Shown piece by piece: positions 1-63,782 of a DNA stretch of 63,782 nt (position 1 is its first letter; each line of letters begins with the position of its first letter). Made by a program: the position numbers and the translations under genes. The notes beneath the pieces are model-generated. The model had not been told where the DNA came from. It ran no database searches and was given only the letters and a program-made list of their open reading frames with translations. The stretch comes from Akkermansiaceae bacterium (lineage in GTDB: Bacteria; Verrucomicrobiota; Verrucomicrobiia; Verrucomicrobiales; Akkermansiaceae), in contig JANRFH010000044.1 in the NCBI GenBank assembly GCA_030725745.1, positions 4,343 through 68,124 on the forward strand, in the 5' to 3' direction.

Positions 1-1412
1 TGGAGACTGAGGTGAGCAAGGCGGTGATCACGGTGCCCGCCTATTTCAACGACGGCCAACGCGCGGCGACCAAGGCGGCTGGGGAGTTGGCGGGACTGGA
101 GGTGGTGCGAATCATCAACGAGCCGACGGCGGCGGCGCTGGCCTACGGGCTGGATAAGCTCCAGGACAAGGCACGCGTGGCGGTCTATGACCTCGGCGGC
201 GGGACGTTCGATCTCACAATTCTGGAGATGGAGGGCGGGGTCTTCCAAGTCTTGGCGACGCATGGAGATACGCAGCTCGGCGGGGATGATGTGGACAGGA
301 TGATTTTCGAAAAGCTCACCGCAGGGGCAGGGGAGATCGCGGCGGGGGTGGAGTGGAAATTCATGGAGGAGGCGGAGAAGGCGAAGCGTGCCCTTTCTGA
401 TGCGGAAGATTACGCGGTGCGCATTCCTTTCTACGATGGCTCCCGTAGCATCGAGCAGACACTGACGCGCGCGGAACTGGACGTCATGACGAAAGGTTGG
501 ATAGCAAGAACGCTGAAATGCTGCCGTCAGGCGCTGCTCGACAGCGGGCTAGAGGCGGCGGATCTGGATGCAGTGGTGTTGGTGGGTGGAAGCACTCGTA
601 TGCCGGCGGTGAGATCAGCGGTGGCGGATTTTTTCCAGAAAGAAGTGGATGTGACCCAGCATCCTGATGAGGCGATTGCGCTCGGAGCAACGATACAGGC
701 AGGCGTGATGAGCGGAGCGATGCGAAAAATGGTGCTGCTGGACGTAACCCCGCTGAGCCTTGGAATCGAAACCTTCGGCGGACTCATGAACGTTATTATC
801 CCTCGCAATACAACGATCCCGTGCAAGGCCGGGGAGATGTTCACAAACGCAGCGGATGGCCAGGAATCGATGGCGGTGCGCGTGCTTCAGGGTGAGCGCG
901 AGATGGCTCGTGACAACTGGGAGCTGGGGAAATTCGAGGTTGAAATGGAGAAGCTGCCGAAAGGACAGGCACGCGTGGGGGTGCAGTTTAAGATCGATGC
1001 AGACGGTATCCTAGAGGTGCTGGCGCGTGATACGAAGACCGGCAAGGACACGGTGGTAAACATCGCGAGCTCTGCGGTGGATGTGGATGACGCGGCGGTG
1101 GAGGAAATGGTCGGCCAGTCAGTGGAATACGCTTTCGAAGACATGTCGGAGCGGATTTTTACGGAAGCCCGGATGAAAGCTGAGGAGCTGATCCCGGCGG
1201 TGGAGATGATTCTCGCTCAAGGCATGGTCGAGGAGGATGAGCGCGGCGAGATCGAGGAAGCGCTTGTTGGGGTGAAGAAAGCGGTTTCCGATGGCGCGGC
1301 GAATCCGCTCAAGGCGGCGGTGCAGCGACTAGATAAGGCCACCGAAGCGGCTGCGGCGCGGCTGGTGGAACGGGCGATGGAAGCTGCTTTGGAAAAGGAG
1401 TTAGGAATATGA
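1..1412 (+). CDS. dnaK: Hsp70-family chaperone (DnaK-like), 5' end outside window
   Basis: ATP-driven cytoplasmic chaperone that binds unfolded peptides. The open frame continues to the left edge (residues ETE precede the first possible GTG at 12), so the first 130 or so residues are missing. What remains starts in the ATPase domain ([23 protein letters not shown], the phosphate-loop stretch DLGGGTFD, and [13 protein letters not shown]), crosses the linker [17 protein letters not shown] and ends with a beta-sandwich and helical lid. It stops at ALEKELGI with no disordered EEVKDKK-type tail, and with [11 protein letters not shown] in place of the usual substrate-domain sequence, so it may be a second Hsp70 rather than the housekeeping DnaK. 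Its last codons overlap the next gene by 4 nt (ATGA). The family is certain; which paralogue it is remains open. Confidence 0.9.
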
Positions 1413-2524
1413 AAGTGATGCAGGTATTGCCGGAGCTGAACTCCGGAGGAGTCGAGCGCGGGACGCTGGAGGTCGCGGATTTCCTCGTAAAGCGTGGGCA
1501 TGAGGCAGTGGTTGTTTCCAACGGCGGCAGGCAGGTGGAGGCGCTTGAGGCTCTGGGCGCGAGGCATATCGCGATGCCGGTGCACAAGAAGAGCCTGGGT
1601 TCGTTGTTTCAGGTGAAGCCTTTCCGAAAAATGCTGGAGGAGGAGAAGCCGGATATCTTGCACATCCGTTCGCGGGTGCCGGGATGGATCGCTTATCTCG
1701 CTTGGAAAAAGATGGATCCGGCGACACGGCCGCGGCTGGTGAGCACGGTGCATGGATTTTACTCGGTGAACCGATACTCGGCGGTGATGACGAAAGGGGA
1801 GCGGTTGATCGGGGTTTCGGAGAGCATTCGTGAGTATATACTGGAGAATTATCCGCAGACAGATGCCGGGAATATCAAGGTGGTGCACCGTGGGATAGAG
1901 CCGGAGAGATATCCTAAAGGCTTCCGACCCGATGGCGAATGGCTTGCGCGGTGGAATGAGGAGAATCCAGCGCTGGCGGAAAAGAGCGTGTTCCTGCTGC
2001 CGGGACGCATCACGCGCCTCAAGGGGCATGGGGATTATTTCGAGCTCATTGCAACTCTGAAAAAGGAAGGCCGGGCGGTGCACGGACTGGTGGCCGGAGA
2101 CACGCATCCGAAAAAACGGGCTTACCTCGATGAACTCCGCGCCCTGCTTGTCGAAAAGGGCTTGGAAAACGATGTGACGTTTCTGGGGCACCGCACAGAT
2201 GTCCGCGAGATCATGGCGGTCAGCGATGTGGTCTGCGCGCTTTCCCAGCAGCCTGAATCGTTCGGACGCACGGTGCTCGAGGCGATGGCGCTTGGGAAAC
2301 CGGTTCTTGGCTACGACTGCGGCGGTGTGGGGGAGCTGCTAGGGATCATTTTTCCCGAAGGCAAAGTCCCTTTGGGAGACGCCGGAAAGCTGGTGGAGAT
2401 CGCCCGGAAAATCTTGGACGAAAAGCCTATGCCCCATGTTCCGGAGGGATCATTCACTCTCGCTGCCATGTGTGTCTCGACGCTGGAACTCTACGAAGAA
2501 TTGTTGAATTCGCCCCGGGGATAA
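1409..2524 (+). CDS. Glycosyltransferase family 4 (LPS core/O-chain type)
   Basis: Probable retaining GT-B glycosyltransferase acting at the cytoplasmic face of the inner membrane on a lipid-linked glycan. The N-terminal Rossmann half opens with [20 protein letters not shown], the donor-independent GT4 start with its GGVER loop. The C-terminal half has [11 protein letters not shown] and the E-x7-E region [20 protein letters not shown] (about residues 285-304) that holds the nucleotide sugar. Length (371 aa) is normal. It overlaps the Hsp70 stop by ATGA and leads straight into sugar-dehydrogenase and heptose genes, so an LPS role is likely. Donor and acceptor cannot be read from sequence. Confidence 0.9.
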
Positions 2525-2573
2525 GATTCTTCTACCCATCAACCCCCATCCCATGGAATGAATGGGGCTCCCA

Positions 2574-3851
2574 ATGAATCATATTGCAATCGTCGGTCTC
2601 GGATATGTCGGCCTGCCTCTCGCGCTTCAGTTTGCGAGGTCGGGAGCGAAAGTGCTTGGACTGGATATCGACCGGAAAAAAACCGACGCGATCCTGGAGG
2701 GTCGCAGCTACATCAAACACGTCTCGGGCGAAGATATGTCGGCTCACATCGCATCCGGCGCTCTCGATGCCTCCACGGATTTTTCGCGCATTGCCGAGGT
2801 CGATGCGGTGATCCTCTGTGTGCCGACTCCTTTGAACCATTTCCGCGAACCTGATCTCAGCTACGTGTTGAAGACAGGTGAGGCGATAGCTCCTTACATC
2901 AAGGACGGCGCGGTCATCGTCTTGGAATCCACCACTTATCCGGGCACTACTGATGTGGAGCTCCGTGGAGTGCTGGAAGAGGGCTCGGGGAAAGAGGCTG
3001 GCGTCAACTTCCACCTGGCATTTTCGCCGGAGCGCGAAGATCCCGGCAACCCTGACAGCAAGGTGGCCTCGATCCCGAAGGTGATCGGTGGTCTCACTCC
3101 GCAGTGCTTGGAAAAGGCGATGGCGGTGTATAAGATAGCGATCCATAAGCTGGTTCCGGTCAGTTCCTGCCGCGTGGCGGAGGCGACGAAGCTGTTGGAA
3201 AATATTTTCCGCTCGGTGAACATCGCTTTGGTCAACGAACTCAAAGTTGTTTACGGAGCGATGGATATCGATATCTGGGAGGTCATCGAGGCGGCGAAAA
3301 CCAAGCCCTTCGGTTTCATGCCATTTTATCCCGGCCCCGGACTGGGAGGTCACTGCATTCCGATCGATCCGTTTTACCTGACCTGGAAAGCCCGTGAATT
3401 CGGCCAGCACACTCGGTTCATCGAGCTGGCGGGCGAGATCAATACGGCCATGCCTGACCATGTGGTGAAGGTTTCCTTCGAGGCGCTTAACAACGACCGC
3501 AAGGCGATCAAAGGAGCGAAGATCCTGCTGCTCGGCCTCGCCTACAAAGCCAATGTAGACGATGACCGCGAGTCACCGACTTACAAACTGATCGAGAAAT
3601 TCGAAGCCTTGGGCGGGGAGGTCTTTTATCACGATCCGTATGTTCCTGTTATTCCGATGACACGCGAGCACGCGAAATATGCGGGACGGAAATCCGAGTC
3701 CGAGGTCACGGATGGGTATGACTTGATCGTCCTGTCCACGGGGCACGACGAATATAAAGTGCATGATTTCTCGGCTTATGGAATTCCTCTGGTCGATACA
3801 AGAAATGCGGTTCCTCCCACACATCGGCCGGTGAAGTATTACAAGGCCTAA
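2574..3851 (+). CDS. UDP-sugar 6-dehydrogenase (WbpA/UGDH family)
   Basis: NAD-dependent two-step oxidation of a UDP-sugar (UDP-GlcNAc or UDP-glucose) to the uronic acid, supplying acidic residues for surface polysaccharide. It has the N-terminal dinucleotide fold with IAIVGLGYVGLPLA, the catalytic-cysteine segment GPGLGGHCIPIDPFYLTW (closer to WbpA-type UDP-GlcNAc dehydrogenase than to classical UGDH), and a C-terminal domain with LLGLAYKANVDDDRESP. I start it at the ATG at 2574, which has GGGG 7-10 nt upstream and begins exactly at the family N-terminus; an in-frame ATG lies 12 nt earlier at 2562. It sits in the LPS operon after a GT4 gene. The substrate assignment is inference. Confidence 0.9.
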   Translation: MNHIAIVGLGYVGLPLALQFARSGAKVLGLDIDRKKTDAILEGRSYIKHVSGEDMSAHIASGALDASTDFSRIAEVDAVILCVPTPLNHFREPDLSYVLKTGEAIAPYIKDGAVIVLESTTYPGTTDVELRGVLEEGSGKEAGVNFHLAFSPEREDPGNPDSKVASIPKVIGGLTPQCLEKAMAVYKIAIHKLVPVSSCRVAEATKLLENIFRSVNIALVNELKVVYGAMDIDIWEVIEAAKTKPFGFMPFYPGPGLGGHCIPIDPFYLTWKAREFGQHTRFIELAGEINTAMPDHVVKVSFEALNNDRKAIKGAKILLLGLAYKANVDDDRESPTYKLIEKFEALGGEVFYHDPYVPVIPMTREHAKYAGRKSESEVTDGYDLIVLSTGHDEYKVHDFSAYGIPLVDTRNAVPPTHRPVKYYKA

Positions 3852-3864
3852 GCCAATAAAGCTG

Positions 3865-4794
3865 ATGGATAAGATCCCAAAGATCCTTGTCATCAAGCTC
3901 GGTGCGCTGGGCGACATCATCCTTGCGATGGAGGCATTCCATGCGGTGAGGGAGAAACATCCTGAGGCACACATCACGCTACTGACGCGAAAGCCGTTTG
4001 TAAAACTGACCTCGCAGATGCCGTGGTTCGATGAGGTGGTGGTGGATGCGAATCCGAAGTTTCACCAAATCGGGAAGATGCTGAAATTTCGCAAGACGCT
4101 CCGGGAGAGGGATTTTACGAGGGTTTATGATCTTCAGGGGAATGATAGGTCGGGTCTTTATTTCAAGCTGATGGCGCCGGGGCAGCCGGAGTGGTGTGGG
4201 ACGGCAAAGGGCTGCTCGCATCAGAGGCATGACCACAGGAAAGATCCGGTGCCAGCAACCGAGCGGATGCTGAGGTTCTTGGAATCGGTGGATGTGCCGA
4301 GGGCGGGTGCGCCGGAGCTTTCTTGGCTGACGGGGGATGTGGATGGCCTTGGATTGCCGGGGAAGTATGTGATGTTGATCCCGGGTTGTGCGCCGCAACA
4401 CCCGCACAAGCGCTGGCCTGCGGAGCATTTTGCGAAGCTTGCCGGGATGCTGGCGCAGCAGGGGATCGGTGCCGTGGCAGTGGGTACGGCGGTGGATGTT
4501 GAGGTGATCGAGGAAATCCGTGCGATTTGTCCGGGTGTGGTGAGCATTGCTGGGAAAACGGATATCGGTCAACTGGCGGAGGTGGCGAAAAGAGCCGAGG
4601 GAGCGGTGGGCAACGACACGGGGCCGATACATATCGCAGCCGTGGCAGGTGCGCCGACGCTTTCCCTGATGTCCGGGAAAAGCGATCCCATGCGAATGAC
4701 CCCGAGGGGGCCGGATGTTGGGTTTCTCCAAAAAGACGATTTGAAAGACCTGTCGCCCGAGGAAGTGATGAAATCCCTAAGGCTACGCAAATGA
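3865..4794 (+). CDS. Glycosyltransferase family 9 (heptosyltransferase-like)
   Basis: Adds ADP-heptose to the inner core of LPS at the cytoplasmic membrane in the WaaC/WaaF family. Visible hallmarks are the start ILVIKLGALGDIILAMEAFH, a central IPGCAPQHPHKRWP strand with the acceptor-side loop, and the C-terminal donor-binding stretch AVGNDTGPIHIAAVAGAPTL followed by SGKSDPMRMTPRG. At 309 aa it is a little shorter than E. coli WaaF. It overlaps gmhB by ATGA and lies within the operon that makes its own donor, ADP-heptose, which supports the assignment. Whether it adds heptose I or II cannot be told. Confidence 0.88.
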   Translation: MDKIPKILVIKLGALGDIILAMEAFHAVREKHPEAHITLLTRKPFVKLTSQMPWFDEVVVDANPKFHQIGKMLKFRKTLRERDFTRVYDLQGNDRSGLYFKLMAPGQPEWCGTAKGCSHQRHDHRKDPVPATERMLRFLESVDVPRAGAPELSWLTGDVDGLGLPGKYVMLIPGCAPQHPHKRWPAEHFAKLAGMLAQQGIGAVAVGTAVDVEVIEEIRAICPGVVSIAGKTDIGQLAEVAKRAEGAVGNDTGPIHIAAVAGAPTLSLMSGKSDPMRMTPRGPDVGFLQKDDLKDLSPEEVMKSLRLRK

Positions 4795-5330
4795 TTCCCA
4801 AGGCCTTGATATTGGATCGCGACGGGACGCTGATCGAGCATGTGCCATATCTGTGCGATCCTGCGGAGATGAGGCTGCTGCCCGGCGTGGAGGAAGGGCT
4901 GGGTCTCGCGGTGCGCTCCGGAGCGAAGCTTTTCTTGCACACCAACCAATCCGGGGTGGGACGCGGGATGTTCGGCATGGAGGAGGTAGAACTATGTAAT
5001 GCGCGGCTGGTGGAGATGCTGGAGCATGGCTTCGAGCGCATCTGCACGGCTCCAGAAGCCCCGGGAGCACCTTCGAAATACCGCAAGCCCTCGCCGGAAT
5101 TCGCGAAGGAGGTGATGGCGGAGTATGGCTTTTCAGCGGAGGAAATCTGCTATGTCGGCGACCGGGGCAGCGATCTGGGAGCTGCTGCTGCTGCGGAAAC
5201 ACGTGGCGTGGGTGTTGCAACCGGGCTCGATGACCTTCAAGCTGAGCTCGAAGCGCAGGGATACGGGGAGCAATTCCCGGTCTTCGGCGATTTCCTCAGT
5301 GCTATGAAATTTCTTTTTCCCCAAACATGA
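4791..5330 (+). CDS. gmhB: D,D-heptose 1,7-bisphosphate phosphatase-like HAD protein
   Basis: Expected role: removes the 7-phosphate from D-glycero-D-manno-heptose 1,7-bisphosphate. HAD motif I is LILDRDGTL with nucleophile Asp9 and Asp11; motif II is FLHTNQSGVGRG; the conserved YRKPSPEF loop and motif GDRGSDLGAA follow. The start is the ATG overlapping the GT9 stop; longer upstream reading in this frame is only a shadow of GT9. In E. coli GmhB a zinc loop with C-x-H and C-x-C precedes the RKP motif. Here that stretch reads RICTAPEAPGAPSKYRKP, with a single Cys, so the zinc site appears lost. The operon position between heptosyltransferase and hldC argues for the GmhB role regardless. Confidence 0.87.
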   Translation: MIPKALILDRDGTLIEHVPYLCDPAEMRLLPGVEEGLGLAVRSGAKLFLHTNQSGVGRGMFGMEEVELCNARLVEMLEHGFERICTAPEAPGAPSKYRKPSPEFAKEVMAEYGFSAEEICYVGDRGSDLGAAAAAETRGVGVATGLDDLQAELEAQGYGEQFPVFGDFLSAMKFLFPQT

Positions 5331-5824
5331 AGACCGAAGATCCGGAACTACGGGTGATGAGCCTCGATGAGGTGGCGGCGCTGCGCGAGAAGGCTGCGGC
5401 CGAGGGCAAGCGCTTCGTGCTGACCAATGGCTGCTTCGATCTACTGCACCGTGGGCACCTTTCATACCTCCAGCAATCAGCGAACCTCGGGGATGTGTTT
5501 TGCATTGCCGTGAACAGCGATGAGTCGGTGCGCGAGCTCAAAGGCCAAGACAGGCCGATCAATAACGAAGACGACCGAGCCTTCGCCCTCGCGAGCATGC
5601 GCTGCGTAGATGCGGTCTTCGTTTTCCAGGGGCCGCGGCTGGCCGGGGAAATTTCCCGACTGAAACCGGACATCTACACAAAGGCAGGGGACTACACGAT
5701 CGAGTCGCTAGAGCCTACGGAAAAGGCCGCATTGCTTGACAGCGGAACGGACATTAGGTTTCTCTCATTTGTCGTAGGACGCTCCACGACCTCCCTAATC
5801 GAGCGCATGCGCTCCGACTCCTAA
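5327..5824 (+). CDS. hldC: D-glycero-beta-D-manno-heptose 1-phosphate adenylyltransferase
   Basis: Transfers AMP from ATP to heptose 1-phosphate to give ADP-D,D-heptose (the RfaE domain II reaction). It is a cytidylyltransferase-like fold of 165 aa with FVLTNGCFDLLHRGHLSYL, whose H-x-G-H holds the nucleotide, then VNSDESVRELKGQDRPIN and the C-terminal GRSTTSLIERM signature (ISTT-like). It is a free-standing enzyme rather than the C-terminal half of a fused HldE; the kinase half is encoded separately at 7407. Its start overlaps the gmhB stop by ATGA. Also called rfaE2. Confidence 0.93.
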   Translation: MKTEDPELRVMSLDEVAALREKAAAEGKRFVLTNGCFDLLHRGHLSYLQQSANLGDVFCIAVNSDESVRELKGQDRPINNEDDRAFALASMRCVDAVFVFQGPRLAGEISRLKPDIYTKAGDYTIESLEPTEKAALLDSGTDIRFLSFVVGRSTTSLIERMRSDS

Positions 5825-5833
5825 CCTTTACGA

Positions 5834-6832
5834 ATGCACGCTTCAGACAAGATCCTCGTCACCGGTGCAGCCGGCATGATCGGCAGCGCCTTGGTGTGGG
5901 AACTCAACCGCCGGGGCTTCGAGAACATCATCATCACCGACGTGCTCGGCACCGATGAGAAATGGAAGAACCTCGTCGCCCTGCGCTACGCGAATTACCT
6001 CAGTGCCGCGCAGTTGTTAGGCCGCTTGGAAACGGAAGAGCTTTCCGATGTGAAATGGGTTTTCCACCTCGGTGCGTGCTCCGCGACGACCGAGAAAGAC
6101 GCTGATTACCTGATGGAAAACAATTTCCAATACACCCAGCGACTCGCCGAGTGGGCGCTCGCGGGCGGCAGGCGATTCGTCTATGCCTCCTCCGCCGCGA
6201 CCTATGGCGACGGCGAGATGGGCATGGATGACTCTTCCGAGGATCTGGAGAAATACCGCCCGCTCAACATGTATGGCTACTCGAAGCACCTCTTCGATCT
6301 CCACGCGAAGCGGCGCGGCTGGCTCGATAAGATCGTGGGGCTCAAGTATTTCAACGTCTTCGGCCCCAATGAGGATCACAAAGGCGACATGCGCAGCGTG
6401 GTGCACAAGGCCAGCAGCCAGATCCGCGATACCGGGAAGGTGCAGCTCTTCAAAAGCTATCATCCTGACTACCCGGACGGCGGGCAGAAGCGGGATTTCG
6501 TGTATGTGAAAGACGCAGTGGCGATGACACTGCACCTCGCGGCCAATACTGATGCGGCGGGACTTTTCAATGTAGGCACTGGCAAGGCATCGACCTGGGT
6601 CGAACTGGTGACACCCATCTTCAAAACCCTCGGCAAACCAGTGGAGATCGAGTTCATCGAGATGCCTGATGTGCTGAAAGGGAAATACCAATATTACACC
6701 TGCGCCGATACCGCGCACCTCGATGCAAGCGGCTGGCAAGGGCCCATGCATTCGCTGGATGAAGCGGTGGGCGACTACGTGAAAAATTATCTCGTCCCCG
6801 GCACACGCCTTGGGGAAAAATCCGGACACTGA
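5834..6832 (+). CDS. hldD: ADP-L-glycero-D-manno-heptose 6-epimerase
   Basis: NADP-dependent short-chain dehydrogenase/reductase that converts ADP-D,D-heptose to the L,D form used in LPS core. The cofactor motif is ILVTGAAGMIGSALV; the catalytic Ser and Y-x3-K lie in YASSAATYGDG and NMYGYSKHLFD; the substrate segment NVFGPNEDHKGDMRSVVHK is characteristic of HldD/RfaD. Its 332 aa are normal. It follows hldC by 9 nt and its TGA shares one base with the ATG of gmhA. Confidence 0.95.
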   Translation: MHASDKILVTGAAGMIGSALVWELNRRGFENIIITDVLGTDEKWKNLVALRYANYLSAAQLLGRLETEELSDVKWVFHLGACSATTEKDADYLMENNFQYTQRLAEWALAGGRRFVYASSAATYGDGEMGMDDSSEDLEKYRPLNMYGYSKHLFDLHAKRRGWLDKIVGLKYFNVFGPNEDHKGDMRSVVHKASSQIRDTGKVQLFKSYHPDYPDGGQKRDFVYVKDAVAMTLHLAANTDAAGLFNVGTGKASTWVELVTPIFKTLGKPVEIEFIEMPDVLKGKYQYYTCADTAHLDASGWQGPMHSLDEAVGDYVKNYLVPGTRLGEKSGH

Positions 6833-7410
6833 TGACACCCACTTTCAAAGACTCTGCGCAGGAACTCGGCAAGGTGCTCGAAGCATCGCTGGCCATGGCT
6901 CCTGCCGTGGAAAAAGCGGGCGAAGCCATCGTCCAAGCCATCCTCGCTGGCGGGAAACTCCTCACCTGCGGCAACGGCGGCAGCGCGGCGGACGCCCTGC
7001 ACCTCGCGGAGGAACTCGTCGGCCGCTACTCGGTGGAACGTAGGGCGCTGCCCGCACTCTGCCTGAATGCGGATGCGACCGCGATCACCTGCATCTGTAA
7101 CGACTACGGCTACGAGCATGTTTTTTCCCGTGGGGTCGAGGCGCTGGGCAAACCCGGAGACGTCATCGTCGGCTTCACCACTAGCGGCAATAGCGCGAAC
7201 GTCATCGCTGCCTTCGAGGTGGCGGCGAAACGCGGAGTCACCACCATCCTGCTCGCCGGGAAAGACGGCGGCGCGGCGCGCGGCACCTGCGATCACGAAA
7301 TCATCGTCCCCAGTTCTAACACCGCCCGCATCCAAGAAGTTCACACGCTTGTGCTGCACCAGTGGCTGGAGGCGATCGACGCAACACCTTGGCCGGAGAC
7401 ACTGCCATGA
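6832..7410 (+). CDS. gmhA: Phosphoheptose isomerase
   Basis: First committed step of heptose synthesis: sedoheptulose 7-phosphate to D-glycero-D-manno-heptose 7-phosphate. SIS-domain protein of 192 aa with the phosphate-binding LTCGNGGSAADALHLAEELV, the C-terminal half of the active site GFTTSGNSANVIAAF, and the GmhA ending IQEVHTLVLHQWLEAID, which provides the zinc/active-site His residues. It lies between hldD and hldA with 1-nt and 4-nt overlaps, so translation is probably coupled. Confidence 0.95.
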   Translation: MTPTFKDSAQELGKVLEASLAMAPAVEKAGEAIVQAILAGGKLLTCGNGGSAADALHLAEELVGRYSVERRALPALCLNADATAITCICNDYGYEHVFSRGVEALGKPGDVIVGFTTSGNSANVIAAFEVAAKRGVTTILLAGKDGGAARGTCDHEIIVPSSNTARIQEVHTLVLHQWLEAIDATPWPETLP

Positions 7411-8399
7411 CCAGTGCTGAGTTGTTAGGGAAATTTCCGTCGCTGAAAATTCTCGTGGTCGGCGACCTGATGCTAGATCACTACATCTGGGGCGATGTGC
7501 ACCGCATTTCCCCTGAAGCACCCGTGCCGGTGGTGCAGGCAATGCGCGAGACACACACCGCAGGCGGCGCCGCGAACGTGGCGCTGAACCTCGCTTCGCT
7601 CGGGCTCGGTGTTTCGGTCTGTGGATCACTGGGTGAGGATGAGGCCGGTGAAAAACTCTGCCGACTGCTTGAGGAAAAAGGTATCGATGCGCAGGGCTGT
7701 TTCAAAATCGACGGACTGTCCACGATGGTGAAGACCCGCGTGGTCGTGCGCACCCAACAGCTTTGCAGGATCGACCGCGAGGCGGCGAGATCGGCGTATG
7801 GCATCGACGCGGTCGCTGGCTCGGGAGAGCTCTTGGAAAAACTCATCGCGGGCTGCGATGCGATGATCCTTTCCGATTACGCGAAGGGTGTGATCACTCA
7901 GGAGCTGATGGATCGCTGTTTCGCTCTCGCGGCGCAGCACGGCAAACTCCTCGCCGTCGATCCCAAGCCAGCGCGCATGTTGAAATTTCAAAGAGCAGGT
8001 CTGATGACGCCGAACCGTCACGAAGCCCTCGAGCTTGCAGGTATCCCCGAGCCATCACTTGGCGAGGAGTATCCGTTAGAAGCAGTCTGCCGGAACATCC
8101 ATGCGAAATACAGCCCGGAACTGCTGGTGGTGACACTCGGCGCGGACGGGATGGTCGTTTCCAAAGAGGGGAAAGTCATCGAAGTTTTGCAAACCAGTGC
8201 TCGCGAGGTCTTCGATGTTTCGGGAGCGGGGGATACAGTCATCGCGACACTCACCTGCGCGCTTGCCGCGGGTGCCAGCCCCGTCGATGCAGCGAAGTTC
8301 GCGAACCTTGCGGCGGGAGTTGTCGTTTCAAAAGTCGGCACCGCAACCGTCAGCCCCGATGAAATAAAACAAGCTGCTATGAAAGCAGATATCTCCTAG
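7407..8399 (+). CDS. hldA: D-glycero-beta-D-manno-heptose 7-phosphate kinase
   Basis: Phosphorylates heptose 7-phosphate at C1 to give the 1,7-bisphosphate. PfkB/ribokinase fold: N-terminal VVGDLMLDHYIWGDVHRISP, sugar-binding TAGGAANVALNLASLG, and the ATP/anion-hole motif DVSGAGDTVIATL, with the Asp of GAGD as catalytic base. It has 330 aa when started at the ATG overlapping the gmhA stop; reading from further upstream would add 15 unrelated residues. It is separate from HldC, as in organisms without a fused HldE. Last gene of the + strand LPS operon; the next gene converges from the other strand 19 nt away. Confidence 0.93.
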   Translation: MTSAELLGKFPSLKILVVGDLMLDHYIWGDVHRISPEAPVPVVQAMRETHTAGGAANVALNLASLGLGVSVCGSLGEDEAGEKLCRLLEEKGIDAQGCFKIDGLSTMVKTRVVVRTQQLCRIDREAARSAYGIDAVAGSGELLEKLIAGCDAMILSDYAKGVITQELMDRCFALAAQHGKLLAVDPKPARMLKFQRAGLMTPNRHEALELAGIPEPSLGEEYPLEAVCRNIHAKYSPELLVVTLGADGMVVSKEGKVIEVLQTSAREVFDVSGAGDTVIATLTCALAAGASPVDAAKFANLAAGVVVSKVGTATVSPDEIKQAAMKADIS

Positions 8400-8418
8400 G
8401 TCGACTGGTCGGGAATCC

Positions 8419-9822
8419 TTATTTCTGAGAGAACCATTTCTCCCCCTCGCCGGGAAAGATAAGTTGTATATATTCGTATGCTTCGAGTTCGCTGTCGCTA
8501 CAATGGACGAAGTTCGCTTTTCCCTCAGCGGGGAATCCCGAATTGACCTTCTTACGCCATTTTTCTTTGAACAAATTCGGACGAGCGTTCGTGATGAAGG
8601 GACTCTTTTTCTTGATATAGGAATTAGGAGCAACAGGCATGGGATCCTGCACCAGCACCGCGTAATAGGGGAAGCCACCGTCAGTCGGCCAATTTCCCTG
8701 ACTCCAGTCACCGCCGCGGATGCCTTGGGCAATCCTCGGGACTTCATTTTTATCGAGGGGACCTTCTCTGAGTATTTTGAAATCAGAATCACGGATATCC
8801 TTCACTAGATCCTGGAGGTTACCCCATTTCTCTACAACTTCCCGAAAGATGAAAACGGTGATGTTTGTATCCTGAATCTCAGCGAATTGCTTCATAAGCC
8901 GGTCACGTAGCCAAGTATTGTTTGTGGACAGTTTCGCCAAGGTGTCGAACGCAGGTTTCCATCCTTGGGTTTCCAAATAGGAGTCTAAATTTTCAAGTGT
9001 GATTTCGAATTCGACACCCTCTGCTTTCATCAATTTGTCGATCTGGTCATAAAAGCGGTTTCCCTTGCCTGATTCCACTTTTGATCGATCACCTTTTTGG
9101 TAGATGGTATGGTAGATGAAACTCAGCAAATGATATTTCGGATTCGGGATGTAAATCCGATCCGCATTTTCTTTTTTGCTCTCAAGTAACTCTTTTGACA
9201 AATGCGGTGGAAAGTAGGCGAGTCCATCAGAGACATTTTTCACGGTTCCGCTGACAGTATGCAAGTCGAGGGGACGGGTTCCGATGCGTGCATTCAATTG
9301 GTTTTTGATCAGCAATGCGTCATCGTCAGAAACGAGTAGATCAAGGTCTTCATCAGCGGGAAGCGTATCGAGATGATCTTGCCAACGTAATAGGACGTAG
9401 TTGAAGCGATGGTCGGTAAAACCCTGCAAGAGAACCTTGGGGGGAATGTCCGCAGGGTAGAAAATACGATTAGAAATTCCACGGTGTTTCTTGTCCTTCA
9501 GGTTAAAAACCAGAAAGGAACGGCCACCGAGGGTTTCGACTCCACCGTAGGCCATCCGACCTTGGATGACGTATCGTCCGAAACAAATGACAGCTCCGGC
9601 AAAATCCCTTTTCGGAACCCAGACCTGTTGGACATGTTTGATGGTTCTGAAACGCGCTGCATACTTCAGGGTTTTTCCAGATAATATAATGACGTCAGCA
9701 TTATTCTGCGCCAAATCACCTGGGACAGCGTGTCTTTTGGAAAAGCAACTTTCCTTGAGATCGGAAATATCCAGACGATCTGTGACCGGGCCAAAAATTG
9801 CAAATTTTCTAAGGGAGGTCAT
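8419..9822 (-). CDS. Nucleotidyltransferase-like protein with NDK-like C-terminal domain
   Basis: I know no named family for the whole protein. A central segment resembles an uncharacterised nucleotidyltransferase fold: EDLDLLVSDDD (Asp159 and Asp161) and a third acidic strand RPLDLHTVSG (Asp186). The last 140 residues resemble nucleoside-diphosphate kinase: a first strand ITVFIFREVVEKWGNLQD, a helix and FKILREGPL, then at the end NFVHCSDSELEAYEYI, where NDKs have the catalytic-His motif N-x-x-H-G-S-D-S; the His is residue 440. The NDK nucleotide-binding K-P-D is not evident (FRE instead). I use the ATG at 9822 (MTSLRKFAIFG); the frame is open to 9933 but that part overlaps the upstream gene. 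First of a more AT-rich glycan island; probable role is glycan or lipid-carrier modification, by inference. Confidence 0.6.
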   Translation of the reverse strand: MTSLRKFAIFGPVTDRLDISDLKESCFSKRHAVPGDLAQNNADVIILSGKTLKYAARFRTIKHVQQVWVPKRDFAGAVICFGRYVIQGRMAYGGVETLGGRSFLVFNLKDKKHRGISNRIFYPADIPPKVLLQGFTDHRFNYVLLRWQDHLDTLPADEDLDLLVSDDDALLIKNQLNARIGTRPLDLHTVSGTVKNVSDGLAYFPPHLSKELLESKKENADRIYIPNPKYHLLSFIYHTIYQKGDRSKVESGKGNRFYDQIDKLMKAEGVEFEITLENLDSYLETQGWKPAFDTLAKLSTNNTWLRDRLMKQFAEIQDTNITVFIFREVVEKWGNLQDLVKDIRDSDFKILREGPLDKNEVPRIAQGIRGGDWSQGNWPTDGGFPYYAVLVQDPMPVAPNSYIKKKSPFITNARPNLFKEKWRKKVNSGFPAEGKANFVHCSDSELEAYEYIQLIFPGEGEKWFSQK

Positions 9823-9829
9823 TTCGTTG

Positions 9830-10804
9830 TTATTTTTTGAATACGATCGAATTGCCATCATCTCTAATGAAACGGCGCGTCTTGATGAAAACCTTGATCG
9901 GCTTGAAACAATTTTCGAGTGTTTTTCCTGCAAACCGTGGCCATCTTTTTTTTAGGAGGTAGAAGAATCTCTGCCGATTGCATGAACTCTCGGAACCCTT
10001 CAGGAGAGTTTCAAGATCAAGTCCTGTAATCGGTTGCCAGACACGTTGATAGGAGACTGCTTCACATCCCGGGATCGTAACTTCATGGCCTGATCCGGTC
10101 ATGTCGGCGTTTTCCCGAAAGCTCAGGGATGGATTGGGAAAAGGATGTGCATATTCAAAATCAGTGACGTGCAAAGCTCCCTCTTCGTCGAATAGGAACG
10201 CCCCGGGAGCCCAATCGACCATGCAAACGCGTTTGTCGTGTAGAGCCTGCATATAGGCTAGTACCGAGCGAGCTTTGTCCAAGGGATATAGGTTCCATCC
10301 GCGATCTTCCCAGTTCCACCCTTGGGTGATAAAAGGCATTTCTATAAGATGATCCGTGTGGCGCAAGACCCGACAGGTCTGAGGGATGTCTTCCAAGGTC
10401 TTATGTCCCCAGAGATCCCTCTTACAGTATTCCCATGCCTCATCATGATAGGTCTTCCGAACAACATCTCCATGACGTGTGACCACTGATCTCACCCCGC
10501 TACCTCCCAAAATAGACTGATCGGTAAAAGCCTGTCGCCATGCCTTGATGTTTTCCTTTGAAATACGAATTTCGATTTTTTTATGGAAGGGTTTCAGTGC
10601 TTTGGCTAACCGAATGATAAGACCGCTTGGAGAAGCTTTGCTGGCGCTGAACAATGACAGAAGGAACCCTCCTTCGATGGATTCCGGAGGTTTCACCAAA
10701 AGAAAACCGGTGCGAGTCAGCTGACCTGACAATGCATCCAGATCAATGCTGCGAGCCGTGTCCGGATCAATGAACAGCCAGTATACATTTAGTGTGGGTA
10801 TCAT
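9830..10804 (-). CDS. Kinase-like protein of LPS/glycan island
   Basis: Probably a sugar or lipid kinase of the protein-kinase fold (LPS core kinase or aminoglycoside-phosphotransferase class), 324 aa, cytoplasmic. Support: VRSVVTRHGDVVRKTYHDEA looks like the beta-strand pair carrying the ATP-contacting Lys; the catalytic-loop equivalent is CMVDWAPGAFLFDEEG, followed by the metal-binding position HVTDFEYAHPFPNP. The catalytic loop is atypical (D-W-A-P-G-A rather than H-x-D-x4-N), so activity is uncertain. The gene ends 8 nt before the NDK-like gene and is clearly in the same transcription unit. It may phosphorylate a heptose or another core sugar. Confidence 0.5.
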   Translation of the reverse strand: MIPTLNVYWLFIDPDTARSIDLDALSGQLTRTGFLLVKPPESIEGGFLLSLFSASKASPSGLIIRLAKALKPFHKKIEIRISKENIKAWRQAFTDQSILGGSGVRSVVTRHGDVVRKTYHDEAWEYCKRDLWGHKTLEDIPQTCRVLRHTDHLIEMPFITQGWNWEDRGWNLYPLDKARSVLAYMQALHDKRVCMVDWAPGAFLFDEEGALHVTDFEYAHPFPNPSLSFRENADMTGSGHEVTIPGCEAVSYQRVWQPITGLDLETLLKGSESSCNRQRFFYLLKKRWPRFAGKTLENCFKPIKVFIKTRRFIRDDGNSIVFKK

Positions 10805-10837
10805 GTTCTTCTGAGAGACTCTATCAGAGTGAATTCA

Positions 10838-11662
10838 TCATTTTTTCTCTAAAGAGGCGGGAGTCTGTAAGAGGTTCCGGTTTTTTAAATCCAAGGGGAT
10901 GGTAGTCAGGTATTTCAAGCGCTTCATGAATTGATCCTGTATCTTCATCTTAAATCGGGCAAATGGATGTACCACACGGAGCCAGCCGGTTAGGCCGACT
11001 TGTTTTTCAAAGCGCTGATTGCCTATCACGGAATCGTCGTCCTCCGTGGGATGAGTCACCGGCGAGGGTCTCATGATATAGACTGTAAGGCCGGTTTGCC
11101 AGGTGCGGCTGTGGAGGACGTCGTTCTGGAGCCAGTTGTGCTGCATCAGTTCGACAAGGCGTGTGGCGGCGCGGTTGGTCATCAGGTAGCCGTAAGCACC
11201 GCCAGAATTGGTGGGGAGCCTTGCGAGCTCATGTGTTGAGTCGATCATTCCGATGCTTCGGCACTTTTTGCGGTAGACCTTTTTTTTGTCGAGTAAACGG
11301 ATCATGTCCCATTCGATCGGTGAATTTACCATCAGCCGGATGACTTCGGGTAGATCGGCTTCCAGTCCTGCATCGTCTTCGAGAATCAGTGCGTGGGAAA
11401 TGCCATCATCAACCATCTTTTGATAGGCTTTGCGATGCGACAGCAGGCAGCCCAATTCGCCCGGTGCCAAATCCCGTCCGAAATACAACCGCCTGCGTTC
11501 TCCATCGTATTCGGGATTTTCATGGATATTGCTTTTACGAAGATCAATCCCATCAATGAAATGACAGGGAAGCTTCAGTTCTTCCAGTCTAGCATGGATA
11601 AGCTCACGCCGCTGGGTGCTGGACTTCAAGCTGATGACAAAAACTTCGGGTGGTTGCTCCAT
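10838..11662 (-). CDS. Glycosyltransferase family 25
   Basis: Inverting GT-A transferase of the LPS-biosynthesis/LOS galactosyltransferase family. Signature pieces: VFVISLKSSTQRRELIHARL at the N-terminus, HFIDGIDLRK, then GELGCLLSHRKAYQKMVDDG and the acidic metal site ALILEDDAGLE (about residues 92-102). At 274 aa it is family-sized. A second GT25 is encoded at 12780-13589, and each lies beside a GT10 gene. It probably adds galactose or glucose to an outer-core or O-chain acceptor; the exact sugar cannot be read. Confidence 0.9.
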   Translation of the reverse strand: MEQPPEVFVISLKSSTQRRELIHARLEELKLPCHFIDGIDLRKSNIHENPEYDGERRRLYFGRDLAPGELGCLLSHRKAYQKMVDDGISHALILEDDAGLEADLPEVIRLMVNSPIEWDMIRLLDKKKVYRKKCRSIGMIDSTHELARLPTNSGGAYGYLMTNRAATRLVELMQHNWLQNDVLHSRTWQTGLTVYIMRPSPVTHPTEDDDSVIGNQRFEKQVGLTGWLRVVHPFARFKMKIQDQFMKRLKYLTTIPLDLKNRNLLQTPASLEKK

Positions 11663-11703
11663 GCTGAGGTGTGATTTCTATGGCTTAAATGTTACCCGTA
11701 AGT

Positions 11704-12774
11704 TTAGGAATCTTCCGAGAACTTTTGAAACGACAACCTGTTGCGGGTTTGTAGCGTGAATTTTGATAGTCCTTCTCGAATTGCGTCCAGAGGGCGACTT
11801 CTACGCATCAGGTGGCGGCTTAAGATTGAGCCTTCAACGGCACCGTCGGTTGATGGATGTCTTTCCTCGATGAGGGAGGCGAGTTGCTGAAAGGTTCCGT
11901 ATTTTTCGAGGACGAGGCGGCGTGCTTCACGAATTGCCGGAAGCCTCTTCGTCCATTCATCGTCGCGGATGGCGCGTTCGATGCGTTCGAGGGTTTCTCC
12001 AAATTGGTGAATGTCGATGGGGATGAAGCTATCTTCGGGAAAGTAGTCCGCAGCATTGGAACAGCCGTGATAGAAGGGCAGGGAATATCCAAGGAACGGG
12101 TCGCAAAGTTTTTCCGTCCAGTGGTGATCACAGACATGATTCTCAATCGCGATGTGGTAGCGGAAGGGGTCAAGGGCATCCGCTTTGTTGTCGATGGGGC
12201 GAACTCCTTGACCGTAGATTTCGAGAGAAGGCAGCCTCTGTTTTAGTGCTTGTGTGAAATCGTAGCGAGACTGGTGCAATGTATGCGCCATCTGCTTTGA
12301 CGAGCATAAGGTGGAGATGACGGAAGTCTTTTCGGGTGTTTCCGCACGATTCATGTGATCCCACGAGGCACGTTCTCCGGGCATCCCGTAGAACCAAACC
12401 AGCCCGGCTTGGCGGAAAATAGCCCGTGGGTGTTTGATGACCGAGGGTTCTTGGCTGGTTAATACCCAACCGAATTGGGAGAGGAAACTGTTGCCATAGA
12501 GTTTGATCGACGAAGGCTCGGTGGTGATCAACAGGGTGCGGGAACGCGGGCAAGACAACTCCTCTTCCCAAAGTGGTTTCCGGTCACCGGGCTTGCGTGG
12601 CAAGTCATCGTAGACGACGAGCCAATCGTATTCCGTGGCATCCTGATCAAAGATGAATTCGCATTTCCCCCAAAACGGTTTGTATTCGGGGAAGCGGCAA
12701 AGCCAGCGTTCGTAATCTCGATCAGCTGATTGAGCTTTTGATAGAAATTTTACACGTATGCGGCCTTGTTCCAT
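11704..12774 (-). CDS. Glycosyltransferase family 10 (fucosyltransferase-like)
   Basis: GT-B enzyme of the alpha-1,3/4-fucosyltransferase family, using GDP-fucose to decorate surface glycan. The donor-binding C-terminal region is clear: YHIAIENHVCDHHWTEKLCD, then YSLPFYHGCSNAADYFPEDS and FIPIDIHQFGE (roughly residues 205-255). The N-terminal half is divergent, as is normal. It is followed 5 nt downstream of the GT25 stop at 12780. No GDP-fucose synthesis gene is in the window, so the sugar is assumed from family only. Confidence 0.87.
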   Translation of the reverse strand: MEQGRIRVKFLSKAQSADRDYERWLCRFPEYKPFWGKCEFIFDQDATEYDWLVVYDDLPRKPGDRKPLWEEELSCPRSRTLLITTEPSSIKLYGNSFLSQFGWVLTSQEPSVIKHPRAIFRQAGLVWFYGMPGERASWDHMNRAETPEKTSVISTLCSSKQMAHTLHQSRYDFTQALKQRLPSLEIYGQGVRPIDNKADALDPFRYHIAIENHVCDHHWTEKLCDPFLGYSLPFYHGCSNAADYFPEDSFIPIDIHQFGETLERIERAIRDDEWTKRLPAIREARRLVLEKYGTFQQLASLIEERHPSTDGAVEGSILSRHLMRRSRPLDAIREGLSKFTLQTRNRLSFQKFSEDS

Positions 12775-12779
12775 TGCGA

Positions 12780-13589
12780 TTAGAATCCTCTCGTGCGTTT
12801 GATCAAAGAACGGAATTTATCGCCCAAGCCAGCTATACGGAAATTGAGATGTCGTTTGCGGGCAGCTGCTTGGAATGCCTGAGGATCTAACAGACTCCCT
12901 AGGATCGGCTCGAAGAATTCTGAAGCGCGGCAGTCGTTTCCAAGGCGTTGGCCGATATCCGAGAAATCGGTGATCTGACCGATGACACCAGGTGAAACCG
13001 CGGTTACCCGGAAGTCACGAGTCATGTGGCGGGAATACCAGCGGTCAATCGCACGATGTTCTGAAATCCATGGCCAAATCGAATGCTCGTCGGGCAATTG
13101 TTCCAAGAGCCGATCGAAGACATTGCCTCGCAGGATATATGCGTGGGTCGTGTAACAGCCGAATACCGGAATAAGATTGTGCGTTTCAGTCACTGATGTT
13201 GGTGCTCCATAGGGCTCCAATGCGTCAGTATAACCGAGGTAGCAAACATCCCATCCGTCATCAGGAATTGATTGGATCACATGATCCAACTGCTCATCGA
13301 AAGTAGCGTCATCTTCAAGGATGAGAACGTTGCTCCAGCCGTTTTGCTTTGCCTGCAAGATCGCGCTTCTATGTGAGAGGGTGCATCCGGCTCTCCCCGC
13401 CCATGACATGTCACGTTTCCCACTGCGAAACCATGGAGCTTCACCAAAACCAGGTAAGTCAACACCGCTAACGGCAGGCAGGCGTTGCCATTTTCCCAGT
13501 GAGTTCACTGCATCTAGCCTCGTGCCAATATCCGCCAATCGCTCGGAGCGCTGATCGAGATTGATCACGAGGGTTCCGTCTAAAATCAT
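12780..13589 (-). CDS. Glycosyltransferase family 25, second copy
   Basis: Second GT25-family transferase of the island (269 aa). LVINLDQRSERLADIGTRL at the start, RLPAVSGVDLPG, then AGCTLSHRSAILQAKQNGW and the metal-binding VLILEDDATFDEQ. It is clearly diverged from the copy at 10838, so it likely uses a different acceptor. It sits between an FkbM methyltransferase and a GT10 gene in one transcription unit on the minus strand. Confidence 0.88.
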   Translation of the reverse strand: MILDGTLVINLDQRSERLADIGTRLDAVNSLGKWQRLPAVSGVDLPGFGEAPWFRSGKRDMSWAGRAGCTLSHRSAILQAKQNGWSNVLILEDDATFDEQLDHVIQSIPDDGWDVCYLGYTDALEPYGAPTSVTETHNLIPVFGCYTTHAYILRGNVFDRLLEQLPDEHSIWPWISEHRAIDRWYSRHMTRDFRVTAVSPGVIGQITDFSDIGQRLGNDCRASEFFEPILGSLLDPQAFQAAARKRHLNFRIAGLGDKFRSLIKRTRGF

Positions 13590-13622
13590 GAGGTCGTTGG
13601 TTGTTGCTATGTGATGCCGTGA

Positions 13623-14369
13623 TTAACTGCGTGTGGATAGGGTCAAACCACCGAGATCTTTGGAATTGAAACCTGCGGCATCAACGGCTGCGATGTAATT
13701 CTTTGTAGATTCTGCCCCATGTAGTTCGATGATGATGTTATCCACTTTATCGATCCAAGCGGTATGGCTTCCATTGAATACTTCGTCTTCAGAGCCTTCG
13801 ATGTCGATTTTTAGCAATGAGACACGTGCTTGTCCTGATTGCTGGATGAGAGTTCCAATGTCGACAGCTTCAATATCCGGCTTCTCTTTTTCCCGAGCCT
13901 CGCGAACGCTAACCGCCCATTCGCGGCCATCACCGAAGGGGATTTCGGAAAATTTCAGGCCGCATTTTTTTGACCAGACACCGGCGTTAATGGGGGTGCA
14001 GCGATCACCGAAGATCGCTGTGTTTTTGCAGAGCATCCCATGATTTCCGTGATCCGGCTCCACGGCGATCACTTTGGCGGAGGGAAATTGGTTAAGAAGA
14101 TAGGAGGATGAGAAGCCAGCGTTTGCCCCGCAGTCGATGATGAGTTGTGGTGAGTCGAGGTGATCGAGGCAAGCATACTCGCGGATGACATAGATGTGTT
14201 TGAAAACATCGATGTCACTCGTGCCCCCACGGCAAGAGAGTGGAGCCAGAGCATAACGGCTGTTCAGCTGAAATTTCCCAGATTTGGGAAGTTTCGTTTT
14301 CTGATGCCATGTGTATTTGAGGAAGTTCGAAAACCCTAGGTTGTCGATGCGCTGAGCGTATTTGTTCAT
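13623..14369 (-). CDS. FkbM-family SAM-dependent methyltransferase
   Basis: O-methylates a sugar hydroxyl, a common capping or masking modification of surface glycans. Class I Rossmann fold: motif I LIIDCGANAGFSSSYLL, acidic motif II VIAVEPDHGNHGMLCKN, and the FkbM-specific VSLLKIDIEGSEDEVFNG followed by IIIELHG. It has 248 aa. The ATG at 14369 overlaps the end of the upstream GT10 gene by 4 nt, so the two are translated together. Confidence 0.92.
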   Translation of the reverse strand: MNKYAQRIDNLGFSNFLKYTWHQKTKLPKSGKFQLNSRYALAPLSCRGGTSDIDVFKHIYVIREYACLDHLDSPQLIIDCGANAGFSSSYLLNQFPSAKVIAVEPDHGNHGMLCKNTAIFGDRCTPINAGVWSKKCGLKFSEIPFGDGREWAVSVREAREKEKPDIEAVDIGTLIQQSGQARVSLLKIDIEGSEDEVFNGSHTAWIDKVDNIIIELHGAESTKNYIAAVDAAGFNSKDLGGLTLSTRS

Positions 14370-15373
14370 GGTTTCTCGGGAGAAAGGTGGCTTTTGATAC
14401 GGTAGATCAGGTTGCGAGGGAAAGGACGAAAGGCTCGGTGTGAGGTTGCTTTCACCAGCACCTTTTCCGCGTTAGGTTGATGGAGTTTCTCTGTCCAATA
14501 AGCAAAGCGCGCGAAGGGATTGTAGGTGTTTAACATTTTTTCACGACACTCACGAATGACGTCGTAATCGAAATCTTTGTCCAAGGTCTCCCTGATCCGA
14601 TCAATGCTTTCTCTTGGGTTGGTAATGTCAATTGGAGTGAATCCTGCTCTAGGAAAATATTCCCCGACGTTGGGGCAGCCGGCATAGATTGGATGAGCCC
14701 AGCCAAGATAGGCATCCGCCAGTTTTTCCGTCCAATAGTCGGCCGTGTGTGAGTTCTCCAGCACGAGATGATACTGATTAGGGAGAATCGCATCCATCTT
14801 GTCATCAATGGGTTCGAAGCCGCGCCCGTAATGGATGACCTGATCGGGCATTTCACGCTTTAGCTGATCCAGGAATTTTAGGCGGAGCCGTTGGCCTTCG
14901 GTGGTCGTCAGGTTGGAGCAGATGACGGAAATTTTGGATGTCTTATCCGGCCGTTCCAATGCCGAGAGTTCATCGTAACCGTATTTGTATTCGTCGGTGG
15001 AATGATCCAGTCCCACATGCCACGGCAACCCAGGTGCTGACGTGATAACGCGTGGGTGCGGGTCATCTGCATGGCAGCTGACGATGGTGTAAAATTGAGA
15101 GTAATACGCCTTGGGGTAGATCTTCTTGGAAGGTGGCTCTCCTGCAATAAAGAGGGTGTTTTCCCGAGCTACCCGCATGCTGTCACCATCTCTGCTGGCT
15201 GCGAAAACAATCCAGAAGTCACACTCGGTTCCTGCTGGAGGGTTGACTAAAAAATCACAATTGTCCCACTTCGGAAGTCGTTCCGGGAAAAATCGATCCA
15301 GACCTGAATGTCCTATGGCTGTAGTAACTACAACCAGAAGTCGCTTTTCGGAGTTAGAAGACGGCTCGATCAT
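14366..15373 (-). CDS. Glycosyltransferase family 10, second copy
   Basis: Fucosyltransferase-family GT-B enzyme, 335 aa. The diagnostic donor site reads YHLVLENSHTADYWTEKLAD, then HPIYAGCPNVGEYFPRAGFT and PIDITNPRES. Compared with the copy at 11704 it keeps the E-N, W-T-E-K-L and Y-F-P core but differs widely elsewhere, so the two probably make different linkages. It is the first gene of the minus-strand island, so its promoter should lie in the 94-nt gap 15374-15467. Confidence 0.87.
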   Translation of the reverse strand: MIEPSSNSEKRLLVVVTTAIGHSGLDRFFPERLPKWDNCDFLVNPPAGTECDFWIVFAASRDGDSMRVARENTLFIAGEPPSKKIYPKAYYSQFYTIVSCHADDPHPRVITSAPGLPWHVGLDHSTDEYKYGYDELSALERPDKTSKISVICSNLTTTEGQRLRLKFLDQLKREMPDQVIHYGRGFEPIDDKMDAILPNQYHLVLENSHTADYWTEKLADAYLGWAHPIYAGCPNVGEYFPRAGFTPIDITNPRESIDRIRETLDKDFDYDVIRECREKMLNTYNPFARFAYWTEKLHQPNAEKVLVKATSHRAFRPFPRNLIYRIKSHLSPEKP

Positions 15374-15467
15374 CGGGATGAAATTAATCCGCGTCGATAT
15401 TAAGGGGCGCTTGGCTAGTTGCGAGGAATTCTTTGGGAAGAAGTAAAGGCATGGGTTCTTCGCTATT

Positions 15468-16496
15468 TCACTCTTCCTCTGGCTGGACGACCCTCCTGCT
15501 CGGAGTGTCGCTTTGCGGAGCAGCGGCAGCGGCGTCGGATGACTTCATGAATTTGAAAAGGTCGGAATCTGTGGAGAGGACTAGTGTGGATTTTTCCCCG
15601 ACAGTGTTGCGATACATCTCCATGGTTTTGATGAATTCGTAGAGCTCGGCGGCTTTGGGGTTCTGACCGTAGGCGCGGGCGTAGATGGCGGAGGCTTCGG
15701 CATCGGCCTTGCCCCTGATGGTTTGCACCTGTTTGTAGGCTTCCGAGGCGATGCCGTTGAGGTCGCGCTCTTTGTCTCCGAGAATACGGGCGGCTTCGCC
15801 TTCACCTTCGGAGCGGAATTTGGAAGCGATCTGCTGGCGTTCGGAGATCATGCGGTCGTAGATTTTGACGACGACCGAGGGGTTGTAGTTGATGCGCTTG
15901 AAACGAATGTCCATGAGCTCGATACCGAGCTCGGCAAGTTGTGGGGCAGCTTCTTCCATGATCTCGTCTTCGAGAGCGGAGCGACCTTTGCGGATCTTTG
16001 GAAGGATTCCGATGTTGCTCGATTGTCCTTCGGTCATTTCCTCGAGCGCTTCGTCTTTGGCTGGGGTGCGATCTTTGTCGGTTCGGACGATCTCGATGAG
16101 GTCGTGCTTGCCGATGATGCTGCGCGTGGATGAGCCGAGGATATCGTCAATGCGGGATTCTGCTGAGCGCTCGTCGCGGAGTCGGCGGAAGTATTCGAGG
16201 GGATCGGTGATACGCCAGCGGCCGAAGGTATCCACGGAGATGTAGAGCTTGTCCTTGGTAGGCATGTCGATGCGAGTGCCATCCCAGGGGAGGATATTTT
16301 TCGGGATGCTATTGACCACTTGGATGAAGGGTTTCTTGAAGTGGAGGCCTGCATCGGCGATCGGTTCGCCCTTGGCCTCGCCGAACTGGGTAATGATGAC
16401 CTGCTCGGTGGGCTTGATGGTGTAGGAGCAGATGTAGAAAATGAAGACGATGATCCCGATAAAGAATGCAGCGAGGGTGAGTGGTAGCTTTTTCAT
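15468..16496 (-). CDS. hflC: HflC, SPFH-domain modulator of FtsH
   Basis: Membrane-anchored SPFH protein that with HflK forms a cage around the FtsH protease and tunes its access to membrane substrates. One N-terminal transmembrane helix (about residues 7-27, LTLAAFFIGIIVFIFYICSY), then the stomatin/prohibitin domain starting PTEQVIITQFGEAKG and a long helical stretch RQQIASKFRSEGEGEAARIL with the family's E/A/R-rich coiled coil. At 342 aa it is typical. It follows hflK by about 48 nt, which includes a 7-nt-period array. Confidence 0.93.
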   Translation of the reverse strand: MKKLPLTLAAFFIGIIVFIFYICSYTIKPTEQVIITQFGEAKGEPIADAGLHFKKPFIQVVNSIPKNILPWDGTRIDMPTKDKLYISVDTFGRWRITDPLEYFRRLRDERSAESRIDDILGSSTRSIIGKHDLIEIVRTDKDRTPAKDEALEEMTEGQSSNIGILPKIRKGRSALEDEIMEEAAPQLAELGIELMDIRFKRINYNPSVVVKIYDRMISERQQIASKFRSEGEGEAARILGDKERDLNGIASEAYKQVQTIRGKADAEASAIYARAYGQNPKAAELYEFIKTMEMYRNTVGEKSTLVLSTDSDLFKFMKSSDAAAAAPQSDTPSRRVVQPEEE

Positions 16497-16500
16497 GAAA

Positions 16501-16528
16501 CTTTAATTCTTAAATTTTAAACTCTAAG
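16501..16528. repeat. 7-nt-period array between hflK and hflC
   Basis: Four consecutive heptamers CTTTAAT, TCTTAAA, TTTTAAA and CTCTAAG in exact 7-nt register fill most of the gap between hflK and hflC. Compare the longer arrays at 21156 and 28481. Function unknown. Confidence 0.6.
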
Positions 16529-16544
16529 GCAGAGGCGAGGTGTT

Positions 16545-17489
16545 TTATTTATCGTTGAGGTTGAGAAGGGGGAGGATGCCTTTGGCTTCTTCGTCGAGTA
16601 TGATGGTCTTTCCGAGGCGTGGGAGGATCTCGGACATGGTTTCGAGGTAGAGGCGCCGACGGGTGATTTCTGGGGCAGCAGTGTATTCGACGAGTAGGGC
16701 TTCGAAGGAGGCGACATCGCCCTCGGCTTCGTTAACGCGCTTTTTGGCGTAGCCTTCTGCGGCGGAGATCATACGGTCTGCCTCACCGCGGGCGCGGGGG
16801 ACTTCTTTGTTGTATTCACCGTTGGCGACGTTGATGGCGGTTTCCTTGTCCTGCTGCGCTTGGTTAACGGCGTTGAAGGAGGATTGCACGGCCTGCGGCG
16901 GGTTGACGTTCATGAGTTGGACACGCTCGATGCGAAGACCCATGGAGTAGCTGATGGTGGCTGCCTGGAGCTGCTCGGTGGCGATGGAGTCGATTTCCTG
17001 ACGCCCAATAGTGATTGCTTCATCGACGGTGCGGTCTCCGATGATTTCCCGAACGACGCTTTCAGAAAGGTCGCGTAGGGTCGCGTCGGGATTGCGGACG
17101 TTGAAGAGATACTGCTGGGGATCGTCGATGCGGTATTGCACGACCCATTCGACGAGGGCGGCGTTTAGATCTCCGGTGACCATGGATTTCTCTAGGTCTT
17201 GTTCGCCGTGCTCGGAGTATTGCCATAGGTTCGTGGCACCATCAGTAGCATAGCCGAATTCCTGTTTGAGCTGGCGTTTCACTGCAACGATGACCGAGCG
17301 GTCTATGCCGTAGGGTAGCTTGAAGTGAAGTCCGGGGTCTTTGGTGGCGATGGGTTTACCAAACCGGAGCACGACCGCTTGGGCATCCGTGGAGACGGTG
17401 TAGAAACTCGAAGTGATTCCGACGAGGACGATGATCGCTATTACAGCGAGGCGGATGATTGCGAAGTTGATGCGTATCGGCTGAGCCAT
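16545..17489 (-). CDS. hflK: HflK, SPFH-domain modulator of FtsH
   Basis: Partner of HflC in the FtsH regulatory complex at the inner membrane. One membrane span near the N-terminus (AIIRLAVIAIIVLVGITSSF), then the SPFH domain VVLRFGKPIATKDPGLHFKL, the segment VQYRIDDPQQYLFNVRN and a coiled-coil tail (VPRARGEADRMISAAEGYAK) typical of HflK. It has 314 aa and lacks the Gly/Pro-rich N-terminal extension of enterobacterial HflK. First gene of the hflK-hflC pair; no ftsH in the window. A plain SPFH protease regulator is the only alternative. Confidence 0.9.
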   Translation of the reverse strand: MAQPIRINFAIIRLAVIAIIVLVGITSSFYTVSTDAQAVVLRFGKPIATKDPGLHFKLPYGIDRSVIVAVKRQLKQEFGYATDGATNLWQYSEHGEQDLEKSMVTGDLNAALVEWVVQYRIDDPQQYLFNVRNPDATLRDLSESVVREIIGDRTVDEAITIGRQEIDSIATEQLQAATISYSMGLRIERVQLMNVNPPQAVQSSFNAVNQAQQDKETAINVANGEYNKEVPRARGEADRMISAAEGYAKKRVNEAEGDVASFEALLVEYTAAPEITRRRLYLETMSEILPRLGKTIILDEEAKGILPLLNLNDK

Positions 17490-17580
17490 GGAGTGGTTCT
17501 AGGGGTGTGGAGGGGAAATTCCAATAGGAATCGGGCACAAGACGGCGGGTTGGGGATTGACGCGGCATGTGGGCGGGGGC

Positions 17581-18204
17581 ATGGGTAGATGTATGAAGTG
17601 CCTTTTGCCGTTTTTTGCGATGATCTCCCTAGTTTCTGCGCAGGATGCGATTGTTGAGAATGCCACACCTGAGGTGGTGAATTCTGCCGTGAATGCGGTG
17701 AGTGATCTGGGGAAACAGGTGGTGCTCGGGCGCTACGAGGTGGCGATTCAGCGCATGTACCCGCAGTGGAAGGATCGCGCGGCGAAGCGTGCCGGGGGCA
17801 TGGAGAAGCTAGAGCAACAGCTTGATGATGTATCGAAGCAGATGCTGGCGCAGGGCATCTCGATTACCGATTTCAAGCCGCAGGGACAGCCAAGAGCCTT
17901 CGAGGTGGGGCCGGGAAAAGTTGTCGAGATGGTGAATGGCCAGCAGGTCGAGCGCCTTCGCTACACCAAGTGGATGGTATTGGTGCCGACTGTGACCACC
18001 TTTCGCGCCATGTTGCAAAGTACTCCTGTGGAAGTTGTCATCATCGAAAGCACTAGTTTTCAGGTCGCGATTTCCGACAAGGCCGCTCTCGACTGGACGT
18101 TTATTGATGGTTCCGATCTGACGGTGGGCGACCTGCGAAGCATTTTTGGAAATCTTCCGCTCGATTTGGAACTTCCTGCTTTGGAAAAGAAGCAAGTGAA
18201 GTAA
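17581..18204 (+). CDS. Exported protein of unknown function
   Basis: I do not recognise the family. A signal peptide is visible (MKCLLPFFAMISLVSAQDA, cut after the A-Q region), followed by a soluble domain of about 185 residues with a helical first half (DLGKQVVLGRYEVAIQRMYP) and beta-rich second half (RYTKWMVLVPTVTTFRAML) ending FGNLPLDLELPALEKKQ. The ATG at 17581 has GGGGG just upstream; an ATG at 17593 or TTG at 17557 are alternatives. It is divergent from hflK and precedes the SET gene by 9 nt, so it may share that transcript. Confidence 0.6.
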   Translation: MGRCMKCLLPFFAMISLVSAQDAIVENATPEVVNSAVNAVSDLGKQVVLGRYEVAIQRMYPQWKDRAAKRAGGMEKLEQQLDDVSKQMLAQGISITDFKPQGQPRAFEVGPGKVVEMVNGQQVERLRYTKWMVLVPTVTTFRAMLQSTPVEVVIIESTSFQVAISDKAALDWTFIDGSDLTVGDLRSIFGNLPLDLELPALEKKQVK

Positions 18205-18213
18205 AGATCCGGC

Positions 18214-18783
18214 ATGGCGAAGGACAAGGGCAAGATCAGCGAGCGAGAGCTCTACAAGCGCTTCCGTGAAATCTGGGAACGTGCCCAGAGCGATGCATGC
18301 GAGGTGAGGGGATCCGAAATTCACGGACGCGGTGTTTATGCGACACGCGACATCGCGGCGGAGGAAAAGATCATCGAATACGTCGGCGAGCTCATCAGCA
18401 AGGACGAGAGCGGCGATCGCGGCACTGCCCAGGCAGAGCATGCGTCGGCCACAGGTGATGCGGCGGTTTACATTTTCAATCTCACCAAGAAGTGGGACAT
18501 CGATGGCAACGTGCCGTGGAACACCGCCCGCCTCATCAATCACTCTTGCGATCCGAACTGCGAAGCATGGCAGACAGGCAAGCGCATCTACATCCACGCC
18601 TTGCGCGATATCCCGGAGGGTGAGGAGCTAACCTTCGATTACGGCTTCGATATCGAGTGCTACGAGGATCATCCCTGCCTCTGCGGGCGCGAGGCCTGCG
18701 TTGGCTACATCGTCAGCCGCAGCCAGTGGGAGGAGCTTGATGAGAAGCTCGGGCGGGGGAAATCATCCGAGAAAGCCAGCTAG
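18214..18783 (+). CDS. SET-domain protein lysine methyltransferase
   Basis: SAM-dependent lysine methyltransferase of the eukaryote-like SET fold, 189 aa. The domain runs from GSEIHGRGVYATRDIAAEEK through the cofactor and pseudoknot motif ARLINHSCDPNCEAW to GEELTFDYGFDIE, and is completed by a post-SET cysteine cluster CLCGREACVGYI. All catalytic features (N-H-S-C and the Tyr of F-D-Y) are intact. It ends one codon before dnaG, so co-expression with primase is likely. The substrate is unknown; candidates are a nucleoid protein or ribosomal protein. Confidence 0.9.
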   Translation: MAKDKGKISERELYKRFREIWERAQSDACEVRGSEIHGRGVYATRDIAAEEKIIEYVGELISKDESGDRGTAQAEHASATGDAAVYIFNLTKKWDIDGNVPWNTARLINHSCDPNCEAWQTGKRIYIHALRDIPEGEELTFDYGFDIECYEDHPCLCGREACVGYIVSRSQWEELDEKLGRGKSSEKAS

Positions 18784-18786
18784 TCC

Positions 18787-20688
18787 GTGGGTCTCATTCC
18801 AAAGGAAACGATCGAGCAGGTATTGGCCTCCACCGATATCGTCGATCTCATTGGCAGTTATATCCCGCTCAAACGCGCGGGCACCGGCTACAAGGCGAAC
18901 TGCCCTTTTCACCACGAGAAAACGCCTTCCTTCAACGTCAGCCCGCACAAGCAGTTCTATCACTGCTTCGGCTGCGGCAAGAGCGGCAACGCCATCGGCT
19001 TCGTCATGGATCACGAAGGCCTGCTCTTCATGGACGCCTTGAAAAAACTCGCCTCCAAGGCGGGCGTGCATTTGGAGGAGGAGCCGGATGATCCCAAGGC
19101 ACGCGCCGCGCGTAAGTCCCGTGGGCGATTGTTAGACCTGCACCGCGAGGCCTCCGCCTTTTTCCACGAGCACCTCAAGACCGATCCCGACTGCCAGCAC
19201 GCCCGCGATTACCTCAAGGGGCGCGGCTTCGGCAGAGAGATGGCCGAGAAATGGGAGATCGGCTGGATGCCGGAAAACCCCAAAGTCTTCCTCGATTGGG
19301 CACGCGCGAAGAAATACACCGGCAAGGAACTCGTCGATTGTGGCTTCGCGGGATTGAAAGACGACTCCCGCCCCGCCGCCGGTATCTACGTCCGCTTCCG
19401 GGATCGGCTGATGTTTCCCATCCACAATGAAGTCGGCGACGTCATCGCCTTCAGTGGTCGCCAGCTCCGCGATGACCCGAAGACGGGGAAATACATCAAC
19501 TCCCCAGAGACCGATATTTTCAAGAAATCCAACGTCCTCTTCGCCCTCGATAAGGCCAAGAAAGGCATCCTCAAGGAGCAGGCCGTTATCCTCTGCGAGG
19601 GGCAGATCGATGCCATTGCCTGCCACGAGGGCGGGGTGGAAAACGCCATCGCCCCGCTCGGCACCGCTTTCACAGCCCAGCACGCCCGCATCCTCAAGCG
19701 CTACGCGAAGACCGCCGTCTTGTGCTTCGATGCGGACAACGCTGGGATGAAAGCCAGCGAGCGCGCCTTCCGCGAGCTGGCTCCCGAGGGGCTGTCCGTG
19801 AAAGTCGTCCAGCTACCCGCCGGGGACGATCCCGATACCTACCTAAAGGCGCACGGCGTGGAGGGTTTTAGGAAAAAGGTCGAGGAAGCCCGCGACTTTT
19901 TCGATTTCAAGATCGAGACCGCCCGCGCGAAAGGGTTGTTAGATACCGCAGAAGACCGCGCCCAGCTTGCCCGCGAGTGCACCGAGCTCCTCTCTACCAT
20001 GGACGATCACGCCGCGCGGGATCAGCAGATCAATGTCGTCTCCACCATGCTCGGCCTCACCTCATCCACCTTGCGGGAGGGGATTGGGAAATCGATCAAG
20101 CGCGCCGCCGCCCAGGCCAGCCGCCCCAGCTACCGCCGCGATGATGAGGAGGAACCCGTTCCCGAGATCCGCGATTACCCGCTGGATCGCACCGTCGGCT
20201 ACCTCTGCCAGCTTGCCCTCAGTTCCGCTCCCGCCCAGCATTTCCTCTCCGAGCAATTCGAGAGCATCCACGAGGCGAAGCAATGGGTGGAGGGCGTCCC
20301 GCTCTTGGAGAAAATCCTCGCCGCCTCGCCCGATCCCAGTTCTAACGCTGCGGTGAATGCCTTCGTCTCCGGCCTCCGCCCCGGCGAGCAGAAATCGCTG
20401 AATGCCATGATGGGCGCGAACGATAACATCATCGCCGATGGCCTTCAGTCCGCCGAGCAAGCGCTCGGCATGCTCTCCTCCGTCGTCCTCCAGAAGCGCG
20501 ATGCCGCCGTGAAATCCGCCCTCAAGCAACCCGGCATCACCCCAGAGCGCATGAAGGAACTTCTCGAAGAGGCCAAAGAGATCGCTGGCCTCCTCCGCTG
20601 GACAGGCCGCTCCCAGTATGACGACGAACTCCCGCAGGAAACGATCAAGGCGGAGAAGAAGCCTTGGGAGAAGAAGTGGAAGAAGTGA
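18787..20688 (+). CDS. dnaG: DNA primase
   Basis: Synthesises RNA primers for chromosome replication. N-terminal CHC2 zinc finger (CPFHHEKTPSF ... YHCFGCGKSGNAI), the catalytic core starting RFRDRLMFPIHNEVGDVIAF, the Toprim acid motifs VILCEGQIDAIA and AVLCFDADNAGM, and a C-terminal region of about 200 residues for helicase contact. At 633 aa it is normal. The start is GTG (gtgggtctc), 3 nt after the SET gene stop, and matches the usual family start IPKETIEQV. rpoD and rpsU, the usual primase neighbours, are absent. Confidence 0.95.
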   Translation: MGLIPKETIEQVLASTDIVDLIGSYIPLKRAGTGYKANCPFHHEKTPSFNVSPHKQFYHCFGCGKSGNAIGFVMDHEGLLFMDALKKLASKAGVHLEEEPDDPKARAARKSRGRLLDLHREASAFFHEHLKTDPDCQHARDYLKGRGFGREMAEKWEIGWMPENPKVFLDWARAKKYTGKELVDCGFAGLKDDSRPAAGIYVRFRDRLMFPIHNEVGDVIAFSGRQLRDDPKTGKYINSPETDIFKKSNVLFALDKAKKGILKEQAVILCEGQIDAIACHEGGVENAIAPLGTAFTAQHARILKRYAKTAVLCFDADNAGMKASERAFRELAPEGLSVKVVQLPAGDDPDTYLKAHGVEGFRKKVEEARDFFDFKIETARAKGLLDTAEDRAQLARECTELLSTMDDHAARDQQINVVSTMLGLTSSTLREGIGKSIKRAAAQASRPSYRRDDEEEPVPEIRDYPLDRTVGYLCQLALSSAPAQHFLSEQFESIHEAKQWVEGVPLLEKILAASPDPSSNAAVNAFVSGLRPGEQKSLNAMMGANDNIIADGLQSAEQALGMLSSVVLQKRDAAVKSALKQPGITPERMKELLEEAKEIAGLLRWTGRSQYDDELPQETIKAEKKPWEKKWKK

Positions 20689-20801
20689 CAGCCTTCAATA
20701 ATACGGGCGGCGCAGGTGGTCGCTAGCTGAAGCTCGGCTCCTGGGAGAAGTGGAATCGGACATCGACATTACTTTAGAAAGGTTTAGTAATGAATGGAGC
20801 A

Positions 20802-21151
20802 ATGAAGAAGTGTCCCTATTGTGCCGAGGAGATTCAGGATGAGGCTGTGAAGTGCAGGCACTGCATGGAGTTTCTGGATGAATCCAAGCGACCGGTCTTG
20901 GCGGTGGCACCTGTCGCTGCTGGGAATGGTGTGCCGTGGTATTGCAAGCCGGGCTTTGTCTCCTTACCTTCGTGACGGTGCCGCCCTTCGCCCTGCCTCT
21001 GATCTGGCTGCACCCGAAGCTACATGTGGCGTGGAAGATCGTTCTGACGGTAGTCATCGCCCTGGTTTGCTGGGGGATGTACCGGACGTTCGTTTCGTTT
21101 GTGCAGCAATTCGACGAGGCTACGAAGATGCTCAATGACATGCCGCTCTGA
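20802..21151 (+). pseudogene. Zinc-ribbon membrane protein broken by a 1-nt frameshift
   Basis: Two pieces in different frames make one small protein. The first reads [20 protein letters not shown] then CMEFLDES, a C-x2-C ... C-x2-C zinc ribbon, and goes on to PWYCKPGF before running into TGA at about 20973-20975. The second continues in the next frame as [20 protein letters not shown] and a membrane helix WKIVLTVVIALVCWGMYRTF, ending KMLNDMPL. One base inserted near 20963 would restore a continuous 116-residue protein. The ATG at 20802 has GGAG 5 nt upstream; another ATG at 20790 is in frame. Either a real inactivating deletion or a sequencing error. Confidence 0.7.
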
Positions 21152-21155
21152 GGAA

Positions 21156-21211
21156 AACTTTAAACTTTAAACTCTAAACCCCAAAGTCTGAGCTCCGTGC
21201 TCCAAGCTTTC
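21156..21211. repeat. 7-nt-period intergenic array (8 heptamers)
   Basis: Eight back-to-back heptamers in exact register: AACTTTA, AACTTTA, AACTCTA, AACCCCA, AAGTCTG, AGCTCCG, TGCTCCA, AGCTTTC, consensus about ARCTYYA. It starts 4 nt after the stop of the zinc-ribbon pseudogene and ends 58 nt before the AraC-type regulator. Period is constant while bases drift, which suggests an old or phase-constrained tandem repeat. Confidence 0.75.
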
Positions 21212-21269
21212 AGGTGTTGCGATTTGGCTTTGATAAATCGCCAAGAATCATGCAGAATCTGTCATCGGA

Positions 21270-22007
21270 ATGAATGCTGAGAACGACGAGTTATTGGGGG
21301 CGGCTTTGGTGGAACCGCTGCTTTCTTTGTTTGCCGGGCTGCCGGATGTGCTGTGCTGGGTGAAGGATGCGGAGCTTAGGACGGTGTGGGTGAACCCGAC
21401 TGTTGCTTATTACGTCAATATGAGGGAGGAAGATATCATCGGGAAGACGGATATGGAGATCTACCCAGAGGAGCTGGCGATCAACTTCGAGAAGGACGAT
21501 AGGTATGTGATCCGCACAGGGGAGGGCATTGTGGGTAAGACGGAGCTGCTGGTGAACCGCTTCGGCACGGTGGAGTGGAGGAAGATCACGAAGCTGCCGG
21601 TGCTCGGTAAAAACGGCAAAGTGATCGGGACAACGGGGATTTCCGTACCCTTCGATAATGCGGAGGAGAGCTTGCCGGATGAGTATCAGGCGTTCTCTCG
21701 CATCATCGAGTTTGCTCGGGAGAATCTGCACAAGCGAATCGGTGTGAGTGATCTGGCGGCGTTCGCGGGTATGTCAGAATCGACTCTGAATCGGAGGTTT
21801 CGCGTGATCCTTCAGTACAATCCGCAGCAACTCCTTGCGCAGCTACGGGTTGCGAAGGCTTGTCAGCTCTTGCAGGAGTCGGTGCTGAATGTATCGGAGA
21901 TTGCGGAGCGGTGTGGCTATGATAGTCCGGCGGCTTTTGCGCGTGCTTTTAAGAAGGTGAAACATACCACACCACGCGGGTTCCGGGCGGCGAGGAAGGC
22001 GGGCTAA
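21270..22007 (+). CDS. PAS-domain AraC-family transcriptional regulator
   Basis: One-component regulator that senses a ligand with an N-terminal PAS domain and binds DNA with a C-terminal AraC helix-turn-helix pair. PAS: about residues 12-125, with LPDVLCWVKDAELRTVWVNP and GTVEWRKITKLPVLGKNGKV. HTH: about 145-243, with VSDLAAFAGMSESTLNRRFR and the second helix-turn-helix ISEIAERCGYDSPAAFARAF-like segment (the gene reads VSEIAERCGYDSPAAFARAF), then the AraC ending TTPRGFRAARK. It has 245 aa. The gene starts after a heptamer array and ends 54 nt before an exported DsbD-alpha gene that it may control. Confidence 0.9.
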   Translation: MNAENDELLGAALVEPLLSLFAGLPDVLCWVKDAELRTVWVNPTVAYYVNMREEDIIGKTDMEIYPEELAINFEKDDRYVIRTGEGIVGKTELLVNRFGTVEWRKITKLPVLGKNGKVIGTTGISVPFDNAEESLPDEYQAFSRIIEFARENLHKRIGVSDLAAFAGMSESTLNRRFRVILQYNPQQLLAQLRVAKACQLLQESVLNVSEIAERCGYDSPAAFARAFKKVKHTTPRGFRAARKAG

Positions 22008-22061
22008 GAGTTGTTTTCTCCATGTGTTGTTTCACTTGCGGCAGGTGAGAGGTGGGTGCGA

Positions 22062-22934
22062 ATGTGGGGGATGAATGTTTGTAAAGAATGGATGGGTGCG
22101 CGGGTTTTCCTAAGGGTGATCGCGGCGGTGGCATTGGCGTGTATTTCCGCGAGAGCGGAGGAGCCGACGCAAGGGGTGGACTTGGCTCTGGTCTCGTCGG
22201 TGCGCAGTGTTTCGCCATCGGCGACGTTTGCGGTGGGGCTGACGATCCATCACCATCCGGGCTTCCACACGTATTGGAAGAATCCTGGGGCAGTTGGGTA
22301 TCCGATCCAGATGAAATGGGAGCTGCCGGAGGGTTTCACGGCGGGAGAGGTTCGCTGGCCGGTGCCGGAGATGTCATCGATGGCAGGTCATCCGGTGTTT
22401 GGCTACGTGAGGGATGTGACGCTATTAGTGGATCTAACAGCTCCGGCGGAATTGCCCGAGGGTGAGCTGGAGTTCCATGCGGATGTTTCCTGGATGGCGT
22501 GCTCCAATGCCTGCCACCCGGATAATCGACGGTTCACGGTGACACTGCCGGTTGCCGATGAAACGGTGGCTAAAGAGGAGGTGAAGGAGCTTTTCGCTAA
22601 GGCGGAGGAGAGTATCCCGCTGCCGCTGGAAGGATGGAGTGCGACGCTGGAGAGTGGGGTGGATGGGAAGCAGATTGTATTTCAAGTCACACCACCGGCG
22701 GGGCTGGCTGATCCCGGGGCGCTGCGTGTGTATTCCTACGACGGGCAGATTTCATCGGATCCAGAGCCAGTGATCACAAAGCAGGAAGAAGGGACTTACC
22801 GCATCGAGGTGCCAAGGGCGGACTTTTCACCGAAAGGTGAGGGGTCGTTGCCCTTCGTGTTGGTGGGGGAGAATGCGATAGAAGAGGGAGGAAAAACTTT
22901 TGGATTCCTTGAACCGGAGTATGCTGGGGAGTGA
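22062..22934 (+). CDS. Exported DsbD N-terminal (alpha) domain protein
   Basis: Periplasmic thiol/disulfide protein equivalent to the N-terminal domain of the reductase DsbD, without the membrane and thioredoxin domains. A signal peptide (VFLRVIAAVALACISARAEE) is followed by the family region LTIHHHPGFHTYWKNPGAVG, WELPEGFTAGEVRWPVPEMS and the redox site SWMACSNACHPDNRRF, whose C-x3-C pair is the characteristic feature. I chose the ATG at 22062, which has GAGGTG 9 nt upstream; 22092 would start right at the signal peptide. It has 290 aa. With no DsbD core here, electrons must come from a protein encoded elsewhere. Confidence 0.8.
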   Translation: MWGMNVCKEWMGARVFLRVIAAVALACISARAEEPTQGVDLALVSSVRSVSPSATFAVGLTIHHHPGFHTYWKNPGAVGYPIQMKWELPEGFTAGEVRWPVPEMSSMAGHPVFGYVRDVTLLVDLTAPAELPEGELEFHADVSWMACSNACHPDNRRFTVTLPVADETVAKEEVKELFAKAEESIPLPLEGWSATLESGVDGKQIVFQVTPPAGLADPGALRVYSYDGQISSDPEPVITKQEEGTYRIEVPRADFSPKGEGSLPFVLVGENAIEEGGKTFGFLEPEYAGE

Positions 22935-23239
22935 TTGAATGAAGAAAGCAGGAAGGCAGGAAAAGAGGATGAGCTATTGCAGGGAATCTACATGAGTAAT
23001 TTTCAACCGCAATGGGAGCGCAGCGGACATGGATGAACTGGAAATTCCAATCTCTTCGTCAAATGGACGCAGATGGACGCAGATTGAAGAAAATACGATG
23101 GCATCAAAAATTAAAACCTCATTCTTTTTATCTGCGCTAATCCTGTTCATCTGCAGTTAAACAACTCTTCTCTCGGCGCAAATGTAGAGACTCCGGGGGG
23201 GCTATTTCGCTTCCTGCATTCCTGCTTTCCTCATTCAAT
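22934..23239. mobile_element. 306-bp MITE-like cassette with 29-nt terminal inverted repeats
   Basis: Fills the gap between the DsbD-alpha gene and the giant minus-strand gene. The left end 22934-22962 and the reverse complement of 23211-23239 agree at 27 of 29 positions; the core word is GAAAGCAGGAA, then G/T, then GCAGGAA. Inside is a tandem ATGGACGCAG x2 at 23063-23082 and an inverted, related ATCTGCGCTAATCCTG at 23130. There is no coding capacity. The same terminal word recurs at 49664-49688. It could be a non-autonomous transposon or an extended hairpin. Confidence 0.55.
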
Positions 23240-23275
23240 CCCAGAGTTGCTTCGCCTCGAATGAAGCATGGGGCG

Positions 23276-26200
23276 TTACTCCACGATCATCACGCCTTTC
23301 ATGAGTCTCCAGTGGCCGGGGAATGTGCAGATGAAGGGGTATTTACCCGGTTCTGTGGGGGTGGTGAATTCCTCTCTAAAGACGCCTTCGAAGGGGATTT
23401 GTGGGGTAGAGAAGATGATGAGATCAGTCTCCGGGAGGTAGTGCTTTGCCATGGCATCGGGTTGTGAAGCCATCTCGTCTGCTAGCGCGCCGACGGCGGC
23501 TTCCTTGCCGGGCTTTGTGATGACGATGTTGTGGAGCATGTGGTCGGGGTTCTCGAAGATGAACTCGTAGGTCTTACCGGCTTTGACGGTGAAGGTCTTG
23601 ACGTTGAACTCCATCGCGGCGGGGATGGTCTTGATGTAGATGTGCTTGTCGGTGACGGTGGCGAACTTGTCTTGGTATTCCTTTTTCCACAGGTCGTGCT
23701 CGGCCTTGTCCCTTGCGAAGTGGACGCCAGCGGGTTTCTTTCCGACAGGATCGGAGAGGCGCAACACGGGTGTCTTGCTGCTTGCCTTGCCGCCCTTGCT
23801 GACCTGGAACTCGATGGCGTTGAGCCCCGGCCTGAGGACGACGTTGTACTGGCCTCCCGGTGCAAAATTGCTGCCAGTGGCAAATACGAGGGGAGTGCCG
23901 TTGAACTGCAGGCTCAAGTTCGGGTTCTTCTCGTAGGAGAGGAGGGCTTCCGTGAGTTCATCCGTCTTGAGGTAGACTGCTCCCGAGCTTTCCTCTTTTT
24001 TCATGCCGAGGATTTCCAACTTCGTGTCTGCCGCCATCTTCAGCAACGGGAACTCAGGCTTGAGAGGGGCGCGGTCGTAGAGTTTGGCGACTTCCACTGC
24101 TTTTTCGAAGGATCTGCCTTGGGGGTCATTGATGCCATCGATGAAGCCTTTCCAGAAATCATCCTGAAGGAGGAGGTAGCTCGCGGCGGAGACGGCGGCA
24201 ATTCTGGTGCGTTCGTCATCGGATGCTAGGAGCTTGGCGGCGATGGACTTCGCCTCGTCCTTGAGGGAAGGAGCCCACCAGCGGAGGGAGCGGGCGGCGG
24301 CGCGGCTGATGGGGAGGTTCTCCGAGGCAATGAGTTTCAGGAAAAGCTCGGGGTGGGAGAAGTCCTTGTGGCGCTCGAAAAGCCAGAGGAGTTCGAGGCC
24401 GAGGGTTTCGTTTTCCATACCCTCGGGGATCATGCCGTAGGCGTGGGCGAGAACGTCTTTGGCTGGGCGATTCTCCAGCTCCAAGCGCACGAGTTCGCGG
24501 ACGCGCACCTGTGGGTGGGTGAAGAGAGCGAAGAGGTCTTTGAGCGAGGCTCCGTCGATCTGTGGGGCTTCGGAGAGGGCGGAGCCATTTTTCGTGACGC
24601 GCCAGATGCGGCCGTGGCTGTAGTCGCGGTTTTTATCCCTGATGGAATGCTGGGCGTGGCCGATGATGGGGTAGTAGAAATCCGAGACGTAGAGCGCACC
24701 ATCGAGGCCAAATTCCATGTCCGTGGGGCGGAAGATTTTGTTCGAGGAAGTGAGGAGGTCGATGTGAGCGCCGCCCTGCATCTGGATGCCGTCCTTGATT
24801 TCCAGAGGAGTGAACATGATCGCGTTTCTGCCGAGGAGGTGGGCGGTGAGCAGGCCGCCCTGCCAGTCTGCGGGGAAATGGGTGCCGGAGACGAAGCTGA
24901 GGGTGCAGCCTTTATCATCGCGGAAGGGCTCGCCCATATTGCTGGGCGTGTGGGTGCCGGAGGGGGTGTGGATATTGTAGAAATCGCAGTCGATGATCTG
25001 TCCTCCGCCGAACATCTGCATGGATTCGCCCCAGGTGTTGTAGGAGATTTTCCAAGGGTTCGGCTGGGTGGGCTGGCGCTCGATGGTGAGCGTCTCGGTG
25101 GCCGGATCGAAGGAGAAGGTGGCGGCATCTTTGCTGCGCACGATGCCATGGGGTGTCTCGAATTGGCCACGGTGGAACAAGCCCTCGTGCAGGAGGATAT
25201 CGCCTTGTGGAGTGCGGGCGAGGTAGCCGCTGTGATGGGTGTCTGTATCGTCGATGCCGCGCAGGAGTTCGGTGCGTTGGTCGGCCTTGTCATCGCCGTC
25301 GGTGTCGCGGAGAAAGATGAGTTCTCTGGCGACGGAGACGATGATGCCGTCCTTGTAGAAAACAAAGCCGTCGGGGAGCTTCAGGCCATCGGCGAAGACG
25401 GTGCGCTTGTCGGCACGGCCATCGCCATCGGTATCCTCGAAGATGAGCACCTTGTCATCGGAAAGGGTGCCGGGGACGGGGACGGGGTAGCTCTCGAAGG
25501 TGACGACCCAGAGGCGGCCTTTTGTATCGAACTGGATCTGGAGGGGGTTGATGAGTTCGGGGAATTCCTCGCTGGAGGCGAAGAGGTTCACTTCGAAGCC
25601 ATCGGCCACGGTGAAGTCCGCGATGTCTTCTTCAGGGTTCTTGAAGGTTCCGAGGCCTTTCTTTGGCTTTTGCGTCGGCGGCTCGGCGATGGCGGTGGGC
25701 AGCTCAGGGAAAGGGTTTGCAGTAGCGAGATTGGCAGCTTGCTTCCAGATTTCCTCATCGAGGAGCATGGCGAGCTTCATGTGGTGGGGGATCTCAGTAT
25801 GGTATTCGTAGGATCTACCACGGACGCCGTAGTAGTGGATGCCGTTGGCGGGCTTGTAGGCCATCGCCATTTCGTAGTTCTTGCGCGAGGCAAGATGGCG
25901 GAGGGACTCGAAGCCGGGTGTGTCTGTGGTGATCACGGCGACTTTTTCCGGATCGGAAAGAGAGGCTGCGAAGACTTTGGCGACGGCGCGGTTGCCTGCT
26001 TCGTTGAGGTGCATGCCGTTGCTGGTGAGGGGAGATTTGCTTTCTGCGTAGAGTTCCTTGCTAGGGGCGAAGAGATCGATGAAACGCATGCCGCGTTTGT
26101 CTGCGGTTTCCCTGAGTGCGGCGGTGTAGACTGCGATGTCGGCGTTGCGTTTTTCCGCATCCGGGAAGGCGGTGCCGGGTGTTTCCTCGACGGCGGTGGG

Positions 26201-26665
26201 GGAGACGAGGATGTATTCGCTGCCGGGGTGGCGGTCGGTGATGATGTCGAGATTGATATCGAGGGCTTTCTTGAATGCGTCGAGTCCCGCTGCACCGGCG
26301 AAGGATTCGTTCATGCCGTAGCACAAGATGACGCGCTCGCAAGGGAGTTGATGGGTGATGTAGCCGAGGTGATCGGCGAAGCGCTCCGGGCGGATCTGGA
26401 AGCCGACTTCGTCACCGGTGTAGGCGAGGGAGCGGAAGCGCAGGTTCTTGCCAGTGCTGACTGCTTGCAGGAGTGCTTCGAGCGTGCCGTCTTCGAGTTG
26501 TCTTTCGACGAAGCTGTTGCCGTAGAAGACGGTGAGGCCTTCTTTCTCCACGCTGACATCCTGCATGGGGGAGGATTTTTCGTCCTTTTTCTTATCTGCC
26601 GCGACGGATGGGAGCGCGAATAGGAGAGAGAAAGAGAAAAGTAGGATTTTTTGAAGCCGGTTCAT
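23276..26665 (-). CDS. Exported SGNH hydrolase / membrane-bound dehydrogenase / cupredoxin fusion
   Basis: A 1129-aa exported protein with a signal peptide (ILLFSFSLLFALPSVAADKK). Order of parts: SGNH-hydrolase-like domain, about residues 45-240, with the nucleophile block FYGNSFVER (Asn where GDSL has Asp), CYGMNES and NGMHLNEAGN; a beta-propeller of the planctomycete/verrucomicrobial 'membrane-bound dehydrogenase' family, about 340-680 (DGFEVNLFASSEEFPELINP, LIFEDTDGDGRADKRTVFAD); a HEAT-like helical stretch, about 690-870; a type 1 copper domain at the C-terminus with ligands His in DHMLHN, and Cys, His and Met in CTFPGHWRLM. No haem C-x2-C-H is seen, although relatives usually carry one. 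The start is the ATG at 26665 with TAGGTG upstream. It is probably a periplasmic or outer-surface redox/deacylase enzyme on polysaccharide; function inferred. Confidence 0.8.
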   Translation of the reverse strand: MNRLQKILLFSFSLLFALPSVAADKKKDEKSSPMQDVSVEKEGLTVFYGNSFVERQLEDGTLEALLQAVSTGKNLRFRSLAYTGDEVGFQIRPERFADHLGYITHQLPCERVILCYGMNESFAGAAGLDAFKKALDINLDIITDRHPGSEYILVSPTAVEETPGTAFPDAEKRNADIAVYTAALRETADKRGMRFIDLFAPSKELYAESKSPLTSNGMHLNEAGNRAVAKVFAASLSDPEKVAVITTDTPGFESLRHLASRKNYEMAMAYKPANGIHYYGVRGRSYEYHTEIPHHMKLAMLLDEEIWKQAANLATANPFPELPTAIAEPPTQKPKKGLGTFKNPEEDIADFTVADGFEVNLFASSEEFPELINPLQIQFDTKGRLWVVTFESYPVPVPGTLSDDKVLIFEDTDGDGRADKRTVFADGLKLPDGFVFYKDGIIVSVARELIFLRDTDGDDKADQRTELLRGIDDTDTHHSGYLARTPQGDILLHEGLFHRGQFETPHGIVRSKDAATFSFDPATETLTIERQPTQPNPWKISYNTWGESMQMFGGGQIIDCDFYNIHTPSGTHTPSNMGEPFRDDKGCTLSFVSGTHFPADWQGGLLTAHLLGRNAIMFTPLEIKDGIQMQGGAHIDLLTSSNKIFRPTDMEFGLDGALYVSDFYYPIIGHAQHSIRDKNRDYSHGRIWRVTKNGSALSEAPQIDGASLKDLFALFTHPQVRVRELVRLELENRPAKDVLAHAYGMIPEGMENETLGLELLWLFERHKDFSHPELFLKLIASENLPISRAAARSLRWWAPSLKDEAKSIAAKLLASDDERTRIAAVSAASYLLLQDDFWKGFIDGINDPQGRSFEKAVEVAKLYDRAPLKPEFPLLKMAADTKLEILGMKKEESSGAVYLKTDELTEALLSYEKNPNLSLQFNGTPLVFATGSNFAPGGQYNVVLRPGLNAIEFQVSKGGKASSKTPVLRLSDPVGKKPAGVHFARDKAEHDLWKKEYQDKFATVTDKHIYIKTIPAAMEFNVKTFTVKAGKTYEFIFENPDHMLHNIVITKPGKEAAVGALADEMASQPDAMAKHYLPETDLIIFSTPQIPFEGVFREEFTTPTEPGKYPFICTFPGHWRLMKGVMIVE

Positions 26666-26747
26666 GAAGCACCTACTACGCGCAGGTTTCCCGGGAGTTT
26701 TCAAAAACTATCTGGAGAGTGCGCGGGGTGGAGAGTGGGCACAGGAT

Positions 26748-26764
26748 GCGGGCTGAAGACCCGC
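26748..26764 (-). terminator. Short GC hairpin between two minus-strand genes
   Basis: GCGGG and CCCGC arms with a 7-nt loop lie between the D-2-hydroxyacid dehydrogenase stop and the start of the giant gene. There is no U-run, so this is at best a weak terminator or processing site. Confidence 0.3.
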
Positions 26765-26773
26765 GGTTCATGA

Positions 26774-27874
26774 TTAATAGCCGAGCTTCTTGTCGACGAC
26801 GTTGAGCAGGGGCTCGCCGGAGGCGAAGCGGCGGAGGTTTTCGCGGAGGAGTGCGGCGCGGCGCTGATTGGTAACTTCCGAGCGCGAGGCGACGTGGGGA
26901 GTGATGATGACGTTCGGCTGGCTCCAGAGCGGGTGGTCTTTCGGGAGTGGCTCGGGGTCGGTGACATCGAGGCATGCGGCGGCGAGTTTGCCGGATTTGA
27001 GGGCGGCGAGCATGGCGTCGGTGTTGACGACTTGGCCTCGGGCGATATTGATGAGGTAGGTACCTTGCTTCATGGCTGCAAAGGCTTTTTCATCGATGAG
27101 ATTCTCGGTCTCCGGGGTGAGGGGGACGGCGAGGGCGACGACATCGGCCTCGGGGAGGAATGCGAGGAGGTCTTCGGGCTTGCCGGTTTTTTCAATGAAA
27201 TCGGGAGAGGGGGTGTCGCTGCGGCGGGTGCCGATAACACGCATGCCGAAGCCATGGGCGCGTTTGGCGATCTCAGTGCCAATGCCGCCGACTCCGACGA
27301 CAAGCATGGTTTTCCCTTCGAGGGCGATGGCTTCCTTGTCCGCCTCGCCACGGCTCCAGCGGCCTTTCTGCTGCTCATCGGCGTAGAAACCGAGGTTCCT
27401 TGTTTGGAAAAGGAGCATGGCCATGGAGTGATCGGCGATGGCGGGGCCGTGGACGGCGCGGTAGTTGGTGAGGACGATGTCGTCGTTTTCCATCAAGGGG
27501 GCGAAGGAAATGTAGCGGTCGACCCCGGCGCTCATGACCTGCACCCAGGTGAGGTTGGTGGCTTTTTCGAGAAACGCACGGGTGGCGTATCCAGCATCGA
27601 TGCCGTGGGCTTCTTCAGCGCGGGCGAGGGCTTCCTTTTGGGCAAGGCCGGTGACGATGCGGAGGTTCGGCGCGATGCGGGCGAGTTCTGCTTTCTCCTT
27701 ATCAGAGATGGAGTCGGTGAAATAAGTGATCTCCTGCTTGGGATCGGCGATCTCAATGGCGACCGTGGCGTTGCGCAAGGAGCCGAGTTCTTCCGCGAGG
27801 GCTTGGGAGTCGGGTTCTGCCTGAGCGAGAGGCAGGATTGAGGAAAAGGCGAGGGCGAGGAGAGCTTTTTTCAT
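26774..27874 (-). CDS. D-2-hydroxyacid dehydrogenase family protein with signal peptide
   Basis: NAD(P)-linked D-isomer-specific 2-hydroxyacid dehydrogenase fold of 366 aa. Cofactor motif MLVVGVGGIGTEIAKRAHGF; catalytic Arg in LINIARGQVVN, Glu in VTDPEPLP, His in VIITPHVASRSE. All active residues are present. The odd point is the N-terminus MKKALLALAFSSILPLAQAE, a convincing Sec signal peptide ahead of the domain, which places a dinucleotide-dependent enzyme in the periplasm. It sits upstream of the exported dehydrogenase/cupredoxin gene and may be co-transcribed with it. If the signal is not cleaved it could instead be membrane-tethered. Confidence 0.85.
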   Translation of the reverse strand: MKKALLALAFSSILPLAQAEPDSQALAEELGSLRNATVAIEIADPKQEITYFTDSISDKEKAELARIAPNLRIVTGLAQKEALARAEEAHGIDAGYATRAFLEKATNLTWVQVMSAGVDRYISFAPLMENDDIVLTNYRAVHGPAIADHSMAMLLFQTRNLGFYADEQQKGRWSRGEADKEAIALEGKTMLVVGVGGIGTEIAKRAHGFGMRVIGTRRSDTPSPDFIEKTGKPEDLLAFLPEADVVALAVPLTPETENLIDEKAFAAMKQGTYLINIARGQVVNTDAMLAALKSGKLAAACLDVTDPEPLPKDHPLWSQPNVIITPHVASRSEVTNQRRAALLRENLRRFASGEPLLNVVDKKLGY

Positions 27875-27901
27875 GGGACGTGGGAGTGAGATTGCGGAAT
27901 G

Positions 27902-28468
27902 TTATTCCAGCAAAGATGTGCGGGTGAAGAGCGGGATGACGTGGATGCCGCGTGCTTCGATGGCTTGGCGGCCGCCTTCCTCGCGATCGACGAGGACGAT
28001 GCAGAATTTTACGTGGCCACCTTCTTTTTCGATGACGTCGATGGCTTTCAGAGTCGATCCGCCGGTGGTGATGACATCATCGACGACGATGACGTTCTGG
28101 CCGGAGGCGAAATTCCCCTCGATCTGCTTGCCGACTCCGTGGCCTTTCGGCTCTTTGCGGACGGTGAAGACCTGGATGGCCTCGTCTGGGTGGCTGCGAG
28201 CGGAGGCCATGCCGATGGCGAGGGAGATCGGGTCGGCACCGAGGGTCATGCCACCGATGGACTGGATGGAGAGGTTTTCCGAGTGGATCTTGGAACGGAC
28301 AGCGTGCCAGCCGAGGTCGCCGATCATTGCTGCGCCAAAGGGATCGAGGGCGGTGACGCGGCAATCGATGTAGAGATCGGACTTTTTCCCGGAGGCGAGG
28401 GTGAACTCGCCGGTGCGGACTGATTTCTTGAGAAGCAGGGCTTTGAGGTCGGCTGTGGTCTTGAGCAT
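27902..28468 (-). CDS. pyrE: Orotate phosphoribosyltransferase
   Basis: Pyrimidine synthesis step converting orotate and PRPP to OMP in the cytoplasm. The PRPP-binding loop is VIVVDDVITTGGSTLKAIDV; upstream are FTLASGKKSDLYIDCR and GGMTLGADPISLAIGMAS, and the mobile loop carries TVRKEPKGHGVGKQIEG. It has 188 aa from the ATG at 28468; the open frame to 28495 adds nine residues not shared by the family. The promoter region upstream contains a 7-nt-period array and is shared with ilvE on the other strand. Confidence 0.93.
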   Translation of the reverse strand: MLKTTADLKALLLKKSVRTGEFTLASGKKSDLYIDCRVTALDPFGAAMIGDLGWHAVRSKIHSENLSIQSIGGMTLGADPISLAIGMASARSHPDEAIQVFTVRKEPKGHGVGKQIEGNFASGQNVIVVDDVITTGGSTLKAIDVIEKEGGHVKFCIVLVDREEGGRQAIEARGIHVIPLFTRTSLLE

Positions 28469-28480
28469 AGGGGTAGAATG

Positions 28481-28529
28481 AACGCCGAATATCAAACGTC
28501 CAACATTGAACGTCGAAATTTCAGATTTT
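28481..28529. repeat. 7-nt-period intergenic array (7 heptamers)
   Basis: Seven heptamers in register: AACGCCG, AATATCA, AACGTCC, AACATTG, AACGTCG, AAATTTC, AGATTTT; consensus about AACRTYR. It lies directly upstream of the pyrE start, in the divergent pyrE/ilvE promoter region. Different base content from the 21156 array but the same period. Confidence 0.7.
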
Positions 28530-28564
28530 CAGCGTTTTGGGGTTCAGCATTTATTTTCTCATCT

Positions 28565-28580
28565 CCCGCTTGCAAGCGGG
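28565..28580. promoter_or_regulatory. Perfect 16-bp palindrome upstream of ilvE
   Basis: CCCGCTTGCAAGCGGG is a perfect 8+8 palindrome with no spacer, 32 nt before the ilvE ATG. It could be an operator for a dimeric regulator or the base of a 5'-UTR hairpin. No downstream poly-T. Confidence 0.4.
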
Positions 28581-28612
28581 TGCGGGGTGCTTAATCTTTT
28601 GCCGAAGAAAGT

Positions 28613-29482
28613 ATGAAAATCTGGTTGGACGGCAAGTTAGTGGATGAGAATGAGGCGAAAATTTCGGTTTTCGACCATGGGTTGCTGTATGGCGACGGTA
28701 TATTTGAGGGGATTCGTTTCTACAATGGGCGGGTCTTCCGCTTGGAGGAGCACATTCACCGGCTTTACGATTCCGCGAAGGCGATCTTGCTGAACATGCC
28801 GTGGACACAGGAGGAAGTTTGCAAATACACCTGTGAAACGGTGGCTGCGAACGGATTGACGGACGGATATATCCGGTTGGTGGTGACGCGTGGGGCGGGG
28901 GAGCTGGGATTAAATCCCTACCTTTGTCCGAAGCCTTCGATGTTTATCATCGCCTCGACGATCAAGCTGTATCCCGAGGAGCACTATCAGAATGGACTCG
29001 CGATCATCACTTGTGCGACTCGTCGTCCAGCCCCGGCGGCACTGATGCCACAGGTGAAAAGCTTGAACTACCTGAACAATATCATGGCAAAGGTGGAGGC
29101 GATCCAAAGCGGTGCTTTGGAGGCGGTGATGCTCAACGAGCAGGGCTACGTGGCGGAGTGCACAGGCGACAATCTTTTCCTTTTCAAGAAAGGCGAGCTG
29201 CATACGCCGTTGATTTCCGATGGTGCGCTGGATGGTATCACTCGTTCGGTGATTTTGGAAATTGCGGAAAAGCTGGGCATCAAGGTGATCGAGCGTTCGC
29301 TGACGAGGTATGATATTTTCATCGCTGATGAGTGTTTCCTAACGGGAACCGCAGCTGAGGTGATCCCTGTGGTATCGCTGGACAGGCGGGTGATCGGCGA
29401 CGGTAAGCCGGGCGAGTTGACGAAGCAATTTCTCAAGGAATTCCATGAGCTGGCGATGAACACCGGGACACCGTTCGCCTGA
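28613..29482 (+). CDS. ilvE: Branched-chain amino acid aminotransferase (class IV)
   Basis: PLP enzyme moving the amino group between glutamate and Ile, Leu or Val. Fold-type IV, 289 aa: SVFDHGLLYGDGIFEGIRFY at the N-terminus, YIRLVVTRGAGELG, the PLP lysine in MPQVKSLNYLNNIMAK and the cofactor loop AECTGDNLFLF, then the C-terminal GTAAEVIPVVSLDRR. The sequence is close to IlvE; D-alanine aminotransferase and aminodeoxychorismate lyase are related but lack this combination. It begins a co-directional run with mcsA 23 nt downstream. Confidence 0.9.
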   Translation: MKIWLDGKLVDENEAKISVFDHGLLYGDGIFEGIRFYNGRVFRLEEHIHRLYDSAKAILLNMPWTQEEVCKYTCETVAANGLTDGYIRLVVTRGAGELGLNPYLCPKPSMFIIASTIKLYPEEHYQNGLAIITCATRRPAPAALMPQVKSLNYLNNIMAKVEAIQSGALEAVMLNEQGYVAECTGDNLFLFKKGELHTPLISDGALDGITRSVILEIAEKLGIKVIERSLTRYDIFIADECFLTGTAAEVIPVVSLDRRVIGDGKPGELTKQFLKEFHELAMNTGTPFA

Positions 29483-29504
29483 TGTGCTAGATTAATAACG
29501 GATA

Positions 29505-30020
29505 ATGAAGTGCGATTACTGCGATAGCAAAGCGACTGTGTTTCTGACACAGCTTGCGGAAGGACAGATGAAAAAAGTCTGCCTCTGCGATAGCTGTGCG
29601 AAGGAGCGCGGGGTGACCGACCCGACCGGGTTTTCCCTCGCCGACATGCTGCTCACGAACTTTGGAAATAGTGGTGCGAAGATCAAGGCACCGAGGACGG
29701 AGAGGCTTACTGGTGGCGCGAAGGTTTGCCCGGAATGTGGGTTTACGCTGGAGGATCTGAAAAAGGTTCGCCGCTTTGGCTGTGGGAATTGCTACAATGT
29801 TTTCACCGAAGAACTCGCGGCGATGCTGCGCGGCATGCACAAAGGGCAGAGCCACGTGGGTAAGGTGCCTGAGGGGCTGATGGAGTCACACTACCGATAT
29901 CAGCGGATGGAGGAGCTTCGCGGGAAACTGGAGGAGGCGATTTCATCCGAAAACTACGAAGCCGCTGCTGAGCTGCGCGATGAGATACGCAAGCTCGATG
30001 AAGAGGAGGTGGCGAAGTGA
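29505..30020 (+). CDS. mcsA: McsA-like adaptor with zinc fingers and UVR motif
   Basis: Activator and adaptor of the protein-arginine kinase McsB. It has 171 aa with four C-x2-C pairs (CDYC, CDSC, CPEC, CGNC) forming two zinc sites and a C-terminal UvrB/UvrC motif LEEAISSENYEAAAELRDEI. This architecture is that of McsA from Bacilli. It is followed by mcsB through a TGATG overlap and then clpC. No ctsR repressor gene precedes it; the upstream neighbour is ilvE. Confidence 0.9.
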   Translation: MKCDYCDSKATVFLTQLAEGQMKKVCLCDSCAKERGVTDPTGFSLADMLLTNFGNSGAKIKAPRTERLTGGAKVCPECGFTLEDLKKVRRFGCGNCYNVFTEELAAMLRGMHKGQSHVGKVPEGLMESHYRYQRMEELRGKLEEAISSENYEAAAELRDEIRKLDEEEVAK

Positions 30021-31147
30021 TGCGGTTTTCTACATTGATTCGCCATCCGGCTGACTGGATGACGGGAGCGAAGGCCGACGAATGTGCGGTGATCACCTCA
30101 CGAATACGTCTTGCCAGAAACCTGCGCGGGCATTCGTTTCCGGGCTGGGCGAAAAAGAAAGAGCGTGAGGAAACGCTCGCGATCCTGCGCCCTGCGGTGG
30201 AGGAACTTTCCGCGATGAAGGATGCCTTTTCTCGTGAACTGGCGGATCTGACATCGGTGCAAAAGCAGGTGCTTGTAGAGCGCCACCTTATTTCCCGAGA
30301 ACACGCGGCGCGCGGAGACGGCTCCGGTGCGGTGATTGAGCGGCGGCAGAGTTTTTCTATCATGCTCAATGAGGAGGATCACCTCAGGATACAGGCGATT
30401 CGCCCAGGACTGAAGCTCAAGGAGGCTTATGAATCGCTCTCGGCGCTCGATAGCGAGTTGGAGGAGAAGTTGGAATACGCTTTTGATCCGACTCTGGGAT
30501 ACCTGACGACTTGCCCGACGAATCTCGGCACGGGGCTGCGCGCCTCGGCCATGCTTCATCTTCCCGGGCTGGTGCTCAGCGATCAGATCGGCCAAGTGCT
30601 ACAAGCGGTTAACAAGATCGGACTGGCGGTGCGCGGGCTTTACGGTGAGGGCACGGAATCGCTTGGGAATCTCTATCAGATCTCCAATCAATCTACGCTC
30701 GGCGAGAGTGAAGAAACAATCATCGGGCGTTTGGAACGAGTGATTACCCAAGTGGCGATGCATGAGAAAAATGCCCGCGAGAAACTCATGGAGGATGATC
30801 CGGACATGGTCGCAGACAAGATCGGGCGAGCCTACGGCGTTTTGAGAAACGCTTACATCATCGATTCCAAAGAAGCCTTGAATCACCTGTCCCTGCTGCG
30901 ACTCGGCGGGAACCTCGAATTTTTCCCGCAGGAGACCGTCCAAATGTGCGATTCCCTGCTCATGGACATCCAACAGGCACACCTTCAGCTACACGCCGGA
31001 GCAAAACTTTCACCCGAGAAGCGCGACACGATACGTGCGGAAATAATGCGCTCCCGTTTGCAATCCCTCGAATCCCCTGATAACCGTAGTAGAACGAAAG
31101 ATCAAACAGACCGTTATTCCGAAGACGACAACCAAGAAAACGCATGA
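30020..31147 (+). CDS. mcsB: Protein arginine kinase McsB
   Basis: Phosphorylates arginine on misfolded proteins, tagging them for ClpC-ClpP. Guanido-phosphotransferase fold, 375 aa: [19 protein letters not shown] for ATP and substrate binding, the catalytic cysteine in [20 protein letters not shown] (Cys165 here) and the [10 protein letters not shown] loop. Creatine/arginine kinases also share the catalytic core, but the neighbours mcsA and clpC settle the assignment. I use the ATG at 30020 within TGATG; a GTG one codon earlier is possible. The stop overlaps clpC by ATGA. Confidence 0.94.
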
Positions 31148-33705
31148 ATAATTTCACTCCAAGAGCTCAACAGGTATTGGCACTGGCCCGCAAAGAAGCG
31201 GACAGATTCAACCACGCCTACGTCGGCACCGAGCACCTTCTACTAGGGCTTATCAAGCTCGGCCAAGGCGTGGCGGTGAACGTGCTGGAACGCATGGGAC
31301 TCGAACTCGAGTCCGTGCGCCAGGAAGTTGAGAAAGAGGTTGGCTCCGGCCCTCCACAAAAGTCATCAGGAAACATCCCTTATACACCCCGCGTGAAGAA
31401 GGTGCTAGCGCTTGCTAATAAAGAAGCGAAATCGCTCAATCATTCTTATGTCGGCACCGAGCATCTTTTGCTCGGCCTATTGCGTGAAGGCGAGGGCGTT
31501 GCCGCCAGAGTACTAAAGCGGCTCGACGTCGATATCCAACGCACCCGCAACGAGATTCTAGCGGAAATCGATCCGAACTTTTCACCCGATGACATGGACG
31601 ATGATGACGACGACGATGATGATCTCGGTGGTGTCTTCGGCGAAGAACCGGAGCAGCAGCAGATGGAAGGAAGCGGCGGCGAAGTCGGCGAGGGGAAAAC
31701 CAAGACCCCTGCGCTCAAAGCATTCGGCCGCGATCTGACCAAGCTCGCCAAAGAAGGCGGCCTCGATCCGGTCATCGGTCGCGAGGAAGAGATCGAGCGC
31801 GTCATCCAAATCCTTTGCCGCCGGACGAAAAACAACCCAGTGCTCATCGGTGAAGCCGGTGTCGGCAAGACCGCCATCGTCGAAGGTCTCGCTCAAGAAA
31901 TCGTCACTGGAAACGTGCCGGAACTTCTCCGCGACAAGCGGGTGATCACACTCGACCTCGCCCTCATGGTTGCCGGGACGAAATACCGCGGCCAGTTCGA
32001 GGAACGCATCAAGGCGGTGATGGACGAGATCCGCAAGGTGAAGAACGTCATCCTTTTCATCGACGAGCTTCACACCATCGTCGGTGCAGGTTCTGCGGAA
32101 GGTGCGATGGATGCTTCTAACATCATCAAGCCGGCGCTCAGTCGCTCCGAGCTTCAATGTGTCGGCGCGACAACGCTCATCGAATTCCGTAAATACATCG
32201 AGAAAGACTCCGCACTGGAGCGCCGTTTCCAGCAGGTGAAAGTCGAGGAGCCATCCGTGGAAGATGCGATTCTCATCCTTAAGGGATTGCAGGAGAAATA
32301 TGAGTCCCACCACAAAGCGGACTACACGCCGGAGGCGATCGAGGCATCGGTGAAACTGACTTCGCGTTACCTCACTGCTCGTTACCTTCCAGACAAAGCT
32401 ATCGATGTGCTCGATGAAGCGGGTGCACGTGCACGCATCGGCACGATGACACGCCCGCCTTCGATCAAAGAGGCTGAGGTGAAGATCGAGCAGATCAACA
32501 AGGACAAGGTCGCCGCCATCGCGGAACAGGATTTCGAAAAAGCCGCCGCTCTGCGCGACGACGAGAAGAACGCGAAGAAAGAACTCGAAGAAACCCTCAA
32601 GGACTGGCGCGCGTCTTCCGAAGAGAAGGTCGTCGTCGTGGATGACGAGGACATCATGGCGGTCGTTTCCAAGTGGACGGGCGTTCCACTCCAGCGCATG
32701 GAGCAGAAGGAAACCGAGAAGCTCCTGAAAATGGAGGACGAGCTGAAAAGTCGCGTCATCGGTCAGGACGAAGCAGTCGTGGCGATTTCCAAAGCCCTTC
32801 GCCGCTCGCGTGCCGACCTGAAAGATCCGAAGCGCCCGATCGGCTCCTTCCTTTTCCTCGGCCCCACAGGTGTCGGTAAAACGTATCTCGCACGCAATCT
32901 AGCTGAGTTCATGTTCGGCGATGCCGAGGCGCTCATCCAGATCGACATGTCGGAATACATGGAGAAATTCACCGCCAGCCGCCTCATCGGTTCGCCTCCG
33001 GGCTATGTCGGTTATGAGGAAGGTGGCCAGCTTTCCGAAGCGGTGCGCCGCCGCCCGTATTCCGTGGTGCTTTTCGACGAGGTTGAAAAAGCCCACCCGG
33101 ATGTGATGAACCTGCTGCTCCAGATCTTGGAGGACGGCACAGTCACGGATTCGTTGGGACGGAAAATCGACTTCCGCAACACGATCATCATCATGACCTC
33201 AAACGTCGGTGCCTCGACAATCAAACGCCAGACCACGCTCGGCTTCGGTGCGATGAACGAGGATCAGGCAGACTTCGAAGGCATGAAGGAGAAAATCATG
33301 GATGAGTCGAAGCGTTACTTCAAACCGGAGTTTCTCAACCGCCTCGACGATCTCGTGGTCTTCCACATGCTGGAGAAAAAGGATCTCAATCAGATCGTCG
33401 ATCTGGAGGTTTCCAAGCTCGTCAAGCGTCTCAAGGAAAAGGAAATCGATCTTACGCTCACAGCGGAAGCCCGTGACCTACTCTCGGAAAAAGGATTTGA
33501 TCCGAGCTACGGTGCGCGACCCATGCGGCGTGCGGTGGAGCGTTTCCTCGAAGATCCGCTCGCCGAAGCCCTGCTGCGTGGCACAGTCAAGACCGGCGAC
33601 ATGGTTCTTGTCACTCGCAAGGAAGGCACAGAGGAGCTTGTGTTCGATACCTCGCGCCCGGACGGAGAACCCGAGCCGGATACTGAGTCCGTAGGTGCTG
33701 AATGA
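31144..33705 (+). CDS. clpC: ATP-dependent Clp protease ATPase subunit ClpC
   Basis: AAA+ unfoldase that feeds proteins, including phospho-arginine-tagged ones, to ClpP. Two Clp_N repeats (about residues 1-145, [19 protein letters not shown]), a very acidic Asp-rich linker (about 152-165), AAA1 with [16 protein letters not shown], a UVR-bearing M-domain ([20 protein letters not shown]), AAA2 with [17 protein letters not shown] and a C-terminal D2 domain. TTLGFGAM contains the L-G-F-type loop that docks ClpP. At 853 aa it is at the long end for ClpC. It is co-translated with mcsB, and its stop overlaps the SH3 gene. Confidence 0.96.
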
Positions 33706-34073
33706 ATTCCGGAACTCCTACGATGAATTTTAAGATCAACGCCGACTACGAGGAGAACAACACCCGTGCACTTCATCTGACAGCTGGTCAGGAAGTTACG
33801 AGTGGCCCGGCAGACACCACATGGCCGGGCTGGATCTGGGCGGCGGATTCCTCCGGACGCAATGGTTATGTTCCTTCGGAAATCCTAGAACCCCTCGGCG
33901 AAGACCGCTGGGCGGCGATGGAAGATTTTGATCCAACGGTGCTTAAAGTAACTCGTGGCGAAACAGTGGAATCACTCAAACAGATTCACGGCTGGCACTG
34001 GTGCCGTAATGCCGAGGGCAAGGAAGGCTGGGTAGCCGCTTACCTGATGAAGGCCGAAGCAGCGGTCAACTGA
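33702..34073 (+). CDS. Small SH3-fold protein (two SH3-like units)
   Basis: 123 aa, no signal peptide or membrane span. Two similar beta-barrel-like units can be read: [20 protein letters not shown] plus [14 protein letters not shown], and [20 protein letters not shown] plus [14 protein letters not shown]. The pattern of Trp pairs and a final G-x-V/W-P/A-x-x-x-L is that of SH3 or SH3b domains. It overlaps clpC by ATGA, so may be an adaptor co-made with the protease, but this is only positional. An alternative ATG at 33723 would drop seven residues. Confidence 0.65.
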
Positions 34074-34095
34074 ATGCTGCGCATTCCGCAGCATT
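34073..34095 (+). terminator. 9-bp stem hairpin after the SH3 gene
   Basis: AATGCTGCG, 5-nt loop CATTC, then CGCAGCATT: a perfect 9-bp stem directly after the SH3-gene stop and 12 nt before the CPBP ATG. There is no following U-run, so partial termination or mRNA end protection is more likely than full termination. Confidence 0.45.
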
Positions 34096-34107
34096 ACCAC
34101 TGAAACC

Positions 34108-34980
34108 ATGGAAAACATCACCGCCATCAGCGTGTGCATTTCATACGGGCTCGCCTTCGCAATGATCTGGCTGGGAAATGTGTTCTTAGGTAGGTCTAGG
34201 CAGTTGGCGCTCGTGCCACCTGCATTGCCGTTGGGAAAGGTTTCTGTATGGGTCTACAAGCCATTTGATTTGTTTGGACTCGTGGCTATCGCCGGTGTTT
34301 TTTTTATGATGATGATGCTCGGCTTTTTGGCGGAGCGGCTCGAACCAAAGCCTGTCGTTGAGAAAGAGTTGGCCGTTTCTGTGGAAACGCTAGTGTTCTC
34401 GATTGGATTTCAGATTTTTGTCGCAGGGGCGGCGATTGCGATTGTGGCGAGGAGGGTGAACTTGGTTCATTGGCTGGGGTTGAGGTGGAAGCAATGGCCT
34501 CTCGTCATTGCTATTGCGCCGGTGACGGTGCTCTTGATGTGGACTTTTTTTGCGGGGATGCAGGCGGCGGGCTTGATGGAGCTTTTGGAAAAGCTGGGGG
34601 TGAAAAAGGTTCAGGATACGGTCGTTATATTCCAAGAAGAGAAGGACATGGTCGTGGTGGGGCTGATGGCTTTTGCTGCGATGATCGTTGCTCCAATTTG
34701 CGAGGAGATCGTGTTTCGCGGATATCTCTATCCTGTCGCGAAAAAATTCGCTGGACCGTGGTTGGCGGCTATCGCTAGCGCACTGATCTTTTCTGCTGCG
34801 CACGGTAGTATGTCGGCGCTTCTTCCGTTGTTCGTTTTCGGCGTGGTGCTAGTAGCGCTGTATGAATTTACTGGCTCGATCTGGGCTCCGATGGCGGTGC
34901 ATTGCCTTTTTAACTCCGCGACGGTGGCGATTCAGATGCTTGTCCGTTTCGGATATATTCCCGATGGTGTGGTGCAATGA
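34108..34980 (+). CDS. CPBP-family intramembrane metalloprotease
   Basis: Integral membrane glutamate/zinc-type protease of the Rce1/Abi family, 290 aa with about seven or eight hydrophobic spans. The three catalytic motifs are present: PICEEIVFRGYLYP (Glu199-Glu200), FSAAHGS (His232) and HCLFNS (His265, Asn269). Bacterial members often process peptides or exported proteins; the substrate is not predictable. Its stop overlaps the thiL start by ATGA. Confidence 0.9.
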   Translation: MENITAISVCISYGLAFAMIWLGNVFLGRSRQLALVPPALPLGKVSVWVYKPFDLFGLVAIAGVFFMMMMLGFLAERLEPKPVVEKELAVSVETLVFSIGFQIFVAGAAIAIVARRVNLVHWLGLRWKQWPLVIAIAPVTVLLMWTFFAGMQAAGLMELLEKLGVKKVQDTVVIFQEEKDMVVVGLMAFAAMIVAPICEEIVFRGYLYPVAKKFAGPWLAAIASALIFSAAHGSMSALLPLFVFGVVLVALYEFTGSIWAPMAVHCLFNSATVAIQMLVRFGYIPDGVVQ

Positions 34981-35855
34981 AGCACCTCTCCGATATCGGT
35001 GAAGACGAGTTGATACGGCGTCTGGTTGCGCTGGTGCCAACGGGTAAATCTGCTGAGGGGCCGGGCGATGATTGCGCAGTGATGGATAAGGGTGGCGAGC
35101 GGTTGGAGTTGTTGAAAACTGATGCGCTGGTGGAAGGTGTTCATTTTTTGAAGGACGCAGAAGCGAGGGCAGTGGGCTGGAAAGCGGTCGCACGAGTGAT
35201 CTCGGATTTTGCGGCGATGGGTGGGGTGGCGGAGCATTTCCTCGTGACCGTGGCGTTGCCGGGATCAATGGAGGTTTGCTGGATCGAGAATTTTTACCGG
35301 GGTATGGGCGACTGCATGAAGGCACACGGAGGAGTGCTGGCCGGAGGGGAAACCTGTAGGGTGCCGGAGGGTTCGGCAGCGGTCATCTCGGTGGCGGCTA
35401 CTGGCTCGGTGGAGCGGGGGAAAGCGGTCTTGAGATCAGGAGGGAAAGTCGGCGATGAAATCTGGGTAACTGGGAAGCTCGGTGGATCGTTAGCAGGAAA
35501 ACATCTTTCCTTCACTCCACGTGTGGAGGAGGCGAAGTGGTTGGTTGAGCATTTTAAGCCGACAGCGATGATGGATTTATCCGATGGCCTCGCAAAAGAT
35601 CTCGGGCGAATGGCCTTGGCTTCGGGCTGTGGTTTCAAACTGGAGACTGAGCTGCTGCCGCTGACGGATGGTTGCTCGGTGGCCGCTGCTCTGGGTGATG
35701 GGGAAGACTTCGAGTTGCTGTTAGCGGCACCGGTGGGAATGGATGTGGCGGGATGGCTTGAGCGGTTTCCTCACTTGGAACTAACACGTATCGGCGTGCT
35801 GGTGGAGCAAGGTGAGGGGGATGATCTCGCGGGCGGCTGGGATCACTTTGCGTGA
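34977..35855 (+). CDS. thiL: Thiamine-monophosphate kinase
   Basis: ATP-dependent last step of thiamine diphosphate synthesis. AIR-synthase-like fold, 292 aa: SDIGEDELIRRL at the start, EGPGDDCAVM and LLKTDALVEGVHF for Mg-ATP binding, then VISDFAAMGGVAEHFLVTVA, GGVLAGGETCR and C-terminal MMDLSDGLAKDLGRMA. The acidic and Thr-Asp residues that hold the two nucleotides are all there. Co-translated with the CPBP protease; converges with the next gene on the minus strand. Confidence 0.94.
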   Translation: MKHLSDIGEDELIRRLVALVPTGKSAEGPGDDCAVMDKGGERLELLKTDALVEGVHFLKDAEARAVGWKAVARVISDFAAMGGVAEHFLVTVALPGSMEVCWIENFYRGMGDCMKAHGGVLAGGETCRVPEGSAAVISVAATGSVERGKAVLRSGGKVGDEIWVTGKLGGSLAGKHLSFTPRVEEAKWLVEHFKPTAMMDLSDGLAKDLGRMALASGCGFKLETELLPLTDGCSVAAALGDGEDFELLLAAPVGMDVAGWLERFPHLELTRIGVLVEQGEGDDLAGGWDHFA

Positions 35856-35860
35856 ATACT

Positions 35861-36778
35861 TTATGGCGCAGCGTGATCGGCTAGCTCTGTTTCCAGAAGC
35901 CAGCGGAGCGCTTTGGTTAGCACGGATGGCGGTGCCAACTGATGAGCACCTTCGAAGGCATGGACGCTGACGAGTGCGCCCGCGCGTTGCAAGATCTCGG
36001 TGTCCTTTGGGATGCAACGGTTTGCATGATCCTTGTCGCCATTCACCATCGCAACACGCATGCGCGGATATGGGAGGTCATACCATTGCTCGCCACCCAA
36101 CCAGCCGCCAGCTGCGAGGATGCCTGCCCAAGGTCGTGGCACCTGGGCGGAGTAGTGATAGGAGCGCCACGCACCCCCTGACATCCCGCCCATATACATG
36201 CGTTTCTCATCATGCGGGACGGCGGCTTCGATCTGCGGCAGGATCGCGGTGAAGCGCTGCAGCATTTCCGCCTCTCGCTCCGGATTGTTGTCGGTGTTTC
36301 TGAAATGGTCGAAGGAGACCAAGGTGATGCCAAGCTCGGCAGCGGCTTCTATGTAGCGGTATACGACGCGGCCACCGTTGCCACCGGGGTGGAAAAGGAA
36401 AAGCAGGGGAGATTGTTCTCCTTCCACGGCACCTGCGCGGTTAGCGGGTGTGTAGAGGTAATAGGTGGTCGGAAAGGCACCGGTGGTGGTGTATCGGGTA
36501 ACGGTGCCGCCCACTCTCTCCAGCATGGCGCGAGCCTCCTCGTCCTGCTCAATCCACTGGAGAATCCATGCTTGATCGATGGCGGAGAGTTGGGATTCAT
36601 CCAGTTCGAAAGTTTTCCCGGCTGAAGTAGCTAGCGTGACAATACGAGTCTCTTCATCGAAGGAGACAATTTCTCCCTCCACTTTATCCCCGGAAACATA
36701 AGTCCAGTGGCGCATCTGATCGTTCGCATTGGCGAAGTGGATCAGGCAGAAGAAGGCGACAGTGATGAGGGTTTTCAT
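35861..36778 (-). CDS. Exported alpha/beta-hydrolase with SHD1-like N-terminal domain
   Basis: Signal peptide MKTLITVAFFCLIHFANAND, then a small beta domain (VEGEIVSFDEETRIVTLATS, KTFELDESQLSAIDQAWI) resembling the SHD1-type domain frequent in planctomycete/verrucomicrobial exported proteins, then an alpha/beta-hydrolase: LLFLFHPGGNGGRVVYRYIE for the oxyanion region, nucleophile elbow YMGGMSGGAW (Ser in G-x-S-x-G), acid in NGDKDHANR and His in FEGAHQLAPP. It has 305 aa. Most like a poly(3-hydroxybutyrate) depolymerase/feruloyl-esterase-type enzyme. It follows the gene at 36781 by 2 nt. Confidence 0.78.
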   Translation of the reverse strand: MKTLITVAFFCLIHFANANDQMRHWTYVSGDKVEGEIVSFDEETRIVTLATSAGKTFELDESQLSAIDQAWILQWIEQDEEARAMLERVGGTVTRYTTTGAFPTTYYLYTPANRAGAVEGEQSPLLFLFHPGGNGGRVVYRYIEAAAELGITLVSFDHFRNTDNNPEREAEMLQRFTAILPQIEAAVPHDEKRMYMGGMSGGAWRSYHYSAQVPRPWAGILAAGGWLGGEQWYDLPYPRMRVAMVNGDKDHANRCIPKDTEILQRAGALVSVHAFEGAHQLAPPSVLTKALRWLLETELADHAAP

Positions 36779-36780
36779 GA

Positions 36781-37722
36781 TTAAGGAGCGTTTTTCAAAT
36801 CTTCCTCCAAGCCGTTGTCACTCTGTAGGAGTGCGACGAACTCTTCCGCCCATTTCGGTGCGGATTCGTGGAGGATGTATTTCTCGATGTGAGCAAGCAT
36901 GCGAACTGCCGATCCGCGTTCGTCACCTGCTTTGAAGATATCCACTTCTGATTCCCATTGGATCTTGGGGAGGCTGTCCGCGACGAATTTTTCATATTGC
37001 GGGGAGTGCTCTCCCGCTTTGAGTTTTTCATCACCTTTCCCGCTCCAGAGATCGAGCAAAACCATCTCTTGAGTGATGCGTTTCGTCCATGCTGTGCGGA
37101 GGGACTCGGTGCGGTCGACGCGGCGGAGTGGAGGGAAGATTACTTGTTCGTAAACCGCCTGAACGGGTATCGGAGAGAGAGGCCAATTCTCCACCTTGAC
37201 CGTATTCAGGTCGTAGGCTTTCGCGAAGACCGTGCCGGTGACGCTGCCATTGAGCACTTCACGATGCTTTTTCAAATCCTCGGCCTGTGAGATGATGGAG
37301 TCGATAGCATCCGCTGCCTTCGAGGCAAGTGCCTCGCGGTCGACATCCTCGGATGCTGCTTCGAGGGTGAGGACAAGCCACCGCAATTGCTGGCGCAGTG
37401 CTAACTTGAATTCCTTGTCAGAGAGCTTGTTATCGTTCTTGCGCTTCCAATCTCGGAAATCACCGCCGTCTTTCTTGAGATCCTCGAAGTTTACCTTCTC
37501 CTCGCATTTGAGGTAGAAATCGATGGCTGCGTCATCACTCAACATGGCGGCGCGGTAGGCGCTGATCGCGTTCCGGTAGCGCGAGTCTGCGGTGGAATTG
37601 ACCGACTCTTGGATCTTCTCCAAACGATCCAGAAGTGTCTCACGGTCTGCATCGGAAAGCTCCTGAGCGTGGAGTTGGGTAAATGCAGTCGCGAGCACTG
37701 CGGCAAAAACGAGGGTTTTCAT
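36781..37722 (-). CDS. Exported helical protein of unknown function
   Basis: Not recognised. The ATG at 37722 gives a signal peptide (MKTLVFAAVLATAFTQLHAQ) and about 293 mature residues, mostly charged helix (DADRETLLDRLEKIQESVNS, WKRKNDNKLSDKEFKLALRQ), with no metal or catalytic motif. An in-frame ATG at 37791 would put 23 unrelated residues before the signal. It is transcribed just ahead of the hydrolase gene with a 2-nt gap, so the two exported proteins probably work together. Confidence 0.6.
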   Translation of the reverse strand: MKTLVFAAVLATAFTQLHAQELSDADRETLLDRLEKIQESVNSTADSRYRNAISAYRAAMLSDDAAIDFYLKCEEKVNFEDLKKDGGDFRDWKRKNDNKLSDKEFKLALRQQLRWLVLTLEAASEDVDREALASKAADAIDSIISQAEDLKKHREVLNGSVTGTVFAKAYDLNTVKVENWPLSPIPVQAVYEQVIFPPLRRVDRTESLRTAWTKRITQEMVLLDLWSGKGDEKLKAGEHSPQYEKFVADSLPKIQWESEVDIFKAGDERGSAVRMLAHIEKYILHESAPKWAEEFVALLQSDNGLEEDLKNAP

Positions 37723-37829
37723 TTTTGAAAGGACTATCTGGAGATCGTGCTGAGGCAAGCAAGATCGAGCGTAACTGAAAGTGGTGTTCATGACGACGGA
37801 ATATTACAAGCTGCAGGAAGAGGGATAAA

Positions 37830-37925
37830 GAGAAGGGTCCGTCCCGGCTCTAGCGAAGAATCCGGATTTGCACCGACCTGTGGAAAAGACCTATCCTCTG
37901 CTAGAGCCGGGACGGACTCTTCTCC
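37830..37925. repeat. REP pair (REPIN) left of RAYT remnant
   Basis: GAGAAGGGTCCGTCCCGGCT (from 37830) is mirrored at 37901-37925 by CTAGAGCCGGGACGGACTCT; the two units are inverted with about 42 nt between. Each unit itself contains the palindrome-prone core GTCCGTCCCGGCTCTAG. With the pair at 38255 it brackets the transposase remnant. Confidence 0.8.
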
Positions 37926-37927
37926 TT

Positions 37928-38279
37928 ATGTTCTTCGATCCTGAAAAGCCCATCGACAAAAGAAAGGGAAACTTGCCGCACTGGCATCAGGGCGATACGT
38001 GGGTTTTTGTCACTTGGCGGATGGTGGATTCGTTGCCTGAGGAGGTAGTAGCGAAGATTTCAAAAGAAAGGGAGGAGTTGGAAAAGTTTCACCGCCCATG
38101 AAGTTCGGAAAATCATTGGAGGAGAGGGAGCGTTGTGGCAGCGCGAATGTTGGGATCGGCTGATACGCTCGCAGAAGCATTTTGATTGGGTGAGGAAGTA
38201 TATTGAAAAAAATCCTGAGAACCTGTCGAAGGGGAGCTTCGATTTTTACAATAAGGAGAAGAGTCCGTCCCGGCTCTAG
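37928..38279 (+). pseudogene. REP-associated tyrosine transposase (RAYT), internally deleted
   Basis: The N-terminal signature of Y1/RAYT transposases is readable: MFFDPEKPIDKRKGNLPHWH then GDTWVFVTWRMVDSLPEEVV, ending at a stop near 38101. In another frame from 38118 the family C-terminus appears: ALWQRECWDRLIRSQKHFDW then VRKYIEKNPENLSKG, stop at 38277. The whole middle, including the H-x-H (MPNHVH-like) metal motif, is missing, so it cannot be active. REP units sit at both ends, the second overlapping the last codons, as expected for RAYT-REP systems. The element lies in the divergent gap upstream of 37722 and at the end of the transglutaminase gene. Confidence 0.82.
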
Positions 38280-38331
38280 CGAAGCAATGAGAAGACTTGG
38301 GTTTTGCTAGGGTCGGGACGGACCCTTCTCC
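38255..38331. repeat. REP pair (REPIN) right of RAYT remnant
   Basis: GGAGAAGAGTCCGTCCCGGC (from 38255) and its inverted partner GGTCGGGACGGACCCTTCTC (to 38331), separated by about 21 nt. Same unit as at 37830-37925. It ends 15 nt from the 3' end of the transglutaminase gene and may also act as its transcription terminator. Confidence 0.8.
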
Positions 38332-38345
38332 ATAGACCCACAGGT

Positions 38346-40442
38346 TTAGGGATTGTTGGATGGGCTTTTAAGCCTCCGGATTCTCGTGCTGAGCTCGTCC
38401 ACGAGGGCGGTCAGGCGTTGTTCGAGAGATGGATCGGTGGGCTGCGGGTCGAATCTCATGCGCTGATGAAGTTGAAGCGCCTCATCTAGCGGCTCGGCTG
38501 GGATGTCGTATCCCGTGAGTTTCTGTAACCATCCAGCGAAGGTCAGTCCCGTGGGGCGGGCACCGAGGATGCGGGTGGCGGGTTTTTCTAGATCATGCAG
38601 CGGTGTGCGCGCAGGTGGCTCGCTGGAGTAGGGACTGGCGATGTTTTTGGAGACGACGAGCTTGGATTTCCAAAGGCGTCGCGCGATGAATGCGAGAACA
38701 CCGAGGCCTAGCACCCACATGACGATGGTGACGGCGAGGCGGTTTGCGGGGCGGTTCCGCCAGAGGAAGAAGTCCTCTTTGATGCGTTGGTAGGCATCGG
38801 CGAGCCATGGGGTTTCGTGGCTGTTGCCGAGTTCTGCATCGAGCCAGCCCGGAGGGGTGGGGTCGAAATCGATCCATGTGCCGCGCTCTGCGTCCCATGC
38901 TCGCACCCATGCGTGGGCGTGGGTGCCACGAATGATCCATTCTTTGCGTTTCGTATCGTTTTCCGCGATGGCGAAGCCGACGCAGTAGCGGGCTGGTGCT
39001 CCGGCTGCGCGCAGGAGCAGAGTCCCGGCGGTGGCGAAATATTCACAGTGGCCGCGCTTGCTGTTGGTAAGAAAAATGGAGAGCGGGGTAGGGATGGTTA
39101 CTTGTGGGTTCCCGATAGTCAGGTAGCGGGTGTAGGTGAATTCGTCTCTGAACCACTGCGAGATGCGGGCGGTCTTCGCCTGGATGGTGGGCAGATCTTT
39201 CAGGCCAAGCTCCGCGACGATGGCATCGAGGGTTTCCTGCTCAGTGGGGTCGATGGCTAGATCTAGCTCCGGCCACGGGTCGTCCTCCGGTGATTTCAGA
39301 TCGCCCCACCGGACGGTGCCTTCGATGACGGATTTTTTCGGGAAAATGCGGACGGTTCCGAGCGGGTTGATCTCAATACCATCGAGATCAAACTGGCGGA
39401 CGCTGGAGGAACTGCCGGGGAGGGGTAGAGAATCTTCTGGTCGTGCCGCGCCACGAATCGAATAAGATGGGCGCTGCTGAGAGAGATCAGCTTCGGTCAT
39501 TTCCTCGCGCATGAGGAAGTCGGGCTCTCCTAGCGTGCGCTCCACGGTGCGGAGGCCGATGAATCCGCCCTCGGATTCCACCAAACTCTTCTCGATCTCA
39601 GGAGGGAAGCGGTTTCTCCAAACTTTCGCACGGAAGCGGTTGTAGGATGAAAGCCGGAGTAGCGAGGGCGGGCGGTTACCATCAATGACTTTCACCCTCC
39701 ACAGCATTTCAGACGATTGCTTGATACGCCCGAGTGAGCCGATGCTAGTTTTACTCTCGGTAGGGTCGTTCGATCCGTAGCCGCCTTCGCCGCTGAGTTC
39801 GTTCGCCCATTTGTAGAGTTTTTCCATGCCGATCTGTCCGCTGAATCCGAAGATCCCGGCGAAAAATACTAATAGAATGAGGGCGAAGGGGCGCACTTTC
39901 ACACGGGAGAAAACCAGCCAACCACTGAGGAGGATGAGTGCCGGGAGGAAGATGATTTGGTGGGCGTTCGTGCCGAGGCTGGCGGAGATGAGGAGGGTGA
40001 CGAAGTAGGGATTTCCGAAGTTGAAACGAATGACGGAATCGGCCATTCCAAGCCTTCGATTGCGCTCTTGGTGGAGGTGGGTGAAGAAGGAAAAACTATT
40101 GAGCGCCATGCTATTGCAGAGGCCGTAGCTCTGGACGAACTGGAGGGGAAGGAAGAGGATGGGCAGCCAGACGATGAGCTTTGGCAGTGCGGTGTATCGA
40201 TCACCGTCCAGCCAGATCAGGGCGGCGGTGATGATGGTGAGCGCCATGCTGAGGCGCCAGGCTCGGGAGTTTGCCCTATCGTTGAAATCCCAGCGGAAGT
40301 GCATCCAGTTCGCTGCCTCGATAGTGAGTGCGGCGAGGAGGGCGAGAAAAGGGTTTCCCGTCATGGCTCCCCAGAAGAGCAGGGTGGCTCCGAGGAGGAG
40401 TCTTGGTGGGGGATGGGCGTTTGTTTCCATGGTTCGCTTCAA
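38346..40442 (-). CDS. TgpA-like membrane transglutaminase (DUF3488 + transglutaminase core)
   Basis: 698-aa inner-membrane protein with a hydrophobic N-terminal half (about six spans, e.g. LLLGATLLFWGAMTGNPFLA), a periplasmic transglutaminase-like domain and a final span (LAVTIVMWVLGLGVLAFIAR) before a cytoplasmic tail. Cys-His-Asp triad: KRGHCEYFATAGTLLLRAAG, GTHAHAWVRAW and WIDFDPTPPGW. Third gene after moxR and the DUF58 gene, the standard order of this cluster. Start ATG at 40442 or 40430. The role is thought to be maturation or cross-linking in the envelope. Confidence 0.88.
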   Translation of the reverse strand: MKRTMETNAHPPPRLLLGATLLFWGAMTGNPFLALLAALTIEAANWMHFRWDFNDRANSRAWRLSMALTIITAALIWLDGDRYTALPKLIVWLPILFLPLQFVQSYGLCNSMALNSFSFFTHLHQERNRRLGMADSVIRFNFGNPYFVTLLISASLGTNAHQIIFLPALILLSGWLVFSRVKVRPFALILLVFFAGIFGFSGQIGMEKLYKWANELSGEGGYGSNDPTESKTSIGSLGRIKQSSEMLWRVKVIDGNRPPSLLRLSSYNRFRAKVWRNRFPPEIEKSLVESEGGFIGLRTVERTLGEPDFLMREEMTEADLSQQRPSYSIRGAARPEDSLPLPGSSSSVRQFDLDGIEINPLGTVRIFPKKSVIEGTVRWGDLKSPEDDPWPELDLAIDPTEQETLDAIVAELGLKDLPTIQAKTARISQWFRDEFTYTRYLTIGNPQVTIPTPLSIFLTNSKRGHCEYFATAGTLLLRAAGAPARYCVGFAIAENDTKRKEWIIRGTHAHAWVRAWDAERGTWIDFDPTPPGWLDAELGNSHETPWLADAYQRIKEDFFLWRNRPANRLAVTIVMWVLGLGVLAFIARRLWKSKLVVSKNIASPYSSEPPARTPLHDLEKPATRILGARPTGLTFAGWLQKLTGYDIPAEPLDEALQLHQRMRFDPQPTDPSLEQRLTALVDELSTRIRRLKSPSNNP

Positions 40443-41801
40443 TTAGATCGCGGCGGAAAGGCGGGTTGGCAAGGAGAGGAGATCGCGGGAAATGTGGTTG
40501 GAATCGATCCAGTGACCGATGATATTCGGAGGGGTTTCCCCAGTGCCAACGATGAGGGGGACACACAGGATTCCTGACTTCAAGAGGTCATTAAGGAAGC
40601 ATTTTCGTGTGTCATCCCAGCCATTGAGGATGATTAAGCAAGAGGTCATGTTCTCTCCATGAAGCCGTATCGTCCGGGTTAGTAAATCGAAGTTCTCCGT
40701 TTTCTCAACATGCACAGCAGCAAGAACTTCTAGAAGCTTTTCCGACTTCTCGAAATCCCTACCTGCGGTGACATTATGCGCATCTCCGGCGATGAACATG
40801 AGGTCGAGCAGGCACTCTCCGCCACTGAGGCCGACGACAAACGACGCTGCGATTGAAACGATACCCTCAAACACTTGTTCGTCAGGCGATCCAGGGAAGG
40901 TATCGAGCACAAGGCCGTATCTCGGGTAGAAGGTATCTTCGAGTTCCTTGACCATGGGACGGCCGGTGTGCGCCCAGCTTTTCCAGTGGATCTGGCGGAG
41001 GGGATCGCCGGGGCGGTATTCGCGTAGACCTACGAATTCCCCGGAGGTGCCGATGGAGTTGCTGGTTTCTTCGCCGCCGATGCGGAAGGCGGATGAGCCG
41101 GGCATTTCGAAACGAGGGATGCGGAATCGCTGAGGAAGGATGACCAAGCGTGAGGGCATGGTGTCGACCGGTTTGCATTTCTGGAAGAAGCCGAGCGGAT
41201 CCGGCAGGAGGACGCGCAGGCCTTCCATGGCGATGACGCCACGGCGGGCGGGGGTGATGTCCATGGGGACGGAGGCTTTTTCGCCGGGGTCGAGATCGAT
41301 GGGTTTGGTGGATTCACCGCCTGTGAAGCCGCGCTTGCGGGAGAGCAACCACTGCCAGCGGTAGAAGACCATGGTGCGGTCAAAAATGTTGCGCTTTTCC
41401 TCACCCGGCTCGGCAAGGTTTGAGAATTCGTAGAGGGAGGGGCGCGGGTCGGGAGGGGTTTGTCCGAATAAGGCGGCACGGAGTTTTCTTCGGCTGGTGT
41501 TTTCCAAAATGACGGAGAAACGGACAGGCTCGCCAACAGTGGCGTAGCGCGGGAGCTGGTGGGTGGCCTTGAGCTTGGCCGAGCGGAAAACGACCCAGAA
41601 AAGTGCGAAGATGGTGAGGCCGAGCGAGAAGGCAAAGATGGCGAAGACAGAGCTTTTCGGCTGGCCGATGGTTAGGAAACTGGCGAGCGATACGACGAGC
41701 AAGGCACCGGCGCCTGCCGGGCGGATACGCCGGCCGAAGGCATGCTGCACCGCCGAGCCGCTGGAGTAGAAGGCGTGCAGAAGGCGAAGGCGGCGGTTCA
41801 T
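40443..41801 (-). CDS. DUF58-domain membrane protein
   Basis: 452 aa, two N-terminal hydrophobic helices (AGALLVVSLASFL and FAIFAFSLGLTIFALFWVVF), then a beta-rich segment and the DUF58 hallmark EYRPGDPLRQIHWKSWAHTG with KELEDTFYPRYGLVLDTF, a von Willebrand A-like fold. In MoxR clusters DUF58 proteins are thought to carry substrate or partner proteins to the ATPase. Starts 12 nt after moxR ends and is immediately followed by the transglutaminase gene. Confidence 0.88.
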   Translation of the reverse strand: MNRRLRLLHAFYSSGSAVQHAFGRRIRPAGAGALLVVSLASFLTIGQPKSSVFAIFAFSLGLTIFALFWVVFRSAKLKATHQLPRYATVGEPVRFSVILENTSRRKLRAALFGQTPPDPRPSLYEFSNLAEPGEEKRNIFDRTMVFYRWQWLLSRKRGFTGGESTKPIDLDPGEKASVPMDITPARRGVIAMEGLRVLLPDPLGFFQKCKPVDTMPSRLVILPQRFRIPRFEMPGSSAFRIGGEETSNSIGTSGEFVGLREYRPGDPLRQIHWKSWAHTGRPMVKELEDTFYPRYGLVLDTFPGSPDEQVFEGIVSIAASFVVGLSGGECLLDLMFIAGDAHNVTAGRDFEKSEKLLEVLAAVHVEKTENFDLLTRTIRLHGENMTSCLIILNGWDDTRKCFLNDLLKSGILCVPLIVGTGETPPNIIGHWIDSNHISRDLLSLPTRLSAAI

Positions 41802-41813
41802 GCGGGCGGGTAG

Positions 41814-42749
41814 TTAGACCGGAGCGGGGACTTTCGCGATGAGCTCGCTGACCATGCCGCGCGCGTCCATGCCGGAGTATTTCGACTCCGGGGCGAGGAC
41901 GAGTCGGTGCGCGATGACATCCACGGCGACGGACTGGATGGCCTCCGGAGTGACGAATTCGCGCCCCTCAAAGAGCGACATCACCTGGGAGATTTTCATC
42001 AGAGCGAGCGAGGCGCGAGGGCTGGCGGCGAGCTGAACTTCGGGGATGCCGCGGGTGGCGGCGACGAGGGCGACGGCGTAGTGGCGTAGCTCGTCGCTGA
42101 AACGGATGGCGCGTGAGGCGGCGGAGATTTCTAGGATTTCCTCGCGGGTGAGGACTGGCTGCATAGACTTTAGTGGGTGGTTCTCGCGTTGATCGGCGAG
42201 GATCTTGGCCTCGTCCTCCGCGCTCACGTAGCCGAGCCGGCACTGCATGGCGAAGCGATCCATCTGCGCCTCGGGCAGCGGGTAGGTGCCCCGGAATTCC
42301 ACCGGATTCTGCGTGGCGATGACAAAAAATAGTCCGTCGAGATCGTGGCGAATGCCCTCGACGGTGACTTGCCGCTCGCCCATCGCCTCAAGCAGGGCGC
42401 TCTGGGTGCGGGGGGAGGCGCGGTTGATTTCATCGGCGAGGAGGATGTCGGTGAAGACCGGCCCGTGGTGGAAGCGGAATTCCTGGGTGCGTGGATCGAG
42501 GATGGAGACGCCGAGGATATCAGAGGGCAGGAGATCCGGGGTGAACTGGACACGCTTGAACTCAGCTCCGCCGATGGATTTTGAAATGGCTTTGGCGAGC
42601 GTGGTTTTCCCAGTGCCGGGATAGTCCTCCAGCAGCACATGGCCGCCCGCGAACATGCAGGCGAGCACTCGGCGAACCGTTTCCTCCTGCCCTCGCACCA
42701 CCGCGCACACCGCCTGCTCCAATTTGTTCGCTAGTTCCGTTTCTCTCAT
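41814..42749 (-). CDS. MoxR-family AAA+ ATPase
   Basis: Chaperone-like AAA+ ATPase that helps assemble or activate envelope complexes. Walker A LEDYPGTGKTTLAKAIS, Walker B-like LLADEINRASPRTQSALLEA with sensor 1 FFVIATQNPVEFRGTYPLPE, and the C-terminal lid. It has 311 aa. First gene of the moxR-DUF58-transglutaminase unit; the 338-nt upstream gap holds its promoter and an inverted repeat. Confidence 0.93.
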   Translation of the reverse strand: MRETELANKLEQAVCAVVRGQEETVRRVLACMFAGGHVLLEDYPGTGKTTLAKAISKSIGGAEFKRVQFTPDLLPSDILGVSILDPRTQEFRFHHGPVFTDILLADEINRASPRTQSALLEAMGERQVTVEGIRHDLDGLFFVIATQNPVEFRGTYPLPEAQMDRFAMQCRLGYVSAEDEAKILADQRENHPLKSMQPVLTREEILEISAASRAIRFSDELRHYAVALVAATRGIPEVQLAASPRASLALMKISQVMSLFEGREFVTPEAIQSVAVDVIAHRLVLAPESKYSGMDARGMVSELIAKVPAPV

Positions 42750-42844
42750 GTCGATCTGTCTAGCTTCGCTGTTAGTGGGAGGGATTCAACTTTCATCTTC
42801 GGAAAGAAAACTAGGGTTTCAATATTGGGGAGAATGAAGAGGGT

Positions 42845-42993
42845 TTGACCACGGATTGCGCGGATTATCACGGATGAAGACTGATGGCACTGTTTGGATG
42901 CATGTGGTTTGCTTGGAAAAATCTCAGCCTGATCTGGGGAGGGCGGTTTTTTCATGACTCTTATCCGTGACGATCTGTGAAATGCGTGGTCGA
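42845..42993. repeat. Inverted-repeat cassette in the moxR/pduO gap
   Basis: The left arm (42845-42880) contains CACGGATTG, CGCGGATTAT and CACGGATGAA, a 9/10-nt period. The reverse complement of 42960-42993 (ACCACGCATTTCACAGATCG, then TCACGGATAA) matches it at about 24 of 31 central positions. The spacer is about 80 nt. Apart from this the 42750-43087 gap shows only the start-proximal GGGA of the next gene. Confidence 0.5.
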
Positions 42994-43087
42994 AAATGCT
43001 TCATATAACACGTTCTTTTCCCTGATGGAGGAGCCTTCGGAAAGAAAACCCGTTTCCTCCGGCGCAGGTTCGGCTAGGGTGCGGGAA

Positions 43088-43624
43088 ATGAGTATTATCA
43101 CGCAACGCGGCGACGACGGAATGACCGATCTTATGTTCGGCAAACGCATCTCGAAGACTTCTCTGCGCTTCTCTGCGCTGGGGACGATCGATGAGTTGAA
43201 TGCGGTTATCGGGCTGGCTAGAGCTTCGGGTTGCGGTGGGCATTTGGAAATCCTCGACCGGGTTCAAAATCTGCTTTTCTCGCTGATGGGGCAGCTCGCG
43301 TGTCTGCCGGAGGACGCGGAAACCTATTTGGAAAAAGGCTATTCGGTCGTTTCTAGCGATAACTTGGAGTGGCTGGTGGAAACGGCCGGTGGAATCGAAA
43401 AGGAGACACCGAAGCTCACTCACTGGGCGGTGCCGGGGGCGGAGGGCTCGATGTATTGCGCGCACCTGGATCATGCGCGGGCTGTGGCGCGGCGGGCGGA
43501 GCGGCACGTGCTGGAGCTCCACGACACGGAGGGGGGCGTGCCTAAGACAGTGCGGGTTTTCCTGAATCGGCTTTCGGATCTGATGTGGATACTGGCGAGG
43601 AGCGCGGGGGTGGATGGAGAATGA
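43088..43624 (+). CDS. pduO: Cob(I)alamin adenosyltransferase, PduO type
   Basis: Transfers the adenosyl group of ATP to cob(I)alamin, making coenzyme B12. The five-helix PduO fold begins ITQRGDDGMTDLMFGKRISK, the ATP loop, then LGTIDELNAVIGLARASG and the C-terminal ARAVARRAERHVLELHD with FLNRLSDLMWILAR. It has 178 aa from the ATG at 43088; reading to 42977 runs through the inverted repeat and is not protein. No other cobalamin gene is present, so it probably serves an isolated B12-dependent enzyme or salvage. Confidence 0.9.
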   Translation: MSIITQRGDDGMTDLMFGKRISKTSLRFSALGTIDELNAVIGLARASGCGGHLEILDRVQNLLFSLMGQLACLPEDAETYLEKGYSVVSSDNLEWLVETAGGIEKETPKLTHWAVPGAEGSMYCAHLDHARAVARRAERHVLELHDTEGGVPKTVRVFLNRLSDLMWILARSAGVDGE

Positions 43625-43708
43625 CTGTTTCCTGACTAATGGAGCGTTTATCCTACAAGGGTGGGAATTTCTTCGCGATAAAGAGTGCCGAATGACTAGA
43701 TTTTTGAA

Positions 43709-43954
43709 ATGAAGACCACCGCGTATTTTCGCTCGATGAAGTTGCGTGCAGATCGGGCGGCGATTTCGGATGCTTGGATTGAGCGGGTGATTGCGTATCC
43801 AGATTCACGGGTCGTCCAGTCAGACGGGCGGATTCGGCTTTGGGCGCGTATTTCGGAAATGGACAATCGTTTTCTCCGGGTTATCCTGCTAGAGATTGGC
43901 GAGACGGTTCACAACGCCTTCTTCGACCGCAGATTCAAACACAATGAAAGCTAA
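43709..43954 (+). CDS. Small toxin-like protein of a DUF2283-linked pair
   Basis: 81 aa, basic. The sequence MKLRADRAAISDAWIERVIA, DGRIRLWARISEMDNRFLRV and ETVHNAFFDRRF is of a small family that I recall as usually encoded directly before DUF2283 proteins; the pattern (helix, then beta strands R-I-R-x-W and L-R-V-I-L) is RelE-like in shape (DUF4258-type). It overlaps the next gene by 11 nt. By analogy it is the toxin of a toxin-antitoxin pair; no functional proof. Confidence 0.6.
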   Translation: MKTTAYFRSMKLRADRAAISDAWIERVIAYPDSRVVQSDGRIRLWARISEMDNRFLRVILLEIGETVHNAFFDRRFKHNES

Positions 43955-44141
43955 GTATTTCAAGGAAACGGACACCCTCTATTTTGAGTTGCGTGAGGCT
44001 GAAGTGGTTGAGACCCGGGAACTCGATGAAGACACAATTCTTGACTACGATTCGGATGGAAATGTGGTGGGGATCACGCTTGAACACGCCAGGATGAAGG
44101 CTGGAGGCGAGAAGGTCGAGTTTGAGATGATAACGGCATAG
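43944..44141 (+). CDS. DUF2283-family antitoxin-like protein
   Basis: 65 aa, acidic. The family pattern is clear: TDTLYFELREAEVVETRELD, then TILDYDSDGNVVGITLEHA, the D-x-D-x-x-G-x-x-V-G-I turn of DUF2283. The ATG at 43944 lies inside the end of the preceding gene. An acidic partner after a basic one, with overlapping frames, is typical of a toxin-antitoxin operon, though here the toxin comes first. Confidence 0.78.
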   Translation: MKAKYFKETDTLYFELREAEVVETRELDEDTILDYDSDGNVVGITLEHARMKAGGEKVEFEMITA

Positions 44142-44233
44142 GGCGAGAGCTTGGCGGTTCCTTTCGGCAAGCTGTTTGTGTTGGCGTTGCGCGGGAGTGG
44201 ATGGTTTTCTTTCCGGGAGACAGAGCGAATTTC

Positions 44234-45862
44234 ATGAAAGTAGGCATTGCACAGATCAACGGGGTGGTCGGGGATTTCCCGGGGAATGCGAAGAAGATCC
44301 TGGCGGCTTACCGCGAGTGTCTTGAGAAAGGCGCGGAGCTGGTGGTGACGCCGGAGATGAGCTTGGTGGGATATCCTCCAAGGGATCTGGTTTTTAAATC
44401 ACAGTTCGTGCCGAAATGTCTTCAGGCTCTCGACTACCTCGCCGATGAGGTGAAAGAAATTCCTTTGCTCGTCGGTTACGTAGATTTTCATGAGGGGAAT
44501 GTTGGCAAGCCGTTCCGCAACGCCGCGGCTTGGCTTGAGGCGGGGTCGATCAAGCGCAAGGTCTGGAAGACCCTCCTGCCCACCTACGATGTCTTCGATG
44601 AAAGGCGATACTTCGAGCCGGGGGAGAGCAGCGATACCTTCGAGTGGAAGGGGCGTCGTATCGGCCTGACGATCTGCGAGGACATCTGGACGGAGGACTA
44701 CCTGCAACGCCCGTTTTACGACCGCGATCCGGTGGAGGAGCTGATGACCAAGGGCTTCGATCTCCTCATCAATCTCAGCGCATCGCCCTTCCATCTCGGC
44801 AAGCCCGAGGGCAGGCGCAAGATGCTCGGCGAGGTCGCAAAAGAGGCTGGCTCGGCCATCGTGTATTGCAACTCCGTCGGCGCGAACGATCAACTGGTCT
44901 TCGACGGCCACTCGATGCTAGTGGACGCCGAGGGCAATGTGACCGCGCAGATGGGCGGCTTCGCCGAGGAGTGCCGGGTGGTGGATATTTCCGCTGGCGG
45001 ATACACCGAGGATCTCGCGACAGGTGATGCGGAACAGCTTTACGAGGCGCTGGTGTTAGGCCTGCGCGACTATGCCGGGAAATGCGGTTTCTCGACGGTG
45101 TGTCTTGGTCTGAGCGGCGGGATCGACTCTGCTCTAACAGCCGTAATCGCGGCGGATGCCCTGGGTGCGAAAAACGTGCACGGACTCACCATGCCCAGCC
45201 CGTATTCCTCGCGCGGCAGCGTAGATGACTCCTTCGATCTCGCGAAGAAGATCGGCATCAGCTGCACGGAGGTTTCCATTTCCGATGCGTTCTCTGCCGT
45301 GAAAGGGGCGATGGCTCCCGTGTTCGAGGGGAAAAAGGAGGACGTCACCGAGGAGAACATGCAGGCGCGCCTGCGCGGGCTCTTCCTCATGGCGCTTTCC
45401 AATAAAGACAACCACCTCCTCCTCACCACCGGCAACAAGAGCGAGCTGGCCGTCGGCTACTGCACGATCTACGGCGATATGTGCGGCGGCCTCGCCGTCA
45501 TTTCCGATCTACCTAAGACAAAAGTCTTCGAAGTCGCCCGCTGGGTGAACCGCGATTTCGAGCGCATCCCATGGAATACGATCGAGAAACCCCCGAGCGC
45601 CGAGCTGCGGCCGGATCAGAAGGATCAAGACACGCTGCCCGAGTATGATGTGCTCGATGCCATCCTAGAGCTCTACGTCGAGCAGCACCTCGGTGCCGAG
45701 GAAATCGTCGAGCGAGGCTATGATGAAACCATGGTTCGCTGGATCCAGCGCCGCGTGGACTTGAACGAATGGAAACGCCAGCAAGCAGCTCCAGGCCTGC
45801 GGGTGACGAGCAAAGCCTTCGGCATGGGCAGGCGTATGCCGATTGTGCAGAGGTTTGTGTAG
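44234..45862 (+). CDS. nadE: Glutamine-dependent NAD+ synthetase
   Basis: Last step of NAD synthesis: amidates NaAD using ammonia released from glutamine. N-terminal carbon-nitrogen hydrolase domain (about 1-250) with Glu in VTPEMSLVGYPPRDL, Lys in VWKTLLPTYDVFDERRYF and Cys in IGLTICEDIW; C-terminal synthetase (about 275-542) with the ATP loop LGLSGGIDSALTAVIAADAL and TTGNKSELAVGYCTIYGD. It has 542 aa from the ATG at 44234. All catalytic residues are present. Confidence 0.96.
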   Translation: MKVGIAQINGVVGDFPGNAKKILAAYRECLEKGAELVVTPEMSLVGYPPRDLVFKSQFVPKCLQALDYLADEVKEIPLLVGYVDFHEGNVGKPFRNAAAWLEAGSIKRKVWKTLLPTYDVFDERRYFEPGESSDTFEWKGRRIGLTICEDIWTEDYLQRPFYDRDPVEELMTKGFDLLINLSASPFHLGKPEGRRKMLGEVAKEAGSAIVYCNSVGANDQLVFDGHSMLVDAEGNVTAQMGGFAEECRVVDISAGGYTEDLATGDAEQLYEALVLGLRDYAGKCGFSTVCLGLSGGIDSALTAVIAADALGAKNVHGLTMPSPYSSRGSVDDSFDLAKKIGISCTEVSISDAFSAVKGAMAPVFEGKKEDVTEENMQARLRGLFLMALSNKDNHLLLTTGNKSELAVGYCTIYGDMCGGLAVISDLPKTKVFEVARWVNRDFERIPWNTIEKPPSAELRPDQKDQDTLPEYDVLDAILELYVEQHLGAEEIVERGYDETMVRWIQRRVDLNEWKRQQAAPGLRVTSKAFGMGRRMPIVQRFV

Positions 45863-45908
45863 AAGTGCCTAGTGCGAAGTGATCAGTGGGGAGAATGGCT
45901 GGCCATCA

Positions 45909-45950
45909 GGCCACAAGGAGCGTCGCACCTATGGCCGCAGACGGAAGATA
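45909..45950 (+). repeat. Flanking direct repeat, copy 1 (upstream of 46023)
   Basis: GGCCACAAGGAGCGTCGCAC followed by CTATGGCCGCAGACG. The same word recurs at 47924 in the same orientation, about 28 of 38 aligned positions identical. The two copies bracket the exported gene pair 46023-47875. Confidence 0.55.
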
Positions 45951-46022
45951 GGGAAGTGCTTGGCTTTGTGATACTCTGATTTGCCTTGGAGGAAATCGGG
46001 TGACTGCTAAACAGGTAGCCTG

Positions 46023-46820
46023 ATGAAAACGATTTTCGGACTTTACGTTGTTGTATGTATCTCCGTGGGCAGTCTGCTGTCGCAGGATGTGCCGCCTGCG
46101 TTTGAGAGCAAGGGAGCAGGAGAAGATACGGGTGATTTGGTCGATCCCTTTGATCCGCTGTATAGCGCTGGAAATATGATCCGTGTGCAGACGGAATTCA
46201 TTGAAATGGGTCACAAAGATCTGACCCGCTTGATGATGGAGGATAAATCGAAGACTTCGGATGCGACGGACTTGCGGATGAAGGTTCAGGATATGGTGGA
46301 TGAGGATAAGGCGAAGGTGATCGATACCCAGATGGCAATAGCCAGAAGCGGTCATAAAGCATTATCCCAGTCACGTAGTGAATACATTTACCCCACGGAA
46401 TACGAGCCTTTCGAATTTGATGTGAAGTCATTGGAAAAATCAGAAAAAGATAAGAGCCTAACGTTACGCTTTGGCCCAGCAACTCCGACTGCCTTTGAAA
46501 CGAGAAACCTTGGCGGCTGCTTGGAAATCGAACCGACTTTGAGTGATGACGCACAGGTGGTAGATTTGAGACTGCTTCCTGAACTCACATGGCATACGGG
46601 GGAGACGGTATGGAGCGAGTTCAAGGATGGGCTGGGAAATATTCATAAGATTTCTATGCCTGAGTTCTACACGCTAGAGGTCAATACGGCTGTCACCATG
46701 ATCGCGGGGCAGTATTGTTTGATCGGTATCACGTCTCCGAAGGACGCGGAGGGTCAGATGAACCCGGAGAAGAAGGTGATGGTGTTTGTGAAATGTGATG
46801 TTCTTCCTGTGGTGCCATGA
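46023..46820 (+). CDS. Exported secretin-like domain protein
   Basis: 265 aa with signal peptide MKTIFGLYVVVCISVGSLLS. The rest looks like the conserved beta domain of GspD-type secretins standing alone: NMIRVQTEFIEMGHKDLTRL (compare V-x-A-x-x-I-E-V), TPTAFETRNLGGCLEIEPTL, VVDLRLLPELTWHTGE and MPEFYTLEVNTAVTMIAGQY. There are no N-domains and the barrel-forming region is much shorter than in a true secretin, so it is probably not a pore. The stop overlaps the next gene by ATGA. The family call is inference from pattern. Confidence 0.5.
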   Translation: MKTIFGLYVVVCISVGSLLSQDVPPAFESKGAGEDTGDLVDPFDPLYSAGNMIRVQTEFIEMGHKDLTRLMMEDKSKTSDATDLRMKVQDMVDEDKAKVIDTQMAIARSGHKALSQSRSEYIYPTEYEPFEFDVKSLEKSEKDKSLTLRFGPATPTAFETRNLGGCLEIEPTLSDDAQVVDLRLLPELTWHTGETVWSEFKDGLGNIHKISMPEFYTLEVNTAVTMIAGQYCLIGITSPKDAEGQMNPEKKVMVFVKCDVLPVVP

Positions 46821-47875
46821 TTCGTTTTTTTATTCTAATCCTGTGCCTGTTAGGAGTCGCCCATGCGGAGGTTTTTACTGCTGTCGAGCCTTTCGAGAAG
46901 ATACCCGCAGATAAAACGGTGGTGTGGTCGCCACTGTTCCAAGCGACTTGGGATGCGATGAATGAAGAGGTCGGGGGTAAGCTAATCAAGGTGGAGCCGA
47001 AGAATGAGTTGATGGCGCGATTGGATGAATTCGTCTGGGATGCCAGAAAGACGATGCCCGAGGGTGCTTGGAAGGTCTGGAGCGGGAGGCAAACGAATGC
47101 ATTTGTCTCAGGAGTCAACAAGCAGGCTGCTGTAATGACGGGTGAAGAGTCGGAGCTTTTCTCCATCTTGGAAGAGCGCCCGGAATCCATCGCATGCTTC
47201 GGACTGCTGGACAGGGAGGTGGAGTTTAATACTCCGTTTTTTAAGAGCAGGAAGGAACCTCTTCAGTTTGGCAAGGGGGAGGCGAAGGTGAATTATTTCG
47301 GGGTGAAAGGTGAGCTAAGCGAGACCTACGGGCAGGATGTGAAGGTGCTTGCTTTTAGGCCAGTGGATGGCTCTCACGCGCTGGAGGTTTCCTGCAAGGA
47401 GGGTGACGATAAGGTGATCTTTTACATGCCTCCGGAGCCTCAGGATTTCGCGACCGCATGCAAGTGGCTCAGAAAATGGAGGGAGGATTACTCAACGAGT
47501 GCAGCGTCTCCCGATACATGGGAGGACAGGAATTTGCACCAGGGCGATACAGTGAAAGTCCCTTATGTTTCGCTGGAGGCTGAGGGAGATTTGGCGGGCA
47601 GGCTGCAAGGAAGTCGCTTCTATGGAATTTCCGGTGACCCGTGGAGGATTAGTCGTGCGGAGCAGATCACGAAGTTTGAGCTACATGAGAAAGGAGCAAG
47701 GGTGAGGCTGGAGACCACGCTGTCTACGGAGCCCTTTGCAATGGCACCTCCCAAGCCCGTTCCTCGGAACTTCATCTACGACAAGCCGTTCTTCGTATTT
47801 CTCTGGAGGGAAGGAGCGGAGTGGCCGTATCTAGGAGTATGGGTGGGTGATGATTCCGCTCTGGTGGACTTTTGA
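46817..47875 (+). CDS. Exported serpin-like protein, divergent hinge
   Basis: 352 aa with signal peptide MIRFFILILCLLGVAHAEVF. The order of weak motifs follows the serpin fold: a first helix after VVWSPLFQATWDAMNE (serpins N-V-x-x-S-P-x-S), an EFNTPFF strand like W-x-x-P-F, then VKVLAFRPVDGSHALEVSCK and VIFYMPPEP, a strand VPYVSLEAEGDLAGRLQG, and the C-terminal signature RNFIYDKPFFVFLW with WPYLGVWVGD (serpins F-x-A-D-x-P-F and I-L-F-x-G-R-V). The reactive-centre hinge, which in inhibitors reads G-T-E-A-A-A-A-T, is KGARVRLETTLS here; that predicts a non-inhibitory or altered serpin. It is translated with the secretin-like gene through ATGA. Confidence 0.5.
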   Translation: MIRFFILILCLLGVAHAEVFTAVEPFEKIPADKTVVWSPLFQATWDAMNEEVGGKLIKVEPKNELMARLDEFVWDARKTMPEGAWKVWSGRQTNAFVSGVNKQAAVMTGEESELFSILEERPESIACFGLLDREVEFNTPFFKSRKEPLQFGKGEAKVNYFGVKGELSETYGQDVKVLAFRPVDGSHALEVSCKEGDDKVIFYMPPEPQDFATACKWLRKWREDYSTSAASPDTWEDRNLHQGDTVKVPYVSLEAEGDLAGRLQGSRFYGISGDPWRISRAEQITKFELHEKGARVRLETTLSTEPFAMAPPKPVPRNFIYDKPFFVFLWREGAEWPYLGVWVGDDSALVDF

Positions 47876-47923
47876 TTTTTACCTTCCGAGTTGGTTAGTG
47901 AGAGTGCTGATTGTTTGACCAGC

Positions 47924-48022
47924 GCCCACAAGGAGCGCCGGATGCTATCCGCCGATATGAATGATATGGAAATAGCTGGGGTTGTCATTCCCCGTGCAGG
48001 TGTCGGCGCTCCGCTCCTTGTC
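47924..48022. repeat. Flanking repeat, copy 2 with inverted partner
   Basis: GCCCACAAGGAGCGCCGGAT and GCTATCCGCCGATATG repeat the word at 45909. At 48001-48022 the inverted form TGTCGGCGCTCCGCTCCTTG follows, so this copy can also fold into a hairpin. It ends at the stop of the convergent sulfatase gene and may serve as a terminator for both sides. Confidence 0.5.
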
Positions 48023-49437
48023 TATTTTTTGGATTCCCAGATGTGTGAGTCGTCCACGAGTTCACGATACTGAACTTCAAGCCGTTGTTTGAGTTCCTCT
48101 AGTTTCTCAGGATGGTTTTTCGAAAGATCGTTGCTCTCGCCGATATCGTCGGTCATGAGGAAGAGCTGGAAGTCCGAGAGGGTGGCGCTTTTTACAAGCT
48201 CTTCATCATCGGTAGTCACGGTCACGTATTTGCCGATGTTCAGCTTCGCCATCACTTTCCAATCGCCGTCACGCATGGCGACTCGGCGTTCATTGATCGC
48301 GTTATAAAATACCCAGAGCAGGGGGTGCTTGCGCTGCAATGGTTTGTTCTCAAGGGCGGGGAGGAAGTTCGTTCCATCCAGTTGGAGATCGGTTGGAGGC
48401 TCGATCCCGGAGAGGTCGCAGAAGGTGGGAAAGAAGTCCAAGGAAGAGACGGGATGTTTCACAGTCTGGCCGGCTGCGATCTTGCTTGGCCAGCGCATGA
48501 TGCCAGCGACGCGGAAGCCGGCTTCGGTTGTCCAGAGCTTCATGCCGCGTAGGGGATCGGCGACTCCGTAGGAACGCTGGGCTCTGCTGTAGCGCTTGAG
48601 GGTCTCGGGGCCGTTGTCGGAGGTGAAAATGACGAGGGTATTTTCATCGAGTCCTTTTTCTTTTAATGCTGCGAGCACCTTGCCGACAGCTGCGTCCACA
48701 TTTGCGACGTTCGCGAAATACTGGGCTTCGTCTTCGTTTTTTGAGACGTCTTTGTATTGCTCCACGAGTTCCTTGGGCGATGCCACTGGCTCGTGGGGTT
48801 CGTGAAAGGCGACATACATGAAGAAGGGTTGCTCGGGTTCGCTTTCCTGTTGTTTGCTAAGCCAGTTCAAAGCTTCATCTGCGACGAGCTGGCAGCTGTA
48901 GCCTTCGAGCTTGCCGACCTTTTCGCCATTGCGGACGAAGTTGTTCGGGTTTTCGTGGGAGGGGCTGGCGTTGTTCTGCGTGCCAAACCAATGGTCGAAA
49001 CCGGCGGCGTCTGGCTGAGGTTGCGAACCTGAGTTGAACTTTCCGTTGCAGTGCCATTTCCCAGACATGCAGGTCGCGTAGCCGGCCTTTTGCAGGAGCT
49101 GGGGGAAGGTGACTTCGGAGGCCTGCATGTAGATATTCCGTCCGCCGGGGATGAAATCGTAGATGCCTGCTCGGTTGGGGCTGCGTCCTGTGAGCAGACC
49201 CACGCGAGAGGGGGAGCAGACGGGCGCTGCCGAGTAGAAGTCGGTGAAGCGGATGCCCTCATCGGCCATGCGGTTGAGGTGAGGGGTCTTGATGTGTGGA
49301 TGGCCGTAGCACTCAAGGTCGCCGTAGCCGAGGTCGTCGCAGAGGATGACGACGATGTTGGGTCGTTTGCTTTCCACGGCAGCCAACGGAGTGAGTCCGG
49401 TGGCGATGAATAACGCGGCGGTGAGTTTTGAGAACAT
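48022..49437 (-). CDS. Exported sulfatase (formylglycine type)
   Basis: Hydrolyses sulfate esters, probably on marine or plant polysaccharide, in the periplasm or outside. Signal peptide MFSKLTAALFIATGLTPLAA; metal site NIVVILCDDLGYGDLECYG; the C-x-P-S-R motif PVCSPSRVGLLTGRSP with Cys74 to be oxidised to formylglycine; CMSGKWHCNG and the second metal site VIFTSDNGPETLKRYS. It has 471 aa. No maturase gene (anaerobic or FGE type) lies in the window. Monocistronic, facing the serpin-like gene. Confidence 0.94.
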   Translation of the reverse strand: MFSKLTAALFIATGLTPLAAVESKRPNIVVILCDDLGYGDLECYGHPHIKTPHLNRMADEGIRFTDFYSAAPVCSPSRVGLLTGRSPNRAGIYDFIPGGRNIYMQASEVTFPQLLQKAGYATCMSGKWHCNGKFNSGSQPQPDAAGFDHWFGTQNNASPSHENPNNFVRNGEKVGKLEGYSCQLVADEALNWLSKQQESEPEQPFFMYVAFHEPHEPVASPKELVEQYKDVSKNEDEAQYFANVANVDAAVGKVLAALKEKGLDENTLVIFTSDNGPETLKRYSRAQRSYGVADPLRGMKLWTTEAGFRVAGIMRWPSKIAAGQTVKHPVSSLDFFPTFCDLSGIEPPTDLQLDGTNFLPALENKPLQRKHPLLWVFYNAINERRVAMRDGDWKVMAKLNIGKYVTVTTDDEELVKSATLSDFQLFLMTDDIGESNDLSKNHPEKLEELKQRLEVQYRELVDDSHIWESKK

Positions 49438-49518
49438 AGATGAGGATGTTGAAACGTATGGCGTGCGTCAATCCGACAAGCTCAAGGAAATTTGCGAGCG
49501 AGTGAGTAAGATTTTAAC

Positions 49519-49548
49519 CGCGAATTCACGCGAATCTCCGCGAATCTG
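49519..49548. repeat. 10-nt-period triplet upstream of the sulfatase
   Basis: CGCGAATTCA, CGCGAATCTC, CGCGAATCTG: three decamers in exact register. It lies in the 391-nt gap between the sulfatase and the GAF gene, near the sulfatase promoter region. Compare ATGGACGCAG x2 at 23063 and the CACGGATTG units at 42850. Confidence 0.65.
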
Positions 49549-49600
49549 GGGTTTTGTGAAAATGTGTAATAGTAGAAATTGTGATAATCTCATTTCACAT

Positions 49601-49692
49601 CCATTCCTGATTTCCTGATTTCCTTATTCCAAAACGAATCGATCCGTTCATCGAAAAAAATCCAATGAGGAAAGCAGGAAGGCAGGAAAAGA
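49601..49692. mobile_element. Second copy of the GCAGGAA inverted-repeat cassette, shorter
   Basis: The right end 49664-49688 (AATGAGGAAAGCAGGAAGGC then AGGAA) matches the terminal word of the 22934-23239 cassette at 24 of 25 positions. Its left end 49601-49630 is an inverted, more degenerate copy (reverse complement contains GAATAAGGAAATCAGGAAAT). Total length is only about 92 bp. The rest of the gap 49438-49828 shows the decamers at 49519 and otherwise nothing that I can name. Confidence 0.45.
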
Positions 49693-49828
49693 GATTGCTG
49701 ACACCGCTAGATATTGAAGAATAATTCTTAGCTCTGTCCTGAGTTGTGTTTTCCTTAACTTGATCGCATTGGGGTGGTCTAGCGTAGGTTTGCCTTGATA
49801 CGGCGGTGGGAAGTTGGATGCTTGGGGT

Positions 49829-50242
49829 ATGAGCGATTTCCAAAAGACTTTAGAAGAAGTGATGGGTGAGTTTTCCTGCCAGACCGGGACGATCCATCGG
49901 GCGGAGGGGAAGGTGTTGCATCTGGTGGCGCATGCGGGGGTGCCGGAGTTTCTGCTGGATAAGGTTTCAGTGATTCCTTTTGGGAAAGGGATCGCGGGGG
50001 CGGCGGCGGAGTCGCGTGAGCCTGTGGAGCTCTGCAATCTGCAGCAGGATCTTGGCGGGGTGGCGAAGGAGGATGCACGCAAGACGGGTGTCTCGGGATC
50101 GATCGCGGTGCCGGTTTTTTCCGAAAGCGGTGAAGTGATCGGGACACTGGGGATTGGCAAGGTGACGCCGTATGAGTTCACGGCGGAGGAGAAGGGGAGG
50201 CTGGGGGAGATTGCGGTGAAGCTGGCGGGGATGTTCGGGTAG
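49829..50242 (+). CDS. GAF-domain protein
   Basis: Small cytoplasmic sensor or redox-type GAF protein of 137 aa. The fold covers nearly the whole length: TGTIHRAEGKVLHLVAHAGV, VIPFGKGIAGAAAESREPVE, then VSGSIAVPVFSESGEVIGTL and GIGKVTPYEFTAEEKGRLGE. It has one Cys near the N-terminus (FSCQTG) and one in the core (LCNLQ), not the C-x-x-C pattern of methionine-R-sulfoxide reductases. The ATG at 49829 follows GGGGT. Output partner unknown; it lies just upstream of the CotH locus. Confidence 0.82.
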   Translation: MSDFQKTLEEVMGEFSCQTGTIHRAEGKVLHLVAHAGVPEFLLDKVSVIPFGKGIAGAAAESREPVELCNLQQDLGGVAKEDARKTGVSGSIAVPVFSESGEVIGTLGIGKVTPYEFTAEEKGRLGEIAVKLAGMFG

Positions 50243-50297
50243 ATGGTGGTTATTAGAGGAAGATCTAAGGGATGCTCCGGGTAACTGAGAAATCCAT

Positions 50298-50327
50298 CTT
50301 AACCATTTCTTAACACTTCTCACATAC
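50298..50327 (+). promoter_or_regulatory. Pho-box-like direct repeat upstream of the CotH-VTC locus
   Basis: CTTAACCA-TTT-CTTAACAC-TTC-TCACATAC: two good and one poor 8-mer at an exact 11-nt step, 59-88 nt before the CotH ATG at 50386. Cyanobacterial Pho boxes use CTTAACCT-like octamers with 3-nt spacers, and Bacillus PhoP sites use TTAACA-like hexamers with 5-nt spacers; both share this 11-nt step. With a polyphosphate polymerase and a phosphate-porin-family gene downstream, control by a PhoB/PhoP-type regulator is plausible. It could be chance in an AT-rich spacer. Confidence 0.35.
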
Positions 50328-50385
50328 TGACCTCACTTAGGCGGTGTTGGTTCATGCCGTTATCCGCAAGAACCGCAAACCCACC

Positions 50386-53300
50386 ATGACATTCTCTAAG
50401 CCTGTTGATACGCAGTACACCCGCCCCGCTTCAAAGTCCTTCCCAGAAAACTCCCTTTCCGGTTCAGCATGGAACCGAGGCATTGCTGGGTTATTTGCCT
50501 GCTTGCTGGCGTTGCTTTTTATAGGCCAGGCTTCGGCTCAGGTGATCGTCAATGAGTTCATGGCGAAGAATGACAGCACCCTGCTTGACGGCGATGGTGC
50601 GTATTCCGACTGGATCGAGCTATACAACTCGGGTAGCAGCGCAGTGGATCTGACGGGCTGGTATCTCAGTGACGATGCGACTGACCTTACTCAGTGGGTT
50701 TTCCCTACAAAGAGCATTGCGGCAGGCGAATATTTGGTGGTGTTTGCCTCCGGCAACGATACAGCGGGCTTCACGGATGGTAGTGGCTACCTGCATACGA
50801 ACTTCAAGCTCAGCGGGGATGGGGAGAGTGTCGTGCTGGTGCAATCTGATGGAACGACGGTTGAGGATTCTTCCCTCGATTACCCCGTGCAATCGGATGA
50901 TGTTTCTTACGGTGTGCGGCTGGGCTCGTCCTCTGGCGCGCTGATCTATCTGACAACCCCTACACCTGGTGCGGTCAATACAGGGGGGATCACAGGTTAT
51001 GTCGGGGATACTTCTTTCTCGGTAGATCGTGGATTTTTCACCGCCTCCTTTGATGTGGAAATCACCTGTGAAACGGCTGCAGCGGATATCTACTACACCG
51101 TCGATGGAACGGAGCCTTCAACGAGTAACGGCACGCTCTACTCGGGAGCTGTTACCATCAATAAAACGACGGTGCTTCGCGCTGCGGCCTTCCTAGCGGG
51201 CTATGAGCCGAGTAATATTGATACTCAGACGTATCTCTTTCTCACGGATATTATCGCGCAGGGGACAACGGTCACTGGTCTTGAGCCTGAATTCCCTACG
51301 GCTGCCGTGAACGGGCAAGACTTTGATTATGGAATGGATACGTCTGTTACCCAGAGTGCGACCTATGGTGGAGAGATCGAGGGTGCGATGAAGGCGATCC
51401 CCTCCATCTCGATTGTCACCGATCCGGACAACCTGTTTGATGCCGCCACGGGTATTTACGTGAATGCGGATGAAGACGGCGAGGATGTAAACGGCGACTC
51501 ACTATGGGAGCGTGAAATGTCCGTAGAGCTGATTAACCCGGATGGTTCTACAGGTTTCCAAATTGATGGCGGCATGCGTATCCGTGGAGCTTCGAGCACG
51601 AGCAGCAGCAATCCAAAGCACTCGTTCCGTCTGTTGTTTAAGTCTGAATATGGAGCGTCGAAGCTCGAGTATCCGTTGTTTGGCGAAGATGGTGCGGATA
51701 GCTTCAAACGTCTGGATCTAAGGACAGGGCAAAACTTTTCCTGGGCGAACCAAAACCCGGATGAGGCCACCTGGCTTTACGATATTTTCTCCCGCGATAC
51801 GCATCGTGACATGAACCAACCGCACACTCGCGGTGAGTATTACCACCTCTACCTGAATGGGATGTATTGGGGGCTTTATCAAACCGAGGAGCGCTGCGAC
51901 TCACGTTATGCGGAATCCTACTACGGGGGTGACAAGGATGACTACGATGCGGTCAAAGCCAACGCCGACACGGGAAACCTGTATGCGGCGGACGGCACGC
52001 GCGATGCGTATGAGGATCTATGGACGGGGATGACTGCTGGAGTCACTGCAAACGCCGCCTATTTCGCACTCCAAGGAATGAACTCTGATGGAACGGAAAA
52101 CAGCAGCGGGATCAAGCTGCTCGATGTGGATAACGTCATCGACTACATGCTCCTGACCTACTTCACCGGCAACCGCGACTCTCCGATTGGGCCGCCCAAC
52201 TCTGCGACGATGCCGCGCAACATAACATCGGTCTATAATCGTGCTGATCCTGATGGCTTCAAGTATGTGGCACACGACAACGAACACTCGCTGGAGATCG
52301 ATCAGGGGGTGAACCTCAACCGTTTCAGCCAAACGCTTGCCAGTTCTTTTGATGGTATCGACCGGATGACGCCGTGGTGGATGCATTTGAAGCTAATGAA
52401 CAACGCTGAATACAAGCTGCGTTTTGCGGATCGTGTTCATAAACATTTTTTCAATGACGGGGAACTCACAGCCGCGAAAACGGAGAGCCGGATGGAAGTG
52501 CGTAAGAATGAGATCTACTCTGCGGTAGTCGCTGAATCCGCTCGCTGGGGTGATAGCGGCTCTTCTACTAGTAGCGGCCCTGGCGGCGGAGGGCCAGGTG
52601 GTGGCGGCCCAGGTGGTGGCGGCCCAGGTGGTGGCGGCACTACGACGACTACCCGCACCCGCAATGTTGAGTGGCTCGATTCGGTGAACTGGCTGCTCGA
52701 TACCTACATGCCGCAGCGCTCCGCGATTGTTTACTCTCAGATCGTTGCGAAAGGCTGGTATCCAACAGTTGCGGCTCCAGTGTTTAGCCAACATGGAGGA
52801 AGCATCGCCTCGGGTTCCACGCTTACGATGTCTGGCACCGGCACGGTCTATTACACCACGGATGGTTCCGATCCTCGTGCAGTGGGTGGCGCTGTTTCGG
52901 GAGCGGCTTATAGCTCGGCCATTGCTCTCAGCAGCACTACGGAAATCCAGGCGCGATCCCTGAGCGGTGGCACCTGGAGTGCACTGACCTCTGCGACTTT
53001 TGAAGTGAGCGATCTTTCTCCGCTGCGTGTGACCGAGATGATGTATCACCCGGCAGCGGGCACTGCCGGAGACGAGTTGAATTACGGCGATGAGGACTTC
53101 GAATTCATTGAACTTCAAAACACCGGAACGCAAACCATCGGACTGACCGGCACCGAATTCACCGGTGGTATCTATTTCAAGTTCTCCGAGGGCGATGTCC
53201 TGAGCCTTGCCCCGGGCGAGTATGTGCTGCTCGTGAATAACCTCGAAGCCTTCACCGCACGCTATCCCGGTGCGGCCAGCATGAACATCGCCGGTGAATA

Positions 53301-53922
53301 TCACGGTCAATTTTACCTTCCCGATGCGGAGCTCGATAACGGTGGAGAGACCATCAAGCTCGTCGACAGCCTCGGCCGCACGATCCAGGAGTTCACCTAT
53401 GATGATATATGGCATCCGCTGACGGATGGCGATGGCTATTCGTTGACCTTGATTGATCCGACGGCTGACGTCAGCACGTGGAGCACGAGTACATCTTGGC
53501 GCGCCAGTGCAGCAGTAGGCGGCACACCCGGTGAGGCGGCGGAAGATCCGGATTCTGATTCTGACGGTATGCCGGACAGCTGGGAAACCGCCAACGGGCT
53601 CACGGTCGGCATCAATGACTCCGCCGCTGATGCTGATGGCGACGGATCCTCCAACCTCACTGAATACCTTGCCGGGACTGATCCTCAGTCCAGTAGTTCT
53701 GTGTTTGTGATCACCTCTCAAACAGCCCCCGTTGATGATTCGATGTCGATCACGTGGACAGGAGTCGCAGGGAAAACCTATCAAGTTTATTCTAGTGAAA
53801 ATCTCGAGGACTGGACTCCGCTCTTGCCCACCATCCCGTGTACGACAGATGGGCTTCTGTCTGCGGATATTACTACCACAGGATATACGACTCTCTTCCT
53901 CCGCATCGCGGTGAGTCCATGA
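50386..53922 (+). CDS. CotH-kinase-family surface protein with lamin-tail and Ca-binding domains
   Basis: 1178 aa, exported (signal helix GLFACLLALLFIGQASAQ, about 34-51). Order: lamin-tail domain (52-165, VIVNEFMAKNDSTLLDGDGA), a chitobiase C-terminal-like domain (205-275, DIYYTVDGTEPSTSNGTLYS), CotH domain (335-705, KAIPSISIVTDPDNLFDAAT ... MRIRGASSTSSSNPKHSFRL ... YVAHDNEHSLEI as the metal/catalytic segment), a Gly-Pro linker (731-750), a second chitobiase-like domain, a second lamin-tail domain (about 890-1020) and an EF-hand-like calcium repeat DSDSDGMPDSWETANGLTVG. CotH proteins of Bacillus spore coats are atypical protein kinases. The ATG at 50386 is chosen; 50344 is in frame but lies before the signal region. 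The last 120 residues are duplicated in the next gene. Confidence 0.85.
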   Translation: MTFSKPVDTQYTRPASKSFPENSLSGSAWNRGIAGLFACLLALLFIGQASAQVIVNEFMAKNDSTLLDGDGAYSDWIELYNSGSSAVDLTGWYLSDDATDLTQWVFPTKSIAAGEYLVVFASGNDTAGFTDGSGYLHTNFKLSGDGESVVLVQSDGTTVEDSSLDYPVQSDDVSYGVRLGSSSGALIYLTTPTPGAVNTGGITGYVGDTSFSVDRGFFTASFDVEITCETAAADIYYTVDGTEPSTSNGTLYSGAVTINKTTVLRAAAFLAGYEPSNIDTQTYLFLTDIIAQGTTVTGLEPEFPTAAVNGQDFDYGMDTSVTQSATYGGEIEGAMKAIPSISIVTDPDNLFDAATGIYVNADEDGEDVNGDSLWEREMSVELINPDGSTGFQIDGGMRIRGASSTSSSNPKHSFRLLFKSEYGASKLEYPLFGEDGADSFKRLDLRTGQNFSWANQNPDEATWLYDIFSRDTHRDMNQPHTRGEYYHLYLNGMYWGLYQTEERCDSRYAESYYGGDKDDYDAVKANADTGNLYAADGTRDAYEDLWTGMTAGVTANAAYFALQGMNSDGTENSSGIKLLDVDNVIDYMLLTYFTGNRDSPIGPPNSATMPRNITSVYNRADPDGFKYVAHDNEHSLEIDQGVNLNRFSQTLASSFDGIDRMTPWWMHLKLMNNAEYKLRFADRVHKHFFNDGELTAAKTESRMEVRKNEIYSAVVAESARWGDSGSSTSSGPGGGGPGGGGPGGGGPGGGGTTTTTRTRNVEWLDSVNWLLDTYMPQRSAIVYSQIVAKGWYPTVAAPVFSQHGGSIASGSTLTMSGTGTVYYTTDGSDPRAVGGAVSGAAYSSAIALSSTTEIQARSLSGGTWSALTSATFEVSDLSPLRVTEMMYHPAAGTAGDELNYGDEDFEFIELQNTGTQTIGLTGTEFTGGIYFKFSEGDVLSLAPGEYVLLVNNLEAFTARYPGAASMNIAGEYHGQFYLPDAELDNGGETIKLVDSLGRTIQEFTYDDIWHPLTDGDGYSLTLIDPTADVSTWSTSTSWRASAAVGGTPGEAAEDPDSDSDGMPDSWETANGLTVGINDSAADADGDGSSNLTEYLAGTDPQSSSSVFVITSQTAPVDDSMSITWTGVAGKTYQVYSSENLEDWTPLLPTIPCTTDGLLSADITTTGYTTLFLRIAVSP
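52576..52635 (+). repeat. 15-nt coding repeat (GPGGG x4) in the CotH linker
   Basis: Four 15-mers: GGCCCTGGCGGCGGA, GGGCCAGGTGGTGGC, then GGCCCAGGTGGTGGC twice. They encode G-P-G-G-G units flanked by Ser/Thr-rich stretches. The exact repeat of the last two copies invites slippage, changing linker length in 5-residue steps without a frameshift. Confidence 0.85.
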
Positions 53923-54133
53923 AGCCAAATGGTGATTTTTTTTTACGACTTCCTCGCAACATGAGTATCTCGGCGCTTAAGAATTCTCTTGTAAAATTCA
54001 ATGGTTAGCAAAGTTTCCAAAAACTGCGTCTGAAAACCCAACCATGAATGCTCATCAAAATCGCCACGAATTCAAATTCGTGCTAAAGCCCAGGCTTTTC
54101 GAAGCTCTGCGCACATGGTGGGCGAGCATCTGG
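53557..54133. repeat. 577-bp segmental duplication, copy 1
   Basis: Covers the calcium-repeat and C-terminal domain of the first CotH gene, its 3' spacer and the first 90 nt of a VTC gene. The partner is 56342-56918, the same length. TGGACAGGAGTCGCAGGGAA and the following 45 nt are identical apart from one base; the spacers align over their whole length. Confidence 0.85.
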
Positions 54134-54159
54134 AGGCCGGAGATATCGATTTTAAATAG
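54044..54159 (+). pseudogene. Truncated, frameshifted 5' copy of the VTC gene
   Basis: ATGAATGCTCATCAAAATCG begins a copy of the VTC polymerase gene at 56828: MNAHQNRHEFKFVLKPRLFE versus MNADQNRREFKFVLKPGLLD. After about residue 25 the frame slips; a second frame reads VGEHLEAGDIDFK and stops at TAG 54157-54159, matching the VGEHLVPDRGA position of the intact gene. The rest of the gene is absent, replaced by the lamin-tail gene. Confidence 0.85.
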
Positions 54160-54181
54160 CCGAAATATTCATTTTTCACTT

Positions 54182-56707
54182 ATGAAAGACCGCCTTTGTC
54201 ATTTTCAATTGGCGTTCTTCACCGCGTGCTTGCTCGCCATCTCTGAAACGGCAACCGGCACCCTAGTTATCAACGAAATCCTAGCCGATAACCAATCGAC
54301 GGTGGAAAACGCTGGCTCCTACCCGGACTACATCGAGATTCGCAACAATGGAACATCAGTCTATGATCTAGCAGGACACACCCTGACTGACGATGTCACA
54401 ATCCCCGCGAAATATACCTTCCCCTCCGGGAACACTTTAGCCGCTGGTGCACGCCTTATCATCTGGTGCGATAGCGACACTACCGCCCCCGGCCTGCACA
54501 CCGGTTTTGCCCTGAGCTCCAGCGGCAAGACTGTTGTTCTCAAGAACGGAGCCACTACTCTCGACAGCGTCACCTTCGGCCCCCAAGCCACTGACTTATC
54601 CATCGGACGAGTCACCGATGGCACTGGCACCTGGACTGCCAACGTGCCAACACCAGGACTTACCAATATTGCCAAGACCCTTGGCACTACCGCCACCCTG
54701 TCCATCAACGAGTGGATGGCCAGCCCGGCTTATGGTGACGACTGGTTTGAGCTATATAACTCCGGCACCGCTCCGGTTGCGCTCGCCAGCCTCTATCTAT
54801 CCGATAACTCAACCTCTCGCACCATCACACAGATCCCCGCGCTTTCCTACATCGGAGCGGGTAGCTTCACCAATTTCCGCGCCAACGGACTTGCCATCGG
54901 CGGAAACTCCTGCGGCTTCAAACTTTCAGCCGTAAGCGGAAGTATCTTCCTGACGGCTGCTAACGGAACCACCGCCCTTACATCGGTCAGCTACGGCATC
55001 CAGGCAGCGGACGTTTCCCAAGGTCGTTTCCCGGATGGTTCCACCACGATAAGCTCCTTCGCCAAAACAACTTCGGAGGGAAAGGCTAACTGGCTGGAAT
55101 CCTCAGTGGTCATCAATGAAGTGCTAGCCAATCCCGCCTCCGGTGGCGAGGACATGATCGAACTCTACAACACCGGAATCTCTGCGGTCGCCATCGGCGG
55201 GTGGTGGCTCAGCGATAACAAGGCGCAACCGAAAAAGTATCAGATCCCCGCAGGCACCAGCATCGCGGCCGGTGGTTATCTGGTTTTTACCGCCACCCAG
55301 TTTTCAAGTGGCACGGTTCCCTTCGGCCTGAGCTCCGCCGGCGACGAGGCCTGTCTCGCGGCAGTTAATACTTCCGGTGTGCTCACCGGCTACCGCTCGC
55401 AAGTATCCTTCGGCGCGTCCGCCGTGGGCGTTAGCTTCGGGCGTGTTGCCGCCACCGGGCTGCCTACCGATAGCGGCGGTAAAGAGTTCTGGCCGCTTAG
55501 TTTGGTCACATCCGGTTCTGTGAATAGCTCACCGGTGACGACTCCTATCATCATTAATGAAATCATGTATCATCCCGTCGACGGCGTTGGGGGGATTGAT
55601 ACCACCTCTACCGAGTTCATTGAGCTTCACAATCCAACCAACGCCGACGTAGATCTATCCGGCTGGAGGCTCAAGAAGGATTCTGATTTCACCTTCGCTA
55701 GTGGCACCAACCTGCCCGCCTTCGGCTACCTGGTCGTCGCGTTTTTTGATCCCGTCGCCGACCCCACGGCGCTCGCCACCCTGCGCTCCACTTATGGGAT
55801 GTCCAACTCCGTGCAAGTGGTCGGCCCGTATACTCCCAAACTCGCCAACAACACCCACCGACTCGAACTGGCTTACCCGGATACTACCAGCGGCACTACC
55901 GCTTATGTGAATGTGGACAAAGTGGAATACCGCGATATTTCACCGTGGCCGGTCGCGGCTGACGGCACCGGTCAGTCACTGCAACGGCTCAGTCGCTCTA
56001 TCATTGGCAACTCCTCAGACAACTGGTCCTCCGCCACGCCCACGCCCGGCACCCTCAACTCAGGCCTCTACACCACGCTCGCCATCTGGAGCCAATCACC
56101 GCTTCCCGTCGGGACGGTTGGGTCTGCCTACTCATTCACCTTTGTCGGTGTGGGCGGCACTCCCGGCTATACCTGGTCATTGGCGAGCGGGACGCTCCCG
56201 ACGGGTATTTCGCTCACCAGCGGACAACTCACCGGCACGCCCACCGCGTTAGGAACCTTTAACTTTACCATCCGCCTGACCGACTCGCTAGCAGCAACCA
56301 CCACCCAGGCATTCAGCCTCATCATCCCGACCAATGATACCGACAACGACGGCATACCCGATGCGTGGGAAACGGCGAATGGCCTCACGGTCGGCATTGA
56401 TGATTCCGCAGATGATGCCGATGGAGACGGATTCTCCAACCTCATGGAATACCTCGCGGGCACCGATCCCCAGTCAGGCAGTTCATTGCTGGCGATCTCT
56501 TCTGTTACTGCCCCGGTCAGCGATCTGATGACGGTTGTTTGGACAGGAGTCGCAGGGAAAACCTATCAAGTTTATTCTAGTGAAAATCTCGAGGCCTGGA
56601 CTCCGCACTTGCCCACCATCCCGTGTACGACAGATGGGCCTCTGTCTGCGGATATCACTACCACAGGATATACGGCTCTCTTCCTCCGCGTAGCGGTGAG
56701 TCCTTGA
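54182..56707 (+). CDS. Exported multi-lamin-tail-domain protein
   Basis: 841 aa; signal peptide MKDRLCHFQLAFFTACLLAI, then four lamin-tail domains beginning LVINEILADNQST, LSINEWMASPAYG, VVINEVLANPASG and IIINEIMYHPVDG, a putative-Ig (He_PIG-type) domain with GTPGYTWSLASGTLPTGISL, the calcium repeat DTDNDGIPDAWETANGLTVG and a C-terminal domain nearly identical to that of the first CotH protein. It has no CotH kinase domain. The frame is open back to the ATG at 54044 because it fuses by chance with the VTC remnant; the signal peptide fixes the start at 54182. It probably binds the cell surface or another lamin-tail protein. Confidence 0.8.
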   Translation: MKDRLCHFQLAFFTACLLAISETATGTLVINEILADNQSTVENAGSYPDYIEIRNNGTSVYDLAGHTLTDDVTIPAKYTFPSGNTLAAGARLIIWCDSDTTAPGLHTGFALSSSGKTVVLKNGATTLDSVTFGPQATDLSIGRVTDGTGTWTANVPTPGLTNIAKTLGTTATLSINEWMASPAYGDDWFELYNSGTAPVALASLYLSDNSTSRTITQIPALSYIGAGSFTNFRANGLAIGGNSCGFKLSAVSGSIFLTAANGTTALTSVSYGIQAADVSQGRFPDGSTTISSFAKTTSEGKANWLESSVVINEVLANPASGGEDMIELYNTGISAVAIGGWWLSDNKAQPKKYQIPAGTSIAAGGYLVFTATQFSSGTVPFGLSSAGDEACLAAVNTSGVLTGYRSQVSFGASAVGVSFGRVAATGLPTDSGGKEFWPLSLVTSGSVNSSPVTTPIIINEIMYHPVDGVGGIDTTSTEFIELHNPTNADVDLSGWRLKKDSDFTFASGTNLPAFGYLVVAFFDPVADPTALATLRSTYGMSNSVQVVGPYTPKLANNTHRLELAYPDTTSGTTAYVNVDKVEYRDISPWPVAADGTGQSLQRLSRSIIGNSSDNWSSATPTPGTLNSGLYTTLAIWSQSPLPVGTVGSAYSFTFVGVGGTPGYTWSLASGTLPTGISLTSGQLTGTPTALGTFNFTIRLTDSLAATTTQAFSLIIPTNDTDNDGIPDAWETANGLTVGIDDSADDADGDGFSNLMEYLAGTDPQSGSSLLAISSVTAPVSDLMTVVWTGVAGKTYQVYSSENLEAWTPHLPTIPCTTDGPLSADITTTGYTALFLRVAVSP

Positions 56708-56918
56708 AGCCAACTGGTGATTCCATTACATGACTTCCACATAATATGAATATCTCGGCTCTGAGGAATTTTCTTTTAAAATTCAATATATAGCAAAGTC
56801 TCCAAAACCGCATTGTAAAACCCCAAAATGAACGCTGATCAAAATCGTCGCGAGTTTAAATTCGTGCTCAAGCCAGGACTGCTAGATATCCTGCGGGCGA
56901 GCGTGGGCGAGCATCTGG
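56342..56918. repeat. 577-bp segmental duplication, copy 2
   Basis: Second copy of 53557-54133: 3' end of the lamin-tail gene, spacer and the first 91 nt of the intact VTC gene. The distance between copies is 2785 bp, and the unique material between them is almost exactly the lamin-tail gene. Confidence 0.85.
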
Positions 56919-57574
56919 TTCCCGACCGAGGAGCAGTGGACGGATACCCAGTTATTTCTGAGTATTTCGACTCAGTGGATCGTAATTCCTACTGGCAGAA
57001 GGTCTTTGGAGTTCCGAATAGGCGCCGGGTAAGAGGTCGGGTTTATGGACGGGCGGATGGCAGTATTCCGCCTAGCACCTTTATCGAGGTGAAACACAAA
57101 TTGGACGGCACCACGGTCAAGCGCCGGGTGACGATGAACTTGGAAATGCTTCATAAGTTTTCCTCCGGTGTCCTGCCGGAAACTCCACTGAATCCTGATG
57201 AAGAGCGTGTTCTTGCTGAAGTCCACGATCTTGTTACTGGCGGAGAGACCAGCCCTGCTGTGCAAATCCGCTATCTTCGCTATGCCTATGACAGTGGGCC
57301 GGAAGGTCTGATCCGGATCACATTCGACACCGAGCTGAGCTGTCGCTTCCGGCTGATTCAGTTGGTGCCGGGGGATACAGATTTTGAGCTACCGCTCCTA
57401 GAGCCGGGTGCCTCCATCATGGAGGTGAAGACGATAGGTCCCGTGCCAACATGGTTCCGCTCCATCATCGGAAAATACGGTCTGGTTCCAAGTGGCTTCA
57501 GCAAATATTCGGCCTCACTAGAACTTTACGAACACAATAAAACAACAACTAATACACAAATTCCTACCCCATGA
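56828..57574 (+). CDS. VTC-domain polyphosphate polymerase
   Basis: Likely ATP-dependent polyphosphate polymerase of the triphosphate-tunnel fold, as in yeast Vtc4. 248 aa, all domain. The tunnel residues are in place: REFKFVLK (Lys11), NRRRVRGRVYG (Arg67, Arg69, Arg71), FIEVKHKLDGTTVKRRV (Glu87, Lys89, Lys91, Lys98, Arg99), SIMEVKTIG (Glu199, Lys201) and SGFSKYSASLELYE (Lys226). It has no SPX or membrane domain; the DUF4956 membrane protein, overlapping by ATGA, may supply the membrane part. CotH, VTC and DUF4956 genes are neighbours in many bacteria, to my knowledge, but their joint role is unsolved. Confidence 0.88.
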   Translation: MNADQNRREFKFVLKPGLLDILRASVGEHLVPDRGAVDGYPVISEYFDSVDRNSYWQKVFGVPNRRRVRGRVYGRADGSIPPSTFIEVKHKLDGTTVKRRVTMNLEMLHKFSSGVLPETPLNPDEERVLAEVHDLVTGGETSPAVQIRYLRYAYDSGPEGLIRITFDTELSCRFRLIQLVPGDTDFELPLLEPGASIMEVKTIGPVPTWFRSIIGKYGLVPSGFSKYSASLELYEHNKTTTNTQIPTP

Positions 57575-58368
57575 TTGATATTATCCAGCATCTAGCCCTA
57601 CAACCCCTCGCTCAAGTTACCGAAGCTGTTACTGAGGTGGTTACGAAACAAGCAGATACGGCATTCAACTTTATGGAATGGGCATTTCCCTCCGGGAAGA
57701 TGGAAAAGTTCCAGAATAATCCTCCCAGTTTGTGGGAGGTTGTTTTCGCCATGTTTTTCAGTCTCGCACTGAACCTGGGGATAGCCCAAGTTTATCGTAA
57801 GACATACCGAGGCACGCGCTACTCGCAGGACTATGTGCAGACATTGATCGTGATCGGAGTTGTCACGACCATTCTTATTATGGTGGTTTCCGGTAACGGT
57901 GCTATCGCCTTCGGTATGTTCGCTGCTTTCTCCGTGATCCGTTTCCGCCGGAACCTCGGCCAGTCCCGAGATCTGGCGTTCGTGTTTCTCGCTATGGCCA
58001 TCGGCATGGTGGTCGGTGCCCGTCTCTGGGGAGCTGCCATACTCATCTCCACGATCGTCTGTGGTGCCATCATTGTGCTGACAAAGATCAACGCCTTCGC
58101 ACCGCGGCGCTCGTCGCACCTGCTGAATCTGCGGATGACTTGCGACATGGATTTCGACAAGCTGCTCGCGCCGATCTTCGACCGCTATACGGATCGCGTC
58201 GACATGATGCGGATTTCTTCCGCCCAAGCGGGCATGATGACCGAGCTTCGCTACGGCCTGCTGCTCAAGCTAGATGTATCGCTACCCGAGTTCATGGAAG
58301 CTCTTCATGCTGCCTGCGGCAACAACCGGGTGGTGCTCACTCCGGTAGGGAGAGATACCGAAAGCTGA
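57571..58368 (+). CDS. DUF4956 membrane protein, partner of VTC polymerase
   Basis: 265 aa. An amphipathic N-terminus, then four or so membrane helices (about 48-160): VVFAMFFSLALNLGIAQVYR, TLIVIGVVTTILIMVVSGNG, AIAFGMFAAFSVIRFRRNLG, and DLAFVFLAMAIGMVVGARLW. The loop SVIRFRRNLGQSRDLAFVF is the family hallmark. A C-terminal cytoplasmic alpha/beta domain of about 80 residues follows. It could be a channel or scaffold through which polyphosphate made by the VTC enzyme crosses the membrane; that is inference from context alone. Confidence 0.85.
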   Translation: MIDIIQHLALQPLAQVTEAVTEVVTKQADTAFNFMEWAFPSGKMEKFQNNPPSLWEVVFAMFFSLALNLGIAQVYRKTYRGTRYSQDYVQTLIVIGVVTTILIMVVSGNGAIAFGMFAAFSVIRFRRNLGQSRDLAFVFLAMAIGMVVGARLWGAAILISTIVCGAIIVLTKINAFAPRRSSHLLNLRMTCDMDFDKLLAPIFDRYTDRVDMMRISSAQAGMMTELRYGLLLKLDVSLPEFMEALHAACGNNRVVLTPVGRDTES

Positions 58369-58403
58369 ACATCAACCGATCTAACTTTTAGCCGACACCG
58401 CCA

Positions 58404-59663
58404 ATGAAAACCCACCGAATCCACCTCCTCATGGCGACTCTCGCCGCAATTCCCTTCGCCACTGCAGGAAGCAAAGAGGGCACCGACGCCAGTGAAAAAA
58501 AAGCACCCAAGAACGGCGATTGGTGCGAATGGCTGGGTGACTCTCCGGGTGAGCTATACAAGAATTCCGACAATCCATGGCTGCAGTCGTTCGAGTTAAG
58601 GGGACAATTCCAGTATCAGGCGATCTATCAGGATGGCTCCGACGTGAACGAGCGGAGCTTCCACGATACGTATGACGAATACCGGCGCCTCCGTTTCGGG
58701 ACGCGTACCGAGTTTCTCCAGTACTTGAAATTGGCTGTGGACGTCAATATGGTCGACGACAGGCGCTACCGCACCGCGCCGGATAATGATCTCGATTGGG
58801 GTTACGACGATTTCGACACCGCCACGCTCGAGGTCGATATCGACAAGTTTCTCGACAACGACCTTTTCGACAAACTGGAGCTGACCTACGGGAAAATGAA
58901 AATGCCGATCACGGGTGAGCAACGGCAGAGTTCCACTGAAATCTATACGATCGAGCGATCCATGCTCTCCAACAAGCTGGTAGGTGAGGAGAGCCGGCCT
59001 ACCGGGGTGATGCTGGATTTCGAAAAGGCCGACTGGAGTGGCTCACTGGGAATGTTCAGCGGTGAGGACGACGCCGAGTTTCTAGGCGGTTGGAACGACG
59101 GCCGCCATTATTTCGCCAGCCTCACATGGCACCCGGACGATGACTTCGATATCACCCTCGACTATGTATTCAACGACCGGAGCGGGTCTGACGACGCCCT
59201 GGGTTACCGTTCCGCCCTGGTTCTAGGCACGCACTATGACAAGAAGGAGTGGGGATTTTTGACGTCGCTGATCTACGGCGACAACGGCTTCGGCGATCCC
59301 ACCGATAGCGCGAGGAACCGGGCGAACCGGCAGGGAGATTTTCACGGCGTCACGCTGATGCCTTGGTATTGGATCGTCCAGAAGAGGCTGCAACTCGTTC
59401 TGCGCTACGAATACGCCAGTTCCGAGAAATCGGAGGGGCTGAGGCTCTCCAGCCGCTACTTGCGGGGGGATCACGACGATGCTCTCGTTGATGTGAATAG
59501 CGGCCGCGGCGATCTCTACCACGCCGCATACGTGGGGCTCAACTACTACCTCTGTGGTGATAGCGCCAAAATAATGGGTGGTATCCTGTATGAAGACCTT
59601 GATACACCCAGCGGTGATCTTGATGCCATCACCTATACCGTCGCTGTTCGCACATCGTTCTGA
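58404..59663 (+). CDS. Outer-membrane porin, phosphate-selective porin O/P family-like
   Basis: 419 aa: signal peptide IHLLMATLAAIPFATAGS, then a 16-18-strand barrel with alternating aromatic/polar strands (FELRGQFQYQAIYQDG, YRRLRFGTRTEFLQYLKLAV, FDKLELTYGKMKMPITGEQR, ITLDYVFNDRS, LQLVLRYEYASSE, ITYTVAVRTSF) and a terminal Phe for BAM recognition. Loops are very acidic (Asp-rich), unlike the basic OprP constriction, so phosphate selectivity cannot be assumed. It starts 35 nt after the DUF4956 gene and likely shares its transcript. Confidence 0.78.
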   Translation: MKTHRIHLLMATLAAIPFATAGSKEGTDASEKKAPKNGDWCEWLGDSPGELYKNSDNPWLQSFELRGQFQYQAIYQDGSDVNERSFHDTYDEYRRLRFGTRTEFLQYLKLAVDVNMVDDRRYRTAPDNDLDWGYDDFDTATLEVDIDKFLDNDLFDKLELTYGKMKMPITGEQRQSSTEIYTIERSMLSNKLVGEESRPTGVMLDFEKADWSGSLGMFSGEDDAEFLGGWNDGRHYFASLTWHPDDDFDITLDYVFNDRSGSDDALGYRSALVLGTHYDKKEWGFLTSLIYGDNGFGDPTDSARNRANRQGDFHGVTLMPWYWIVQKRLQLVLRYEYASSEKSEGLRLSSRYLRGDHDDALVDVNSGRGDLYHAAYVGLNYYLCGDSAKIMGGILYEDLDTPSGDLDAITYTVAVRTSF

Positions 59664-59674
59664 GCGGAAGTCCG

Positions 59675-62600
59675 TCAGTCTGTGAGGCTAACGCTCAGGC
59701 GGACGAACAGGCTAGGGAAGCCTGGTGCTCCGCTGGCAATTCGATAGGTTTCACGAACGAGGTTTCCTGGCAGCACAACACGCTTCACCAGAGTGCTACC
59801 CGCAGGAGGCGCTCCCCAGGAGCCGAGGTTGTCAGACTGCTGAATCACTGCGCTTATCCCAAAGGCTTCGGGATCTCGCGTGAAGGTGAAATACACTCCG
59901 TCTTCATTGGTCTCTGACTTCAATGATAACTCCTGCGGGAGAGGGAAACTTTCATCGTCATCTGCGGTGCCACTGAAGTATTCCACCAAAGAGGAAACTC
60001 CGTCGTGGTCATCATCGGAAGAGGGTGAGCCAGTGAAGAGACCGGAGCCTGAGACACTGGGCGAGCCGTTGTTAGTGATCGCCATCCAAGAATACGGATC
60101 GGAATAGTCCACATATTTGTTTAGGGTGACCAACTGCAGGCTCATGCCGTTGCCATCGGCATCCGTAGGCCACGGAGCAAGGTCATTGTAGCGGAATGAG
60201 GCGATGATGGTGCCCTCTGCATTACGGAGTTCGAGCCACTCACCGGAGTTGCCGAGATTACCTGCGTATTCTCCTCCGATACCGGCATCGGCTGTGCCGG
60301 GGTAGCGGGCGAGGAAGGCCGTGCGATCTGCCACGATGCTGATGCGCTGGCCGGGGGAGAGGACGAGTCCGGTTGCAAAGGTGTAGCGAACCCCTTCGAG
60401 GTGGTCGTTGATGACTTGCTCCGCCAGGCGCACACCGCGTAGCTCCAGATATTTGCTGGAAATGTTGGTGAGTTCGATGAACTCGAAATCCGAATCATCC
60501 GTTGATGCCGCCAGCTCGGCAGGGGTGCCCGGGTTGGCCGGATGGTAGTGGACTTCCGAGATGGCGAGCTCGCCGGGCAGGGGAGTATCAGCGGTGCTGA
60601 AATAATTCGAGGTGAGGGCAGACCATTCGCCGTTATTCAAGACGCGCGCGTTGAGGATGGTGGGCGAGTTGACGACATATCCTTGGTTGGTGGGGTTCTG
60701 CACCGAGAGATCCATGTCAAATCCAATGTCTGAGGAACCGGCACTGATCTGATGGATTTCCGCAGCGAGCACGTTCTGACCTTCCACTAACAGCAATGGA
60801 TTGATGGTGAAGGATGTGTATGCGACTTCGTCCGCATTATTGACCGAGCTGGTGGCGTAGGTGGAATAAGTGACGGCTCCGGTGGCGATATTGGAGCGGT
60901 AAACCTCGGCGCCATTCAGGTAGATGATCACTCCGTCATCCGCCAATACCGATGCGTTGATTGCTGAAACGGAAGCCGCACCACTGATGTTGAAATTACG
61001 GCGAAGGTAGCAGGTGGAGGGATTGCTTCCGCCGGATGCTGTTCCAAGTCCCATTTGAGTGGGGGGAGTGATAGCTGTGGTATTAGGGCCCAGCTCTCCG
61101 AATCCGAGGATACCAGCACCTGACTTCCATCCGGTGAGATTGAAATTCGGGTGTTTCCAGTTCGCGGAGCTATAGCCGGATACTCCGCTGACGGTAGCAC
61201 TGGATCCCCGATCCGTTCCGCTGTCATCAAAGCTCCATACGGAATTTTTTGCGAACACTTCGGTGGTTGCGTTGTATGATAAGGACAGGGCTGCGGGATT
61301 TGGGTTTCCGTTGGCAAGCCGTGGGTCGCTGCCGTCTGTGGTGTAGTAGATCGTGCCGATGGGGGCACTGATCAGGACACTGTTTCCAGCGATCACCTTA
61401 TCCGCGAAAGGGGAAAAGGTTGGGGCGGCGGTATTCTCAGGGTATAGTCCACCTCCCTTTAAGTGACCGAGAAAGACATCGGTGCGGCCGTCAATTAGTG
61501 TATTCAGGCTGCTGACTGCTCCCTTCCAGTCATCTTCATCGGCGGGATCTGTGGTGCGTGAAGAGTGTGCATCTCCCCAGCGAGCGGACTCTGCGATGAT
61601 GACCTTTCCCACCACCTCACGTCGAGCTTCCAGTGCGGCGAGGACGTTGTCTTTGGCGAGGGCGCCGTTGTTGAACAGCCTTGCATGGGCACGGTCAGCG
61701 AAGCGTAGCCGGTATTCCGGTGTGCTATCGGCCAGATCCATGTGGAGGAACTGAGGGTTACTTTTATTAAAGGCCGAGCGGCTGGCGGCGCCGTTGGTGG
61801 TGGTGATGCGGTTGTTATTATTGTTCCATCTGCTGCCTCCGGCTCCGAGCGAGTGTTCCGCATCGTGCATGAGGTGCACGAATCCACGACTTCCCAAGCG
61901 GTCTCTTACGGAATACCAGTTATTTGATGCGCCGACAAAAGACGAGAGGCTGTTGTCATAGGCACCGGTGAATCCGATGAGGAGCATGTAGTCGATGAGG
62001 TTGTCGACATCCAGCAGGACGGGGAGCGACGGATCGCGGTTGCCGTTGGCATCGAGCCCTTGCATTTGGTAATAGCGTGTCGTGCTCGGGTTGGCTAGCT
62101 GGGCTTTGGACAAGTCCCAGAGTGTGCGCCAAGCGCCGTTGAGATTGCCGTCTGTGGCCACGGTGGCATAGGTAGGAGAGTTATCACTTCCTGAGGATTT
62201 CATGGCATCGAAATCATCAGGATCCCCACCAAGATAGCTACCACCCCAGTCGGCTTCGGAGCGTTCCTGAGTCATGAATAAGCCCCAATAGACCCCATTC
62301 AGATATAGGTGATAGTAGCGGCTGCGGGTGTAAGGTTGTCCCATGGCACCCTGCAGATCCCTAGAGAGCACATCACGTAGAAAGGTGTTTGTGGATGTAT
62401 TCCCGTCCTTTGACCACGAGTAGTTTTGAGCGGTGCGGAAGTCGAACTTATCGAACTCGTCCACGCCTTCGGTTCCGAACATCGGGTAGTTCAATTTTCC
62501 ATTGCCATATTCACTGCGGAAAAAGACACGGAACGAATGTTTCGGATTGTTAGGCGTCCGGCTCGCACCGCCTCTGATACGCAATCCACAGGGAGAGCTG

Positions 62601-63637
62601 ACCGCAGGGGTCATGCCATCGCCGATAATTTCAATGTGTGCCATGCGCTCCCATGCACTGCCGTCTTCGGCAGGGTTCGAGTAAATTCCGGTCGTGGCAT
62701 TTGTTAGGTTCGCGACATCGGTGGTGAGCATCACTGAGGGGATCGCCTTGAGGGCGGTTTCCATTTCCTGAGCGGTGTAACGCCCAGTAATATCGGGATC
62801 CATGCCGTAGTCATAGACTTGGCCGTTTACCGAGGAGCTCGGCCATCCGGCAGGTGCGTTGCCATTGGCATATTGGGTGCGGACATCTGAGGGAAATAGA
62901 TAGGTCTGGGTGTCTACGTTGGTGGGGAAAAGGCCAGATTTGAAAGCGGCTGCACGCAGCACTGTGGTCTGGCTGATGGTCAAAGGAGTGGAGTAGACTG
63001 TCCCCGTCGTCGCAGTGGGTGTGGAGCCATTTGTGGTGTAGCGGATCTGGGCGCCCACGGTTTCGGTGGTGATTTCCACACTAAATGACGATGTAAAAAT
63101 CCCCCGATCCACTGAAAAAGCCGTATCGGCCACGCGGCCAGCAATGCTTACGGAATTCGCTGCTCCGGGTGTTGGCGAAACGAAGTAGCCGTTGGTGGTG
63201 CCATCAGGGCCTATGCCGTAGGAGATGTCTTCTTCTTGGGTAGGGAATGTGGGCGAATACTCGTGCAGCACGGTTCCAGAGGGATCGATGAGGCCGAGGT
63301 ATTCTCCGCTGGCGGATAGTTTGAAATTCGTGTGAAGCTGGCTACCCGCTACCGCCCTGTCATTAGAGGATGCGAAGATGACGAGATAGCCACCCGCAGG
63401 AATGCTTACGGCCGGGAAAGTCCATTTGGAGAGGTTCGTCGCATCATCGGTGATGCGGTATCCGGCGAGAGGCACGGCACTTGCTCCGGTGTTGCGTATT
63501 TCAATCCAGTCCGAAGCCACGCCGTCCTCATCGAGGAGGCTGATGCCGGAATTTGATGCGAGAAACTCGGAGATCACCAGATCTCCGCGCGCGGGTATAG
63601 AGCACAGTGCTAGTGCTGCCAGAATGGATTTATACAC
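59675..63637 (-). CDS. Second CotH-kinase-family giant surface protein
   Basis: 1320 aa, exported (MYKSILAALALCSIPARGDL, GTG start). Order: lamin-tail domain (18-125, LVISEFLASNSGISLLDEDG), chitobiase-like domain (165-245, IRYTTNGSTPTATTGTVYST), CotH domain (290-690, GLRIRGGASRTPNNPKHSFR and VHLMHDAEHSLGAGGS), a second chitobiase-like unit (GTIYYTTDGSDPRLANG), a galactose-binding-like jelly roll (815-960, WKSGAGILGFGELG and LADDGVIIYLNGAEVYRSN), a second lamin-tail domain (about 1020-1160, FEFIELTNISSKYLELRG) and a C-terminal domain. Same architecture as the CotH protein at 50386 plus the jelly roll, but its C-terminal domain differs. Convergent with the porin, 11 nt between stops. The 145 nt to the window edge hold its promoter; I see no clear ribosome site. 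Confidence 0.85.
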   Translation of the reverse strand: MYKSILAALALCSIPARGDLVISEFLASNSGISLLDEDGVASDWIEIRNTGASAVPLAGYRITDDATNLSKWTFPAVSIPAGGYLVIFASSNDRAVAGSQLHTNFKLSASGEYLGLIDPSGTVLHEYSPTFPTQEEDISYGIGPDGTTNGYFVSPTPGAANSVSIAGRVADTAFSVDRGIFTSSFSVEITTETVGAQIRYTTNGSTPTATTGTVYSTPLTISQTTVLRAAAFKSGLFPTNVDTQTYLFPSDVRTQYANGNAPAGWPSSSVNGQVYDYGMDPDITGRYTAQEMETALKAIPSVMLTTDVANLTNATTGIYSNPAEDGSAWERMAHIEIIGDGMTPAVSSPCGLRIRGGASRTPNNPKHSFRVFFRSEYGNGKLNYPMFGTEGVDEFDKFDFRTAQNYSWSKDGNTSTNTFLRDVLSRDLQGAMGQPYTRSRYYHLYLNGVYWGLFMTQERSEADWGGSYLGGDPDDFDAMKSSGSDNSPTYATVATDGNLNGAWRTLWDLSKAQLANPSTTRYYQMQGLDANGNRDPSLPVLLDVDNLIDYMLLIGFTGAYDNSLSSFVGASNNWYSVRDRLGSRGFVHLMHDAEHSLGAGGSRWNNNNNRITTTNGAASRSAFNKSNPQFLHMDLADSTPEYRLRFADRAHARLFNNGALAKDNVLAALEARREVVGKVIIAESARWGDAHSSRTTDPADEDDWKGAVSSLNTLIDGRTDVFLGHLKGGGLYPENTAAPTFSPFADKVIAGNSVLISAPIGTIYYTTDGSDPRLANGNPNPAALSLSYNATTEVFAKNSVWSFDDSGTDRGSSATVSGVSGYSSANWKHPNFNLTGWKSGAGILGFGELGPNTTAITPPTQMGLGTASGGSNPSTCYLRRNFNISGAASVSAINASVLADDGVIIYLNGAEVYRSNIATGAVTYSTYATSSVNNADEVAYTSFTINPLLLVEGQNVLAAEIHQISAGSSDIGFDMDLSVQNPTNQGYVVNSPTILNARVLNNGEWSALTSNYFSTADTPLPGELAISEVHYHPANPGTPAELAASTDDSDFEFIELTNISSKYLELRGVRLAEQVINDHLEGVRYTFATGLVLSPGQRISIVADRTAFLARYPGTADAGIGGEYAGNLGNSGEWLELRNAEGTIIASFRYNDLAPWPTDADGNGMSLQLVTLNKYVDYSDPYSWMAITNNGSPSVSGSGLFTGSPSSDDDHDGVSSLVEYFSGTADDDESFPLPQELSLKSETNEDGVYFTFTRDPEAFGISAVIQQSDNLGSWGAPPAGSTLVKRVVLPGNLVRETYRIASGAPGFPSLFVRLSVSLTD

Positions 63638-63782
63638 AAATTGGGTTTATGAAATTGTCCGTGGGGGGACGAATTCCGAAGAAACTGGCGCTTTTTCAAA
63701 GAATTACGAGGAAAAGTATTGGGAGTCCGTGTTGCCTCATTGAAGCAGACACCGAAATCATTTTCAGGAAAAGCCGGAATCA

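Follow-up and report, generated by a model that had tools for sequence, protein, structure and literature searches.

A locus of the Akkermansiaceae with a candidate membrane-coupled polyphosphate polymerase beside predicted surface CotH proteins

What might a VTC-type polyphosphate polymerase do in a locus that also encodes exported CotH-kinase proteins and an outer-membrane porin? The question is raised by one end of the stretch of Akkermansiaceae DNA analysed here (63,782 nt; the window). The initial annotation had named two CotH proteins, a lamin-tail (LTD) protein, a VTC polymerase, an overlapping DUF4956 membrane protein and a porin, and Pfam together with the ORF list recovered all of these genes:

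50386..53922, + strand: CotH1, exported LTD/chitobiase-like/CotH-kinase/LTD protein (Pfam, kinase-site residues)
53600..54133, + strand: left copy of a direct duplication, holding the CotH1 3′ end, a spacer and a copy of the first ~30 VTC codons (alignment to the right copy)
54182..56707, + strand: exported lamin-tail protein with four LTD stretches (Pfam; the ORF opens at 54044, likely start 54182)
56385..56918, + strand: right copy of the duplication (alignment)
56828..57574, + strand: candidate VTC-type polyphosphate polymerase (TTM tunnel enzyme), 248 aa (PF09359, alignment, Vtc4 profile match)
57571..58368, + strand: DUF4956 membrane protein with TM helices and a C-terminal ACT domain, MgtC-like (PF16316, AF2 model, ACT/MgtC structural matches, profile comparison)
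58404..59663, + strand: outer-membrane barrel of the OprO/OprP (Porin_O_P) type (Pfam, AF2 model, structural matches)
59675..63637, − strand: CotH2, exported LTD/CotH-kinase/LTD protein, convergent with and 12 bp from the porin (Pfam, active-site residues, CotH tree)

The CotH1 frame is open from a GTG at 50344 (50344-53922, + strand), with the ATG at 50386 the likelier start. Signal-peptide-like N-termini were recognised by eye in the translations of CotH1, CotH2, the LTD protein and the porin. None of the six locus proteins matched NCBIfam above any cut-off. From these sequences we propose, with a probability of about one in two, that a polyphosphate polymerase coupled to the membrane supplies the surface CotH proteins with a product exported from the cell.

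The VTC domain scored 100.2 bits in the window protein (PF09359; cut-off 23) and was the only Pfam domain in its 248 aa, with neither an SPX nor a Vtc1-type membrane domain found. Residues R69, R71, E199, K11, K89, K201 and K226 were invariant among 25 VTCs aligned from the 63 VTC loci surveyed (the DUF4956 alignment drew on 24), and the tunnel residues aligned with those of yeast Vtc4 in a profile alignment, bearing out the earlier claim of an intact active site. The Vtc4 residues named in PMC9911596 are R264, R266 and E426, and their pairing with window residues was read off the alignment. In agreement, the VTC profile matched PDB chains of Vtc4 at 9e-25 to 5e-18 and of Vtc2/Vtc3 at 2e-14 to 4e-11, while the window sequence alone had no match in the PDB. 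Like the yeast complex described in that paper (Vtc4 with Vtc1/Vtc3), the window system has a tunnel polymerase with conserved catalytic residues, and the window VTC is likewise paired with a membrane protein; the window system differs in lacking SPX and Vtc1-type domains, in having DUF4956 as partner and in its placement at the cell envelope rather than the vacuole. By crude hydropathy, 0 of 133 VTCs had a hydrophobic N-terminus. VTC is thus a candidate polyphosphate polymerase, which would sit on DUF4956 and draw on cytosolic ATP for its product. Only 14 of the 73 genomes surveyed in the window's genus have VTC, a patchiness counted against the preferred reading. PPK1 was found in all 21 VTC genomes of the window's family, so that VTC is not the sole polyphosphate synthase there.

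VTC and DUF4956 are a fixed pair. In the window, the DUF4956 start overlaps the VTC end by ATGA, and the domain scored 61.2 bits (PF16316; cut-off 30.6). Both genes occurred in 59 of the 63 VTC loci, the remaining four ending at a contig edge, and in 58 the two were no more than 300 bp apart. Across the order survey DUF4956 was present in 47/49 genomes with VTC and 5/92 without, a comparison in which Fisher tests assume independent genomes, though the genomes are related. Of 14 control genomes, three matched VTC, and the same three matched DUF4956.

DUF4956 proteins have a median of four TM segments (crude hydropathy). The AF2 model of the window protein matched ACT domains and MgtC C-terminal domains; ACT folds are widespread, however, and such matches hardly probe the TM region. 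When DUF4956 was compared with MgtC by hhalign, the probability was 76% and the score 39, against at most 17 for 26 control clusters. The MgtC model PF02308 was not reported on DUF4956 at E 0.01 (only the DUF4956 model was) and had no match in the window's own genome; Foldseek returned nothing better than 3e-3, and the DUF4956 profile had no match in the PDB. DUF4956 may resemble MgtC in having a TM bundle followed by an ACT domain, and differs in being unmatched by the MgtC Pfam model. In the proposed mechanism, this MgtC-like protein would carry the chain across the inner membrane, and its ACT domain may gate the passage.

How would the chain cross the outer envelope? Judged by sequence profiles, the gene after VTC-DUF4956 usually appears to encode an envelope conduit. 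Using our own profiles on 56 loci, we found HlyD in 29, a porin in 13, CotH in 6 and other genes in 8; of the 35 among them that were also scanned with Pfam, 21 matched HlyD_3 and 9 matched Porin_O_P. A conserved neighbourhood in related genomes, as predicted earlier, is present. A TolC-like channel (OEP) gene occurred in 11 of the 29 HlyD-type stretches, and Pfam upheld the OEP assignment in 5/5 scanned. HlyD and OEP genes, sought in the window with the same profiles, were not found there. We propose that the next gene passes the chain outward, through an OprO/OprP-type porin in the window and, in other families of the order, with HlyD as adaptor, partly together with a TolC-like channel. This arrangement would resemble tripartite export, with DUF4956 as the inner-membrane part in place of a recurring pump: among 70 of 73 proteins flanking HlyD-type loci, neither ABC, MFS or RND families nor any polysaccharide synthase family recurred in at least two proteins (25 of 84 families were listed, the others matching one protein each, so that lone pump genes are possible). 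The 8 of 56 loci with none of HlyD, porin or CotH next were counted against the preferred reading.

The window porin scored 32.5 bits against Porin_O_P (cut-off 20.9). Its AF2 model was nearest OprO/OprP, which filled the top three places (Z 29.3, 29.1 and 29.0; rmsd 3.5, 3.4 and 8.8; 317-331 residues) ahead of the next porin at 25.0, pointing to the porin type first suggested; the porin profile had no match among PDB sequences. Among the family's 12 linked porins (unlinked paralogue L088 excluded), 6 carry a Lys-rich N-terminal segment (PASK), which occurred in 2 of 278 other proteins. It is absent from the other six family porins, from one linked porin outside the family (L087) and from the window porin, the last an observation that we also weighed against the preferred reading.

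OprO/OprP serve uptake, and the window porin could equally import phosphate, which was likewise counted against export. The locus might then serve phosphate uptake and storage: the porin would admit phosphate or pyrophosphate, and VTC-DUF4956 would convert it to polyphosphate stored intracellularly or in the periplasm, with CotH as a separate passenger. OprP is a phosphate-specific porin according to the title of PDB 2o4v, the MgtC-like and ACT parts of DUF4956 would suit phosphate or ATP sensing, and CotH was not seen in the stretch in 44 of the 63 loci. Against this stand the export-type parts (HlyD and TolC-like OEP genes) at the porin's position, the linkage of CotH above chance within the family, the VTC/DUF4956/CotH trio across phyla and the PPK1 already present. 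We consider uptake and storage unlikely.

The CotH domains scored 82.9 bits in CotH1, beside LTD and Fn3_assoc/CHB_HEX matches, and 63.9 bits in CotH2 (cut-off 23.8 for both). Both carry the kinase-site residues K, D, N and D, which from work on Bacillus CotH we take to include the nucleotide-binding Lys, the catalytic Asp and the metal-binding Asp. In a wider set, 55 of 97 CotH domains had no residue aligned at the catalytic-Asp column, and these may therefore not be kinases, a point against the preferred reading. A hydrophobic N-terminus was found in 89 of 101 CotH proteins (crude hydropathy). The CotH domain matched the Bacillus CotH spore-coat kinase (PDB 5jd9) at 3e-22. A phmmer search of the PDB with CotH1 gave mainly antibody-linker or Gly-rich matches among the matches listed (60 of 75); the window proteins differ from Bacillus CotH in being exported and carrying LTD domains.

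CotH is tied to the VTC-DUF4956 neighbourhood, as the initial annotation held. It was seen in 8 of 21 loci of the window's family, against 0.65 expected if CotH genes are evenly spaced. In the window's genome, VTC and DUF4956 are each encoded once and CotH five times, and both window CotHs lie within 3 kb of that VTC, which is unlikely by chance. In another genome (G120), the sole CotH is 38 bp from VTC. CotH1 and CotH2 fall within a clade of eight rows, all VTC-linked (support 100/95), whose sister, in a finding weighed against the preferred reading, comprises five unlinked rows and one linked row. This tree had 83 rows, including 17 broad loci; it took in CotH stretches of at least 200 aa, omitted L091 and drew its unlinked rows from VTC-bearing genomes only. 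Elsewhere in the genus (L191), a CotH domain 81% identical to that of CotH1 adjoins the porin, and CotH1-like genes occurred in 12/14 VTC genomes versus 4/59 others (9/14 versus 4/59 above 300 bits; counted by hand). In a broader sample, VTC and CotH were both present in 58 of 80 named DUF4956 loci from bacteria and archaea (the best 80 of 497), a biased frequency, since these loci were picked by likeness to DUF4956s themselves mostly CotH-linked and at least three (L092, L156 and L165) duplicate order-survey contigs.

The lamin-tail gene lies between two copies of a stretch joining the CotH1 3′ end to the VTC 5′ end. The copies are identical at 439 of 530 aligned bases (83%); the duplication is at least 530 bp, since its left edge is that of the aligned stretch and may extend leftward. 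At 54044, the lamin-tail ORF opens on a duplicated remnant of the beginning of VTC. At two other loci (L040 and L187), CotH directly precedes VTC with no lamin-tail gene between, and LTD was seen in 7 of the 80 named loci. The gene thus looks like a later insertion between CotH1 and VTC and is probably not a core component, which weakens the earlier inclusion of a separate lamin-tail protein in the system. Lamin-tail-only ORFs in 10 of 63 loci, six lying no more than 3.5 kb from VTC-DUF4956, make an accessory role possible.

An inserted-looking gene would also suit a locus in which VTC, DUF4956 and the porin form a unit of their own, and CotH and lamin-tail genes gathered alongside through genomic abundance. 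Some genomes of the order give at least 30 CotH matches, and 13 of 21 family loci have no CotH in the stretch. Yet CotH numbers are low in most genomes of the window's family, where linkage nonetheless exceeds expectation; the lone CotH of G120 adjoins VTC, and across the genus the occurrence of CotH1-like genes follows that of VTC, including where the two are not linked. We regard such chance gathering as improbable, the least likely of the readings considered.

In the preferred reading, the secreted CotH proteins would use the chain outside, most likely phosphorylating or decorating surface or matrix proteins. To our knowledge, no ATP is expected outside the cell. A fuller version, in which VTC, a DUF4956 channel and a porin or HlyD/TolC exit drive surface phosphorylation by CotH kinases that use polyphosphate for the missing extracellular ATP, is tentative and, in our judgement, rather unlikely.

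The trio itself is not new. CotH, a polyphosphate polymerase and DUF4956 have been published as a Pel accessory group in Gram-positive clusters (PMC7112168, PMC12345266); the initial claim of novelty was thus partly wrong. The loci surveyed here differ by a diderm conduit gene and by the spread of the trio over many phyla. One published search missed the trio outside Pel, and the present survey contradicts it. The window shares with the Gram-positive clusters the same three families side by side, and differs in that Pfam found no pel gene among its six locus genes, in the added conduit and in its CotHs being LTD giants. In Streptococcus intermedius, SIR_1592-1594 are such a trio (PMC12345266); in the published clusters DUF4956 is likewise described as an MgtC TM region plus ACT. 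Deletion of VTC in S. intermedius had no reported aggregation phenotype (PMC12345266), and we counted this against the preferred reading.

These clusters suggest that VTC, DUF4956 and CotH may instead be exopolysaccharide accessories, tuning surface polysaccharide or protein partners by phosphorylation, with no export of polyphosphate. DUF4956 and CotH deletions in S. intermedius alter aggregation (PMC12345266), deletions of this kind alter Pel level, and the surroundings of some trios include glycosyltransferase-like genes and an O-antigen ligase (among neighbours of at least 100 aa, within 7 kb and not overlapping larger frames). However, of 50 further trio genomes searched for PelG only three matched, two above cut-off, so that a Pel accessory role outside Gram-positives is not favoured; no polysaccharide synthase family recurs among the 70 proteins scanned beside the HlyD-type loci, and the conduit genes and PASK porins are left unexplained. 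We think this reading doubtful, on a par with phosphate uptake and storage.

Related gene sets are widespread, and VTC, DUF4956 and CotH all match in the genomes of Corynebacterium glutamicum and Methanosarcina acetivorans, both of them laboratory organisms. The locus touches two open questions, polyphosphate on bacterial surfaces and secreted kinase-fold proteins that work without ATP. It supplies candidate genes for both, in which the VTC, its small membrane partner, the conduit and the secreted enzyme can each be tested singly. If true, polyphosphate-powered CotH would be a general way of running extracellular kinases, across bacteria and archaea.

The locus lies in the 63.8 kb of contig C44 that run up to the contig end, in a genome of 3.42 Mb, and its genes (window 50298-63637) are ordered as follows:

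CotH1, plus strand, CotH protein
Lamin-tail gene, plus strand
VTC, plus strand, VTC-type polymerase
DUF4956, plus strand, membrane protein
Porin, plus strand
CotH2, CotH protein, convergent with the preceding genes

At its beginning, the ORF from 54044 repeats the opening codons of VTC in degenerate form. This lies within a direct repeat of at least 530 bp (53600-54133 and 56385-56918; 439/530 aligned bases identical) that covers the 3′-terminal part of the upstream gene, the intergenic spacer and the beginning of VTC. Judging from this repeat, the lamin-tail gene was probably placed between CotH1 and VTC by duplication, and the ancestral arrangement was probably CotH–VTC–DUF4956–porin, an order retained in locus L040, where 38 bp separate CotH from VTC. 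The lamin-tail protein, initially annotated as part of the locus, is indeed present, and ORFs with only lamin-tail domains (LTD) occur at 10/63 VTC loci, but the gene in the window apparently owes its place to duplication. Upstream, the locus is flanked by a sulfatase (48022-49437) and a small GAF-domain protein (49832-50242).

VTC and DUF4956 are each single-copy in this genome. Elsewhere in it, contig C3 carries a second CotH/LTD giant (L088:6707-15622) that has a porin paralogous to the window's close by, with neither VTC nor DUF4956 at that site. The initial annotation held that the VTC tunnel residues were intact, and they are invariant across 25 aligned VTCs. Counterparts of Vtc4 R264/R266/E426, described in PMC9911596 as mutated to impair the enzyme, are kept in the window VTC. 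The VTC profile matched yeast Vtc4 chains (9e-25 to 5e-18) better than Vtc2 and Vtc3 (2e-14 to 4e-11). Although this tunnel residue set is shared with yeast Vtc4, Pfam found no SPX or membrane domain in the window VTC. Another polyphosphate synthase, PPK1, is present in 21/21 VTC genomes of the family; therefore, VTC would be an additional synthase there.

The initial annotation also proposed a neighbourhood survey, which here covered 63 VTC loci (53 from 141 genomes of Verrucomicrobiales and 10 added from the genus) and found DUF4956 at 59, CotH at 19 and a porin as the next gene at 13 of 56. The VTC/DUF4956 pair, joined by an ATGA overlap in the window, was borne out: the two lie within 300 bp at 58/63 loci, and a CotH sits between them at L079. 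At the four loci lacking DUF4956, the sequence stops 0-47 bases past VTC. By genome, DUF4956 occurs in 47/49 VTC-bearing members of the order versus 5/92 others, and both genes were found in the same 3/14 control genomes. In the five order-survey genomes with DUF4956 and no VTC (G088, G123, G092, G112 and G127), four of the five matches lie in longer frames (373-424 aa), possibly a separate subfamily.

DUF4956 has a median of four transmembrane segments (crude hydropathy, 140 frames). Its AF2 model (pLDDT 78.8, pTM 0.57) predicts membrane helices and, at the C-terminus, an ACT-like domain. In structural comparison, the modelled domain reached Z scores of up to 10.3 against ACT domains and of 9.0 and 8.2 against the C-terminal domains of two solved MgtC structures, with similar scores for other ferredoxin-like folds. 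Alignment of DUF4956 with MgtC by hhalign scored 39 (probability 76%), versus at most 17 for 26 control clusters. For SIR_1592, Raju et al. 2025 (PMC12345266) likewise give an MgtC transmembrane part plus ACT.

At the 56 loci with DUF4956 and more than 600 bases downstream, our own profiles assigned the following gene to HlyD (29), porin (13), CotH (6) or other (8); Pfam on 35 of these genes gave HlyD_3 (21), HlyD_D23 (16) and Porin_O_P (9). A TolC-like outer-membrane channel (OEP; Pfam-confirmed in 5/5 scanned) occurs in 11/29 HlyD stretches, adjoining HlyD in nine, and L063 and L073 each combine OEP, CotH, VTC, DUF4956 and HlyD in one stretch. Within the genus, the porin follows in the window, L048, L189 and L191-L193, and HlyD in L187 and L194-L196; L042, L044 and L190 have neither, and L188 is cut off. 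In place of a conduit, L042:7589-8344 and L044:10051-10854 have a frame behind DUF4956 whose type IV pilin-like N-methylation motif is weak or clear. No ABC, MFS or RND family matched two or more of 70 flanking proteins, and we found no published report of VTC together with HlyD or with a porin in the open-licence PMC literature. Given the VTC/DUF4956 gene overlap and a following conduit of two unrelated kinds, the locus is most simply read as phosphate polymer synthesis coupled to export.

The barrel had been placed in the phosphate-selective family, in agreement with its barrel-shaped AF2 model (pLDDT 79.1), for which the top three structural matches are an OprO mutant (Z 29.3), OprP (29.1) and OprO (29.0), followed by PorB (25.0). 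PMC12345225 defines PASK segments as 20 residues with at least 75% D/E/S/K, describes such motifs as rare in the bacteria examined there and reports that Lys-rich stretches bind polyphosphate. Segments meeting this definition lie between signal peptide and barrel in 6/12 linked porins of the family, versus 2/278 other proteins of the same stretches, the related porins being non-independent counts. The segment is absent from the window porin, its unlinked own-genome paralogue and the porin of L087, outside the family.

CotH1 and CotH2 both retain the kinase residues, and the CotH profile has a match to Bacillus CotH 5jd9. In a broad set, 55/97 CotH domains, including most of the trans-phylum type found with VTC and DUF4956, have no residue aligned at the catalytic-Asp column, and their chemistry may differ from that of the Bacillus kinase. 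CotH lies in the stretch at 8/21 VTC loci of the family versus 0.65 expected given how many CotHs the genomes have and how large they are (P 6e-8). In family f4, CotH adjoins the pair at 5/9 VTC loci, each in a genome encoding one or two CotHs (expectation 0.02, covering those five loci, picked afterwards); adjacency in genomes with at least 30 CotHs says little. An eight-row clade (support 100/95), in which every row is VTC-linked, unites CotH1 and CotH2 with the porin-adjoining CotH from G190, 81% identical to CotH1, and with CotHs from f2 genomes and from a named Verrucomicrobiales MAG. Its sister holds one linked and five unlinked rows, and the other three of the genome's five CotHs fall elsewhere in the tree. 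Across the genus, CotH1-like genes occur in 12/14 VTC genomes versus 4/59 others (p 8e-9), in 9/14 versus 4/59 above 300 bits (p 1e-5) and, among genomes of at least 4 Mb, in 11/12 versus 3/16 (p 2e-4), figures that are inflated by shared descent.

Beyond the order, 80 named DUF4956 loci, the best of 497 and a biased sample, included VTC at 68, CotH at 67 and both at 58. This trio occurs in Bacteroidota, Planctomycetota, Chloroflexota, Gemmatimonadota, Proteobacteria, Patescibacteria, Woesearchaeota, a methanogen and others. DUF4956 frames of ~450-480 aa occur in six mostly Chloroflexi-type trios (L113, L108, L121, L122, L129 and L142); the frame at L113:2908-4353 has a 3-keto-disaccharide hydrolase domain as its N-terminal portion. 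Calcineurin-like phosphoesterases lie in or near some trio operons (L095:10055-10945, L100:13263-14438 and L166:7590-8534), and a Kordiimonadaceae MAG has two trio sets side by side in opposite orientation (L167:9174-19299). The window shares the trio with Gram-positive Pel loci: Whitfield et al. 2020 (PMC7112168) reported genes for CotH, DUF4956 and a polyphosphate polymerase adjoining pel in streptococci, clostridia and bifidobacteria. In Clostridium perfringens, VTC and CotH genes are listed close together (Lepp et al. 2010, PMC2879425). PelG was found in 3/50 trio genomes, two above the cut-off, both by coordinates outside the fetched trio stretches. The statement by Raju et al. 2025 (PMC12345266) that the three-gene synteny was not found outside the Pel locus is contradicted by the 58/80 named loci with both VTC and CotH. 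The same paper reports that aggregation was reduced by deletion of DUF4956 or CotH and not of VTC, a pattern that argues against a simple interpretation in their species.

In the coupled synthesis and export that we propose, VTC would be a cytosolic tunnel polymerase making a phosphate polymer, coupled to the membrane protein DUF4956, and an outer-envelope conduit of either unrelated kind (porin or HlyD) would export the polymer. The secreted CotHs, whose presence follows that of the locus across the genus even if unlinked, would be users of the exported polymer. ATP is not expected outside the cell, and our guess that CotH takes phosphate from polyphosphate would fit this.
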